Virus record (IMG/VR): IMGVR_UViG_3300049846_003297
Location: 1 to 50,356 of that record
Source of the DNA: a virus
Strand: one strand, 5' to 3'
Length of the DNA: 50,356 nt
Shown: positions 1 to 50,356 of the stretch, piece after piece
Layout of the letters: the number at the start of each line of letters is the position of its first letter
Position numbering within the stretch: position 1 is the stretch's first letter
The notes under the pieces: model-generated
The model's input: the letters and a program-made list of their open reading frames with translations, nothing else
Databases searched by the model: none
Told to the model about the DNA's origin: nothing
Made by a program: the position numbers and the translations under genes

Positions 1-95
1 ATATTAATCTACTAAGATTAGTATGAATAAATTCTATTGATTATATCTACTTATAGAGAGAAAGATGGTCCCAGAATAAAACAATCGAGGACATA
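1..95. other. Intergenic leader upstream of the first gene
   Basis: All three forward frames hit stop codons within the first 25 bases, so no coding sequence from an upstream gene is visible. A small hairpin is possible at about 5-20 (TAATCT, loop ACTA, AGATTA). A TATTGATT motif lies at 35-42; the same motif recurs in most other intergenic gaps of this window and may be part of a phage promoter. A GAGG ribosome binding site at 87-90 serves the GTG start at 96. Confidence 0.4.
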
Positions 96-1292
96 GTGCA
101 ACCAGGTACAAAATACAACCAATGGGAAGTTATCTGTAAAGAATCTTACAATAAAGTTCTTTGTAAATGTATTTGCGGTACTGAAAAATACGTAAGAGCA
201 AATTACCTTAAACAAAATAAATCTAAATCTTGTGGTTGCATGGATAATTATTATAGAGAACAAGTGAGTTTGGAAAAGTTCGGAACTAAACATCCAAATC
301 AAAATTTAGGTCAAAAACTTAAATTAAGTCAAACTAAAAAAGCTTTTTCTTTAGAGAAAAAACAATCAATTAGGAATAAACGCTTTGCAACTAATTTAGA
401 AAAATATGGAGAGCTTTGTCCCAATTCTGAATTCGGTGCTCAAAAGAATAGAAAGATTGTTTCTAAGGGAACTAAATTTGGCTATTTAGAAGTTATAGAA
501 GATAGATCTGGTGAAAAGAACTTAAAAGTAGTCTGCCTTGCTTGTGACAGCGCTCCTTTTGAAAAGGAATACCACCTTCTTCAATGGGGATCTGAAAATC
601 AAAGCTGTGGTTGTTTAACTAAGAAGATAAGAGTTAAAAAATGCTTAAAGACGAAGCAGATTAAAGAATATCAAAAAGGTCGAGTCTATGGCTACTGGGA
701 GCTTGCAGAAGATTATCAACATAATAAAAATGGCTTGATTAAAGTAAAATGTATAGGATGCAACAAGGTAGAAAAACTTATAAACCTTCATGATCTTATA
801 TCTCAAAAAACAAAATCTTGTGGCTGCAAAAAGCAAGAAATGATTGAAGAATCTTGTCTTAAGCAATTTGGAGTGAGACACGCTCTCCAATCTCCGCTCA
901 TTAGAGCTAAAGTTGCTGAAACCCTTAGTATGAATGGCACCACTAAAACATCGAAGCAACAACTTCAAATTTTCGAAATGCTTAAGGCTGCTGGCTATAA
1001 GGCTGAGCTCAATAAGCCTGCCGGTGTTTGTAACATAGATATTTTTATTGAGTTACCTCAATGCAACGTCGCTCTCGAATATGATGGTGGTGGTCATTTT
1101 ATCTATGCAGAACTAAAGGAAATTCGGAAGAAAGATATCGCGAGAGATTATGTTATGATTCATAAGTATGGATATAAGATCTTAAGGATAGAATCAATGA
1201 AAGATGTGATGCCTACCCTACAAGATATTATTGATAAGTTAGATTATTTATGTAATACAGAAAGAAATTTTGTGCACTTAAAAATGAGCTAA
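96..1292 (+). CDS. Homing-endonuclease-like protein: three Cys-repeat modules plus Vsr-like nuclease domain
   Basis: The 398 aa protein starts at GTG 96 behind a GAGG site. It carries three copies of a module of about 50 aa that opens with Y-x-x-W-E or G-Y-x-E-V and ends in SCGC: about residues 5-48, 123-173 and 197-244. Similar CxCG...SCGC modules are known at the N-terminus of phage HNH/AP2 mobile endonucleases. Between the first two modules lie LEKFG and LEKYG motifs typical of phage homing-endonuclease-like proteins. The C-terminal part has D315, E328-Y-D330 and H334 in a Vsr/PD-(D/E)XK-like arrangement, suggesting a DNA-nicking or DNA-cutting nuclease. It ends 11 bases before the fibre gene and probably spreads as a free-standing mobile gene. 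The nuclease call is by motif only. A paralogue lies at 13840-15357. Confidence 0.7.
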   Translation: MQPGTKYNQWEVICKESYNKVLCKCICGTEKYVRANYLKQNKSKSCGCMDNYYREQVSLEKFGTKHPNQNLGQKLKLSQTKKAFSLEKKQSIRNKRFATNLEKYGELCPNSEFGAQKNRKIVSKGTKFGYLEVIEDRSGEKNLKVVCLACDSAPFEKEYHLLQWGSENQSCGCLTKKIRVKKCLKTKQIKEYQKGRVYGYWELAEDYQHNKNGLIKVKCIGCNKVEKLINLHDLISQKTKSCGCKKQEMIEESCLKQFGVRHALQSPLIRAKVAETLSMNGTTKTSKQQLQIFEMLKAAGYKAELNKPAGVCNIDIFIELPQCNVALEYDGGGHFIYAELKEIRKKDIARDYVMIHKYGYKILRIESMKDVMPTLQDIIDKLDYLCNTERNFVHLKMS

Positions 1293-1303
1293 AGGAGATT
1301 CAA

Positions 1304-3295
1304 ATGGTCACTTTCTTAGATACACGCAATTTTACTGCAAGTTCTACGCCAGCGGATGGCTATGATATTTTTATCGATAGACAGGACGGTGTCGATACAA
1401 TTTTGTCCGCTGATATCAACGAGTTAAAGAATTCTGTAATTAATGTTCAGAAGTCTCTTAAGGTTGGAGATACAAAAGCAGGCTTTTGGCAACTCAATCA
1501 TCAAGCTTCTACGCCTTCTACACCTTCTGGTTCTGGTAACATTAGAATTTATGCTCAAAGTGATGTACTTAAATGGGTTGATTCAACTGGCGCGGTAAAT
1601 AGTATTGCTGCTGGTGTAAGTACACTTGCAGCAATTGGATCTTCTCCAAATGCAAATGGAGCAACTATTACGGGTACCACTCTCAATTTGGAACCTGCAA
1701 GTGCTTCGTTTGGTGGTATTGTTACTACAGGAACTCAAACCTTTGCAGGTGCAAAAACCTTTTCCGGCGAAGTAACATTAAGCTCACAACTAAGAGTTTC
1801 TGATGGTTCTGCTAGCGAGCCTTCCCTTGTATTTGCAAGTGATGACGATGCTACAGGAACTGGCTTATATAGAGTAGCAGCAAACAGTCTAGGTTTTGCA
1901 GCCAACGGCGTAGCTGTAGGTAGCTATAGTAGTACAGGAGCTTGGACATTAGGTGGAACATCAGCTGTTTCTCACACTCTTACTGTAGGCTCAAACAAAG
2001 CAGGTAAAGTATTAGATGCCTTACCTTCGAATTGGAGTGCTACATCAGATCAAACTTCTTTCGGAACTTTCATTGGAATAGATCCTCAGGATGGAAGTGC
2101 AAACAATACACAAGGTATTTATAGTTATTTAGCTACTTCTTCTAATAAATTAGGAATAGCTTCTAGGTCTGGTCTTGTCTTCAACGATGGCTCAGGAGGT
2201 AATGTCGGTGGCTATAGTAGTGCAGGTGCTTGGACATTTGGTGTTCCATCAACCAACACTACACACACCTTTAATACAGGAACCGGATCACCATCACGCA
2301 ATGTCAAACTTGCTGGTAATTCTAACTATCCAGGAATAATCATCGACAATGCTGCCCAAGGAGCAGCAACTGCCATGTTAGCAGCTAACGGTACAGCGAT
2401 TATATCATTCAATCAATCTGTTTTTGCAATTAGTAAAATTGCTAACTACAACGACGTGATTGATCCAAATAATATGGGTGGTAGTGGAGGAGTAAACATA
2501 GCTTCTGCAACAGGAGCAGGAGCTTGGACATTTGGAGCTTCTTCTCCAGGTACCTCAATACATACTATGAATGGCTCAATAGCTTTCAATGAGCAAGCTA
2601 CTTTTTCTTCAGGAGCTATGTTGTGGAGAGATACGAGTGACAGACTAAGACTTAACTTCAACGGAGGTCTCTTACTTGCAAATGACGCTGACTCAACTAC
2701 TTTTGGAACTTGTTCATCAACAGGAGCTTGGACATTTGGAAATAGTACAGCTACTACTTCTCCACACTTCCTACAAGCAAACGCCAACGGTGATTATGCT
2801 ACTGTGGTAAGAAACTACAATACCACTCAACCACTTGGATTGCAGGTAACTTATCCAAGCCTAGATCCCAATGATTCTGGAAAACAATTTATTGTCTGCC
2901 AAGGTATATCTAATGTAAGATTTCAAGTAAACAGCAATGGGGGGGTAGCAAATTATCAAGCAAATAATGTCAACCTATCTGATATGAGACTTAAAACAAA
3001 CATCTCACCTACTTCAAGTAAGTTGGGTTTCATTTGCTCTCTTCAAGTCAAAGATTTTGAATACAAAGACGCTCCAGGTAAAGTAAATACTGGACTTATA
3101 GCTCAAGAAGTAGAGGCCCTAGATCCTTCACTTGTACAAGAAACAGGCAGTAATCAAATAGTTGATGGAGTGGAATTTAGTCCAAAAGCTGTAAGAACTA
3201 CAGAAATTTATCATATGATGATTAAAGCCATTCAAGAGCTTAAGGCAGAACTAGATGCAGCAAAGGCAAGAATCGAAGCTTTAGAAAATCCATAA
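1304..3295 (+). CDS. Tail fibre/spike protein with C-terminal S74 intramolecular chaperone
   Basis: The 663 aa protein starts behind a clean AAAGGAG site. Its N-terminus (about residues 35-60) has an IN-x-LK-x-S-x-x-NVQKSL segment like the virion-docking start of many phage fibres and like the fibre at 11934. The middle is Gly/Ser/Thr-rich beta-type sequence with four dispersed GAWT(F/L)G repeats. The last 105 residues are a peptidase S74 domain: LSDMRLKTNI with S559 and K564 as the catalytic dyad, GLIAQEVE, and a terminal coiled coil. In this family the domain trimerises the fibre and then cuts itself off before the Ser. The protein is probably host-binding; the receptor cannot be read from sequence. 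A strong terminator follows. Confidence 0.9.
   Translation: MVTFLDTRNFTASSTPADGYDIFIDRQDGVDTILSADINELKNSVINVQKSLKVGDTKAGFWQLNHQASTPSTPSGSGNIRIYAQSDVLKWVDSTGAVNSIAAGVSTLAAIGSSPNANGATITGTTLNLEPASASFGGIVTTGTQTFAGAKTFSGEVTLSSQLRVSDGSASEPSLVFASDDDATGTGLYRVAANSLGFAANGVAVGSYSSTGAWTLGGTSAVSHTLTVGSNKAGKVLDALPSNWSATSDQTSFGTFIGIDPQDGSANNTQGIYSYLATSSNKLGIASRSGLVFNDGSGGNVGGYSSAGAWTFGVPSTNTTHTFNTGTGSPSRNVKLAGNSNYPGIIIDNAAQGAATAMLAANGTAIISFNQSVFAISKIANYNDVIDPNNMGGSGGVNIASATGAGAWTFGASSPGTSIHTMNGSIAFNEQATFSSGAMLWRDTSDRLRLNFNGGLLLANDADSTTFGTCSSTGAWTFGNSTATTSPHFLQANANGDYATVVRNYNTTQPLGLQVTYPSLDPNDSGKQFIVCQGISNVRFQVNSNGGVANYQANNVNLSDMRLKTNISPTSSKLGFICSLQVKDFEYKDAPGKVNTGLIAQEVEALDPSLVQETGSNQIVDGVEFSPKAVRTTEIYHMMIKAIQELKAELDAAKARIEALENP
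1921..2741 (+). repeat. Four dispersed GAWTFG-type repeats within the fibre gene
   Basis: Copies lie near 1921-1953, 2211-2241, 2509-2541 and 2707-2741. Each encodes a version of (Y/C/A)-S-(S/A)-(T/A)-G-A-W-T-(F/L)-G. The shared DNA core is CAGGAGCTTGGACAT with small variation. The spacing is about 96, 97 and 69 residues, consistent with repeated beta-structured fibre segments. Confidence 0.8.
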
Positions 3296-3318
3296 TATTT
3301 TCTTTCTTTCTTCCTCTC

Positions 3319-3349
3319 AACCCACCTTCTTGGTGGGTTTCTTTTTATT
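3319..3349 (+). terminator. Intrinsic terminator after the S74 fibre gene
   Basis: There is an eight-pair stem, AACCCACC (3319-3326) with GGTGGGTT (3332-3339), a five-base loop TTCTT, and a T-rich tract (3338-3349) directly after it. This is a textbook rho-independent terminator placed 23 bases after the stop codon of the fibre gene. Confidence 0.88.
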
Positions 3350-3426
3350 GACTTTCCTAATAATTTTACTATTGATTAAATTGACTTATTTAGGTACATT
3401 TGGTACTTTAAAAGGAGTAAAGCACT
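3346..3426 (+). promoter_or_regulatory. Candidate promoter/leader region upstream of the histone-like gene
   Basis: Two TATTGAYT motifs lie at 3346-3353 and 3370-3377, followed by a short repeat GGTAC-attt-GGTAC near 3393-3406 and an AAAGGAG ribosome binding site at 3410-3416. The position just after a terminator argues for transcription starting here, but I see no good -10 box at standard spacing. The promoter role is inferred from context. Confidence 0.35.
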
Positions 3427-3618
3427 ATGAAATCTGATACTTTTCAAAAACTTCAAAAACTTATGGATCAAATTCAAGCCGATGCTGATAAAGCTTTTGA
3501 TAAGAAAGTAGTTGCACGTGCTCGTGCTGCTCGTAAGTCATTGAGCGAACTTGCTCGTCTTAGTAAAACAGCTCGTCAAGAGCTCTTAGATGTCATACAT
3601 GAAAAGAAAGATAAATAA
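3427..3618 (+). CDS. Histone Hc1-like small basic DNA-binding protein
   Basis: The 63 aa Lys/Arg/Ala-rich helical protein has the pattern of the N-terminal domain of bacterial Hc1/histone H1-like proteins: L-x-x-L-x-x-x-I near the start, then DKAFDKK and ARARAARKSLSELARLSK. It would bind DNA non-specifically, perhaps packing phage DNA or changing host nucleoid structure. It lacks the long Lys-rich tail of chlamydial Hc1. The start is fixed by an AAAGGAG site. It opens a new transcription unit after the terminator and overlaps the next gene by 29 bases. The family call rests on pattern recognition. Confidence 0.65.
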   Translation: MKSDTFQKLQKLMDQIQADADKAFDKKVVARARAARKSLSELARLSKTARQELLDVIHEKKDK

Positions 3619-3964
3619 CATTCCTGCAGATAAAGAGGTCTTAGATCTAGTATCTAGATTAGATCGCTCTATCGTTTTGACAGGTGCTGAAGTTATTTAT
3701 GTTAATGAAATTTATGAGCTAAGTTCGATACAACATTTTATTCATTCTTCTTATCTTTATACAGATATCGTTTGCCATACAAACGCCGTCTCCTATTCGC
3801 TTCATGATAATTCTCTCATCAAAGAACAAATAAGTGTACTTCATCTTACATTAGATAGTACGCATATTGTTCAGCCTACACAAGAAAATTTAGCCATTCT
3901 CCTCATAGACGAATGTCAACTAGTGCGTAGGGCAGCTTCAGATCTCTACTCTCGGGTTAGTTGA
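3590..3964 (+). CDS. Hypothetical protein
   Basis: The 124 aa protein is not recognised. It begins inside the end of the histone-like gene; ATG 3599 is an alternative start. The first 15 residues are basic, and the rest is mixed alpha/beta with no membrane segment or clear motif. The middle contains several His and Thr residues, and the tail (LLIDECQLVRRAASDLYSR) looks helical. The overlap with the upstream gene suggests translational coupling. Confidence 0.65.
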   Translation: MSYMKRKINNIPADKEVLDLVSRLDRSIVLTGAEVIYVNEIYELSSIQHFIHSSYLYTDIVCHTNAVSYSLHDNSLIKEQISVLHLTLDSTHIVQPTQENLAILLIDECQLVRRAASDLYSRVS

Positions 3965-4013
3965 CTTAACATCTCTTACTTCATATGTAATGTTCACATA
4001 TGGAGAAAACAAT

Positions 4014-4886
4014 ATGTCTTTTGAAATGATTCGATCAGACTTAGATAAGTCTGTTAACTTTACACAAAAATCATCTGTAGGTTATATAGAGGCACGTTAC
4101 GTAAGAAGGGAAGAGCAATATTTCATAACCTACCTGTCATCTATGACAGGATGTCCAAAATCTTGCAAATTTTGTCACCTCACAGCCTCCAATCAAAAGG
4201 CTTTCAATTTCGTAACAATACCAGAATTCACACAACAAGCCAATATTGTAATGAATTACTATAATTCTGTAAAAGAATCACAAGGTACAGCACAAGTTGT
4301 TCATTATAATTGGATGGCTAGAGGAGAAGCATTAGCCAATCCATTACTTCTTAAGCATGCTTATGAACTTCTATCTAATCTTACTGATCTTTCTGTTAAG
4401 AATGATTTAATACCTAAATTCAATATTTCGACAATTATGCCATACGAAATGATGAAAAGAGATTTATCTCAAGTCTTTCCAGGTATTACTCCAACTATTT
4501 ATTATTCTCTATATTCTTTAAATTCTACTTTTCGTAAAACTTGGCTCCCTGCAGCTATAAATCCTCTCAATGCTTTGGATAAATTAGCTAAATACCAACA
4601 AGATACTAAGAAGATTATTAAACTTCATTGGGCTTTCATTAAAGATCAAAACGATGATTTAGAAACTTTAGAGCAAATTTGCAGTGCTGTAAAAGAAAGA
4701 GATTTGAAAGTTGAATTTAATCTCGTAAGATATAATCCATACTCCTCTCTACAAGGTGAAGAACCTTCAGAAGAAATTTTACAACGTAATCTTGAATTTT
4801 TGAAAGAGAACCTTGATAGTAAAAGTAAGTTAATCTCTAAAGTTGGTTTTGATGTTAAGGCATCTTGTGGAATGTTTATAGAATAG
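4014..4886 (+). CDS. RlmN/Cfr-like radical SAM protein lacking one catalytic Cys
   Basis: The start is placed at ATG 4014 because GGAG lies at 4002-4005; an upstream ATG at 3990 has no such site. The 290 aa protein has the radical SAM CxxxCxxC triad at C47, C51 and C54, the GEP-like segment ARGEALANP, and an RlmN-like C-terminal half ending in ASCGMF with C285. In RlmN/Cfr the equivalent C-terminal Cys is methylated and attacks the adenine C2/C8. A second catalytic Cys sits seven residues before the first cluster Cys; here that position is Tyr40. The N-terminal accessory domain is also shorter than in E. coli RlmN (384 aa). The substrate is probably RNA, but an altered reaction is possible. 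Confidence 0.75.
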   Translation: MSFEMIRSDLDKSVNFTQKSSVGYIEARYVRREEQYFITYLSSMTGCPKSCKFCHLTASNQKAFNFVTIPEFTQQANIVMNYYNSVKESQGTAQVVHYNWMARGEALANPLLLKHAYELLSNLTDLSVKNDLIPKFNISTIMPYEMMKRDLSQVFPGITPTIYYSLYSLNSTFRKTWLPAAINPLNALDKLAKYQQDTKKIIKLHWAFIKDQNDDLETLEQICSAVKERDLKVEFNLVRYNPYSSLQGEEPSEEILQRNLEFLKENLDSKSKLISKVGFDVKASCGMFIE

Positions 4887-4894
4887 GAGTAATA

Positions 4895-5158
4895 ATGAGA
4901 GATGATCACAACGAAATATTCAACAACGGTCTTAGAAAAAGTCTTGTAGATCTTGATTGGTGGGATAAATATAAGGCAGAGATGTTACGTCATTATAAGA
5001 ATTTACCTCAAGAGGTTGTAGATGCTAAAGTCCAGGTAGTTTGGAATATGATGGTAGGTCTATCGACAGATCCAGAACTAATGAAACTTGCTAATTCACT
5101 TGACCAACCTGCTGGTGAATGGGATACTGGTAATCCAGTTGGTGAAGAATTTTGGTAA
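4895..5158 (+). CDS. Hypothetical protein
   Basis: The start is set at ATG 4895 because AGGAG precedes it by a normal distance; an earlier in-frame ATG at 4865 lies inside the radical SAM gene without a binding site. The product is 87 aa, acidic and Trp-rich (WWDKYK, VVWNMM, GEWD, EEFW), with probable helices and no membrane segment. It is not recognised. It follows the radical SAM gene by 8 bases and is probably co-transcribed. Confidence 0.65.
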   Translation: MRDDHNEIFNNGLRKSLVDLDWWDKYKAEMLRHYKNLPQEVVDAKVQVVWNMMVGLSTDPELMKLANSLDQPAGEWDTGNPVGEEFW

Positions 5159-5189
5159 GTTCATAAAATAACAGAAAGGATAAAGTAGA

Positions 5190-5498
5190 ATGTTACCTCC
5201 ACTGATAGATGTAGATGATGAAGATGATACGTGTATGGTTTATACAACTACTACAGGTACAAGCACAAACTATCATCCAATTATGACCAATAACACAGGC
5301 CATTATTATGGTAGTGATGTAACTTTTGCTCCATCAAAGGAGAATATAACAAACATAACACTCGAAGTTGTAGTTGAAGCCTTACGCAAAACTGATGAAG
5401 AATTAGCATTGTTATTTACTTCTCCAAAAGAAGAGGAGCGTAAATATGCAGAACTTATTGCGAAATTGAGACAAGAACTTAAAGGAGGTAGATTATGA
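5190..5498 (+). CDS. Hypothetical protein, first of a tandem paralogue pair
   Basis: The 102 aa protein has an AAAGGA site upstream. The N-terminal half is Thr/Asn-rich and beta-like. The C-terminal 45 residues are a predicted helical domain (VVEALRKTDEELALLFTS, then a charged coiled segment) that clearly matches the end of the next gene (EALEVSEHDLALLLTS). The pair looks like a local gene duplication. The function is unknown. Confidence 0.7.
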   Translation: MLPPLIDVDDEDDTCMVYTTTTGTSTNYHPIMTNNTGHYYGSDVTFAPSKENITNITLEVVVEALRKTDEELALLFTSPKEEERKYAELIAKLRQELKGGRL

Positions 5499-5740
5499 AA
5501 AATATTTTAGGTGGTATCCACATGCAAGGAAACGTTATCTTCGATAAGGGTACCAGTATATCTTGTCGCAATAACACTCGTTTGGATGTAAGTTTCAAGT
5601 CCCTCATTGTAGATACTATTAGTGAAGCACTGGAGGTTTCGGAGCACGATTTAGCTCTTTTACTTACTTCTTCTAATGAAGAAGATCGTACCTATGCTCA
5701 AGCAATACATACTCTAAAACAAAAGATAAATAATGGATAG
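5495..5740 (+). CDS. Hypothetical protein, second of a tandem paralogue pair
   Basis: The 81 aa protein overlaps the previous gene by 4 bases (ATGA) and has a strong AAAGGAGG site inside it. The C-terminal domain shares EAL, LALL-x-TS, EE-x-R and YA with the preceding gene in the same order. The N-terminal part has a short beta-like segment (GNVIFDKGTSIS) that may match the GSDVTF region of its partner. The function is unknown. Confidence 0.7.
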   Translation: MKNILGGIHMQGNVIFDKGTSISCRNNTRLDVSFKSLIVDTISEALEVSEHDLALLLTSSNEEDRTYAQAIHTLKQKINNG

Positions 5741-6143
5741 ACCTTCTTTCGAAACAATCTATATGAATCTTGCTCTTCAATTGGAGACACGATCTACTTG
5801 TCAACGCAAGCAAGTAGGTACTGTCATTACTAGTGATGACTTTCGTTACGTATATGGTGTTGGGTACAACGGAAATGCATCAATGTTAGTTAATACTTGC
5901 GAAAAACCTGAGATCCCAGGAGGTTGTCTTTGCCTTCATTCCGAAGAAAATGCGATAATTAATTGTAATGCTCAGCGTTCTCAGCCTAAGATTGTTTTCG
6001 TTACTTGGTCTCCTTGTCGTATGTGCGCAAAAAGATTGATCAATTTGGGTAGCGTACAAAAAGTCTATTATCATAGAGAATATAGAGATTTGTCTAGTCT
6101 CGATCTACTTAAGTCTGTTGGAATAGAGAGTTTTAAGTTATAA
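5733..6143 (+). CDS. dCMP deaminase family protein
   Basis: The 136 aa protein belongs to the zinc-dependent cytidine/deoxycytidylate deaminase family. Zinc ligands are H69 (in HSE rather than the usual HAE), C95 and C98 (PCRMC), with E71 as the proton shuttle. The early segment RSTCQRKQVGTVI is typical of dCMP deaminases. The likely reaction is dCMP to dUMP, feeding dTMP synthesis during phage replication. The gene overlaps its upstream neighbour by 8 bases. dCMP is preferred over cytidine as substrate from the family pattern; the sequence alone does not prove it. Confidence 0.88.
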   Translation: MDRPSFETIYMNLALQLETRSTCQRKQVGTVITSDDFRYVYGVGYNGNASMLVNTCEKPEIPGGCLCLHSEENAIINCNAQRSQPKIVFVTWSPCRMCAKRLINLGSVQKVYYHREYRDLSSLDLLKSVGIESFKL

Positions 6144-6225
6144 TAAAGATGTTAGAAGTTGTATTGATTTTTTATCCCTACATGTCGAGCTTTAGCATCC
6201 TTTTATTAGTAGGGAGTAATATCCA
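6144..6225 (+). promoter_or_regulatory. Intergenic region with TATTGATT motif
   Basis: After the deaminase stop, TTGTATTGATTT lies at 6159-6170; the same string occurs upstream of the NMNAT-Nudix gene and the tail operon. GGGAG at 6212-6216 fits a GTG start at 6226. The motif is a promoter candidate only because of its repeated intergenic position. Confidence 0.35.
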
Positions 6226-6360
6226 GTGTGTGAATGCATGATATATTTCTTGATACTAGTTGTAGGAATTTTACTAGAGCGACGTTGTAATATTACAGTA
6301 GGAATAGAAAAAACACTTATAGCAATTTTAAAGCGCTTTAAAAAGGGAGTTAAGAAATGA
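6226..6360 (+). CDS. Small putative membrane protein (44 aa)
   Basis: An open frame runs from GTG 6226 to TGA 6358-6360. It encodes a short N-terminus with two Cys, one hydrophobic helix (IYFLILVVGILL), and a basic tail (KRFKKGVKK). GGGAG lies 9 bases before the GTG. The stop overlaps the next start as ATGA, the arrangement used by many gene pairs here, which supports real translation. It resembles single-span phage membrane peptides in general layout, but no specific family is recognised. ATG 6238 is an alternative start. Confidence 0.5.
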   Translation: MCECMIYFLILVVGILLERRCNITVGIEKTLIAILKRFKKGVKK

Positions 6361-6683
6361 CACTCAAGTTTGCAGAAATCGAAAGCCTAATCACACTTTC
6401 AGAAAAACTCGATGAAGATGGAAAAACAGAAGAATCTGCAGCTCTTTATGCTACAGCACAAAAATTAATTAAAGCTGCTGAAGATGAGGAGAAAGAAGAA
6501 AAAGGTCCTCGTCAGATGTCCAATAAAGCTAAAGTTAAATTTAGGGCTGTAAAGAAGGCTGCCGAAGGATTGGTGTCAGCGGATCTTGATTATCGTGGAC
6601 CTTATAAGTCTAGCTGCCGTAAGGTAGAGATGCTTTGTGAAGAGATTTTAGATGCATTGAAAGAGTGTCATTTAGACGACTAA
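6357..6683 (+). CDS. Hypothetical helical protein
   Basis: The 108 aa highly charged protein is predicted to be mostly helical, with an acidic centre (AAEDEEKEEK) and a second half rich in Lys and Ala. AGGGAG precedes the start. It overlaps the small membrane gene upstream. No motif is recognised and the function is unknown. Confidence 0.7.
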   Translation: MTLKFAEIESLITLSEKLDEDGKTEESAALYATAQKLIKAAEDEEKEEKGPRQMSNKAKVKFRAVKKAAEGLVSADLDYRGPYKSSCRKVEMLCEEILDALKECHLDD

Positions 6684-6691
6684 GAGGATTT

Positions 6692-7003
6692 ATGAAACAT
6701 ATTAAAGCAGCTCAAAAAGCTGTTTCTGCTACTCTTACAAAACTTGCTATTATGGATCTTATTTCTCATGTACAAGAACTTGAGCAAAAATGGATTAGTA
6801 TTTTGCAAAATAAAGAACTTTCTTCATCTGAAAAATTTGAACAAGGTAAAGAACTAAGTGCTGAGTTAGCCAATCTACAAGCAAAGTTGGTTAATTCTCC
6901 AAGAATTCAAGTTTTTGTTGTTAAGGTAATGCAGCGAGTAAAACTCGATCTACGGAAGATTGAGCAGGCTGCTAAGAAAGAAGTTCAGAAGCCTCAATCT
7001 TAA
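6692..7003 (+). CDS. Hypothetical coiled-coil protein
   Basis: The start is placed at ATG 6692, behind AGAGGA; an earlier GTG at 6665 lies inside the previous gene and lacks a site. The 103 aa product is Lys/Glu/Leu-rich and helical, with probable coiled coil over residues 20-65 and a basic C-terminus. The general character resembles its upstream neighbour, but I see no convincing alignment. The function is unknown. Confidence 0.65.
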   Translation: MKHIKAAQKAVSATLTKLAIMDLISHVQELEQKWISILQNKELSSSEKFEQGKELSAELANLQAKLVNSPRIQVFVVKVMQRVKLDLRKIEQAAKKEVQKPQS

Positions 7004-7051
7004 ATTTAAAAACACCATAATCAATTATATCAAATAACAATGGAGAAAGTT

Positions 7052-7300
7052 ATGAAATCTATTTTACTTGCTATGATCGTTATGGTTTTTGTTATTTTCA
7101 AGCAAAATGCCGATGCAGCAACAAAAGTTCCTATGCATTTGCAACTACGAGCAACTGCTTATTATGACACTACTGACTATAGAACCTATACTAGAAGTAG
7201 TGATGTTTATAAAAATTATGATGAGTGCATAACTAAACATCTCCATCAACGTGGATTGTGTTTCTTTTACACGGGACAAGAGGTTTTCCATTTTCAATGA
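7052..7300 (+). CDS. Probable secreted or periplasmic small protein
   Basis: ATG 7052 is preferred over 7040 because GGAG at 7042-7045 precedes it. The 82 aa product begins with a classical signal peptide: MKS, a hydrophobic core (ILLAMIVMVFVIF), then KQNADA-A with a likely cut after ADA. The mature part is about 60 aa, Tyr/Thr-rich with two Cys. No lipobox Cys is present. The stop overlaps the next start as ATGA, suggesting coupled translation. An envelope role such as superinfection exclusion or lysis control is possible but not shown. Confidence 0.6.
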   Translation: MKSILLAMIVMVFVIFKQNADAATKVPMHLQLRATAYYDTTDYRTYTRSSDVYKNYDECITKHLHQRGLCFFYTGQEVFHFQ

Positions 7301-7626
7301 GTTGCCAACCTGATAACAAGAATCTTTTTAAGGATGTACAAGCTTTTACGGTAAAATGTGAAGCTTGTGGTCTTTTTGCCAAGATGAATTACTATAGATC
7401 CTGCCAGCAAAGAATTCAGTGGAATCTAGACAATGGCAACACTGAAATTCTTAAGCCCATCATTGATTCCAATAGAACTGCTATCGCTCAAACAGGTAAG
7501 GCTATTGAACCTGTGAATGGCATTCCTCCTTTAGGAGTTCCAAGTCCAAAGGATAGTAACGGCAACGTTAAAATTACTGCGAGGGAGAGAAAAACTCTTC
7601 GTCGTGATCGTAGGAAGGGTAGATAG
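7297..7626 (+). CDS. Hypothetical protein with Cys pair
   Basis: The start is taken at ATG 7297, which overlaps the upstream TGA; an in-frame ATG at 7258 lies inside the upstream gene. The 109 aa product has CEAC in an early segment with two further Cys nearby (possible metal site), a Pro/Gly-rich middle and a strongly basic tail (RERKTLRRDRRKGR) that could bind nucleic acid. There is no signal peptide of its own. The function is unknown. Confidence 0.6.
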   Translation: MSCQPDNKNLFKDVQAFTVKCEACGLFAKMNYYRSCQQRIQWNLDNGNTEILKPIIDSNRTAIAQTGKAIEPVNGIPPLGVPSPKDSNGNVKITARERKTLRRDRRKGR

Positions 7627-7929
7627 TTGAGTGATGATACAAAAAAACCTAGTAAGGTAATTAAGAGGATTTCTCCAAACTATATTCCACTTGAATCTTT
7701 TAAGGCAGAAACACGACCCTTAGATTCTGAAGCTTTAGATCCCAAACTTCTTGTTTTGATGAAGCAATTCCAAAAGCGTGGTATACAAGTAGTTGATATA
7801 GAATTTTCTAAAATTGAAAAACAAGATTATCTACAAGAGGCAGAAGAAGAATCTGAAATCCTAGAATCAAAAGTAGTAGTTAAGCCAGTTACAAGAGCAG
7901 AATTTCTACGACGTTTAAAAAAGGAGTAG
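7627..7929 (+). CDS. Hypothetical protein (TTG start)
   Basis: The 100 aa protein starts at TTG immediately after the upstream stop, with AGGAAGGG about 9 bases before it. It has a basic N-terminus, an acidic segment (EAEEESEILE) and a basic C-terminus. It looks partly disordered and is not recognised. The gene ends 5 bases before the next start. Confidence 0.6.
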   Translation: MSDDTKKPSKVIKRISPNYIPLESFKAETRPLDSEALDPKLLVLMKQFQKRGIQVVDIEFSKIEKQDYLQEAEEESEILESKVVVKPVTRAEFLRRLKKE

Positions 7930-7934
7930 TTGTT

Positions 7935-8459
7935 ATGACAACTAAAACTAAATTGATAGAAACTGAAATGGAACAACTTACCAAATTAGAAAGAAATGTA
8001 TTTGCCTTTTTTCGAGCAACACAAAAAGTTAGCTCGTTAGATATGCTCTATGAGCAATCTAAACAAAAATACCCAGAACTAAGCAAGGAAAGTGGTTTAA
8101 ACCAGCTTTATCTCGAAGCAAGAAAAAAGTATGCTGAAGAGGCACAAGCAGACACTCAAATAGACGAAAATGAAGAGAAGCAAATTAACGCAATGATTAG
8201 GCTGCAGGATAACAGAGTAACCATCTTTGGTCTACAGGTAGATAAAAATAGTTTAAGTTGGTTCTTCGACAGCGAACAAATGGACAACTTCTTTCGACAA
8301 TATAAGAATCAGAATCAAGCTATTGTTGATCTAAAGAAAGAATTCGACGAAGCTTTAAATAATTATTTACTTAATAAAGAAGATTACAAAACAGAACGCG
8401 AAAAGTTCAAACATGTAGTTGATCTGGTTGCTCAGGAATTGGAGCCTCAAGTAGAATAA
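7935..8459 (+). CDS. Hypothetical coiled-coil protein
   Basis: The 174 aa, strongly charged helical protein has AAGGAG upstream. Heptad-like regions occur near residues 1-75 and 115-170, separated by a more compact piece (VTIFGLQVDKNSLSWFFD). It has no membrane segment or catalytic motif. The function is unknown; its position between small accessory genes gives no clear hint. Confidence 0.7.
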   Translation: MTTKTKLIETEMEQLTKLERNVFAFFRATQKVSSLDMLYEQSKQKYPELSKESGLNQLYLEARKKYAEEAQADTQIDENEEKQINAMIRLQDNRVTIFGLQVDKNSLSWFFDSEQMDNFFRQYKNQNQAIVDLKKEFDEALNNYLLNKEDYKTEREKFKHVVDLVAQELEPQVE

Positions 8460-8468
8460 GGCAATCGA

Positions 8469-8528
8469 ATGCAGGAATTGAGGCAAGAATTAATCAAAAA
8501 AGGCGTTATTACAAGAACTAACTCATAA
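8469..8528 (+). CDS. Possible 19-codon leader or remnant ORF
   Basis: ATG 8469 opens a 19-codon frame (MQELRQELIKKGVITRTNS) in the gap before the QueD homologue, with AAGG about 8 bases upstream. It could be a leader peptide, a real micro-gene or the tail of a decayed gene. Nothing beyond the open frame and spacing supports it. Confidence 0.22.
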   Translation: MQELRQELIKKGVITRTNS

Positions 8529-8540
8529 TATGAGAATTGT

Positions 8541-9140
8541 ATGACAATAGGATATGTTACAAGAAAACATAAGTTCGATGCTGCGCATAGAGTAATGTTT
8601 GAAAAAGTAAAGTGTTTTAATATGCATGGTCACGAATATCATTTGGAGTTAACTCTAAGTTATAATGAAATTCACTCAATTGGTTATGCAATTGATTTTA
8701 AGGAGATCCGTAGAGTTGGAATGAGTTTTATAGATAAGCGCTTCGATCATGGAGCTATTTACAATCCAGCTGATATCGATTTTATCGAACCTTGTAGAAA
8801 ACACAATACAAAAATTCATCTCATGAACCTTATGGGCGAAGGTAATTTTTGCAATCCTAGTGCAGAAAATATAGTTAAAGAACTCTTCTTTGCTTTCAGT
8901 AAGTTACTAGACAATCCACAGAACTGCAATCTACTCGTACACTCTGTCAAACTATACGAAACGGTCAATTGCTACGTTACTTGCTACAGAGATACTTTGA
9001 GCGCCCAAGATTGGACTAATTTGGAATCGAGTCAATACGCTCGAGATATAGAACTCTACAAGAAGCAGATGGGAGAGTTTGAATATGATTCAAGAAAAGC
9101 TTCATCCAACTCAATAGAAGTAGATTCAATAGAAAATTAA
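8541..9140 (+). CDS. queD: QueD-like 6-carboxytetrahydropterin synthase (PTPS fold)
   Basis: The 199 aa protein belongs to the 6-pyruvoyltetrahydropterin synthase/QueD family. Zinc-binding His are H16 (FDAAHR), H29 and H31 (HGH); C25, four residues before HGH, matches the catalytic Cys of QueD. AIDFKEI, the RFDH motif, the PSAEN segment and the late Glu (YETVNCYVT) are all in place. QueD makes a precursor of preQ0, used for queuosine in tRNA or for 7-deazaguanine in phage DNA. No QueC, QueE or transglycosylase partner is in this window, so the end use is open. The last 45 residues extend beyond the usual fold. Confidence 0.85.
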   Translation: MTIGYVTRKHKFDAAHRVMFEKVKCFNMHGHEYHLELTLSYNEIHSIGYAIDFKEIRRVGMSFIDKRFDHGAIYNPADIDFIEPCRKHNTKIHLMNLMGEGNFCNPSAENIVKELFFAFSKLLDNPQNCNLLVHSVKLYETVNCYVTCYRDTLSAQDWTNLESSQYARDIELYKKQMGEFEYDSRKASSNSIEVDSIEN

Positions 9141-9160
9141 AAAGATTTGAAGGAAGAACA

Positions 9161-9388
9161 ATGGAAGATACTAAAGAAAAACATGATTTTATTTTAAAAG
9201 CTGTTGAGAGAGCCTCCTTTGAGGAAGAAGAAGGACATTGGTACGCAACGGTCCAAGACTTACCAGGTGTTCTAGCACAAGGGAATACGAAAGAAGAATG
9301 TAGAGTGGAATTGTTTTCTGTCATTGAGGGTTGGATCGAAGTACATCTCAATAGAGGACTTCCAATTCCAACTTATGACATCCCTTAG
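9161..9388 (+). CDS. Orphan HicB-like protein
   Basis: The 75 aa protein matches the HicB/DUF1902 antitoxin-like fold: FEEEEGHWYATVQDLPGV, then a GNTKEE helix and WIEVHLNRGLPIP. AGGAAG precedes the ATG. HicB proteins normally bind the small RNase HicA and contain a DNA-binding tail. Here there is no DNA-binding domain and no HicA-like gene on either side. It may neutralise a host HicA toxin or serve another role; both are inference. Confidence 0.72.
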   Translation: MEDTKEKHDFILKAVERASFEEEEGHWYATVQDLPGVLAQGNTKEECRVELFSVIEGWIEVHLNRGLPIPTYDIP

Positions 9389-9432
9389 ATTTTACGAATT
9401 AAAACCTATCTAAAAATTAGGAGTATATTTTC

Positions 9433-9792
9433 ATGAATATGAATAAAGAAGATACAACAGTAAACGGAATTCTTGTGAAAGATCTTAGTGAAGCTAATCA
9501 AAAAATTTTCGATAAGCTTGTAGTTCTTAAGAAAGAAGCTGATGACGCTGCTGCTTTTTACCAACTTAAATCTGCTGGCTCTATGGAGCTTGAAGACTTA
9601 GCAAAGTCTGAAGAAGATGAAGCTCTTAAAACTAAAATGGAAGCTAAATCTAAAGAACTAGCTCAAGTTGCTCAACAAGCTCTTCAGCATCATAGTACTA
9701 AGCAAGCAGCATTACAAGAATTATCTAATATGATTCTTGAAGAAATTAATCAAATCAAGGCAGCTCGCGAAAGCCAAGCTTCAGTAGGATAA
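9433..9792 (+). CDS. Hypothetical helical protein before a terminator
   Basis: The 119 aa protein is Ala/Glu/Lys/Gln-rich and almost wholly helical, with probable coiled coil. GGAG lies 9 bases upstream of ATG 9433. It is the last gene of its transcription unit and is followed by a strong terminator. It is not recognised. Confidence 0.7.
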   Translation: MNMNKEDTTVNGILVKDLSEANQKIFDKLVVLKKEADDAAAFYQLKSAGSMELEDLAKSEEDEALKTKMEAKSKELAQVAQQALQHHSTKQAALQELSNMILEEINQIKAARESQASVG

Positions 9793-9814
9793 ATATCTCT
9801 TAATTCGGTTAGTT

Positions 9815-9845
9815 AAGACGATCTTTTTCGATCGTCTTTTATTTT
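9815..9845 (+). terminator. Strong intrinsic terminator
   Basis: There is a nine-pair perfect stem, AAGACGATC (9815-9823) with GATCGTCTT (9830-9838), loop TTTTTC and a T-rich tail to 9845. It separates the small-gene block from the structural genes that begin at 9921. Confidence 0.92.
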
Positions 9846-9920
9846 GGCTGAGATATTGATTTAAACTGTAAAGATGTAGGAGTTTGTTTTGAAAGTAACA
9901 ACTTCAAGCAAAGGATCTTT
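9846..9920 (+). promoter_or_regulatory. Intergenic region with TATTGATT motif
   Basis: TATTGATTTAAACTGTAAAG begins at 9854, directly after the terminator, which fits a promoter-linked role. AAAGGA lies just before the ATG at 9921. No standard -35/-10 pair is convincing. Confidence 0.35.
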
Positions 9921-11228
9921 ATGGTTGTCTACATCAAAAAGAATAAAGCTTCCCCAACCAACAATTGTATTCGTATGGATATACCACCTGTTGAGTTGAG
10001 AACAGGTCCAGAATGTGAAAGAGAATTGAGCGGCAATCAACCTCCTCCTGATGGATATGTAGATGGCTACGATGGATATAAATCTATTTTCATAGGCGAA
10101 GATCCTACCAAACCAGTTGCTCCTCCTGCAAAGCCTCCTTTTAAGAGTAGTGACTCTTGTGGTTATCATAGGGTTATCCCTACAGATCTATTCAAGGGAA
10201 CTACAGATGGTTCTTGTGCATCGCCTTATTCTCGTGGTGTATTAGGTGGTGGAGGTGGTGTAAATCAAGTTATACGAGATCGTGAAGAACAACTCTTAAA
10301 AACTACAGGTAAACCTGTAGTGCTTCTAAGACGTCAATTCACTGGTCCCCATTGTCCTTGCTATAGCCACAATAGAGGAAGATCTCGAGCAACCTGTCAA
10401 GTATGTTTTGGTACAGGCTTTACGCCTGGATATATACCATTTGTTTACGAAAAAGATCCACTAGGTAGAATTTATGTTAGGTTTGAGCCTTATGCTGAGG
10501 ATACTCCTATTAAAGAAATAGGCACACAACAAGAAGTGACTATTTCGGCATGGACGCTTGCTTATCCTATTGTCAGAAAGCGCGACGTTCTGATTGTTTT
10601 TAATGAGGATGGATCGGAAGAATATAGATACGAAATTAAAACAGTAACTCGAAACGACTTATTCAATGGTGTACAAGGTGCTCAAAAGTTTACAGTTCGT
10701 AGAATAGATCCAACTCAAGTAATCTATGATCTAGATCCCTTTAAAGTTCCGGACCTACAAGATATCAACATAGATCTTTCTACCATAGAAGCTGATGTAG
10801 GCACAATACAAGCAGATCTTGTAAATCAAGGATTATCAGGCATTGACGATGGATCATTTGCTAATATTTATGTAGAGGGTATTTACGGAGACGGAGCCTT
10901 TTCATATTTATTCACAGAAGGATATAAGTATGGATATGAAACCAATTTTCGAAGAGTACTAGAATTTAAAATACCTATTGAAATTCCAGACTTCAATATC
11001 GATGGAGAACTTTTAGTTACCGATGGCTACGGTCCTGTATTCAAAGATAGTAATGGTAAAATTATACGGTTTTCAACTCCACAACAATCAGAGGATAATA
11101 TAGGGATTAATCCCTTAGAAGTTATTGCTGCTGAGAAGAAAAAACAATTTCTTCAAGGATGGCAAAGTGGAGCAAGAGATGGTATACGCGATGGTGAGAT
11201 AGAATTACGAGCAAGAGGATATCAATAA
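9921..11228 (+). CDS. Probable virion protein with DnaJ-like Cys motif
   Basis: The 435 aa protein is not recognised by family. Around residues 143-165 it has CPC, then about 12 residues later CQVCFGTGFTPGY, close to the CxxCxGxG zinc module of DnaJ, so a metal site is likely. The N-terminal 100 residues are Pro/Gly-rich with DGY repeats; the C-terminal half is beta-rich with another DGYGPVF, ending in a helix with repeated Gly (GWQSGARDGIRDGE). It starts a transcription unit with a GGDEF gene and a fibre gene. A neck or baseplate-attached role is an inference from position. Confidence 0.65.
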   Translation: MVVYIKKNKASPTNNCIRMDIPPVELRTGPECERELSGNQPPPDGYVDGYDGYKSIFIGEDPTKPVAPPAKPPFKSSDSCGYHRVIPTDLFKGTTDGSCASPYSRGVLGGGGGVNQVIRDREEQLLKTTGKPVVLLRRQFTGPHCPCYSHNRGRSRATCQVCFGTGFTPGYIPFVYEKDPLGRIYVRFEPYAEDTPIKEIGTQQEVTISAWTLAYPIVRKRDVLIVFNEDGSEEYRYEIKTVTRNDLFNGVQGAQKFTVRRIDPTQVIYDLDPFKVPDLQDINIDLSTIEADVGTIQADLVNQGLSGIDDGSFANIYVEGIYGDGAFSYLFTEGYKYGYETNFRRVLEFKIPIEIPDFNIDGELLVTDGYGPVFKDSNGKIIRFSTPQQSEDNIGINPLEVIAAEKKKQFLQGWQSGARDGIRDGEIELRARGYQ

Positions 11229-11229
11229 A

Positions 11230-11931
11230 ATGGGGAAAAACTACGAAGTTCCACAACTTCCTTTAGAGCTTAAAAAGCCTACTACTGAACGAGAAAGAGC
11301 TTATCTTGATTATATTAAAAACTTAATTCGGCAAGTTGAACAAGATTTCCTGACAGGATTCCTACACAAAGAAGAATATTCTCGTCGCAAGAGTGATTTT
11401 GGTCCAGGAGTCCATATATTCATTGATGGAGATGGTCTCAAAAAGATCAACGATAGTTTAGGTCACGCTGCTGGAACAGCAGCTATCCTAGGAATTACAA
11501 ACGGAATCAAGCAAGCATTGAGAGGATCCGATAAGGTGACTATATCACGTCCAGGTGGTGATGAATTTGTAGTGTTTGTAGAAGGAGCTTCCCTATCTAC
11601 TGGAGTACAGATAGCAAAGCGTATTCTTGCAAAAATTCAAGAACAATCTATTGCTTCATTTTACGAAGAAAATGATGATGTAGTAAAGCAAAAACTAAAA
11701 GATTGGCCTTTAAGTGCTTCTGTAGGAGTTGGGAAAACCGAGCAGGAAGCTGATAAGGCAATGTACAAAGCAAAGCAAAAGGGTCGAGGTCGAGTAGAAT
11801 TCTTTACTTCAGACGATCAAGAGCCAAACGGTCAGCCCAAGGCAGCAAAACTCAATAAATTAATACGCCAAGCCAATAAAGCTGGAAATAAAAAGCTAAG
11901 CTCCAAGTTGCGTAAATTACTCAAGGAGTAG
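11230..11931 (+). CDS. GGDEF-domain protein, predicted diguanylate cyclase
   Basis: The 233 aa protein has a complete GGDEF domain: DFLTG near residue 38, FIDGDGLKKINDSLGH near 63-78, and RPGGDEF with the catalytic GGDEF at 109-113. SASVGVG and ADKAMYKAKQKGRG follow as in known cyclases. The predicted reaction is 2 GTP to cyclic di-GMP. An RGSD sequence lies upstream, but the gap to GGDEF is two residues longer than in the usual inhibitory I-site. There is no sensor or membrane domain; the N-terminus is a short helix and the C-terminus a basic helix. It starts 1 base after the upstream stop and ends 2 bases before a fibre gene. It may alter host c-di-GMP or use the fold structurally. Confidence 0.88.
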   Translation: MGKNYEVPQLPLELKKPTTERERAYLDYIKNLIRQVEQDFLTGFLHKEEYSRRKSDFGPGVHIFIDGDGLKKINDSLGHAAGTAAILGITNGIKQALRGSDKVTISRPGGDEFVVFVEGASLSTGVQIAKRILAKIQEQSIASFYEENDDVVKQKLKDWPLSASVGVGKTEQEADKAMYKAKQKGRGRVEFFTSDDQEPNGQPKAAKLNKLIRQANKAGNKKLSSKLRKLLKE

Positions 11932-11933
11932 AA

Positions 11934-13847
11934 ATGACAGATCTAGAAATTCGCTATCCTTCTCAACAAGACATTCTTCCTTTCACAACCACAGTCACTG
12001 TAACTGTTGGTGATAACATAAATGCATTGAGAGAATCTATTCTTAATATGCAACGTGTACTAGGATTGGATGTAAATATAGGATTATTTACTCCTAATCC
12101 TCAACAAGCAACTGTAGCAGATCGTTTGACACGAATAGAACGAGGAATTGCTGAACGCAATTTGGTGTTTCGAGAGATTAATGTTTCAGATGCCCTACAA
12201 GTTCTTCTCAATAAAAACAACAAAGCCTTTGTAAATATTGGACTTGGATCTCCAACCGAAGTTGTTCCTGTAACAATTAAGGGACCTCTTACAATCTTAT
12301 CTCCAATGATCGCAGAACCAAGAACCTTAATACAAACACCAGTAACAATTGACGTCTCTACCTTCAACAATCAAGCATCTGCAAATTCCCTAATCAAAGG
12401 TAAAGCTAATTCACTTCAACCTCTTCTACGCATTCATGATACAAGCGACGGCTACGAAACTACTGCCGTACATATCATTGGTAATTTAAAAGTAGAAGGT
12501 ATCTTAGAGGCTGAATATAGCATTGATCATAATAAATTAACAAATATAGATACTGTACCTACAGAAGCAACTCGCGGAACAGTCAAGCATGTCACACAAG
12601 GAAACTGGCACTCTCATCGTAAGGGTCGCTATGATTCTGACAAAAAAACTTGGATCGTCGATTCATCAACCTCCACCGGAGATTTCGGTGTGTTAGATCA
12701 TAACGATCTTCAAGGATGGGGGACACTCCCCACACACGACAATAGCTTCATCCCCTCATCTGAAATCCAGTATCATGTTACTGGAGGCGACTTACATTCT
12801 CACAGCAAAGGTGATGGCGCTCAAATCAATCATAATGATCTCAAAAATATATCTCCTAAGTTCTCTAACCATGTTACAGGAGGCGACTCGCACAAACATA
12901 CTAGTTCTGGAGATGGAGGTCAGATATCACATACCGATCTTGCTGATATTTCTACAACAGGCACAAACGCTCTCCATGTTACGGGTGGCGACTCACATGC
13001 TCATGCGTTGGATTCGGATGGTAATCCAATTGGGAACGGTGGTCAAATCGATCATAATCATCTCCTCAATATTGATCCAGCTTCGTCCAATCATGTAACT
13101 GGTGGAAATTTGCACACTCATAGCCCAGATGGAGATGGAGCTCCTATAGATCATGCCAATTTGTTGAATGTAGGAAGTTTAACACACGAAGAAATTGAAA
13201 ATAAAATTAATACATTTCGTGCAATTAAGACAGGTACTGCTTCTTTTACGCCTTCAACTTACAATGAAATTACAATTCAGCATGGACTTGGTACAGATCA
13301 ATTTTCTGTATTCTGGAGCATACTAGGAGTTAATTATGCACCACCTTCTAGTGCTACTGATCTTGGTGTCATTTATGTTGCTGATCGTGACAGTACTTCC
13401 TTCAAATTAAAGAGAATTGGTGGATCTATTCCTGGACCAGCTGTAAAAGCACAAATGATTACAAATTATGGAAGCGCCAATAAAAACATCCAATGGATTG
13501 CTAAAAATCCAGGAACAGCTGGAAATCTTATTTCTATCGAATATGAACCAGAAGCTGCTGGCGATCCTATTCTGGGTGGAAATGATATTTTTGTAGAAGC
13601 AACTTCAACGCCTCCTACTTTTACAGTTCACTACGATGAGACAGCCTCTGTAACAGCAACCGCCATCAGAGCTGCAGTATTATCAGATCCAGTTGCAACA
13701 ATATTTGTAACAGCAGATTTAGTAGGAGATGGTTTAGGAACCTTCTCATCATCTGATGGTTACGGTCCTGCATTTCTGACTGGTGGTTTAGATAACTCTG
13801 GATTCCAACAATTGGAAATAATGTGGACTACAATAGCGAATGTCTAA
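11934..13847 (+). CDS. Fibre-like structural protein with His-rich repeats
   Basis: The 637 aa protein has AAGGAG upstream. Its N-terminus (about residues 25-50) has IN-x-LRESILNMQRVLG, a virion-docking pattern shared with the S74 fibre at 1304. Residues about 219-412 contain five repeats built on HVTGG(D/N)xHxH...(I/L)xHxxL, which may bind metal ions as the HxH motifs of other phage fibres do. The C-terminal third has a beta domain with PGTAGNLISIEY and DGYGPAFLTGG. No S74 domain is present. A homing-endonuclease-like gene overlaps its last 8 bases. Confidence 0.75.
   Translation: MTDLEIRYPSQQDILPFTTTVTVTVGDNINALRESILNMQRVLGLDVNIGLFTPNPQQATVADRLTRIERGIAERNLVFREINVSDALQVLLNKNNKAFVNIGLGSPTEVVPVTIKGPLTILSPMIAEPRTLIQTPVTIDVSTFNNQASANSLIKGKANSLQPLLRIHDTSDGYETTAVHIIGNLKVEGILEAEYSIDHNKLTNIDTVPTEATRGTVKHVTQGNWHSHRKGRYDSDKKTWIVDSSTSTGDFGVLDHNDLQGWGTLPTHDNSFIPSSEIQYHVTGGDLHSHSKGDGAQINHNDLKNISPKFSNHVTGGDSHKHTSSGDGGQISHTDLADISTTGTNALHVTGGDSHAHALDSDGNPIGNGGQIDHNHLLNIDPASSNHVTGGNLHTHSPDGDGAPIDHANLLNVGSLTHEEIENKINTFRAIKTGTASFTPSTYNEITIQHGLGTDQFSVFWSILGVNYAPPSSATDLGVIYVADRDSTSFKLKRIGGSIPGPAVKAQMITNYGSANKNIQWIAKNPGTAGNLISIEYEPEAAGDPILGGNDIFVEATSTPPTFTVHYDETASVTATAIRAAVLSDPVATIFVTADLVGDGLGTFSSSDGYGPAFLTGGLDNSGFQQLEIMWTTIANV
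12588..13170 (+). repeat. Five His-rich tandem repeats in the fibre gene
   Basis: The repeats begin with His codons at 12588, 12774, 12870, 12975 and 13092. Each encodes HVTxG(N/D)xHxH, a Gly/Asp-rich loop, then a conserved H(N/T/A)xL segment. The first copy carries a longer insert. The copies are diverged at DNA level, so this is an old protein repeat. Confidence 0.85.
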
Positions 13848-15357
13848 TATAGAAATAGGTGACAGATTTCATTACTGGGAAGTTGTTGAGAGATCTCCTA
13901 GCAATCAATTCATTTGTCTTTGTACTGCCTGCAATTCTACTCGCAAGATGGTTAAGAAGCAATGGCTCGTAGAGGGACGATCTAAGAGTTGTGGATGTAT
14001 ACGTAAAAATAAAAGAACTACCAATGTGGCGCATTCTAATATAGAACTTCAAGTTGGGCAACAATACAATTCTTGGCAAATCATAGCTTTTACTGCCAAA
14101 GGAGCTCCAATTTGTAGATGTTTGATGTGTAACGACACTATCAAGACACTGAAGAAAAATGTACTTATTCATGGTAGATCTAGGAGTTGTGGTTGTCAGA
14201 AAAATGCTCAAAAAAATCTTTTGCAAGCAGGAGATAGTTTTGGAAACTGGAGAGTCGTAGAAAATACCTCTCAACGCAATATTTTATGTAAATGTATTTG
14301 TGGCAATCAAAGAGAAGTGAGTTATGTAGATCTTTTACATGGCAAAAGTCGATCATGCGGTTGTAGTTCTCAGCTTTTAGCAACTGAAACTAACTTTGAA
14401 AGATATGGTCATTCTCATCCTCATCAATCTGCATTGATTAAAGATAAAAAGCAGCAAAGTATGCTTTTAAAGTATGGAGTTCATCATAGTTTTGAACTTA
14501 TTGATCCAACAAAGCCCAGTAAGGCTGAGCTCGAAATACTAGAGTGGGTGCAACAATTTTATCCACAAGCCTCTAAGTTCAAGAGAGGTGGTCGCGAATT
14601 AGATATTCTTGTTCCTGAGCTTAACTTAGGAATTGAATACAACGGTCTTTTTTGGCATAATGAACATAAGGTTAGCAAAAACTATCATTTAGAAAAAACT
14701 AAACATTTTGCTGCGCTAGGTATTAGAGTAATTCATATTTTTGAGCATGAATGGTTAAGAAGACAAAGCCAAGTTAAATCATTTCTTCGATCAGCACTTC
14801 AAAAAAACGAATATAAAATAGGTGCTAGAGAATGTGATTTTGTTTTTTCTAATGACAAAATAGAAATACAGAAAGCTCAAGATCTTTTAGAGTTGACTCA
14901 TATTCAAGGTAAAGCAACTAACCCCCTATATGTAGTTAATATTTATCATAAAAATGAACTCATTGGAGTAGCAACTTTTGGTAAGCATCATAGAAATAGT
15001 AAGGACTGGATACTTTCTAGGTTCGCTACACGAGCTAACTATACTATACAGGGAGCCTTAGCTAAGATTTCTAGGTTAGCATGTGAAAAATTACAAGAGA
15101 AAATCATTTCGTGGGCTGATTATAGACTTAGTACTGGAAATGGCTATCTTAAGGCAGGATGGAAATTAAAGGAATTACTACCTCCAGATTATTTTTATCA
15201 TAAGCAACTCCAGGTATTTAGTAAACAAAGTAGACAAAAGAAGAAAGTTAAAACACCTTCTAGTATGACTGAGCACCAACATGCTCTTCTCGATGGATTA
15301 TCGAGAATATATGATTGTGGTAAGATTAGATTTGAATTCACACCAATAAGGAATTGA
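13840..15357 (+). CDS. Homing-endonuclease-like protein: three Cys-repeat modules, Vsr-like nuclease and C-terminal domain
   Basis: The 505 aa protein starts 8 bases inside the end of the fibre gene. Three modules with WEVVE/WQIIA/WRVVE and SCGC ends cover about residues 5-48, 66-112 and 125-173. FERYGHSHPHQS and LLKYGVHHSF follow, the usual linker of this phage nuclease family. The nuclease core shows D255, E266-Y-N268 and H273 (RELDILVP, GIEYNGLFWHNE), a Vsr/PD-(D/E)XK-like site. A further domain of about 190 aa (residues 315-505) is absent from the paralogue at 96-1292; it resembles the C-terminal part common in phage mobile endonucleases. It is likely a free-standing mobile gene. The cleavage site is not visible. 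Confidence 0.78.
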   Translation: MSNIEIGDRFHYWEVVERSPSNQFICLCTACNSTRKMVKKQWLVEGRSKSCGCIRKNKRTTNVAHSNIELQVGQQYNSWQIIAFTAKGAPICRCLMCNDTIKTLKKNVLIHGRSRSCGCQKNAQKNLLQAGDSFGNWRVVENTSQRNILCKCICGNQREVSYVDLLHGKSRSCGCSSQLLATETNFERYGHSHPHQSALIKDKKQQSMLLKYGVHHSFELIDPTKPSKAELEILEWVQQFYPQASKFKRGGRELDILVPELNLGIEYNGLFWHNEHKVSKNYHLEKTKHFAALGIRVIHIFEHEWLRRQSQVKSFLRSALQKNEYKIGARECDFVFSNDKIEIQKAQDLLELTHIQGKATNPLYVVNIYHKNELIGVATFGKHHRNSKDWILSRFATRANYTIQGALAKISRLACEKLQEKIISWADYRLSTGNGYLKAGWKLKELLPPDYFYHKQLQVFSKQSRQKKKVKTPSSMTEHQHALLDGLSRIYDCGKIRFEFTPIRN

Positions 15358-15360
15358 AAC

Positions 15361-15615
15361 ATGAGATTATATAGGGTAGAGACACTTACAAGTTACGTAG
15401 CTGGTCAGGATGAAGTATTTGAAACAGTGGCTCTTATTGTGCCAGAGTACGCTTTGAGTTCGTACGAATTTCATGCATGTGAATATATAGGTGATTTAGC
15501 AATAGAGTTCGAATTAGTAAAGCGTGATAGTCAGACTCCTACTTCTTCTCAAGAAAACAAAGTAGTTAAGTTAGAAAAAAAGAGTAAATCTAAATCAAAA
15601 ACTGACGATAAATAG
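15361..15615 (+). CDS. Hypothetical protein with Lys-rich tail
   Basis: The 84 aa protein starts 3 bases after the nuclease gene, with AAGGAA upstream. The first 60 residues are beta-like (YRVETL, ETVALIVPEYAL, EFELVKRD), and the end is a Lys/Ser-rich disordered tail. It is not recognised. Confidence 0.6.
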   Translation: MRLYRVETLTSYVAGQDEVFETVALIVPEYALSSYEFHACEYIGDLAIEFELVKRDSQTPTSSQENKVVKLEKKSKSKSKTDDK

Positions 15616-15670
15616 ATCTTGAATCCTTTCTCTCATTAGGGTATATTAAATATATACTCTATGAGGAAAT
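15616..15670 (+). promoter_or_regulatory. Palindrome upstream of the NAD+ block
   Basis: GTATAT (15641-15646), spacer TAAAT, ATATAC (15652-15657) form an inverted repeat just upstream of the GAGG site of the next gene. It could be an operator or an RNA hairpin. AT-rich palindromes can also arise by chance. Confidence 0.3.
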
Positions 15671-15985
15671 ATGAATTCGATTTTAGAAGCTTTCGAAACA
15701 GAAATACTATCCTTAAGTGATAGTGAAAAGCAGGATTTAGAATATCCAGGCGATGAGGTGATCTCTCTTGCTAAGAGATTCCTCTCAAGGTCTCCTAATA
15801 TCTCAGCTCGTCTAGAAAGAGTTTCAGAAGATGGAAGAGGAGGCTTAGTACTTATTTTTTCTCAAAAACTACAGATTAATATTTCAAGAAACTTAACCTT
15901 TTTCGTCTGCCCAAACTTCGGAGAAGTTCGAAGCATACATACCTTCGACACAATTCAACAACTCATCGAACTATACTTTACATGA
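15671..15985 (+). CDS. Hypothetical protein
   Basis: The 104 aa protein has a helical acidic N-terminal half (FETEILSLSDSEKQDLEY) and a beta-like second half (GGLVLIFSQKLQINIS, FFVCPNFGEV). GAGG precedes the ATG. It is not recognised. It lies 11 bases upstream of the PRPP synthetase gene and is probably co-transcribed. Confidence 0.65.
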   Translation: MNSILEAFETEILSLSDSEKQDLEYPGDEVISLAKRFLSRSPNISARLERVSEDGRGGLVLIFSQKLQINISRNLTFFVCPNFGEVRSIHTFDTIQQLIELYFT

Positions 15986-15996
15986 CAGAGGATTAA

Positions 15997-16950
15997 ATGC
16001 AAAATCTAGTACTTCTCAATGGTAATGCCACTATCCCCTTAGCAGAAAATGTATCTTTTTTACTGGAGCAAGATTCCAAATCGAATCTCCTAATATCGCG
16101 TTTTGCTGATGGTGAGATTAGAGTAGAATTAGAGTGTAATGTTCGAGGTAAGGATGTATATATTCTACAATCCATTTCTCGTAGTCCTACTAACTCAGTA
16201 AACGATTCTTTAATGGAGGCACTCATTATTGCAGATGCCTGTAGGAGAGCTTCTGCTGCTAGTATTACTTTAGTAGCTCCATATTATGGATATTCTCGTC
16301 AGGAGCGTAAGGAGAAGCCACGAACTCCAATTACTGCAAAGCTTACAGCTGATCTTATTCAATCCTCCGGGATCACCCGCGTAGTAAGTATGGAGCTACA
16401 TGCAGGTGCAATACAGGGATTCTTCAACATCCCTTTCGATCATCTATTTGCGAAGAAAATTTTTGCCGAACATCTAAAAGAGATTGATATAGTTGTATCG
16501 CCTGATGCTGGCGGAGCCTCTAGAGCTCGTTCTTTAGCTAAAGAATTAAATTGCGGTTTAGCTATAATAGACAAAAGAAGAGATAAGCCTAATAGCTCTG
16601 AAGTCATGCATGTTCTAGGCGATATTATAGGTAAAAATTGTGTCATCTACGATGATATGTGCGATACGGGTGGCTCTTTAGTCAAAGCCGCAGAATCCCT
16701 TATTGCGCAAGGTGCTAAATCAGTCAAAGCAGCAGTAACTCATGCTTTATTTAGTAAAGATGCTTTGTTCAAAATTCTACATTCTCCTCTACAAGAAATG
16801 ATTGTAACAGATACCGTAGATTTTAGGTATGCACAAGGATTCGATGAAGTAGCAACCAATCCGAAATTCTCGATACTTTCATCAGCACCTCTAATTGGGG
16901 AGGCTATTAAGCGCATTCATACTAAACAGTCGGTTAGTTCGTTATTTTGA
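15997..16950 (+). CDS. prs: Ribose-phosphate pyrophosphokinase (PRPP synthetase family)
   Basis: The 317 aa protein has the normal length and order of Prs motifs: FADGEIRVELECNVRG, the ATP-binding APYYGYSRQERK, ELHAGAIQGFF (usually DLHAEQIQGFF), the catalytic loop IIDKRRDKPNSSEVMH and the PRPP loop YDDMCDTGGS. The usual reaction is ribose-5-phosphate + ATP to PRPP + AMP. AGAGG precedes the start. In phages, Prs homologues beside a nicotinamide phosphoribosyltransferase can act in NAD+ rebuilding; in NARP1 systems the Prs-like enzyme (Adps) instead makes ADP-ribose pyrophosphate. The changed ELHAGA segment leaves that alternative open. Here the presence of an NMN adenylyltransferase favours ordinary PRPP synthesis. 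Confidence 0.93.
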   Translation: MQNLVLLNGNATIPLAENVSFLLEQDSKSNLLISRFADGEIRVELECNVRGKDVYILQSISRSPTNSVNDSLMEALIIADACRRASAASITLVAPYYGYSRQERKEKPRTPITAKLTADLIQSSGITRVVSMELHAGAIQGFFNIPFDHLFAKKIFAEHLKEIDIVVSPDAGGASRARSLAKELNCGLAIIDKRRDKPNSSEVMHVLGDIIGKNCVIYDDMCDTGGSLVKAAESLIAQGAKSVKAAVTHALFSKDALFKILHSPLQEMIVTDTVDFRYAQGFDEVATNPKFSILSSAPLIGEAIKRIHTKQSVSSLF

Positions 16951-17038
16951 GGAAAATCAATTGTTGATTTCTCTTCTTTCAGAGCTTAAACTTACTAATC
17001 CAAGAGAGAATGGGTTAGAGTAATTGCAAAGGAACAAC
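16951..17038 (+). other. Intergenic region with two hairpins
   Basis: Right after the prs stop, AAATCAA (16954-16960), loop TTG and TTGATTT (16964-16970) form a stem followed by a pyrimidine-rich tract, a weak terminator candidate. Further on, CTAATCC and GGGTTAG can pair (one G-U) around a loop that contains AGAGAG. AAAGGA at 17028-17033 is the ribosome site of the next gene. Confidence 0.4.
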
Positions 17039-17836
17039 ATGAGAGTTTTAAGTAAAGAACAATTTTTGAAAATTTCAGCTTTTTTTTGCGAGTTAGAGAT
17101 CGAGAAAGCTCGTAAGATAGGTATTCTATCTCCTAAAAGAGAGGATTTTTATATATTAGCTGCAGGAAATTATTATCGAGAGAATTTTAGTTTCAATATT
17201 AATTATTATTCTCCTCGTAAAGTAAGAAATGATTTAGAAGCTTTTTTGATCGACGCTGAAAATCTTCGTGAGGAAAGTCTTGTAGTGGCGCTGCACAACC
17301 ACTGCAAGAAAAAATCTTCTTTGTATGTAAAAGCTCTCAAATCTTATGATCCTTCGATATTTTTAGATCGAGTGAAGCACTCATGTTTACTAGAGAGAAT
17401 TGTTAAATCTCCTCCATCCAGCACTGTTTTACTAGAGCACTATCTTATAGCAAAATCGTCACTCTTAATGAGACAAGGAGAGATTAGTATACATTTTGAG
17501 TGCGATATTGAAGATGAGGAGGTAGAATTTGATTTTGACAACGAACAAAAATGTATGGAGCAATATCTTCAAGCTTGCAAAGCTCAATTTAAAGAAATGA
17601 AAAAGTATTTGGTAGATCCTGCAGAAGCATTGGAAATTTATGCTCATTTACCTGTTTCTAAAGATGAAGACGATGATTACTATGATTATACCTCAGCTTC
17701 TATAAGGAGATTTGCAGCAGCTGTAGATCCTACTTACCTTCCATTTCTTCTACTCGATCAAAGTGAAAATAATAGGCAATTTGCTGTCATGTTATCGAAA
17801 TATCTAAATGGAGAGAAAAGTGAGATTGCCGTTTAA
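17039..17836 (+). CDS. Hypothetical protein in the NAD+ block
   Basis: The start is placed at ATG 17039, behind AAAGGA; a TTG at 17024 overlaps that site and is unlikely. The 265 aa product is predicted mostly helical, with an acidic stretch near residue 155 (CDIEDEEVEFDFDNE) and another near 210 (DEDDDYYDY). I recognise no motif. It lies between the prs gene and the NMNAT-Nudix gene, so a link to NAD+ or nucleotide metabolism is possible but unproven. Confidence 0.7.
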   Translation: MRVLSKEQFLKISAFFCELEIEKARKIGILSPKREDFYILAAGNYYRENFSFNINYYSPRKVRNDLEAFLIDAENLREESLVVALHNHCKKKSSLYVKALKSYDPSIFLDRVKHSCLLERIVKSPPSSTVLLEHYLIAKSSLLMRQGEISIHFECDIEDEEVEFDFDNEQKCMEQYLQACKAQFKEMKKYLVDPAEALEIYAHLPVSKDEDDDYYDYTSASIRRFAAAVDPTYLPFLLLDQSENNRQFAVMLSKYLNGEKSEIAV

Positions 17837-18203
17837 TTTGAATTCAATTAAGTCTTTCATACAAGACTCCCTTTCTACAAAAGGATTTCAGATCTATTTC
17901 TCTTCGCCACACCCTGCCTATCGATCTTTTGGTTTGGATTGTAGTGAGTATTATGAGTTTGGTTTTATTGCTCTACATCTTTATTATTTAAATATTGTAT
18001 TTACTAACGATAGAGTAGAGTATAAAGTAGAGACTTTTTATAGTATACAAAAAGCATTGTTCGATATAATTAAGTTAGATCCTCACTTACATCTTACCTC
18101 GCCTGACTTTACAACTAGATTTATAGCAGAACAAATAATCAAATATCCTCATTCTACAGCGCGTGTAATCATTCGAGATTTATATTTATTAAGTAAAGAA
18201 TAA
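17820..18203 (+). CDS. Hypothetical protein in the NAD+ block
   Basis: The frame opens at ATG 17808, but GGAGAG at 17810-17815 points to GTG 17820 as the real start. The gene overlaps the end of the previous one. The product is about 127 aa, rich in Phe and Tyr (YYEFGFIALHLYYL), with a mixed alpha/beta pattern and no clear transmembrane helix. It is not recognised. Confidence 0.6.
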   Translation: MRLPFNLNSIKSFIQDSLSTKGFQIYFSSPHPAYRSFGLDCSEYYEFGFIALHLYYLNIVFTNDRVEYKVETFYSIQKALFDIIKLDPHLHLTSPDFTTRFIAEQIIKYPHSTARVIIRDLYLLSKE

Positions 18204-18221
18204 TATTAGGAGATTAATATT

Positions 18222-18518
18222 ATGAGCCCAGTATTCTTGAGTTGTCTTCTTTTTGGTATTATACTTACATCGATAGGATTCACTGCCCTATGGTGGGAGC
18301 GCAAAATGAGTGAGATTACTAAAAAATATATCAATAAAGATCTTTCTTTTTGGCAAGCACGAGAACTCGCTTTGATGGGCGCTAAAATTAAATGTATAAG
18401 TATCTCCTCAACTATGCAGAGAGTTTTGACAAAGCAAGACTTTTTAGAAGAAGAGTATAGTGCTGTTCCAACATTCTTCTTAGAAGAAATAAATGGAACT
18501 TGGGAAGTAGTAGATTGA
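18222..18518 (+). CDS. Putative membrane-anchored small protein
   Basis: The 98 aa protein has AGGAG upstream. Residues 3-24 form one hydrophobic helix (VFLSCLLFGIILTSIGFTAL), followed by WWERK and a soluble domain of about 70 aa. The likely layout is an N-terminal membrane anchor with the rest in the cytoplasm, since the flanking residues after the helix are basic. It is not recognised. A promoter-like region and the NMNAT-Nudix gene follow. Confidence 0.65.
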   Translation: MSPVFLSCLLFGIILTSIGFTALWWERKMSEITKKYINKDLSFWQARELALMGAKIKCISISSTMQRVLTKQDFLEEEYSAVPTFFLEEINGTWEVVD

Positions 18519-18544
18519 CATTTGTATTGATTTAATATTATTAT
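18515..18544 (+). promoter_or_regulatory. Candidate sigma70-type promoter before the NMNAT-Nudix gene
   Basis: TTGACA at 18515-18520 is a perfect -35 box. TATTAT at 18539-18544, 18 bases away, matches five of six positions of a -10 box. TATTGATT at 18525-18532 lies in the spacer. The -35 box overlaps the end of the previous gene. Confidence 0.5.
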
Positions 18545-18547
18545 AAC

Positions 18548-18585
18548 ATAACGCAGAGAGCGTTATAATTTCACGGAGTGTGAAA
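18548..18585 (+). promoter_or_regulatory. Two leader hairpins, the second holding the ribosome site in its loop
   Basis: The first hairpin is ATAACGC (18548-18554), loop AGAGA, GCGTTAT (18560-18566), perfect over seven pairs. The second is TTTCAC (18569-18574), loop GGAGT, GTGAAA (18580-18585), which puts the GGAG ribosome site in the loop, directly before the ATG. This may control translation of the NMNAT-Nudix gene. An AGAGA-loop hairpin also precedes the Nampt gene. Confidence 0.5.
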
Positions 18586-19623
18586 ATGAATAATTACGCA
18601 GTTTACATTGGGCGTTTCCAGCCTTTCCATCACGCACACTTAGAAGTGTGTCACCAAGCTTTAAGATCGGCCGACAAATTAATTCTGTTAGTCGGCTCTA
18701 GTCAAGCTTCTCCTAGCATTAGAAATCCATTTTCGTTTGCCGAACGAAAAAAGATGATTGAGGATTCGCTATCGTCTGAGTTCAGACAGCGAACAATTAT
18801 TCTTCCAATTCCTGATTATTTTTATAGCGATAATGCTTGGGTAGCTCATGCTCAGCAGTTAGTTACTTCTACAGTAGGAAATCTCAAGAATACTACCATA
18901 ACTTTAGTAGGTTACAAGAAAGATCATACTTCTTACTATCTCGATCTTTTTCCTACGTGGCAATTCGAATCATTCGATAGCTCTGATACCTCCCTATCAA
19001 GTACTCACATAAGAGAATATTATTTCGATGATGAAACAAATTCAACCTTACTACAATCTTACTTAAAAGATACTGTTCCAGAACAAGTAGTACTCTTTCT
19101 TCAGGAGTTTCAAAAAACTAACAAGTACAAAATGCTTTGTGGAGAGTACAAGGCAATAACTGAGTATAAAAAGGCATGGAGTAAAGCTCCCTTTCCACCT
19201 ACATTTATAACTACAGACGCAGTTGTTACTTGTGGTGGACATGTTCTTCTAATTACACGAAAAGCTCAGCCAGGTGCTGGTCTTCTTGCGTTACCTGGTG
19301 GTTTTATCAATCAAGAAGAAAGACTTGAAGACGGTTGTTTACGTGAACTAAAAGAAGAGACTCGAATCAAAATCCCCCTACCAGTACTCAGAGGATCTAT
19401 AGTTGAATCGAAAGTATTTGACCATCCACTTCGTTCTGTACGTGGAAGAACAGTTACACATGCCTACTATATTAATTTGCAAGAACATGAATTACCTAAA
19501 GTTAAGGGTGGTGATGACGCTTCTCATGCTGCTTGGGTACCCTTGAGTTGGATTTACAATAATCCTGACAAACTGTTCGAAGATCATTATCAAATCATCA
19601 TTGCATTTCTTGGACGAGGATAG
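18586..19623 (+). CDS. Bifunctional NMN adenylyltransferase / Nudix hydrolase
   Basis: The start is placed at ATG 18586 because GGAG at 18575-18578 fits it; an in-frame GTG at 18580 is too close. The 345 aa protein has an N-terminal nucleotidyltransferase domain with GRFQPFHHAH (9-18) and a later SSTHIRE, as in NadM-type NMN adenylyltransferases (NMN + ATP to NAD+). From about residue 200 a Nudix domain follows, with its box at 239-261 (GFINQEE...RELKEET; Thr replaces the usual Gly). The same fusion occurs in phage KVP40 (NatV) and in cyanobacteria, where the Nudix part cleaves ADP-ribose to AMP and ribose-5-phosphate. It is flanked by NAD+ genes and ends 2 bases before the next start. Confidence 0.93.
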   Translation: MNNYAVYIGRFQPFHHAHLEVCHQALRSADKLILLVGSSQASPSIRNPFSFAERKKMIEDSLSSEFRQRTIILPIPDYFYSDNAWVAHAQQLVTSTVGNLKNTTITLVGYKKDHTSYYLDLFPTWQFESFDSSDTSLSSTHIREYYFDDETNSTLLQSYLKDTVPEQVVLFLQEFQKTNKYKMLCGEYKAITEYKKAWSKAPFPPTFITTDAVVTCGGHVLLITRKAQPGAGLLALPGGFINQEERLEDGCLRELKEETRIKIPLPVLRGSIVESKVFDHPLRSVRGRTVTHAYYINLQEHELPKVKGGDDASHAAWVPLSWIYNNPDKLFEDHYQIIIAFLGRG

Positions 19624-19625
19624 TG

Positions 19626-19877
19626 ATGAAAAATATAGAAAATATGCATCCAAAGATTTTTGGTAGAATACATCATATTGAACCTATTACTGATTCGTGT
19701 CCAAGATGTGGTGCTGTAAGGGTTGCAAATATTCCATGTGCTGTTTCAGGTTGGGTTGGATTTACTAGTAAAGAACATGATTGCGGACCAGAATATCTTC
19801 TACGATTGTGGGTGCCTACAAATCCCAAGAAAAGAAAAGAGTTAGAGAGCATTTTTAATGATCTTATAGGAAAATAA
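19626..19877 (+). CDS. Small Cys-rich (zinc-ribbon-like) protein in the NAD+ block
   Basis: ATG 19626 is chosen over GTG 19623 because AGGA at 19617-19620 spaces better. The 83 aa protein has CPRC, a further Cys near the middle (NIPCAVSG) and HDCGPEY, enough for one zinc site. The C-terminal 25 residues are a basic helix. It sits between the NMNAT-Nudix and Nampt genes, so a helper role in NAD+ metabolism is possible. No family is recognised. Confidence 0.6.
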   Translation: MKNIENMHPKIFGRIHHIEPITDSCPRCGAVRVANIPCAVSGWVGFTSKEHDCGPEYLLRLWVPTNPKKRKELESIFNDLIGK

Positions 19878-19879
19878 CT

Positions 19880-19920
19880 TCTGCAGAGAGCAGATTAACT
19901 TAACAAAGGAGTTTTGTTTT
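19880..19920 (+). promoter_or_regulatory. AGAGA-loop hairpin in the Nampt leader
   Basis: TCTGC (19880-19884), loop AGAGA, GCAGA (19890-19894) form a short stem with the same five-base loop and the same flanking C-G closing pair as the hairpin at 18548. AAAGGAG at 19905-19911 is the ribosome site of the following ATG. Confidence 0.4.
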
Positions 19921-21297
19921 ATGGTAACGAGCAACATTATTTTATCAACCGACTCATATAAGGTGAGTCACGCAAAGCAGTACAAGTCTGGAACAACCGA
20001 AGTATATAGTTACTTCGAAAGTAGGGGAGGAGTGTTTGACAAGACTGTTTTCTTTGGATTAAATTACTTACTTCAGAGGTATCTAGTAAAACCAGTAACA
20101 AGAGAAGACATCGAAGAAGCAGCTAATTTCTTCAAACTACACTTCGGAAGCGAAGAGCTTTTTAATCGAAAGGGATGGGAATATATTCTTGAAAAACATC
20201 AAGGTAAGCTTCCTGTAAGCATCAAGGCTGTTGCAGAAGGAACAGTTGTAGATACACATAATGTACTAATGACTGTTGTAAATACAGATCCAGAGTGCTT
20301 CTGGTTGACCAACTATTTAGAAACCTTATTATCGCAGGTTTGGTATCCTACTACTGTAGCAACACTCTCAAGACAACAAAAACAATACATCAAAGTAGCA
20401 CTAGAAAAATCTGCCGATACGACTGACGGTTTATTATTTAAGCTCCATGATTTTGGCATGAGAGGATCTACCTCTCTCGAATCATCTGCAATCGGTGGAG
20501 CTGCACATCTTGTTAATTTTATGGGCACTGACACTATGTCTGCTCTAGTTTTACTGAGAGATTATTATCGAGCTCCTATGGCAGGATTCTCAATTCCTGC
20601 GAGCGAACACGCCAATATAACCTCATGGAAGCGTGAATGTGAGGTTGATGCACTAGAAAACATGCTTGACATCTATCCAACTGGATTAGTTGCATGTATC
20701 AGTGATTCATTTAATATTTACGATGCTTGTGAGAAATTATGGGGTGAAAAGCTCAAAGAGAAGATTCTCAGTAGAGATGGCACTCTTGTGGTACGTTTTG
20801 ACTCAGGAGATCCAAATGTAGTTGTACCAAAGTGTTTAAATATTCTTGCTGAAAAATTTGGTTACACAATTAATTCAAAAGGATATAAAGTGCTTCCTCC
20901 TCAATTACGAACTATCCAAGGAGATGGTATCGATCTGGATACACTTCCTACACTTCTAAACTCGATCATGGATGCGGGATTCTCAATTGAGAATATTGCT
21001 TTTGGTTCAGGTGGTGGATTATTACAGAAGGTAAATCGCGATACATGTAAATTTGCCTTCAAGTGTAGTTCTGTTATGACAAATGGGGAGCAAATTGAAG
21101 TCTATAAACAACCTGTTGACGATCCAGGTAAGAAGTCAAAAAAAGGTAAAATGAAGCTTATCAAAGAATCGAATAAGTTCCAAACTGTAGCCTTAACAGA
21201 TCCTCGAGAGGATCAGTTGATAGAAGTTTATAGGAATGGAGATATTTTAGTAGTACCTACACTCGATCAAATACGGAAGCAAGCAGAATTAGTATAA
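19921..21297 (+). CDS. nadV: Nicotinamide phosphoribosyltransferase (Nampt/NadV family)
   Basis: The 458 aa protein matches the Nampt family over its full length: TDSYKVSHAKQY and YSYFESRGG near the start, LHDFGMRG, GTDTMSALVLL, PASEHANITSW with catalytic His at residue 230, ISDSFNIYDACEKLWG, the phosphate-binding RFDSGDP (R292, D294), IQGDGIDLDTLP and ENIAFGSGGGLLQK. The usual reaction is nicotinamide + PRPP to NMN. In NARP1 phage systems a Nampt homologue (Namat) instead joins nicotinamide to ADP-ribose pyrophosphate; sequence alone cannot exclude that. The adjacent NMN adenylyltransferase favours NMN as product. Confidence 0.95.
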   Translation: MVTSNIILSTDSYKVSHAKQYKSGTTEVYSYFESRGGVFDKTVFFGLNYLLQRYLVKPVTREDIEEAANFFKLHFGSEELFNRKGWEYILEKHQGKLPVSIKAVAEGTVVDTHNVLMTVVNTDPECFWLTNYLETLLSQVWYPTTVATLSRQQKQYIKVALEKSADTTDGLLFKLHDFGMRGSTSLESSAIGGAAHLVNFMGTDTMSALVLLRDYYRAPMAGFSIPASEHANITSWKRECEVDALENMLDIYPTGLVACISDSFNIYDACEKLWGEKLKEKILSRDGTLVVRFDSGDPNVVVPKCLNILAEKFGYTINSKGYKVLPPQLRTIQGDGIDLDTLPTLLNSIMDAGFSIENIAFGSGGGLLQKVNRDTCKFAFKCSSVMTNGEQIEVYKQPVDDPGKKSKKGKMKLIKESNKFQTVALTDPREDQLIEVYRNGDILVVPTLDQIRKQAELV

Positions 21298-21383
21298 ATG
21301 ATTGAAATTTAAGACATTGTTGCAGCACACTTCTAGCTCTGGTAAATGGGCTAGAAGAAGTGCTGATTTAATAGGAGATACAT
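21298..21383 (+). other. Leader with long hairpin before the NADAR gene
   Basis: CAGCAC and CTTCTAGC (from about 21324) pair with GCTAGAAG and GTGCTG (to about 21366), interrupted by a small internal mismatch, around a loop of about 12 bases. The T-run expected of a terminator is missing. AGGAG just before GTG 21384 is the ribosome site. The hairpin may separate or regulate NADAR expression. Confidence 0.45.
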
Positions 21384-21881
21384 GTGAAAATAACAGATAA
21401 ATATGTTTTCTTTTGGGGTGGTCCATTTAGTCAGTGGTTCTCCTCTTCGTTTCAAGACGAGAAAGGAGTCACTTACAGCTGTGCAGAGCAGTATATGATG
21501 GCTCAAAAAGCCCTTCTTTTTGAAGATGTAGATATCTACAACCAAATTCTATTAGAAGATAATCCGAAACAACAGAAAGCATTAGGAAGAAAAGTCAAAA
21601 ATTTTGATCCTAAAAAATGGGATACTGTTTGCAGGGATATTGTAAAACAAGGCAATATGGCTAACTTTAGGCAAAATCCTCAATTGAAGAAGATATTACT
21701 TGAAACTGGAGATAGAAAATTGGTTGAAGCAAGTCCATACGATAAAATTTGGGGGATTGGCTTAGGTGAAAATGATCCTAGAATTCATAATGAGAAGAAT
21801 TGGCAAGGTAAAAATTATCTAGGCGAAGTTCTGATGGAAGTAAGAGACTTGCTTAAGTTAGATAATATGTATAATGAATAA
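21384..21881 (+). CDS. NADAR-family (YbiA-like) protein
   Basis: The 165 aa protein starts at GTG (an overlapping ATG at 21382 runs straight into a stop). It shows the NADAR signature: FFWGGPFSQWF, YSCAEQYMMAQKALLF, NMANFRQNP and LVEASPYDKIWGIGLG. NADAR proteins are N-glycosidases; some act on riboflavin precursors, and others remove ADP-ribose from guanine bases, reversing DarT-type toxins. Its place directly after Nampt suggests a role in coping with ADP-ribosylation or recycling ADP-ribose. The substrate is inferred. Confidence 0.92.
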   Translation: MKITDKYVFFWGGPFSQWFSSSFQDEKGVTYSCAEQYMMAQKALLFEDVDIYNQILLEDNPKQQKALGRKVKNFDPKKWDTVCRDIVKQGNMANFRQNPQLKKILLETGDRKLVEASPYDKIWGIGLGENDPRIHNEKNWQGKNYLGEVLMEVRDLLKLDNMYNE

Positions 21882-21898
21882 TAATAAGGTAAATAAAT

Positions 21899-22438
21899 AT
21901 GCCTGTACTTCCGATTGATAAGAATTATCTTATATATGCTAAAACAATTATTTACGATGTCAATGATTTGACTTTAGAAGATAAAGACTTTCTTAGTGAT
22001 CAAGTACAGGCAATGTCTATTGTACAATCCTGTCTACAAGATTTTCCTGTCTCTGAATTTAATGATAAGGATAAAAAGCATTTTGAAGATTTGCAGCAAA
22101 TATCTCTTCTATCGTTATTCAAACATCATCTCTTATCCCTAGGATTCGTCTTTGTGGATCATGTAGAAAAGTTAGTAGAAGATAATCAGGGAGTGCATGA
22201 GCTAGATGGTTGGTATGGTCTATCTCTAACAAATCCTAACATCGATCGTGAAACAAGAGATAAACTCCCCAAAGCAATAGAACGTATTCAAGCTGCTCAA
22301 CTATATTTCGATAATTTGAAGAAAGAACATCCTACCGATTACATGGGACATCTATGGGAGGCTTATCTTAAGCACTTTCCCAATGAAGAAAACTGGTTCT
22401 TTCCAATCTGTACAATCTCTTCAAAAAAGAATAGCTAA
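21899..22438 (+). CDS. Hypothetical protein at the end of the NAD+ block
   Basis: The 179 aa protein is mainly helical, with an early IYDVNDLTLEDKDFL segment and a Trp/Phe-rich end (HLWEAYLKHFPNEENWFFP). It is not recognised. It starts 17 bases after the NADAR gene and is likely co-expressed. Confidence 0.65.
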   Translation: MPVLPIDKNYLIYAKTIIYDVNDLTLEDKDFLSDQVQAMSIVQSCLQDFPVSEFNDKDKKHFEDLQQISLLSLFKHHLLSLGFVFVDHVEKLVEDNQGVHELDGWYGLSLTNPNIDRETRDKLPKAIERIQAAQLYFDNLKKEHPTDYMGHLWEAYLKHFPNEENWFFPICTISSKKNS

Positions 22439-22605
22439 AAATATTTTATAAGTGCTTTGGCACGCACTTATAGGCAAATTTCTTCTTGCCCACATCTCCT
22501 ACATCACCTATTTGTATTGATTTTCCTTAAATAATTAAGGAAGAGACGCGTTTTAGCGAATCAAAACGCAAAATACAACATGGGCATGTTGGCTGAAGGC
22601 AGAAA
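22439..22605 (+). promoter_or_regulatory. Structured intergenic region before the tail operon
   Basis: Five inverted repeats lie in 167 bases: TATAAGTGC/GCACTTATA (22447-22472), GGCAA/TTGCC (22473-22490), TTCCTTAA/TTAAGGAA with loop ATAA (22523-22542), GCGTTTT/AAAACGC (22548-22569) and CAACAT/ATGTTG (22576-22591). TTGTATTGATTT lies between the second and third. The first two may end the NAD+ block transcripts, although no T-run follows; the later ones would lie in the leader of the tail mRNA. No tRNA-like fold was found. Confidence 0.5.
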
Positions 22606-24180
22606 ATGGCAAGAGAACTTATTCTCATAGATGAAATCAATCAAGGTGAAGCCTTACCTTTTGAAATCACTATATCTACGCATGCCGATGTCATCGTTGA
22701 CGTATTTGTCCAATCTCTTCGCGAATGGTTCATTAGGAATCCAATCTATACTTATGTTCCAAGAGAAGATAGCTTTGGACCAGACTTCGAGCTCACCAAC
22801 ATCGTAATTGTGGACAAGTACACAGAAGAAGCTCTCTTTCTTCCTTGCATCACCGTAAATTTTAACGGTGGCACTACTAGATGGCTTCAGTTTTCTCATT
22901 CTCCTTTTAATACTATCCTCAAATATCAAATGAATAAGGATGGATCTATTAAGCGAGATCAAGCTGGACGTCCTATTCCTTCTCATTATGAATACAGTGG
23001 ATCCTACGAAACAAGCATTACTTTTAATATAAGCGCTCAAGATACTCTATCTCGTGAAGAGTTAACCAACTACGTTACTGTTGCTTTAAGTGAAGTTTGC
23101 CGAGATGACTTAATGCTTCGAGGAATCTTCATCAGAGGTGTCAATGCTGGTAGTCAAACAGAGATAGAATATCGTGAGAATCATATTTTTCAGGTTTCTA
23201 TTACGGCGGAATTATATACTGAATGGAAAAGAATGATCCCCGTAGGTGAAACACTAAAGAGTATTGGGTTTGAGATGAATGTGATAGATTCATGTCCTGA
23301 ACCTGAAGTTTCTACAGAAACTGTAGAAAAATTACCTATCTATACTTTAGATAACGAATTTTATGTAGTAGATCCAGTTAGTCAAGAACCAATTATTCCT
23401 GACTTGCAGCTTTCTGCTACGAATGTAGAAGCTCCAATTACTTTAGTTTACAATCCATCCACAAATAGATGGGAGGTTAGTTTATTTTGGAAGCAAGCTC
23501 TAATGCAATCCATGATTCCTTATGGTAACTTTATTATAGAATTAACCAAAGGAAGCGCTTCTGCTGAATACCTACAATATGCTGCAGATGCTATCGTTAA
23601 AGCTGAATCACTTAGAGCACTATCTTCTACACAAGGTAGAGCCTTACCAGATGGAACAAAAGTATTGCAAGATTGCTTCATCTTTACAGATGGAACAGTA
23701 GATATACGTTTAAAACAAAAAGGCAACTCGAAATTTGCATCTGTAGTTGTTCAACCTAATAATGATGTAATTTTGAAGATGCTTCCAACGAACAAGTCAC
23801 GAAATGTCCTTATTGCAAAGAATATTGTAGTAGATGCCTATGGATTGGTTACCAGTGGTCAGATCTTTAAGCGTATTACTACTAATAATACAATAAGTGA
23901 CATCCAACTCTCTACTATCGATCAGATCTTTTTAGTTGGAGAAAACTTTAATACAATGACCGCAGTAGATTTATTTATGATTATGCAATTCGCTCAACAA
24001 CCTTTTCGCTATTCCTTATCAACCATTTTAGATAAGATAGATGAATTGCTCACTGAGCTTGCAGATATGTCAGTTACAGTTACCTATAGAGCTAATAAGA
24101 TTACTAGTATTAACAACATCAAGCAAGAATTGGTTGCTCGTAGTGAGAAATTTCTACTTCAGCAACCAATCGGACTATAA
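22606..24180 (+). CDS. Probable tail terminator/neck-type structural protein
   Basis: The 524 aa protein is the first gene of the tail operon, 17 bases before the sheath. The first half (to about residue 230) is a compact alpha/beta part with an extended hairpin region (FNGGTTRWLQFSHSPFNTILKYQM) and FNISAQDTLSREELTNYV; the second half is beta-rich. In myoviruses the gene before the sheath often encodes a tail terminator or connector, so that role is suggested by position only. GAAGG lies upstream of the ATG. Confidence 0.6.
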   Translation: MARELILIDEINQGEALPFEITISTHADVIVDVFVQSLREWFIRNPIYTYVPREDSFGPDFELTNIVIVDKYTEEALFLPCITVNFNGGTTRWLQFSHSPFNTILKYQMNKDGSIKRDQAGRPIPSHYEYSGSYETSITFNISAQDTLSREELTNYVTVALSEVCRDDLMLRGIFIRGVNAGSQTEIEYRENHIFQVSITAELYTEWKRMIPVGETLKSIGFEMNVIDSCPEPEVSTETVEKLPIYTLDNEFYVVDPVSQEPIIPDLQLSATNVEAPITLVYNPSTNRWEVSLFWKQALMQSMIPYGNFIIELTKGSASAEYLQYAADAIVKAESLRALSSTQGRALPDGTKVLQDCFIFTDGTVDIRLKQKGNSKFASVVVQPNNDVILKMLPTNKSRNVLIAKNIVVDAYGLVTSGQIFKRITTNNTISDIQLSTIDQIFLVGENFNTMTAVDLFMIMQFAQQPFRYSLSTILDKIDELLTELADMSVTVTYRANKITSINNIKQELVARSEKFLLQQPIGL

Positions 24181-24197
24181 CAAGAAGGAGATTAAAC

Positions 24198-26228
24198 ATG
24201 CCAAACATTCCTGGTATTATTGGGTTCACACTTCCCGGTAGCTACAGTCTCGTAGAGACTCGTGTATCAGCTGTAACGCTTCCAGGCGGTCCTACAGTTG
24301 TCGCTATCTTAGGAAAAGGTCGTAGAGAAGAGTATCTCGTTACAAGAGCTGCTGGAGGTGGTTTAGACGGAGAACCAAAAGGTTTCAATCCTGCTAATGA
24401 TCCTGATGGGCGTCATTTCCAAGTATCAACTTGGGCAGTCGTTCCAGGTAGCATTGAGGTTTTCCTCAATCCAAGAGGAGATGGCACCGATCTCCCACTC
24501 ATTCAAGTATCTAATGAAGATATGGCGCAAGCTTGGGAAGCTGAATTCCAAGACATTGACGGCTACTATATCGACGGCTACAACACTTTTCCAGGATTCA
24601 ATGGCCCCTTCGGTGATTCAGTTGATGCTTATCAAGGTGGTTCTGATGGAAGTGGTTTCTTTGATTCCAAATGGGCACGTCAATATCAACAACTCAAAGC
24701 TCAATTAGGAATCACAGCCGGTTCTCCAGAGCCTAATCACTATTTGTTTGATCCTTCTACAGGTCGAATACTTTTAGATCAAGCTTTGAATCAATTTGAT
24801 ACACTCTTAGTATCCTACATTGCAGAGTCAGATCTAAATAGTCCTGAACTATTTACAGATATTGATGCTTTGTATACGAAACATGGATTTCCTTCCAAAG
24901 AAAATACCATTTCATTACACGCTCAAGTAGCAAATGAGAATGGAGCATCGGTCTTCATAGCAGTCCATGCTGGTGAAGTACTTCAAGGCACTGGTTCATC
25001 TCGTAGGTTAGTACAAGAACCTACTCTTTTTACTGCTCTTAAAGCTCTAGAAAAAGAAGAGTTAGTTGACATTATTGTGCCCACAACTACTTCGCGTGTC
25101 AATAATGAAATTATCATGCCTTTCTATGAAGCAGCACTTCACGGTCCGCTCACTGGTGGAGGAGCATATCTTCAAGAAGATCCTGCAACTGGTGATCAGC
25201 CTGGAATTAATATCTCTCCTTTAGCAGTTATTCCTACAGGTCAACCTGGTGCAGGGAATCCAGTTTACTTAGAAGTATTTAAGAATGGAGTATTATTACA
25301 GTATGGAGTAGATTATTCAGTTCCAAACCTAAATGGATCTTCTCTTAATGCTACTACTAATGTTCTTATTGCACTTGATCCTAATTATCCAGGAGCTACG
25401 CACTCTGTTGATAATACATTACAAGAAGGTGATCGAGTAACCGCCAACTATCTTCCCGATCCAGCTGTCATCAATTTGGTGGCGACCGCTCAATTGGCTT
25501 GCTTGAATCACGCTTCTATAATGTCTGAAACAAAAAATCGTCAAGAAAGAGTTTGTCTCTTCGGTGCTTATGAGTTTGTAGATCTTGATTTTATCCTCGA
25601 TCCAATTACTGGAATCGAAAGCAACTTTGGTATCACAGATTTATCAATGTTCTTCTGGCCAGGTGGCCCTTTTGTCAATCGAACTGTTTCTGGTGAAAAT
25701 CAGATCCTTGATAGTTCAATTGTGGCTGCTGCTGCTGCAGGCTTTATGGCTTCGCGACCAGTTCCTACTTCTCTTTTGAATAAAACTCTTGCTGGCTTTA
25801 CTATCGATCCTCGTCAAAAACTTTCTGTCGATGAAGCCAACTTTGCTGGTGGAGCAGGAGCTTCATTGGTAGCTCCTTTAGCTGCTGGTGGTAAAGTTAC
25901 TGTAGCAAGAACAACTTCAAATAGTGGTTTAGCAACAAAAGAAGAAATGTCGATTGTACGCATTCGTCATGTTGTAGCTAAAACTACAAGAAAGCGCCTA
26001 CAAGATACTTTCATTGGTGGTTTAATAACTCCCAATCTCGTTGCAGATGTTGAGAGTGCAACGAAGAGCATTCTTGAACAGCTTCAATCTCAAGGTTTAA
26101 TTACTAAGTTTCAAAATGTAAGAGCAGTGGTAGATCCAAACGAACCTCGTCAAATCAACGTATCGTTTGATATATCACCAATATTCCCACTAAACTGGAT
26201 CTTCATTAGATTTAGCGTTGGTGTTTAA
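24198..26228 (+). CDS. Contractile tail sheath protein
   Basis: The 676 aa protein has the layout of myovirus sheath proteins: a short N-terminal arm with PGSY, variable beta domains in the middle with DGYYIDGY, a conserved C-terminal part (VNRTVSGENQILDSS, AAAAAGFMASRP, VRIRHVVAKTTRKRLQDTFIG) and the final strand that links neighbouring subunits (INVSFDISPIFPLNWIFIRF). A strong AGAAGGAG site precedes the start. Its position directly before the tube gene confirms the call. Confidence 0.9.
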   Translation: MPNIPGIIGFTLPGSYSLVETRVSAVTLPGGPTVVAILGKGRREEYLVTRAAGGGLDGEPKGFNPANDPDGRHFQVSTWAVVPGSIEVFLNPRGDGTDLPLIQVSNEDMAQAWEAEFQDIDGYYIDGYNTFPGFNGPFGDSVDAYQGGSDGSGFFDSKWARQYQQLKAQLGITAGSPEPNHYLFDPSTGRILLDQALNQFDTLLVSYIAESDLNSPELFTDIDALYTKHGFPSKENTISLHAQVANENGASVFIAVHAGEVLQGTGSSRRLVQEPTLFTALKALEKEELVDIIVPTTTSRVNNEIIMPFYEAALHGPLTGGGAYLQEDPATGDQPGINISPLAVIPTGQPGAGNPVYLEVFKNGVLLQYGVDYSVPNLNGSSLNATTNVLIALDPNYPGATHSVDNTLQEGDRVTANYLPDPAVINLVATAQLACLNHASIMSETKNRQERVCLFGAYEFVDLDFILDPITGIESNFGITDLSMFFWPGGPFVNRTVSGENQILDSSIVAAAAAGFMASRPVPTSLLNKTLAGFTIDPRQKLSVDEANFAGGAGASLVAPLAAGGKVTVARTTSNSGLATKEEMSIVRIRHVVAKTTRKRLQDTFIGGLITPNLVADVESATKSILEQLQSQGLITKFQNVRAVVDPNEPRQINVSFDISPIFPLNWIFIRFSVGV

Positions 26229-26253
26229 TTAATCACTCAAGGAGGAAATATAT

Positions 26254-26964
26254 ATGGTACTAGATAGAGTTAATAAACGATTTCCAGAATCTACTGCTGC
26301 ACAGATTAGTACAAGAAGCAAGCGCATTCAAGCAGGCTTAAGTACTCAGATCATTATTCAAGTAGAATCTGACTTCGATAATAAAAAATATACAATTGGT
26401 GCAGTTCAAAAATTTGATTACAGACAAACAAGAAATATAGAGCAGTTTCAAGAGGTTGGGACAGATGGCTTTGTTCAATCTGCACCTACTTCTGCAACAA
26501 AACACACCTTGACTTTGTCGAGAATGGTATTCGACTTCCAGCGTTTACCACAAGCCTTACAAAGAGAATATCGCCACATCTCTAATCAGCGAAGACCTTT
26601 TAATATCATCGTTACAGACTACAACCCTTATCTTGGTGCTGGTGCTTCAAATGCCGCCTCCGATGATACAAATGGTTCTGGTGGTGGTGGTAGTCTCGCT
26701 AATTCAGCTGCAAGTGGAAACATTGATCTAGCAGGTCATAAAGTGGAAACCGTCTTCGTAAATTGCTGGTTTACTGATCTTAGTATGTCGTTTTCAGCAA
26801 CAGACTATAAGATTGTAGAAGATGCTTCTATGGTTTGTGATCATGTTTATGACATTCAAAGTGTTACTACTCTTCAAGGTAATACAGATACACTTGAAAG
26901 AACAAGCAATACTTCGAAAAATGCAAGTATCATGTCAGCTTACGATTCTGTTCGCACCCCTTAA
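26254..26964 (+). CDS. Tail tube protein
   Basis: The 236 aa protein follows the sheath with AAGGAGG upstream. Its pattern (IGAVQKFDYRQTRNIEQFQEVG, then HTLTLSRMVF and NCWFTDLSMSFSATDYKIVE) matches T4 gp19-like tube proteins that stack as hexameric rings inside the sheath. A Gly/Ser-rich loop (NGSGGGGSLANSAASG) in the middle is probably surface exposed. The product should be among the most abundant virion proteins. Confidence 0.85.
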   Translation: MVLDRVNKRFPESTAAQISTRSKRIQAGLSTQIIIQVESDFDNKKYTIGAVQKFDYRQTRNIEQFQEVGTDGFVQSAPTSATKHTLTLSRMVFDFQRLPQALQREYRHISNQRRPFNIIVTDYNPYLGAGASNAASDDTNGSGGGGSLANSAASGNIDLAGHKVETVFVNCWFTDLSMSFSATDYKIVEDASMVCDHVYDIQSVTTLQGNTDTLERTSNTSKNASIMSAYDSVRTP

Positions 26965-27061
26965 GTTTTTTATTGACTCTCCTTCAATCTCCCAGATTCT
27001 GGTCTGGGAGATCTTCTCACCTCTCGTTTCTTCTTATTAATAAATACAAAGGAATATTATC
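26965..27061 (+). other. Intergenic hairpin after the tube gene
   Basis: ATCTCCCAGA (26987-26996) and TCTGGGAGAT (27003-27012) form a perfect ten-pair stem with loop TTCTGG. The following bases are pyrimidine-rich but not a clean T-run, so it may be a partial terminator that lowers expression downstream of the abundant sheath and tube. TATTGACT occurs at 26971-26978. AAAGGA lies before the ATG at 27062. Confidence 0.6.
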
Positions 27062-27475
27062 ATGGTCAATTTAGGTGATTTAACTAAATTACTAAGTCAT
27101 GGACATCTCACCGATGAGTACATCTTAAAGTCCGCAATAGGTGAATATAGATTTATTTTTAGAACTTTAACTCCTTATGAGGATGTTGAAGCTAATATGA
27201 CCATCAAAGATGTTCTAGAAAAACAAAACGATGAAGGTACAAGAGTAGTTCTACTAGCTATCGAAACTTTAGCTCGTGCTGTTTTGTCTATTAATGACGT
27301 TCCTTTAGAAGATGTTCCTGGTGCAGTAGGAAGTTCTGCACTCGACAAACGACGAGATGTTATTAAGAAGCTAAGTCGTCAAGCTACACTTGCTTTGTGG
27401 GGCAAGTATCTTCAACTTCTTGAAAAGACGGCTCCTCAAAATACACCTGAGGAGGCAGAAACAATAAAAAAGTAG
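27062..27475 (+). CDS. Tail assembly chaperone, short form (gpG-like)
   Basis: The 137 aa, mostly helical protein lies between tube and tape measure, the usual place of tail assembly chaperones. It ends with the codons ATA AAA AAG TAG. The last lysine codons form the slippery heptamer A AAA AAG (27466-27472), and slipping by -1 avoids the stop and enters the next frame, as in lambda G/GT. The chaperone would coat the tape measure during tail assembly. No direct sequence match to a named family is claimed; position and frameshift signal carry the call. Confidence 0.75.
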   Translation: MVNLGDLTKLLSHGHLTDEYILKSAIGEYRFIFRTLTPYEDVEANMTIKDVLEKQNDEGTRVVLLAIETLARAVLSINDVPLEDVPGAVGSSALDKRRDVIKKLSRQATLALWGKYLQLLEKTAPQNTPEEAETIKK

Positions 27476-27498
27476 TAGAGGAGCCTTTGAATAGGCTT
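27450..27498 (+). promoter_or_regulatory. dnaX-like programmed -1 frameshift cassette
   Basis: The elements are, in order: an internal SD-like AGGAGG (27450-27455), a 10-base spacer, slippery A AAA AAG in the correct zero frame (27466-27472), an 8-base spacer, and a stem-loop GAGCCT (27481-27486) with AGGCTT (27493-27498). Spacing matches the E. coli dnaX signal. The -1 frame is open from 27472 through to 27873. Confidence 0.8.
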
Positions 27499-27873
27499 CG
27501 TTGGAAGCTATCAAAGCTCTGGAACATTCCCTACTCTGACAATTATTGGAACAATCTCCACGATTTACAATGGAGAACATTTGCAGAACACGTAAGGCTT
27601 GATAATAAAGAAGATAATGATAGATTAAGAGATTTTATAGAGTATGCTATGGCCTTTATAGAATATGAAACTGTAAAGCGAGTTCAAGATGCAAGAGCAG
27701 AACAAGAAGAGTTAAGTCAGACAGATACTAATAATGAAGACATCTTCTTAGAACAATTAAAACAAATGGGCTTTAATTTAGATAAAGATACATTATATTC
27801 AGCAAGAGAGCAAGCAGGTAGCGGAATCAATCCAGAAGAAGATATTATAAGGGTTGTAGAAAAGGATAGATAG
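27487..27873 (+). CDS. Tail assembly chaperone, frameshift extension (T-like)
   Basis: This frame is open from the slippery site onward, with no stop between 27472 and 27873. A -1 slip would give a fusion of about 270 aa (137 from the first frame plus 133 from this one). The TTG at 27487 could in principle start a 128 aa protein, but its GGAG is only 3 bases away, so separate initiation should be poor. The product is acidic and helical (WRTFAEHVRLDN, FIEYAMAFIEYE). It corresponds by position to the T part of lambda gpGT or the second frame in Mu- and P2-like tails. Confidence 0.72.
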   Translation: MNRLRWKLSKLWNIPYSDNYWNNLHDLQWRTFAEHVRLDNKEDNDRLRDFIEYAMAFIEYETVKRVQDARAEQEELSQTDTNNEDIFLEQLKQMGFNLDKDTLYSAREQAGSGINPEEDIIRVVEKDR

Positions 27874-30354
27874 ATGGATGATGAAAATAAAACTCCTAGC
27901 GAGATCTTAAATAAGCCCGAACTAAACACTGATAATTTAAGTGGAGCTAATCCTCCCGAAGAAGATCAATCTAGTAATGCTGCAACGAACTTAAACAATG
28001 CAGCTACGAATCTTAATAAGGGTGCAACACTATTACAATCTGGAGCCTCTTCTTTAGGTAATTTTTTCAAATCTGCTGCACAGCTTGCTATTGATAATCC
28101 TGGAACAGCAGCAGGGCTTGCTGCAGCAGCATATGGCACTACAAAATTAGTTGATAAAAAAATTGACGCAGGAAAGTACGACCCCAACAAAGGGAGTGGA
28201 CAAAAGTCTGCTGAAATATTACAGGAATTAGGTAGTGGAGTTGTTAAGGTAGGAAAATGGGGTTTAGGATTAAGTAATGAAGTTTCCACCTGGCAAAAAC
28301 AATTTAGCAAATCTGCGCAGGCAGGTGGTAAAGATATTACAGCTCTTGCTCAAAATGCCTATCTCTCAACTAGAGAAGTTGGTAGATATATGCAAGAAAC
28401 TGGAGAAGACTTCGATTCTTTAGAAAAGTTTATCTCCCAATTTGGAACATCTAGTAGAGAGTCTATTTTAAAGTATCAACAAGCCATGGCTCAAAGTGGG
28501 AAGACAATTTCCGACACTACTGCACTTGTCGATGGAGCGAAATACGCACTAATAGCAGGTGAGATGGCTGCCTTAGATCATCAAACAGCTATAGGTTTTC
28601 TAGAGTCTGCCTACGCTAATTTAGGTACCAATGTTTTAGAAAGCTCTACAATTCTCTCCACATTTGGTCAAAGAGTTAAAGGAACATCTGCTTCAACGGT
28701 AGAAATGGCTAAGCAAGTTCAATCTCTTGGAGAAGCTTTTAAATACAATACTACACAATTCTCACCTAAGGAATTTACACAAAAACTATCTGATCAAGTT
28801 GAAGTTTCTGTGCGTAAATATGAGCAGCTAAGAGCTCAAGGAGTCAGAACCTTCAACAGTATTGCTCAAGCTCAAGAGACACTTACTAAGGCAACGCAAG
28901 CAGCCGCAGAGAAGGCTGGAGATTTCGAGAAGGCTCTTGGTGTGGTTGCAATGGCTGGTGGAAACATGGAGGATGCTTTCAAATTTATGTTTGAGGCAGC
29001 ACCAGAAGAGCAAATGGGCATGATGTTAGATGCTGTTAAGGAGCAATTCGGCGGCGAATTAATGACTATTGAAGATGCCAAAAAATCAGGTAGAACAGAA
29101 GATTTTATGCTACAAACAATGTTATTGAAAGATATGTATAATGTAGCAACACCACAACAAGCTGCAATGTTAGCTCCTTATCTTGGTGATCAAGCAAAAG
29201 CCCCTGCAGCCCTCAAAGGAATGAGGGGACCTGAAGTTGATCAAGCAGCTATTACTGATACAGGTGCAGCTCTACAAGGAATGAACCAATATCTAAATAC
29301 TTCTCGAGTTGAGTTGTATAATTTTGGTCAAGCTGTAAATGCAGCAACTGGACAATTAAGAGCTGTAGGGAAAGGTGTAGCGAGAGAAGTTGTACAAGAA
29401 GGACAAAAATTTGGAGTACAATTCAGCAAAGAAGTTACTACTAAAATTATGCCTTATGCAGAAAAATATTTAGGTGAGAATAGTGCAGAAGAGAAAGCAA
29501 AGGCTTTCGAAGAAATAAAGAAGATAAATCCCGAAGCTGCTATTGGAATTAAAGCAGCTCAATCATCTCTTAACAACAAGGAGATATTGGATCAGCTCGG
29601 TGGAGGAATTTTAACGATTCCGTCCCCAACCCAACAAGGCAAACAAGCCCCTTCAGTATCTCCAACTCAACAAACTCAACAAGGTCAACAAGCTCCTTTA
29701 GTATCTCCGACTCAACAAACTCCTTCAGTATCTCCGACTCAACAAACTCCTTCAGTATCTCCGACTCAACAAACTCCTTCAGTATCTCCAACTCAACAAA
29801 CTCCTGGATCGCAATTAATTCCTCCTCCTACCTCGTCCATACCTACACCATCTCTCATTACTACTCCTTCTATATCACCACAAGCAAGTACAATTACTTC
29901 TTTAGGTAAAACTACTGCCATGAATACAGATATTAAAACGAATAAAATGGGCGGAAGTACATTCTTTACCTTAGGAGAAGTTCAATCCTCAAAACCTCTC
30001 AAGGGAACTACTACTTCCTCCAATCCATTTAAGAGCTATGGTACGGACTTAGTAGCTAAAGAACAACTCTCTTTTAAAGATGCGGAAAAGTTATATGAAA
30101 CTAAAACTACCAATACTGCTCCTAAACTCTCAAGTGTAGCTTCCAATACTTCTTCATCTTCTACTACTCCAGATACTCAAGCAGTATCTATGACTAAAGA
30201 CATCCAGCAACTTACAGCAGCTTTGAAAGAATTCAAACAGCCTGTTAAGATCGAAACTACGCTTATGTTAGATGGGAAGGCTGTCGCCTCTGCAGTCAAG
30301 ACCCAAACCATTGCGCTCATCAACTCCACTGGTGCAAGTCAAGCGCAAACTTAG
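27874..30354 (+). CDS. Tail tape measure protein
   Basis: The 826 aa protein follows the chaperone frames directly. It has an Asn/Ala-rich N-terminus (NLNNAATNLNKGATLL), a small Ala-rich hydrophobic patch near residue 78, a long helical centre (about 100-570), then a Pro/Gln/Ser/Thr-rich region with nine-residue repeats (about 585-660), and a C-terminal part with LMLDGKAVASAVKTQ, as often seen at tape measure ends. At about 0.15 nm per residue it would set a tail of roughly 120 nm, within the myovirus range. No lysozyme or peptidase domain was recognised. Confidence 0.82.
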   Translation: MDDENKTPSEILNKPELNTDNLSGANPPEEDQSSNAATNLNNAATNLNKGATLLQSGASSLGNFFKSAAQLAIDNPGTAAGLAAAAYGTTKLVDKKIDAGKYDPNKGSGQKSAEILQELGSGVVKVGKWGLGLSNEVSTWQKQFSKSAQAGGKDITALAQNAYLSTREVGRYMQETGEDFDSLEKFISQFGTSSRESILKYQQAMAQSGKTISDTTALVDGAKYALIAGEMAALDHQTAIGFLESAYANLGTNVLESSTILSTFGQRVKGTSASTVEMAKQVQSLGEAFKYNTTQFSPKEFTQKLSDQVEVSVRKYEQLRAQGVRTFNSIAQAQETLTKATQAAAEKAGDFEKALGVVAMAGGNMEDAFKFMFEAAPEEQMGMMLDAVKEQFGGELMTIEDAKKSGRTEDFMLQTMLLKDMYNVATPQQAAMLAPYLGDQAKAPAALKGMRGPEVDQAAITDTGAALQGMNQYLNTSRVELYNFGQAVNAATGQLRAVGKGVAREVVQEGQKFGVQFSKEVTTKIMPYAEKYLGENSAEEKAKAFEEIKKINPEAAIGIKAAQSSLNNKEILDQLGGGILTIPSPTQQGKQAPSVSPTQQTQQGQQAPLVSPTQQTPSVSPTQQTPSVSPTQQTPSVSPTQQTPGSQLIPPPTSSIPTPSLITTPSISPQASTITSLGKTTAMNTDIKTNKMGGSTFFTLGEVQSSKPLKGTTTSSNPFKSYGTDLVAKEQLSFKDAEKLYETKTTNTAPKLSSVASNTSSSSTTPDTQAVSMTKDIQQLTAALKEFKQPVKIETTLMLDGKAVASAVKTQTIALINSTGASQAQT
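29650..29802 (+). repeat. 27-bp tandem repeats in the tape measure gene
   Basis: Five 27-base copies encode P(S/L)VSPTQQT: 29650-29676, then an 18-base insert, and 29695-29721, 29722-29748, 29749-29775, 29776-29802 back to back. The third and fourth are identical at DNA level, which points to recent slippage or recombination. The repeats stay in frame. Confidence 0.92.
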
Positions 30355-30364
30355 GAGAGCCTAA

Positions 30365-31105
30365 ATGGCAAATGCAAATGCTAACGACAAAGTAAGAAAA
30401 TTAATTGTATGGGAAGTTCCTACAACAGGCAGCAGTGCCTTCATAGAAATGTACATCAATCCCGATAATTTAGAAATCAAAGATAGTAAACAAATTACTA
30501 CAACAAGAACAAAGGGCGGCTTCCAAACTCAGTATTGGGGAGAAGATCTCACAGAAGTATCTCTTTCAGGCTCTACAGGTACGGGTGGAATTGAGGCAAT
30601 TAATGTACTACGTGACATATATCGTAGCGAACAGATTGCTTTACAGAAAATTATTGCAAGTCAAGGTGCAAGCGCAAAGCGAAGGCAATCACTAGCCCAA
30701 TTAGCTGTATCGGTAGTCATGTGGTATCAAGGACAAGGATTTAGAGGCTTTTTTAAATCTTTTAGCTATACTGAAAAAACCTCTGGATTATTTACTTATA
30801 ATATTGCCTTTACTGCGGTTGAAGTTATAGGCGAGCGCAAGAATTTTATGGGATGGCATCGAAAGCCTTGGTCAACTCTCGAAACACCTTCCTTCGATAG
30901 TGGTCGCGGATTCCTCATAGGCGGAGCTTACAATACAAACTATAAAATGGGAGAATTGAATGCTCCTGCTTTAGAGCAACAATCAGGTATCTTACGAGAT
31001 CCTGAATTTGAAAAGCGTACTGATAATCAACCTTCTCAAACTAAGCTTCAAAGCAATCTTGCTGAAAATAACGAACCACTTTCGCCAGGTAACCTTTTTG
31101 CTTAA
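30365..31105 (+). CDS. Tail tube-baseplate hub protein
   Basis: The 246 aa protein has the pattern of a phage baseplate/tail-end protein: YINPDNLEIKDSKQITTTRTKGGF, QYWGEDLTEVSLSGSTGTGG and IEAINVLRDIYRSE, followed by a beta-rich part. Similar sequences occur in XkdP/LysM-type hub proteins, although no LysM domain is present here. AGGAG precedes the start. Its place between tape measure and the large hub protein fits a role where the tube meets the baseplate. Confidence 0.7.
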   Translation: MANANANDKVRKLIVWEVPTTGSSAFIEMYINPDNLEIKDSKQITTTRTKGGFQTQYWGEDLTEVSLSGSTGTGGIEAINVLRDIYRSEQIALQKIIASQGASAKRRQSLAQLAVSVVMWYQGQGFRGFFKSFSYTEKTSGLFTYNIAFTAVEVIGERKNFMGWHRKPWSTLETPSFDSGRGFLIGGAYNTNYKMGELNAPALEQQSGILRDPEFEKRTDNQPSQTKLQSNLAENNEPLSPGNLFA

Positions 31106-31117
31106 AAAGAAATATAG

Positions 31118-34100
31118 ATGATAGATGATACCAAACAAAGAAGAAGTTTAGATTTATCTCCTATAGATCTATCGCAATCCTACGTCTCTAGTTCTCTCAA
31201 CGAAGGATCGGTCAATCTCAACGAGATAATTGGAGGGGGAGAGTTTACTGGAATTACTTCTGCCTTAGATCTTCCAGTCTTTCATCCTGGTTCTGCAGGA
31301 GCTAGAACAACACCAGGAGATGCAGGCTTTGCTTATGCTGATACCCCTCAAGCTACTGTCTTCATTCAAAAGAAACAGTGGGTTGAGCAAGAGTGGACGT
31401 ACATCACTGGTAACGATGATGAACGCCTTGGTAAAGTTGAAGAAACTAAGATGCGAATTGCTCTAGGCGAGTTGATTGCTCGCAAATTAGATTTATTGAA
31501 TGATCACGAACTACTTACAAAATTCTCTGAAATTAACGCAAATTTATCTAAAATACAACAAGACATATCTAACAACCTAAATCCAGCCAATGTCATTAGC
31601 GAAAAAGCAGATCCTCTGATGGCTGATATTCTAACACTCGCTGGAACTCCTGTTACTAAATATTATACTGAAACACTAACTTTAACATCTCCAGGTGAAC
31701 CCAAGAAAAAGGTTCAAAATACAGAGATAGTTGTTAAATTAGCTGAAGAGTTTGATGTTCTCCCTCCTGTAGTTACTCGCCTTCTTATTAGAGATGCACC
31801 CTTCGGGAAAGTTCTTTCAGGACTAAAACCTGGAACCAAAGGAATTAAGACTGCTACGCCACCTGTAAGTGAACCACCAATGTTTTATAAAGGTGTCATT
31901 TGCAATATAGTACCTGTTATTCCTGATGAGATTCCTTCTGAAGAAAAAAGTAAATTTCAGATAGCTACTTGGTGGGCAATTGATCTCAATAAGCTCAAAG
32001 AAGAGCATATGGAATATGTAGGTATTCAAGGTGGCTATGACAATCTCGAAGATGTTCGTAAAAATGGAGCCTCTATAGATGGTAAATCTGTTGGCTTTGT
32101 TGCTGTTTTTGAAAAAGGAATAGCAACTGGAGTAGCTTTATCAAAAGCTACAATAACACAAGAGCGTCCATTCAATTTCAAGAAAGATATATTCGAACCT
32201 ACCACTAAAGTTGATGGAACAATAATAAATACATTCAACGGTGTAATGGAATTAGCCAATGCTACAAGTATTACTACAGGTAATACTAATCAGCCTTCTC
32301 CAGGTAATGCCTCTATTACGTTAGAAAATCCAGATAATCTCTTATATATTACAGAAGATGATATTGAAATCGCTCTTGGTACACGTAATGTAGGAGATGA
32401 TGTAGGTATCAAAGAAGATGGTACCGAATACAAATCTGGCGACAAACTATCAACTGTCGACCCTCTTACTGGTAGGTCGACAGACCTCTATTTTCACAAT
32501 GGTAAGTTTTACACTCAAAGAGCATTTAACATCATTAATCGTTCTGATACTTCGGCCTTAGGTAATTTTTCATCTAGTACAGAGTTAGAAAAAATAAATA
32601 CTGAAGTTAGTCAAGTCAATTCCGATCTTCAAGCTCTTCAAGATTATAAAAATTTAGGACTAGTCAATACAGCCTTCTTAGAGGCAAATCAAAGAGAATA
32701 CCCTACTCGAACTACTCCACAGATAGATGCTTTAAGTGCGTTAGGAGTAAGTATAACTCAGTTTCCTGTTGTTCCAGGTATTACAGATTCTATTAATGCT
32801 ACTACTAGTTTGACAACTGAATCAAAAACCGATCCGTTCTTTAAATCGAACGGTACTAAGGTACAAAAGCACATAGAAGCTTTGCAAAAGCGCAAAACTC
32901 TCTTAAATGCTGCTGCATTTGAGCTTACAAAACCAGGCAAACTTCCTCCCGAAAAAGATGGAGAGGTTGATAAAACTTTAGCCTATCGTCGCTCCCAGCT
33001 TCGAAAATATTTTTTAAACAGATCTATATTTGAAGTCTATGATCGTGTTTATATATGGATAAGTTCTCCTAGCCGAACAACAAGTAGGTTAGCCGACGGT
33101 ACTTTAGTTAGTGAAGCACCAAATACTGACGCCAATCAGCAAATAATGCTTCAACGCATAAGAGAAATAATAAGTTTAATTAGACAACTAGATCAAGTAA
33201 TCATCGCAATTGGAGCTCAACAAAATCAATCTCTTTCTCGACAATTTTCTGACGAAGACTTAATTACTATTAATGAAGAACTCTTCGATAAACAAGAGAG
33301 TTTGCGTTGGGATGATCAAAAATCTAAAATAGAAGAGGCATTTACTCCTACTTCGTTTTTCTTTGGAACGATTGGCTCTATTGATCCAGCTATATCAACT
33401 CTTACGCAAACGATTGATAATAAAATACTCGATCTTAAGACTTTTTCTGAAGGTGTTAAAAAATCATCAAAGAATTTGCCTAATGCTTCCACAACAAGTA
33501 TTGCCAATCAAAGCGTTGATCCTCAGAAATTTTTTCAACAACAAGCAAATCTTACAGGAATCGATGAACAACAAATTCAAGTATTCCAAGGTGTAATAAC
33601 AAAAATTAGTCGTAGTTACAACGATGGTAAATACACCATTACCTTACAGTGTGAGGATAATCTTAATTTTCTTCAGAGATCAAGATATATAGATGTTGCG
33701 GCATTTGATTTGCCAACTACAAAGGCCCGTAGATTCCTAGACGATCCTATCTGGAGACCTACTAGGGACGAACGGCTAACAACTGAAGCTTCTAAAAATA
33801 TTGAGGTGAATGATCTTAAAGGTAGATGGAAAACTGGAATATTTACAGTCAGTTCAAAATTATTTACTGGCAAAGATCAAGCTGCTACAGGTAATCAAAG
33901 TAGTACACAAGGTATCGAAGATCCAAATATTCTTGATGATGCTAGATTACGCAAAATCACTGCACCATTTAGTCTTTTTAATCAACCTTTTAGAGGTGCA
34001 GATCCTGCCTCAATTTTAAGCATTTTAATTACAGGTCAACCTATAGATCCCAATCTTTGGATGGCTAATACAAAACACACAGGCACCATGTCTGTGCCTA

Positions 34101-36556
34101 CAATAGCCAACGGAGTATTAAAAGGAGATGAGAAGATTTCAGTAGGCCCTTTTGCTGCTATTAGGGCTCAACAAGAAGAAACTATACAAAAGTTTGGTAA
34201 TTTCGATCCCTATATTGACTTAAGTCATGCTAATGTTACTAAAGAAGAGCGTGATACTGCCAATCTCCAATCTGCTCTTAATCTAGCTGCAACGATAGTT
34301 AGCTTTGTAACAGCTTACGTTGCCGACCCTCAAAGGATAGATCTCTTTTCCTCTGTAGTTCAAAAGATCAAAACAGAAGAGAGTCAAGAAAATGGAGGCA
34401 GTTTCTATAAAAAAGTTACTGCTTCAAATGTAAGCCAAATATTGGTATTCAATGAGGCTATCATGCCTAAAAGTGTTTCTGATATTAAAATCCAAGATGG
34501 TGCCTTAGGTGATCCTCGTCTTGATTTTCTTGTGCGAGCTGCTATAAAAGATGTTCCCATATCTCAACTAGACGAGACATTTAAGAATTTAGCGACTCCA
34601 GATAAGGATCAAGTTACGTTCAACAAACTAGTCGAATCAACCCCTCCTCAAACTGTCAGTCTATTTCACAATGGTGGTGGATCTAAATATGTTTTATCTA
34701 CTACTAACGCTCCATTTTATAGAGATATTGCAGAAACAGCTCGCTCCAGAGCTACTAGAGGAGCTGTTTACGGTTTATTGTTCAATGAACAAGGTAATGA
34801 CTCTACTACTAGCTCTGCTCCTGCAGCTAATGTCAATTTTCCAGAGAGCTCCTTAACTCCTGCCTCCAAAAAACAAATTGCAGCTTTGAGAGGTGTTAAA
34901 TTAGATCAAGATGGAAATAAGGTAGTTTCTGGCAATCCAATACAAGCTACAAAAGCAAGTATTATTTATAATCACAAACCAAACTTCTTCATACTCGCTA
35001 ATGATTATTTTAGGAGTCCTAATCTTGTTGATTATGTAGAGACAGTTAGACCAAGCCCAAATGCCTATCAGCTCGATGACTGGAAGTCAGTGCTCAATAG
35101 AGCATCTGAAGCAGCTAAAATAATTGATTGGGAACTCTACGCTGATTCTCAAGGTCACATTAGGTTCAAACCCCCAACGTATAATAGAACTCTTTTAAGG
35201 CATGTACTAGATACAACCAAGACCGATATCTTTTTAAAAACTCCATTTCAAAATCTGTTCAAGGATAATAATTTAACAAACGCAACACAGGCCTTGGCAT
35301 TACGCAAAATACAAACTCTCACCGTCCAATCAAAACAAAAAGCTATAGGGTTGATCGACAAGTATATTAATACTGCCACATCTCTTCCTGTAGAGCAGGA
35401 TTCATTCAGTGTTTCTGCTCTTTTTGGACTCAAAGAACCGACCAATGTTCTAGGACACATGATAGAAAACGACTTCCTAACAGAGGAAGAACTTAAGTCG
35501 TTAAGATTTCTTATAAAGGCCTCACTCAATACAGATGTTAGTTTGGTAAATGTGATGCTTCCTACAAGTGAAGTGACTAATTTTCCAGGAAACGACATGA
35601 AGATTATTAAGGATTCAATAAAGGAACAAACTTCTCTAGATTTAGTATTAAGTGGAGAAGTTAAGGCTATTATAGATAATATCACTGTAAATTACTTTTC
35701 CGCTGAAGCTTTCACTGAAGCCGATACATCCATTGTGGCCTATCAAACATTTCTAGATGCCGAAGGAACTGGATCTGTCGTAAGTCAAATTGTAGATTTT
35801 TTTACTGGAGTTGATGCCGATTCTGTTGCGAAGGCACTCCAACAAGCTTTAAGAACAGCTGCGGAAATTGTCGTTTACTGTACTGAACTCAACAATTTAC
35901 TTCTTTCCGCACTAGCTGGACTAGAGGGAGAAATATCCACTGCATTCCAAAACTTAACTGACGAACGCTACATACACGTAATTCCTAACTCCATCATATA
36001 CAGTGAAGATTATCAAGAGAGTCCTCCTGAGTATACGAGACTGGATGTTTTCTCAACCGTACCTTTTATAGGTGTATTCCCAAACCAGCTTCAACAAGAT
36101 TCCATTCAGTGGGCAGGTTCGGTAGATTACGACCTATGGCGGATCTATGGAGAAGTTAAGAGTGAAAAAATTACTGCTCCTTTTTTGCGTCGAGCTGATC
36201 AAGCAGTACTCTATGCACATCAATTGATGGCTAGACAATACTCCAAGATTTTAACAGGACAAATTACTGTAAGAGGAGATAGTAAGTACCAAGTTGGCGA
36301 TACAGTTTTCATCGAGGACGAAGGTTTATACTACTATGTAACAGAGGTTCGCCACTCCTTTCAGTATGGTTCTAATTATACCACTACCCTAGCTTTAAAC
36401 TATGGCCGTCCTCTCGGAACCTACATTCCTTATCCTTTTGATATTTTAGGCGATAGATTGAAGACAGGCATAAATGGTATTTATCAAACAGACGGAACTG
36501 ATTTAACTCAACTATTAGATGATTTCGACAAAGCTAAAGCTAAAGAGACAACATGA
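31118..36556 (+). CDS. Very large baseplate hub protein (gp27/gpD-like)
   Basis: The protein is 1812 aa, far longer than T4 gp27 (391 aa). Three regions carry hub-type (late control D) sequence: about 820-870 (FQGVITKISRSYNDGKYTITL and CEDNLNFLQ), about 1320-1350 (DWELYADSQGHIRFKPP) and about 1715-1785 (YQVGDTVFIEDEGLYYYV, VRHSFQYG, LALNYGRP). The stretches between them are extra, partly coiled domains of unknown role. The hub joins tube and spike and forms the trimeric base of the tail. I saw no intein splice motifs. It overlaps the next gene by 4 bases (ATGA). Confidence 0.78.
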   Translation: MIDDTKQRRSLDLSPIDLSQSYVSSSLNEGSVNLNEIIGGGEFTGITSALDLPVFHPGSAGARTTPGDAGFAYADTPQATVFIQKKQWVEQEWTYITGNDDERLGKVEETKMRIALGELIARKLDLLNDHELLTKFSEINANLSKIQQDISNNLNPANVISEKADPLMADILTLAGTPVTKYYTETLTLTSPGEPKKKVQNTEIVVKLAEEFDVLPPVVTRLLIRDAPFGKVLSGLKPGTKGIKTATPPVSEPPMFYKGVICNIVPVIPDEIPSEEKSKFQIATWWAIDLNKLKEEHMEYVGIQGGYDNLEDVRKNGASIDGKSVGFVAVFEKGIATGVALSKATITQERPFNFKKDIFEPTTKVDGTIINTFNGVMELANATSITTGNTNQPSPGNASITLENPDNLLYITEDDIEIALGTRNVGDDVGIKEDGTEYKSGDKLSTVDPLTGRSTDLYFHNGKFYTQRAFNIINRSDTSALGNFSSSTELEKINTEVSQVNSDLQALQDYKNLGLVNTAFLEANQREYPTRTTPQIDALSALGVSITQFPVVPGITDSINATTSLTTESKTDPFFKSNGTKVQKHIEALQKRKTLLNAAAFELTKPGKLPPEKDGEVDKTLAYRRSQLRKYFLNRSIFEVYDRVYIWISSPSRTTSRLADGTLVSEAPNTDANQQIMLQRIREIISLIRQLDQVIIAIGAQQNQSLSRQFSDEDLITINEELFDKQESLRWDDQKSKIEEAFTPTSFFFGTIGSIDPAISTLTQTIDNKILDLKTFSEGVKKSSKNLPNASTTSIANQSVDPQKFFQQQANLTGIDEQQIQVFQGVITKISRSYNDGKYTITLQCEDNLNFLQRSRYIDVAAFDLPTTKARRFLDDPIWRPTRDERLTTEASKNIEVNDLKGRWKTGIFTVSSKLFTGKDQAATGNQSSTQGIEDPNILDDARLRKITAPFSLFNQPFRGADPASILSILITGQPIDPNLWMANTKHTGTMSVPTIANGVLKGDEKISVGPFAAIRAQQEETIQKFGNFDPYIDLSHANVTKEERDTANLQSALNLAATIVSFVTAYVADPQRIDLFSSVVQKIKTEESQENGGSFYKKVTASNVSQILVFNEAIMPKSVSDIKIQDGALGDPRLDFLVRAAIKDVPISQLDETFKNLATPDKDQVTFNKLVESTPPQTVSLFHNGGGSKYVLSTTNAPFYRDIAETARSRATRGAVYGLLFNEQGNDSTTSSAPAANVNFPESSLTPASKKQIAALRGVKLDQDGNKVVSGNPIQATKASIIYNHKPNFFILANDYFRSPNLVDYVETVRPSPNAYQLDDWKSVLNRASEAAKIIDWELYADSQGHIRFKPPTYNRTLLRHVLDTTKTDIFLKTPFQNLFKDNNLTNATQALALRKIQTLTVQSKQKAIGLIDKYINTATSLPVEQDSFSVSALFGLKEPTNVLGHMIENDFLTEEELKSLRFLIKASLNTDVSLVNVMLPTSEVTNFPGNDMKIIKDSIKEQTSLDLVLSGEVKAIIDNITVNYFSAEAFTEADTSIVAYQTFLDAEGTGSVVSQIVDFFTGVDADSVAKALQQALRTAAEIVVYCTELNNLLLSALAGLEGEISTAFQNLTDERYIHVIPNSIIYSEDYQESPPEYTRLDVFSTVPFIGVFPNQLQQDSIQWAGSVDYDLWRIYGEVKSEKITAPFLRRADQAVLYAHQLMARQYSKILTGQITVRGDSKYQVGDTVFIEDEGLYYYVTEVRHSFQYGSNYTTTLALNYGRPLGTYIPYPFDILGDRLKTGINGIYQTDGTDLTQLLDDFDKAKAKETT

Positions 36557-38793
36557 TACAAAGATCTAAAGTAACCAATGTTAATAATAGAAATGGTACT
36601 GTAGAGCTTGAGTCACATGCTCAAGACAAAGGTAAAGTTAAAACAGATATTCCTCTAACACAACCTTATGCAGGTAGAGGTTGGGGAATTCGTGCTGGTG
36701 TAGAAGTCGATACTGTTGTTCTTGTAGAAAAAGATCAAATTGTAGGATATTTACCAGATAATAGGTTTTATCGAGATTCTGCTGATAGTGAGCAGAAAGA
36801 ACTATACAAAACTGATCCTCAGTTTAAAACTCTCGAAGAAGGTGAAATCGTACTACAAAGTAGAGCTAATTCGCTTGTTTTCATGAATCAGAAAGGACAC
36901 ATTGCTCTTTCAACTTCAGATGGTTCTCTTTTTGAATTAAATAAGAGTACAGATTCCATTAATTTGATGAGTGTGAACGAAACCATAAGAACTGAAGCAG
37001 CATACATCCGCAACGGAATAGTGAAGAGAGATTTGCGAAGTGACAAACAAAAAGAAGATGACCTCTTCCTAAGTAGCCTATTAGTACAAAATTTCTCTCA
37101 GGATGAATATTTAGATTTTGTAGGAGCTGATTCTCAACATCGTGTAGTCGATATAGGTGGAATTAGTAATATTTTATATGGTATTTTTGATACTGCTGAA
37201 GGCGATGCTTCTATTCTTAAGATACCTGGCATCAAAGATACACCAAATGCAGATAAGATTACACCTAATATTAAAAATCCGGCTCTCACTGAATTTAGAG
37301 TTGATGTCAGTGAGTTCTCAGATGGGATTAGTAGTTTAAATATTGCTGAAGATAGAGAGCTCCTTAAAAAGGGTCGTCTTCCACCTAATTTCGCTGGAAG
37401 ATTAGTCCTCGGAACAGTAGTAGATGAGAATGGTCGCCTACCAAGATTCGATTACGTTTTCAGTGCACCTAAAGGTCATGGCGACATCTGGAAGCTTCCT
37501 AAAATCAACGATAAACAAATATCTACAGATTTCAAGGTAGATTTATCTTCTAGTATTGAGGATGCTCCTGACCTCGGCGATTCCACTCAGTGGATTGCTA
37601 GTGGCATAGATCATTTTAATACTGCACAAATGTTTCAACTTGTTCTAAATACAAGAGGTGCTGACAATAAGGGGAACATTCCCAACAACAGCAATTTAGG
37701 AAGTCGATGGGCTCTACATGTCGATAAGGAAGGGCTAACGAAATGGAACATTCCTGCTGGAACTTCTTTAAACGGTACAGAATTTTTTAGACAAGGAAGA
37801 AGCCTTCTCTGGAATTTAGATGGAAGCATAACACAATCCATTGGTAAGGAAGCTTCTCGTGATTTAGAATCTATCACAGACACCTCTCTTTTGAAAACAA
37901 GACAAGATCGTAGTGCAACTTTTGATTATGAAGGTAGTATTGAAACGAGAGTAGGTAAAGATTCTTTAGGTCAAAGCAAAATCGAAAAAACTGATGGTGG
38001 CATTAGATTCAACTATGGTAAATTAGATAGTCCCAACGCACCGTTTTCCAAAGATGTAAAGCTCACAGGGATTTCTTCCACATCCAAAAGTGGCCGACTC
38101 GTTGGAACAAGTATCTCTGGTAAAACTGAAGGTGGTGTAGATCTCGCGTTAGGTGCTGATGGTAGTGCACAGAGCATATCGCTAGCAGCAAATGGATTGA
38201 TCCACATAGCAGCTGGCTCAGATAGCGTAAAAGATAGTTTAAAATTAGATACTACAGGCAACATAAAATTCAATGTTAGCTCAGGTGGTCACAAGTTTGA
38301 AATGTATTCTTTTGATTCTCCAGGAGCCTTCCGAAACGGAATACTACTTCAGCACGGTGGATTAACTGCTTCTGTAATACAGATAGATTCCAACGGTGTG
38401 ATTACTTTACGAAATTCCGCCTTCAATGCCAACATTATGATTAGTGCAACTGGAGCTATTTCCTTGATTAATCCAGCAGGTAAAATGACACTTGGAATAG
38501 ATGGCTCTGTTAGTTTAGGTGGTCCATTAGCAGGAATTGATATTAGTCCTACAGCAGGTGTTGTGATGCGTACCGTAGGAGGATCAATTAGCTTGAATCC
38601 TGCAGGTAAGGTTGAAATTGCTGCCAATTTAGGTTGCACGATCACAGGTCCCTTTTCTCATCTCAATACTACAGGCATTGCTCTTGGTGCAGGTGCAGCT
38701 ACATCGCCTTATAACGTGGCTGCTGCAGGACCAGGATTCATAGATCCTCTCACTGGTCATGCAACTGGTGGCTTTCCTGCGATTAAGGCATAA
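36553..38793 (+). CDS. Baseplate spike protein (gp5/gpV-like)
   Basis: The 746 aa protein opens with an OB-fold-like part (residues 1-80: VTNVNNRNGTVEL, PYAGRGWGIRAGVEVDTVVLV), as in spike proteins that sit on the hub. The last third is a run of short beta repeats (GSISLNPAGKVEI, GNIKFNVSSGG), suitable for a triple-stranded beta-helix. No lysozyme domain like that of T4 gp5 is visible. The final residues do not form a PAAR tip. It starts within the stop of the hub gene. Confidence 0.75.
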   Translation: MIQRSKVTNVNNRNGTVELESHAQDKGKVKTDIPLTQPYAGRGWGIRAGVEVDTVVLVEKDQIVGYLPDNRFYRDSADSEQKELYKTDPQFKTLEEGEIVLQSRANSLVFMNQKGHIALSTSDGSLFELNKSTDSINLMSVNETIRTEAAYIRNGIVKRDLRSDKQKEDDLFLSSLLVQNFSQDEYLDFVGADSQHRVVDIGGISNILYGIFDTAEGDASILKIPGIKDTPNADKITPNIKNPALTEFRVDVSEFSDGISSLNIAEDRELLKKGRLPPNFAGRLVLGTVVDENGRLPRFDYVFSAPKGHGDIWKLPKINDKQISTDFKVDLSSSIEDAPDLGDSTQWIASGIDHFNTAQMFQLVLNTRGADNKGNIPNNSNLGSRWALHVDKEGLTKWNIPAGTSLNGTEFFRQGRSLLWNLDGSITQSIGKEASRDLESITDTSLLKTRQDRSATFDYEGSIETRVGKDSLGQSKIEKTDGGIRFNYGKLDSPNAPFSKDVKLTGISSTSKSGRLVGTSISGKTEGGVDLALGADGSAQSISLAANGLIHIAAGSDSVKDSLKLDTTGNIKFNVSSGGHKFEMYSFDSPGAFRNGILLQHGGLTASVIQIDSNGVITLRNSAFNANIMISATGAISLINPAGKMTLGIDGSVSLGGPLAGIDISPTAGVVMRTVGGSISLNPAGKVEIAANLGCTITGPFSHLNTTGIALGAGAATSPYNVAAAGPGFIDPLTGHATGGFPAIKA

Positions 38794-38804
38794 GGAGTTT
38801 AATT

Positions 38805-41228
38805 ATGATAGGTTTAAGTTGTCTTGGTAATTTTTCGATGGGTGAGCTTGGTAATGCTCAAAACCTTACTATTAATAATTTGAAGGCAATCTTTCCACTT
38901 AAGTTTCAAAAAATAGATGCTGGTAAGTTTCCTTGTATCATTCCTGGTTTTGCTCCACCTCAACTTCCTAATTTTGTTATCCCCAGCTTTCCTTTATTTG
39001 GAGGAATTCCTCCCTTTCCTTTATTTTGCTTTCTTCCTCCTTTTCCAGGTATTCCAGCTCTTTCTCTACCAGCTATAGGTATTCCACTCCCACCATTACC
39101 TTTCTTGCCTCCTATTCCGTTACCAATTCCAGGCTTCGCTTTGCCTCTTTTGCCTTTGCTTCCTGCTTTTGATTTAGGTAGTTTAAACTTTCTTTGTGGT
39201 TTGATAAAATTTAATCTACCTATTCTTGATCCTTTTGCTTTTTTAAATAAACTCATCAATGCTTTAAATGGTTTAATTAGTGCCTTAAATGATTGGTTAA
39301 AGTTTTGTAAAAAGAATGCAGAGGCAATTAATGCCACACAAGTGCCACCAGAAAATGATCCCTCTATTTCAGATCAGGAAGTTTTTGATTTGCCTTCCTC
39401 AGCAGTTTCTGATCAAGGCATTAGCGTTCCCAATGTCATCAATAGCGAGCCACTTGCACTAACAAATGCTAATCTATCGCAACCTACTGCGCAAATTAAT
39501 TTAGATGCTATTAATTATAATCCTAACGATCCTGCTAGCGATTTAGCTCTCTTACTTGCTAATGATGGTCAAATTCCTCCTGACCCTTCAATAATAAATC
39601 AAGTAGCAAACATATTGGCGCCAATTGGACTGGCAGGAGATGCAACTCAAGATCTTGTTCAAGAACTCATGGATAGTAATAATATTCCTTCCGCAGAGGG
39701 ATTCATTGGATTCATGCCAATAGCAATGGACGAATGTTTAGCTCAAGCGAAGTCCATTCAAGACTTCATAAACTGTTTGATTGGTAAAAAGATGATCATC
39801 GACAATGCCAATATCAAAAAGCAAGTATATGATGTTATGACGAAGGTAGTAGGTGCAGAAAGATATGGTACAGGAATAGATCAAGGCGAATCTCTTGAAG
39901 AAATTTCAGGCTTAGAAACAGCCATTGCATTAAATAGCGCTGGAGTTCCTTTTGGTGATCCAGGTAGAAATCTACTACGCATTACAAGAGATGATATAGC
40001 TAGAGCATTTTTTATTACTCAGACTTCTTCCCCTCTCACAGCAGAAAAAATTGTAAGCGTCCTAACTAAGACTGGTGTAATAGATACAAATGGAAATAAT
40101 GTTACGTTGGCTAGAGATCTGCTTGTTGATTTACCCGATCCTCTGACACCTTCGTCTCTAGAAGTTATCTTAGCACCTGTAACGCCAGGTCCAGCAATAA
40201 GATCGCTTAAGGCAATGTGTATTGCAGCAACACAAGGAATTACTGCAAGTAGTCTTGTAGAAATAAACTTAGCAAGACAACAAGCTTTGCTTCAAAGTGT
40301 TAAGCAGTTTGAGGGTACTACATTTGTACAAAAACTAGCGAACACTACTTTTGCACAGTTTCAGCGTATCTTTTCAGATCTTCCTTTTACGTTTCCTATG
40401 TCAGTATACGATCTAATTCCCATCTTAGCAATTGAATTTGAGATAGATGATAGAGCTTGGGTGGAATTGTTCGCTTCTTTTGTATTACCTAATCAATTTT
40501 TAAACATCAACGATCTCTTTGTATTTTTAAATACAATTGCGCAAGCTGTTTCCTCTAAGCAATCTGCTATTAAAGCAATTCAAAATTGTATCTCAGTTAG
40601 GCAAGGCGACTTTATCTTCGATCGTTTCGTCAATATTATAGAATTGACACTCAATAAATACAATATTGCTTTACCTTCTAATGCTATCGTCAATCAGCAA
40701 ATAGCAAACGCCTTGAAAATAAACAATAATTTTAGCTATACTGATACTATCAAAGTTCTAGGAGATCAGGTATTTGAAACGAGCGAAGAACTAGCTTTTC
40801 TTCTACTTGCTACTGGCCTTTTAGTTGGAAGTTTAAGACAGAACACTACTTCTACATTAGATGCAGTATCTTTTACTGATACTTTAGCTAATCCTATCAA
40901 AATTGCACTACGATCACCTTCTAAAATAGTAGGAGATATTCTTTCCACATCTATTCAGATTACTATTTATACTCGACAAAGTGGATCATCAGGAATAGTG
41001 TCTAAAATCAGAAAAGTAGTAGAAGATGGTATAGCTACTTCCGGATCTGCTATTACAGTCACGACAAATGACTTCACTCAAGTATTAGAAATTACAATAT
41101 TAAGAATCGGAGGATTCTTAGAGGGATTTGAAGCAATAGATAATATTGAAGTTATGGCTGATTACGCTACTACCTTTAGTCTTGAGCCTCGTAAAATTCC
41201 TTCTACTTTAATAAATATCAAAAGCTGA
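38805..41228 (+). CDS. Baseplate-region structural protein with Pro/Leu/Phe-rich segment
   Basis: The 807 aa protein has AAGGAG upstream. Residues about 45-125 are extremely rich in Pro, Leu, Phe and Ile, with many PxxP and LPP units and almost no charge. A membrane helix is unlikely because of the prolines. The remainder is helical and acidic, with a segment of typical globular character from about 280. No family is recognised. It lies between spike and a dockerin-like protein, so it is likely part of the virion or its assembly. Confidence 0.65.
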   Translation: MIGLSCLGNFSMGELGNAQNLTINNLKAIFPLKFQKIDAGKFPCIIPGFAPPQLPNFVIPSFPLFGGIPPFPLFCFLPPFPGIPALSLPAIGIPLPPLPFLPPIPLPIPGFALPLLPLLPAFDLGSLNFLCGLIKFNLPILDPFAFLNKLINALNGLISALNDWLKFCKKNAEAINATQVPPENDPSISDQEVFDLPSSAVSDQGISVPNVINSEPLALTNANLSQPTAQINLDAINYNPNDPASDLALLLANDGQIPPDPSIINQVANILAPIGLAGDATQDLVQELMDSNNIPSAEGFIGFMPIAMDECLAQAKSIQDFINCLIGKKMIIDNANIKKQVYDVMTKVVGAERYGTGIDQGESLEEISGLETAIALNSAGVPFGDPGRNLLRITRDDIARAFFITQTSSPLTAEKIVSVLTKTGVIDTNGNNVTLARDLLVDLPDPLTPSSLEVILAPVTPGPAIRSLKAMCIAATQGITASSLVEINLARQQALLQSVKQFEGTTFVQKLANTTFAQFQRIFSDLPFTFPMSVYDLIPILAIEFEIDDRAWVELFASFVLPNQFLNINDLFVFLNTIAQAVSSKQSAIKAIQNCISVRQGDFIFDRFVNIIELTLNKYNIALPSNAIVNQQIANALKINNNFSYTDTIKVLGDQVFETSEELAFLLLATGLLVGSLRQNTTSTLDAVSFTDTLANPIKIALRSPSKIVGDILSTSIQITIYTRQSGSSGIVSKIRKVVEDGIATSGSAITVTTNDFTQVLEITILRIGGFLEGFEAIDNIEVMADYATTFSLEPRKIPSTLINIKS

Positions 41229-41237
41229 GAGATGTAA

Positions 41238-43202
41238 ATGGCTAAAATTGTAAACTTTTCTCCCTCAAGAGAGGATAAGAATGTTGGAGTTAAAACTGAC
41301 ATTTCTTTTACATTTACAGAACTCGCTCCTTTTCAACCAAATAGCGCATCTGTCCCTGATTTACCAGGCTCTGGTCAGTTTACAAGACTTGACGACCTTC
41401 AAGCAAGAAAATTAAGAGAGACAGATGCTACTCTTTATATTGATGCAACTCCTGCACAGATCAGGGAAGCTATTGAGGCTCAAATAGGATCTTCTGGTGA
41501 AAAAAAGAGTTTAGTACCAGCTACTGAAACTCAAATTAATAACGAGATAGGTGCTCAAGGTAGAATTACGAAAATTAGAGAGGATGTTCGTACCAGACCC
41601 TCCAACTTTATTGCTATTCAGTATAACGTAGGAGGAGTTTTCAAACAAATTCCTCCTTCAGGTCTTTCTTTTTTACCTGAAGACATACGCCTACAAAGAG
41701 CTACAAAAGGAGATATTCTTGATATTGCAAATGAGTTTAGAAATATAGCTATTACTCCAACCCTAAATAAGGGTGAGTTATTTTGTAACTATGTTATGGC
41801 TGCCACAGAAGCTCATACATTCGTTACCTCCATTCTTTCTGAAAACGAAATTGTAGTCAAGAATAGCTTCCTTTTTCAGGAAAAGGGTTTTATTACTTTA
41901 GTTTTTGTAGATAAGTTTCTTAATCCATCTGAAACTATACGTGATGTTGCTGTTTTTAAAGTAAAGCAAGTCAAGAACGTCGATGATGTCGTTTCAATTA
42001 TTTTAGAATCTGAAAAATACAATCTCCTTTCAAAGGAAGAACAAGAACTTCCTCTTACTCAACGAACAATCATTGCAATTCCTGGAATTCCTATTCTTAT
42101 AGATGGTTTCGCAGTAAGTTCAGCACTTTCTCTGTATGGTGCTGAGCAAAGTATTAAGGCAGAAATCCCTCAAACTACCTTATATGTGCCTAAAAATGAT
42201 CCCACTTTAGATACGGGTGATTTTGTTGGTAATCTTTATATTCCCAGTGTGACCGTTCTTCTCTATGAAGACGATCAGGAAGTTTTCCTTATTAAGGAAG
42301 GTAAGGCTACTCCAGGTACAAGTATAAACTATTCTCTAATTACAAAAGATAGTGAAACCAATAGGTATGGCGACGTGAATGTTTTAGTTAAATTGAGCGC
42401 AAGTACTCAATCATTGCCAATTGCAGGAGTTACAAGAGCTGGAACTAAAGCAATTAAGGTTAGAGCTAGAATTGCCAACACACCTGGTAAGCTGGCCGAA
42501 CTTGGCAAAGCTGTTAATTCCACATTTGCTGAAAACCTTCTAGGTATAGATGCTTGGTCAGAAGTCAAAGCAGCTACAAAAAATTTTGCAGAAAAGCCTC
42601 AATTTCCAGGAGAGTTTTATTTTAATCAGCAAGTGCAAGTAAAAAATAAAATTTTAGATTTAAACAAATATGGTACAGTTCGTCTTTTAGATAAAGTTGA
42701 GATTGTAAAAACTCTAGATGGTGTTCAGACAATCGTTCATTCAGCTCAGGTTGAGGCAGTTGACATCAATCAAGGACTAATAGTACTCGATAGACCAATT
42801 CCGGTCAATCTAGGTATCGCTCAAAGTGCTGCAGAGCAAGAGATCGAAAATAGAACTCGTTATTCTATTAGAATTCCTCAATCTCCTTTAAATCCAGGTC
42901 GTAAATATCGAATTGTCGTTCACGCTATGGATCGAGAAGAGGTTCGGTTTGATGTAAATAGAGATGGTCAAATTACCATTGCTGATCAACAACTTATAGA
43001 AAGCAGATCTCAACAATCCAACTTGAAATTTCCTAACCTTGCTGACATTGCTGGTGCAGGTACGCACAATCAATCTCCAGATAATAAGGTAGATGAGTCT
43101 GATATCAAAGCTATTAAAGAGAAACTCCAGTTACTCCAACAAGCTGGAGTACAAACAGATCCTGCAGTGGCAGGACAAGTACAGATAGATGTGAGTGAAT
43201 AA
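41238..43202 (+). CDS. Structural protein with dockerin-like EF-hand pair
   Basis: The 654 aa protein starts with an Ig-like strand pattern (IVNFSPSREDKNVGVKTDIS). Near the C-terminus, DVNRDGQITIAD (572-583) is a perfect EF-hand calcium loop, and NQSPDNKVDESD (611-622) a second one, together like a dockerin type I domain. Dockerins bind cohesins in bacteria, but many are found alone in secreted proteins. Calcium binding in the baseplate or binding to a host surface partner are possible roles. The stop overlaps the next start (TAATG). Confidence 0.72.
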   Translation: MAKIVNFSPSREDKNVGVKTDISFTFTELAPFQPNSASVPDLPGSGQFTRLDDLQARKLRETDATLYIDATPAQIREAIEAQIGSSGEKKSLVPATETQINNEIGAQGRITKIREDVRTRPSNFIAIQYNVGGVFKQIPPSGLSFLPEDIRLQRATKGDILDIANEFRNIAITPTLNKGELFCNYVMAATEAHTFVTSILSENEIVVKNSFLFQEKGFITLVFVDKFLNPSETIRDVAVFKVKQVKNVDDVVSIILESEKYNLLSKEEQELPLTQRTIIAIPGIPILIDGFAVSSALSLYGAEQSIKAEIPQTTLYVPKNDPTLDTGDFVGNLYIPSVTVLLYEDDQEVFLIKEGKATPGTSINYSLITKDSETNRYGDVNVLVKLSASTQSLPIAGVTRAGTKAIKVRARIANTPGKLAELGKAVNSTFAENLLGIDAWSEVKAATKNFAEKPQFPGEFYFNQQVQVKNKILDLNKYGTVRLLDKVEIVKTLDGVQTIVHSAQVEAVDINQGLIVLDRPIPVNLGIAQSAAEQEIENRTRYSIRIPQSPLNPGRKYRIVVHAMDREEVRFDVNRDGQITIADQQLIESRSQQSNLKFPNLADIAGAGTHNQSPDNKVDESDIKAIKEKLQLLQQAGVQTDPAVAGQVQIDVSE

Positions 43203-45478
43203 TGGGACAGATTTTCCAAACATTTGAATTTAAAGTGCAAAGTATTCCTCAAATATCAGGTAACGAGGGATCGTATTGGGAAAATATTCCGATAGCTAGT
43301 TTTCCTCCTGTTTTTGATATTTCTTTTCCAAATAGTACTGCCAATGCAGTTGCACAGGCAATGAGTAACATAACGAGTTCTTTTGAGGGACTCAATAATA
43401 CCTATCAAGCCTTAACACAAAGCATGCAAGACGCAGCTTGTAGTCTTGATGATCTCTTCAATAGTTTAAAAAATGCAATGAATTTTGCAGATGAATTTAG
43501 CAAGCAAAATAATCAGACAAAAGTCTATGTTCGTACTTTAGGTTTGGATCCAGTTGGCACTATTAATTCACCTCAAACATTTATCAATGAAATGAAAGCT
43601 GCCCTCTTAGATGCTGGTACTGAAGTTGGTCAAATTCCAAAATTAACTCCAGCAGAAATTCCTCTCAATGCAAATACCATAGCAAATTCATTGAAGTCAG
43701 GTGGTACCGCTGTCGATCAACTATTGGGTGGTGGTGGCTCACTTAACATTCTAGGAATTGCTTCAGTCAGTGTGGGATTGAACTTGCCTGTTTTAAGTAA
43801 CGACGATCAATTCCAAAATGGATTTAGTGATTATCTTTCTTTACCTATCGATCAAATCTCAATTTCAGATCCAGGACCGAACACTATTGCTAATCCTACA
43901 CCTCAACCTTTACCTGCACAAGCAGGGACTGTTCAATTAGACACTACTTCTATTCCTAATACATTTGCAAATGTTAAGGTGGTGATTGCTGCTACCGATG
44001 TTCCGTTTTCGTTTTTCGAAGTAGGTAAATCTATTACTATTTCAGGAGCACAAAACGCTGCAAACAATGGAACTTTTACAATAAGTAGTTCTTCAATTGG
44101 AATGGCTCAAGTATCGACTCAGCAAGTAGAATCTATAATTATCACCTACCGCAACTCCAATGTTGGCCCTGGTAATTCAGAAACACCTTCGCCTGCTCAA
44201 GCAGCTTTTGCTTCAGGTACTCCAATTAGCGCAACTGAAAGAATTAGACTAGCATTAGTAGCTGAAAAGAAGCTAGTAGTAGGACCAAATACAGGAACCC
44301 CTCTCATAAATCCATCTGGAGTAACAGGCGCTCAAGCAGCAACTAAGCCTTCTAGTAAACCTACAATCCCTATCTCCGAACTAATCGACATACTTATTAA
44401 GCATAAAATTATTGGTGTTAATCCCGATAAGTTTGATCAAGATAAACAAGCAGCTACTGAACGCTTAGTTCAATTACTAGCACCAAGTAGTCAACGCATT
44501 GGTGGCTTTGTATTTGTAGGAAAAGCTCCAGATCTAGGCGCTCTAGTTCGCAAAGTCCAAAGTCTAGCTGGAATTATGGAATGGCTAAATCCTTTGGTGC
44601 AAAAGCTAATCACCTCTTCGCTAGCTGATTATCAGGCTAATGCATCTGGCATAGACTTTGATCCCACTGGAGTTCAACTTAATAAATTAAAATCTCAAGA
44701 TAACGTTGGAGTAAAAGATTACTTAGCTGCTAAGCAGAAAATAGATAAGAGCGGCTTATTAAGTAAAGAAATATCGCCACTACAAATTATTCCAGCTTCT
44801 GAAAATCCTGATCCTAATAATTTTAAGGCTTGGAAGGCATTTAAGCCCGCTCAACTTCTAAGCGGTCTAGAGGTATTTGGTACTCTAGAGGACAAGAATG
44901 CTGGATTAGAATCTAACGTACAAGGCTTTACGAGTTCGGTGATAAAAGGATCAGTAGGAGCTTTAGGGGATCTCATTGATTCAGGCAAAAATGCAATAAC
45001 TACTACTTTACAGCAACTAGAATCCCAAACCAATGTTATCGATGCTATTGCTAATGATATGAATATTCTTAATAGTAAAATGGTGGATAGCTTAAATTGG
45101 CTCAAAAATAAGTTTGGAACAGGACCACTCAGCATGGACGGTCATCTAATAGGTCCTAAACTTAACCTAATGAGTAATGCTGAATTTATACAAGCTGTAG
45201 AGCAAGCAGTTAATGATTATACGGATCCAAACCGACCTACCTTTGGTCCACCTGCAACAGAAGATGTTCTTCAAAATCAAGTTAACCTAAATGCAGCTCT
45301 TCAAGGCGTCCCTCCCCCAACTAAAAATACGACAATTTGGTTTGGATTAGTAATTACTATTATTGATAAAAAAGACGAACTTGGTAGTCAAATGAGTACC
45401 ATAGCAAATTTGCTTAATATGGATGATTCAGCTATTGAAGGTGCAGCTTCTAAACAAAAATTAGGATTTCCTTGGTAA
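43202..45478 (+). CDS. Large structural protein with beta domain insert
   Basis: The 758 aa protein starts within the upstream stop. The first 200 residues and the last 280 are helical. In the middle (about 240-320) lies a beta domain with VGKSITISGAQNAANNGTFT, a pattern common in phage tail proteins. The hydrophobic, Ala/Gly-rich strings near 170-190 are not clear membrane helices. It is likely part of baseplate or tail; the exact role is unknown. Confidence 0.65.
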   Translation: MGQIFQTFEFKVQSIPQISGNEGSYWENIPIASFPPVFDISFPNSTANAVAQAMSNITSSFEGLNNTYQALTQSMQDAACSLDDLFNSLKNAMNFADEFSKQNNQTKVYVRTLGLDPVGTINSPQTFINEMKAALLDAGTEVGQIPKLTPAEIPLNANTIANSLKSGGTAVDQLLGGGGSLNILGIASVSVGLNLPVLSNDDQFQNGFSDYLSLPIDQISISDPGPNTIANPTPQPLPAQAGTVQLDTTSIPNTFANVKVVIAATDVPFSFFEVGKSITISGAQNAANNGTFTISSSSIGMAQVSTQQVESIIITYRNSNVGPGNSETPSPAQAAFASGTPISATERIRLALVAEKKLVVGPNTGTPLINPSGVTGAQAATKPSSKPTIPISELIDILIKHKIIGVNPDKFDQDKQAATERLVQLLAPSSQRIGGFVFVGKAPDLGALVRKVQSLAGIMEWLNPLVQKLITSSLADYQANASGIDFDPTGVQLNKLKSQDNVGVKDYLAAKQKIDKSGLLSKEISPLQIIPASENPDPNNFKAWKAFKPAQLLSGLEVFGTLEDKNAGLESNVQGFTSSVIKGSVGALGDLIDSGKNAITTTLQQLESQTNVIDAIANDMNILNSKMVDSLNWLKNKFGTGPLSMDGHLIGPKLNLMSNAEFIQAVEQAVNDYTDPNRPTFGPPATEDVLQNQVNLNAALQGVPPPTKNTTIWFGLVITIIDKKDELGSQMSTIANLLNMDDSAIEGAASKQKLGFPW

Positions 45479-45479
45479 T

Positions 45480-46094
45480 ATGGCATTAGATGCAGGAACA
45501 TTAGCACAACTTATGTTAGCTTCTTCAGCATTGACTACTGCAGGCGCACTTACAGAATATGAATGTTACGCTCAAGGTGTAGTACAAGGACTAAAGTTAG
45601 GTACAGCAACAGTACAAACTACGGGAGCAAGTGGAACACCAGGTAGTGGCTCAGGTGTAGGTGCCATTCAAGGTGGAGCTGTAACAATGCTACCGATAGT
45701 TATAACTAATATGGTAGGTATTATGCCTCCACCTTCTGGTGCTCCAACGCCAAGTCAATTACTTTGGTTTCTTTCAATCGCACAAATAGCAACCTATGTT
45801 CTTACTGCTTTACAAGTCGAAGCTCCTCCACAAGATGCTGTATCAGCTGGAGTCGGTAACGTTCTTCCTGGTGGATTCTCAGTTTCTGGAGCAGCAATTG
45901 GTAAGGCTATTAGTCTAGCTTATCTTCAAAAAGGATTAATACCTACTCCCATGAGATTGCAAGTAGCTGATGCTATAGGAGCTTCAACAGAACAAATGAT
46001 GAAATTAGCAACAATGGTAATCCCTATTGTTGGTGGTGTACCTTCCTCTCCTTCATCTCCTACTATGGGGACGCGTATCGGAGTAATATCATGA
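45480..46094 (+). CDS. Hydrophobic structural protein
   Basis: The 204 aa protein is Ala/Gly/Pro/Thr-rich, with hydrophobic segments at about 75-100 (MLPIVITNMVGIMPPP, LLWFLSIAQIATYVL). The start is 1 base after the upstream stop, and the last 4 bases overlap the next start. It is not recognised. The context is the baseplate operon. Confidence 0.6.
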   Translation: MALDAGTLAQLMLASSALTTAGALTEYECYAQGVVQGLKLGTATVQTTGASGTPGSGSGVGAIQGGAVTMLPIVITNMVGIMPPPSGAPTPSQLLWFLSIAQIATYVLTALQVEAPPQDAVSAGVGNVLPGGFSVSGAAIGKAISLAYLQKGLIPTPMRLQVADAIGASTEQMMKLATMVIPIVGGVPSSPSSPTMGTRIGVIS

Positions 46095-47131
46095 CAGATT
46101 CCTTCAATGATGATTCTACAAAGTTTATGACTAATCTTTTGAAGCTTCTTCAAAAAGAAGCGCAAAATATTTCTGCAGGCGAATCTTTGCGTGGTCAAGA
46201 GACAGCAGCCTCTGTATTATTGAGATTGGTTGGTGTAACTAAAACACCTTCTCTTGATAAGACTACAGCTAGCGAAGCTAAGGCACCTGCTATACAAATA
46301 TCCAATCTTGTTGATAATTATTTCAAAGTACAAACAAATAGAACAAGTCAACAACTTTCACTATTAAATTCTTTGCTAAAAACTTATCGTTCACGACTAA
46401 CTCGATATAGCCGCGCAAGATCAGAAATAAAATTAAAAAGAACAAAAAAACTCATAGAAGATCCAATAAAGCCTCTCAAGGCTAATGAATTGGTAAAAGA
46501 CGATCCAACTCAAACCCGTAAGAATATTACAGAAAAACAAAAAGAGCTTCGTAAGGCTGGAGATCTTAAAGGAATTTTAGCTCAAGATATCGAATTACAT
46601 AAAGCACTCGAAACTAGTGTCAATAGAACAGTTAACGTCCCTGCTGAAGCAGGTGTATTGGCATCACAATTGAATGGATTTATGACTGCTACTGCTAAAG
46701 AAGCTAATGATCAAATTGAGCAACTAGAGCTATATAAGCAAGAAGTTCAAAATGAAGTCAATAGATTAGAAAATACAGACAAACTACTTTTTGAAGGATC
46801 GAAAACCTTCGATAACACTGATAAAACTCTTTCCTTACTCCAAGTACTCGATCTATTGATATTTTTAACAGATAGGAAGAAGACTAAGTTTGATTGTTCG
46901 CAGTGCAAACACTTTCGCAAAGCAAAGTCTGATGCTTGTATCTTTGCAGGAAGCGGAGCTTCTTCTCCCTCCCCTATAGTCAATCTCACCGATGAACAAG
47001 GAAATCCAATCATAGGACGTCTAACAAAACCTACAAATTCATGTAAAAATGTGTGGAATTTAGAATCGAACGAGTATTTTACAATGTCAGATAGTCTCAT
47101 AGAGACACTGAAAAAGTTGTTGGAGAAATAA
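46091..47131 (+). CDS. Coiled-coil protein with four-Cys cluster
   Basis: The 346 aa protein has long charged helices over residues 1-240, followed by a compact C-terminal part with C269, C272, C283 and C318 (DCSQCKHF, DACIFAG, SCKNVW). The spacing suggests one zinc or iron-sulphur site; the look is similar to HiPIP-type clusters, but this is only a resemblance. It lies directly before the gp25-like gene with a TAATG overlap, so a baseplate role is likely. Confidence 0.65.
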   Translation: MTDSFNDDSTKFMTNLLKLLQKEAQNISAGESLRGQETAASVLLRLVGVTKTPSLDKTTASEAKAPAIQISNLVDNYFKVQTNRTSQQLSLLNSLLKTYRSRLTRYSRARSEIKLKRTKKLIEDPIKPLKANELVKDDPTQTRKNITEKQKELRKAGDLKGILAQDIELHKALETSVNRTVNVPAEAGVLASQLNGFMTATAKEANDQIEQLELYKQEVQNEVNRLENTDKLLFEGSKTFDNTDKTLSLLQVLDLLIFLTDRKKTKFDCSQCKHFRKAKSDACIFAGSGASSPSPIVNLTDEQGNPIIGRLTKPTNSCKNVWNLESNEYFTMSDSLIETLKKLLEK

Positions 47132-47583
47132 TGTCATTTGATTTAGCCTTAAGTAAAGGCGATCTTTCAATAGGATCAGATGGAGACTTGGCAAAGGTAC
47201 AAAACACCTCCAAGTTAGTTCAAGATGTATTGAAAATTTTACATACGCCTCTTGGTGCTAATCCGTATTTCCCTAACCTAGGTAGTCCCATTACTACCCT
47301 AGATATAGGGATGAATGTGAATCAACAATTTTTAGAATCGAGAGTTGAGAATAGCTTGCGTAGTGTAATTCAAACAATGCAAAATATCCAACGCAAACAA
47401 GCACTTATCCAAGTAGTATCTCCATCTGAAGTCATTCAACAAATAGTTGAAATCCGTGCTGCTCAAGATCAGGACGAACCAAGACAATTCAATATTTCTA
47501 TCCAAGTCCTTTCTGGTGATACTACAACAGTACGCCTACCCAGTTTTTCTTTGTCAACTTCTATAGGCGGTGAGAACTCATGA
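47131..47583 (+). CDS. Baseplate wedge protein, gp25/GpW family
   Basis: The 150 aa protein has the full pattern of the gp25-like family: FDLALSKGDLSIGSDGDLAKV, QDVLKILHTPLGANPYFPNLGSP, then helical and beta parts to the end. This family forms the core of the baseplate wedge near the sheath start. Its length and place directly before the J-like gene, with a 4-base overlap, match many myoviruses. Confidence 0.9.
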   Translation: MSFDLALSKGDLSIGSDGDLAKVQNTSKLVQDVLKILHTPLGANPYFPNLGSPITTLDIGMNVNQQFLESRVENSLRSVIQTMQNIQRKQALIQVVSPSEVIQQIVEIRAAQDQDEPRQFNISIQVLSGDTTTVRLPSFSLSTSIGGENS

Positions 47584-50356
47584 TACAAACACCAACACCT
47601 GAAGATATAGTTAATAGCTTCATTGAGAATATTAGAGCAACTATTCCTGAAGCGAGCACTACTCCTGTTTCAGTAATTCGCGAAGCTTTAATTAATCCTT
47701 CTGCAACTCAGATAGGCTTTCTTTTTGATTTTGCTAAAAGGGTTTCGGTACTACAAGACATCTTTCAAGCAACAGGTACCGACCTAGATACGCTTGCTGC
47801 TACCTACAATCTTGCTCGTCGTTCTGGAGGAACCGCAACTGGAATTGTATACTTGGATTTATCTCAACTAGAGAATGTAGATACAATCACTATCAATACA
47901 GGAACTGTAGTTAGATCTACATTGAGTAGCGCCCAAACCACTTCATTTTATATTACGGGTAATTATACTTTTTCTATCATAGATAGAGCAGTTTTTGAGT
48001 CAAATGCCTCTGCCATTAGAGATCAGTTAAACTCTATAGGTTGGAATAATGTAAGACTCGTCACATCTGTGCCAATACGAGCTAGCTCTGCCGGAACAGC
48101 TGGCAATGTAGGAGCCTACACACTTAGAAATATAAATACAGCAAATATAAATAATGTAGTAAACATCTCCCCTACTTCTGGAGGTACTCTAACTGAAAGT
48201 GATGATTCCCTAAGGCAAAGGATCATTGCAGTCTTTGCAGGTAACAGCACTGGAACTGAAGCTGGATTGCTTTCTGCAGCCACAGCCACCAATTCTGTTA
48301 CAGGAGCTTTTCTTGTTAAGTCAGGCGATCCTCTTATGACAAGAGATGGAAGTGTTTATGATGATCAAGGCAATTTAATAACTCCCGGTCACGGAAGAGC
48401 TGTTGATATCTATATTCAAGGTAGTTCAATAGCTACAGACACTGATACTATTGCTTTTGAACTTAAAGATGGTAATAATTTCCTCGCAGCTAATAATAGT
48501 ATACTAGTCGGACAACCTGAAGATGGTAATTTTGGTAGTCTACCAATAACATCCGTAACAAGCATCACAGGGAATGAATCTACAGCAGCCTTTACACAAG
48601 GTGTACTTGTTACAGATGAACAAGGAAATATTCTTGTTGAAGGTAATTTTGCCTTGATCAAGGATGTCGAGGCTAGTAAGTATTTTATTGTAGAGAATTT
48701 AGTTACACGTGAGCGTAAATTAGCTACATTTCTAAGCCCAACAAATACCAAGTACTCTATTGTTGAGACATTCTCCACTTCAGACTTTGCCAATAGTCCA
48801 TTTAGTCAGGACAAGGTAATTTTCCTAAAAAATACAGTTGATGTACTCGACGAAACCATCACAAAAGGTCAGTTCAATGGAGCAGATCAACTACGCTTCT
48901 CTAATGTATCTCAAATTAATACAATTATTGAAAATAAAACAATCTCTGATACAATTAAGATCAAAGATCTTGTTCCAGTTTCAGGTGGAGTTGCGATTAA
49001 CTTACCACATGTTCCTGTTCAGAGTATCAACTCTATTTTTCATACACGCTTAGGTATAAATATAGATTTTGAATTACAAGACACACAAACAGGCCTAGTA
49101 AGGCTTATTGGACGCACACCTCCAAGACAAGACGATATTCTTGTTGTAGAGTATGTATGGCAAAAGCCATATTATGAAGATTTAAACTTTGCTTTAAGTG
49201 GAGATACTATAAATTGGGTTCTTGCAGCAGATGAAAGCAGTAGAGCTGATTCTATCCTACTTGCCTCTGAATCCTTACAAAGCGAAACTACTCTGGCTCT
49301 CCAACCTAACCTAGGATCCGAATTACTATTCACTGTCGGTGGAATAGCAGACAGACAAATAATAGAGTCTACCATTGAGGGACAAGTAACACAAGTAGTC
49401 AGGGATCAATTAACCTTTGCAGCATCTAATCCCTTTACTTTTGCTACTGCTAGTACAGCCAATATAGGACGCCTTTTCAAAGTTACTAATACAACTCAAG
49501 GATTTGAATATAACTTAACAGGATATAAATTAACAAATAATAAACTTGATCCTCGAGCTGGCGTTGAGACTTCCCTGCTTCCTCAACAATTTTTACTTAG
49601 TGAACGTGCTAACGTAGATTCGATTGTTGTAGGTGACAAGTTTGTATTGGGTCAACCTTCACGAACATTATCTTGGAGTTCTGAGGCAGATTTTACCAAC
49701 AGCATAGAAGATAATTTAGCACCTATTTATGATGCAACCAAATTGGATTTTACAGCAGGTGGAGTAATTTTAAAAACTCCTCTATTGGATGATATAATAA
49801 TCCCTGTAGCTCTGAGTGGAGTAATCGCCCAAGATGTAACTCTTTCGGGTATTATCGAAATTACGGATACACTTATCATAAATGAAGGTGTAGTAGTTAC
49901 CTTATTGCCTAATACAACAATTAAAGTAAGACCTACTTCGCAGTTACAAAATCAAGTTACCTTTGCGCAGCGTACAACATTTGACGGTTATTTAATACAA
50001 CAAGATACTTTAGGAAATACTCCTACAGCATCTCAATTTGAAGAATTCCAATACATATACTTCAAACCTTCTAATTTCAATAGTAATTTTTTAACAATTA
50101 TTAACGATCAAGGACAACTTCTCTCAATTAGGTTCGAAGAAGACATTCTCACTAAAGTTGTAACAGGACCTCAAGCCGTATTTTATGTAAGTGGACGTCA
50201 AGTAGACTCTAGTTTCAATACTGATATCGAAAGCACATTAGATCTTAATGATGTTACCTCAACAATCAAAGCTACTTTGTTGGGTGGTAGATATGGTGTT
50301 TCTGGTACACCTAAATTTACTGCTGCTAAAATAGAATCTCTTAATAAATATTATGT
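47580..50356 (+). CDS. Baseplate J-like protein, 3' end outside the window
   Basis: The frame opens at ATG 47580, overlaps the gp25-like stop (ATGA), and stays open to the last base, giving at least 925 residues. The N-terminal part shows the baseplate J/gp6-like sequence: LFDFAKRVSVLQDIFQATG, LDTLAATYNLARRSGGTATG, SSAGTAGNVGAY and ESDDSLRQRIIAVFAG. The protein is much longer than P2 gpJ (about 300 aa); the extra C-terminal part is beta-rich and of unknown role. With gp25 it forms the wedge ring that triggers contraction. Confidence 0.9.
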   Translation, partial: MIQTPTPEDIVNSFIENIRATIPEASTTPVSVIREALINPSATQIGFLFDFAKRVSVLQDIFQATGTDLDTLAATYNLARRSGGTATGIVYLDLSQLENVDTITINTGTVVRSTLSSAQTTSFYITGNYTFSIIDRAVFESNASAIRDQLNSIGWNNVRLVTSVPIRASSAGTAGNVGAYTLRNINTANINNVVNISPTSGGTLTESDDSLRQRIIAVFAGNSTGTEAGLLSAATATNSVTGAFLVKSGDPLMTRDGSVYDDQGNLITPGHGRAVDIYIQGSSIATDTDTIAFELKDGNNFLAANNSILVGQPEDGNFGSLPITSVTSITGNESTAAFTQGVLVTDEQGNILVEGNFALIKDVEASKYFIVENLVTRERKLATFLSPTNTKYSIVETFSTSDFANSPFSQDKVIFLKNTVDVLDETITKGQFNGADQLRFSNVSQINTIIENKTISDTIKIKDLVPVSGGVAINLPHVPVQSINSIFHTRLGINIDFELQDTQTGLVRLIGRTPPRQDDILVVEYVWQKPYYEDLNFALSGDTINWVLAADESSRADSILLASESLQSETTLALQPNLGSELLFTVGGIADRQIIESTIEGQVTQVVRDQLTFAASNPFTFATASTANIGRLFKVTNTTQGFEYNLTGYKLTNNKLDPRAGVETSLLPQQFLLSERANVDSIVVGDKFVLGQPSRTLSWSSEADFTNSIEDNLAPIYDATKLDFTAGGVILKTPLLDDIIIPVALSGVIAQDVTLSGIIEITDTLIINEGVVVTLLPNTTIKVRPTSQLQNQVTFAQRTTFDGYLIQQDTLGNTPTASQFEEFQYIYFKPSNFNSNFLTIINDQGQLLSIRFEEDILTKVVTGPQAVFYVSGRQVDSSFNTDIESTLDLNDVTSTIKATLLGGRYGVSGTPKFTAAKIESLNKYY

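Follow-up and report, generated by a model that had tools for sequence, protein, structure and literature searches.

Genes for a PRPP synthetase (Prs), a NadM-Nudix protein, Nampt (NadV) and a NADAR protein lie within 6 kb in the window analysed here, an IMG/VR virus record of 50,356 bases. This confirms the preliminary description; the four are intact plus-strand open reading frames (ORFs), and their scores exceed the family cut-offs. The block is best explained, with a probability of about 55%, as a NARP2-like phage module that would rebuild NAD+ with its own PRPP supply, the NADAR adding ADP-ribose, during attack by a host NADase. NARP1 and NARP2 have been reported as phage counter-defences (PMC11984713, PMC12774641), and because of these reports the block is placed in a defence setting, in which it may counter an NADase. 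The pair of NadM-Nudix and Nampt, the logic leading from ADP-ribose to PRPP, and the position of NADAR beside NadM/NadV are already known. The present analysis adds that all four genes, including one for a true Prs, sit close together, that this set recurs, and that NADAR is measurably linked to both NARP1 and Nampt-type loci. The literature on phage Prs in NAD+ salvage yielded no description of this gene set.

Layout of the gene block

Genes for a tail fibre (1304-3295), a tail sheath (24198-26228) and baseplate proteins (47131-47583), all on the plus strand, identify the window as a fragment of a contractile-tailed phage. No tRNA genes were found across its full length, and a megablast of positions 15000-24000 against the phage collection returned no close relative of this phage.

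The block opens with the gene for Prs (317 aa; 15997-16950), downstream of genes resembling those for dCMP deaminase and QueD. The gap of about 1.6 kb between Prs and NadM is occupied by three ORFs without a family match (17024-18518), namely one of 270 aa with a TTG start (17024-17836), one of 131 aa (17808-18203), and one of 98 aa whose N-terminus is hydrophobic by eye (18222-18518). NadM-Nudix (347 aa; 18580-19623), an 84-aa ORF with a CxxC pair (19623-19877), Nampt (458 aa; 19921-21297), NADAR (165 aa; 21384-21881) and a 179-aa ORF (21899-22438) follow in close packing, the 84-aa and 179-aa ORFs again matching no family. All of these genes are located on the plus strand. Among the fetched loci, no relatives were found for the eight family-less proteins encoded in or beside the block.

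The top promoter match of the region, a sigma-70-like TTGACA-18-TATTAT with 11/12 positions (18515-18544, plus strand), stands directly 5' of NadM. It is weak evidence for a promoter, as the 34 promoter matches counted overall are about what chance would give (37.2). Downstream, the 179-aa ORF is the last gene ahead of a terminator-like hairpin of 11 pairs (22445-22474, plus strand), at which the NadM-Nampt-NADAR unit would end, short of the virion genes. Given the spacing, the promoter-like match before NadM and this hairpin, a single transcription unit that starts with NadM, ends with the 179-aa ORF and leaves Prs outside is a reasonable guess and no more. The description as one gene block is right, while a putative single operon that includes Prs goes beyond the layout seen. 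The layout also favours a rather unlikely alternative, in which the genes would serve separate jobs without a shared flow: Prs would act in nucleotide synthesis, NadM and Nampt would top up NAD+, and NADAR would repair ADP-ribosylated nucleic acid. The three family-less ORFs part Prs from the NadM unit, and the two genes upstream of Prs are those of a general nucleotide metabolism.

Identity of the four enzymes and the proposed route

Prs scored 380 bits on NF002320 (cut-off 297) and 330 bits on TIGR01251, and it aligned end to end with the solved Prs structures 3dah and 7xmu at 270-273 bits. The substrate loops SPDAGG, DKRR and DDMCDTGGS are kept, and the PRPP loop, the ribose-5-phosphate loop and the catalytic KRR loop of a class I Prs are all present. 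Judged by its sequence, the protein is a true, full-length PRPP synthetase of the bacterial type.

NadM scored 423 bits on NF003791 (cut-off 409) and aligned along its full length with two bifunctional NMNAT/Nudix enzymes of solved structure, 2qjo (358 bits) and 2qjt (244 bits). It carries GRFQPFHHAH at position 11, SSTHIR at 140 and a complete Nudix box, GGFINQEERLEDGCLRELKEET, at 240. The HHAH of its HIGH-type motif is a variant of HxGH, other phage NadM proteins carrying HNAH, and the catalytic columns did not vary in the 10 phage NadM proteins aligned. By homology to 2qjo, the Nudix domain is predicted to split ADP-ribose to AMP and ribose-5-phosphate (PMC3680494). In that study, the Nudix domain fused to NadM was named ADP-ribose pyrophosphatase, the bacterial fusion was read as a tie between NAD use and regeneration, and the ribose-5-phosphate formed from ADP-ribose in bacteria was proposed to be reused as PRPP. 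The ADP-ribose-recycling Nudix step had earlier been regarded as a special addition of this block, a view that has to be given up: it is an ordinary part of phage NadM, which was matched in 448 of 50,697 phage records, and the idea was already present in the bacterial work.

Nampt matched the profiles NAMPT_N (2e-35), NAPRTase (5e-54) and NF006629 (610 bits) as well as human-type Nampt structures (484-498 bits). Its residues Y13, F178, R181, D204, H230 and R292 are kept in practically all aligned relatives and align with what we take to be Y18, F193, R196, D219, H247 and R311 in the human numbering. Motif and catalytic residues agree with a predicted PRPP-using type and not with one using ADP-ribose pyrophosphate. 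An NMN adenylyltransferase accompanies it in the same phage, as NadM lies 0.3 kb upstream.

The annotation ‘ribose-phosphate pyrophosphokinase’ is given to many phage genes whose Prs-like products are short and divergent, and Namat also matches the Nampt profile (529 bits on NF006629 in locus L108), both of which would be in line with a mis-named NARP1, consisting of Adps and Namat, in the window. Namat, the NARP1 ligase, is characterised by an adenine clamp with the motif GSxxxxxxTRD and aromatic residues (PMC12774641). At the position of Namat's GSYTYQYNTRD, the aligned window Nampt reads GSGGGLLQKVNRD; the adenine-clamp motif is absent, and the Nampt-type GSGGGLLQK is present. When the Nampt-like proteins of the fetched loci were aligned, the window and most others had GGxLLQ..RD, and GSYTYQYNTRD-like sequences appeared in L108, L109, L111, L114, L117, L119-L122, L129, L131 and L139, with an Adps-like gene within 10 kb in nearly all loci of this type. 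Adps-type relatives reached only 82-84 bits on NF002320, far below the window Prs, and formed their own fully supported group in the Prs tree. Ruled out by the Nampt motif, the Prs-model score and the Adps tree group, a disguised NARP1 has a close to negligible probability.

NADAR scored 186 bits on PF08719 (cut-off 35) and 171 bits on TIGR02464 (cut-off 73.7). Its E35, K42, E115, D120 and W123 correspond to E43, K50, E125, D130 and W133 of the NADAR of Phytophthora (P. nicotianae), whose structure with ADP-ribose has been solved (PMC11543638; the 8bau chain numbering equals that of the paper plus two). The class-defining position is occupied by Asp in DarT1-linked NADARs and by His in the T4 gp30.3 type (PMC11125620). 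With Glu at this position (E115), the window NADAR is assigned to the YbiA subfamily and to neither of these types, Glu replacing the Asp of the DarT1 antitoxins. The scan of the surrounding genes revealed no ADP-ribosyltransferase such as DarT. In vitro, guanine-ADP-ribose is hydrolysed by NADARs of four subtypes, and activity was also seen for a phage NADAR, which, however, gave no rescue from DarT1 in E. coli (PMC11125620), a result that weighs against the proposed module. The window NADAR may be able to free ADP-ribose from bases. TIGR02464 is annotated for the N-glycosidase of a riboflavin intermediate, and its score would fit a NADAR that releases ribose-5-phosphate directly to Prs. Such a function is very improbable, however, as the residues contacting ADP-ribose in the solved NADAR are kept in the window protein, the four subtypes act on guanine-ADP-ribose, and NADAR is linked to NARP1, a consumer of ADP-ribose rather than of ribose-5-phosphate.

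In the proposed route, a host NADase would split NAD+ into nicotinamide and ADP-ribose during infection. The Nudix domain of NadM would convert ADP-ribose to AMP and ribose-5-phosphate, which Prs would turn, together with ATP, into PRPP and AMP. Nampt would then form NMN from PRPP and nicotinamide, and the adenylyltransferase domain of NadM would form NAD+ from NMN and ATP. NADAR would most likely supply ADP-ribose by hydrolysing a host-made N-glycosidic adduct, candidates being a small ADP-ribose signal and ADP-ribosylated guanine in nucleic acid (DNA or RNA), and would simultaneously undo the defence modification. With each activity assigned from homologues, the four should suffice to convert ADP-ribose, nicotinamide and ATP to NAD+, and the logic of this conversion, put forward in the preliminary description, holds by homology and by the catalytic residues. 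If true, phages could restore NAD+ from the two products of NADases independently of host enzymes, by a route that includes PRPP synthesis, which would otherwise be open to limitation by the host.

Recurrence of the gene set and its NADAR neighbourhood

Nampt-like genes occurred in 1,911, Prs-like genes in 894 and NADAR matches in 714 of the 50,697 phage records. Query coverage of at least 80% was reached in 56 of the records with Prs-like genes. Several full-length Prs matches in short Listeria, Enterococcus and Staphylococcus ‘phage’ records (OR84xxxx), which are host DNA by appearance, were left out of the phage Prs. When the 50 whole records whose Nampt was closest were examined (49 from IMG/VR and phage RAS14, some of them fragments), NADAR was found in four and the N-terminal domain of Prs in none, which suggests that the pathway usually runs on host PRPP. 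In phages, NadM and Nampt are routine, NADAR is occasional, and a true Prs is rare.

The four-gene set recurs in another phage lineage. The search of phage genomes that had been suggested for it returned all four genes within 10 kb at nine loci (L088, L090-L094, L101, L126 and L128; about five distinct clusters) and in dispersed form in three huge-phage records (LR756502, LR756504 and LR745206), in which NadM-Nudix stays close to Nampt and both Prs and NADAR lie apart from them. The order NadM-Nampt-NADAR of the nine loci is that of the window, while Prs is located 3-6 kb downstream and not upstream. Their NadM-Nudix proteins are divergent and their Prs is a true one, cut by the contig end in L128. 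The adenylyltransferase motif reads HxGQ for HxGH in L088 and L090 and is intact in L101 and L126, so that some four-gene sets need not be complete. In Stenotrophomonas phage RAS14, one strand carries NadM, NADAR and Nampt in a stretch of about 8 kb. The unusual part of the block is its full-length Prs; NADAR beside NadM/NadV was noted in phages in 2022 (PMC9503650).

No close relatives of the window Prs were found in IMG/VR by a peptide-pattern search. In the Prs tree, it forms a long branch outside the well-supported clade of the L088, L094, L101 and L126 proteins, suggesting that Prs may have been recruited independently in the window phage and in L101-type phages. A tree forcing them together was not rejected (p-AU 0.24, with long branches), and one and two recruitments are thus indistinguishable. 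Prs is not adjacent to NadM in the window, and in L101-type phages it is found on the opposite flank of the trio, an arrangement that speaks against the NAD+-rebuilding module as the best explanation.

The bacterial loci retrieved offered no ready-made source. Among 80 bacterial NadM loci, retrieved with one query, Nampt was a neighbour in 39, Prs occurred within 10 kb in none, and NADAR was near in two only, once together with Nampt (L184) and once without (L224); capture of a complete four-gene operon was rejected on these data. The frequency of NadM-Nampt as a normal bacterial salvage pair is in keeping with a general metabolic boost, in which more NAD+ (and PRPP) would be made to support replication whatever the host, rather than to counter NADases in particular. 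NAMPT of Vibrio phage phiSt2 is likewise transcribed almost immediately after infection, for which its authors proposed a greater NAD+ supply (PMC5107563). Such a boost is nevertheless quite unlikely as the explanation of the block, given the reports of NARP1 and NARP2 as counter-defences and given that NADAR and an ADP-ribose-handling Nudix domain suit the products of an NADase better than plain supply.

NADAR is closely associated with genes of the Nampt family. Nampt or Namat was present within 10 kb of 33 of the 80 closest NADAR genes, the nine loci with the full four-gene set among them. In 21 of the 32 records that bear both NADAR and a Nampt-family gene, the two are at most 5 kb apart, compared with 2.0 records expected under random placement; none of 200,000 simulations reached this number, in a test that ignores the kinship of these partly related records. 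After clustering of the NADARs at 90% identity, a Nampt or Namat neighbour was found for 22 of 63 clusters (13 Nampt, 8 Namat and 1 fragment that was not typed). Such a neighbour was more common among NADARs nearer to that of the window (16 of 31 vs 6 of 32; Fisher p 0.008).

NARP1 consumes ADP-ribose, and the NadM-Nudix type of pathway would be able to use it too. That NADAR adjoins both routes, which have no enzyme in common, points to ADP-ribose as the common metabolite and suggests, in parallel to RyDEP, that NADAR may feed ADP-ribose to NAD+-rebuilding pathways. Separate jobs without a common metabolite would hardly account for a NADAR linked to Nampt-type as well as Namat-type loci, and in L101, L126 and L088, diverged as they are, Prs remains no more than 3-8 kb from the trio. 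The absence of Prs from the phages with the closest Nampt and its separate location in the genomes of huge phages agree with separate jobs. More tentatively, phage YbiA-type NADARs could be general suppliers of ADP-ribose, either to NARP1 via Adps or to NadM-Nudix, Prs and Nampt, with the window as the most complete case in which no host enzyme would be needed. In detail, NADAR would strip ADP-ribose from adducts or signals made in defence and so turn a host weapon into NAD+. A role common to two chemically different NAD+ routes would, if true, be a concrete and checkable one for a widespread phage enzyme.

Comparison with known systems

NARP2, a phage system of NAD+ reconstitution, reportedly consists of Nampt and an NMNAT. 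It shares with the window the formation of NMN from nicotinamide and PRPP by Nampt and of NAD+ by an NMN adenylyltransferase. The window differs by its additional phage Prs and NADAR, and its NMNAT is of the NadM-Nudix type. NARP1 (Adps and Namat) also uses both NADase products to rebuild NAD+ and frequently has NADAR as a neighbour (8 of the 63 NADAR clusters). While NARP1 keeps the ADP-ribose skeleton and requires two enzymes, the window would take ADP-ribose apart and reassemble it in four steps, a route that should be dearer in ATP, as reasoned from the reactions.

The bacterial salvage pair of NadM-Nudix and NadV has two enzymes in common with the window, which carries in addition the Prs and NADAR that were absent or scarce around the pair in the 80 bacterial loci. 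The NadM-NadV-NADAR neighbourhoods of large phages (PMC9503650), e.g., that of RAS14, share NadM-Nudix, NADAR and Nampt with the window, and RAS14 is without the Prs that the window possesses. The combination of RyDEP and NARP1 in mycobacteriophage DyoEdafos (PMC13232231) places an ADP-ribose-releasing glycosidase in an NAD+-rebuilding operon, to which the window is a candidate parallel. RyDEP, an enzyme with an RyR domain whose substrates are 2' and 3' cyclic ADP-ribose, was shown in vitro to feed NARP1 (PMC13232231), whereas the candidate feeder in the window is NADAR and the pathway that it would supply is of the Nampt type.

Surroundings of the NAD block

A homing-endonuclease-like gene (13840-15357), assigned by PHROG 3339, PHROG 559, and repeated Cys motifs, lies a short distance upstream of Prs. 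Genes of this type are markers of mobile insertion sites; this one may explain mobility of the NAD block. Terminator-like hairpins on both strands at 22445-22570 separate the block from the virion genes; 14 terminator-like sites were observed against 5.3 expected between 13500 and 24500, which is above chance. Farther upstream, a QueD-like gene (8541-9140; PTPS, 89 bits) and the gene for an Fe-S/radical-type protein (3990-4886; phrog_27142, 349 bits) may together represent an incomplete set for 7-deazaguanine or RNA/DNA modification, and 5733-6143 holds a dCMP deaminase-like gene.

Related genes in phages and bacteria

Members of a divergent phage NadM-Nudix family (L088:6983-8020, L101:4491-5495, and L126:6345-7286 in the comparison loci) showed about 23% identity to NadM-Nudix of the window and a weak adenylyltransferase motif. 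As this motif reads HxGQ in L088 and the phage locus L090, their adenylyltransferase may, judging by sequence, be lost or altered. NADAR, NadM, and Nampt also adjoin one another in an uncultured bacterium of the Pseudomonadales (L184:9358-12549), and the trio is therefore not limited to phages. Bacterial-type Prs genes were present in short records labelled as Listeria, Enterococcus, or Staphylococcus phage (OR846757, OR848783, OR846991, PQ520305, and similar), with several different Prs genes within some sets; these records are probably host DNA inside phage assemblies.

NADAR beside NARP1

The literature search found no paper stating a NARP1-NADAR pairing. YbiA-type NADAR closely adjoins NARP1 (Namat) in eight distinct NADAR clusters, comprising the loci L108, L109, L111, L114, L117, L119-L122, L129, L131, and L139, most of which carry an Adps-like gene at most 10 kb away.
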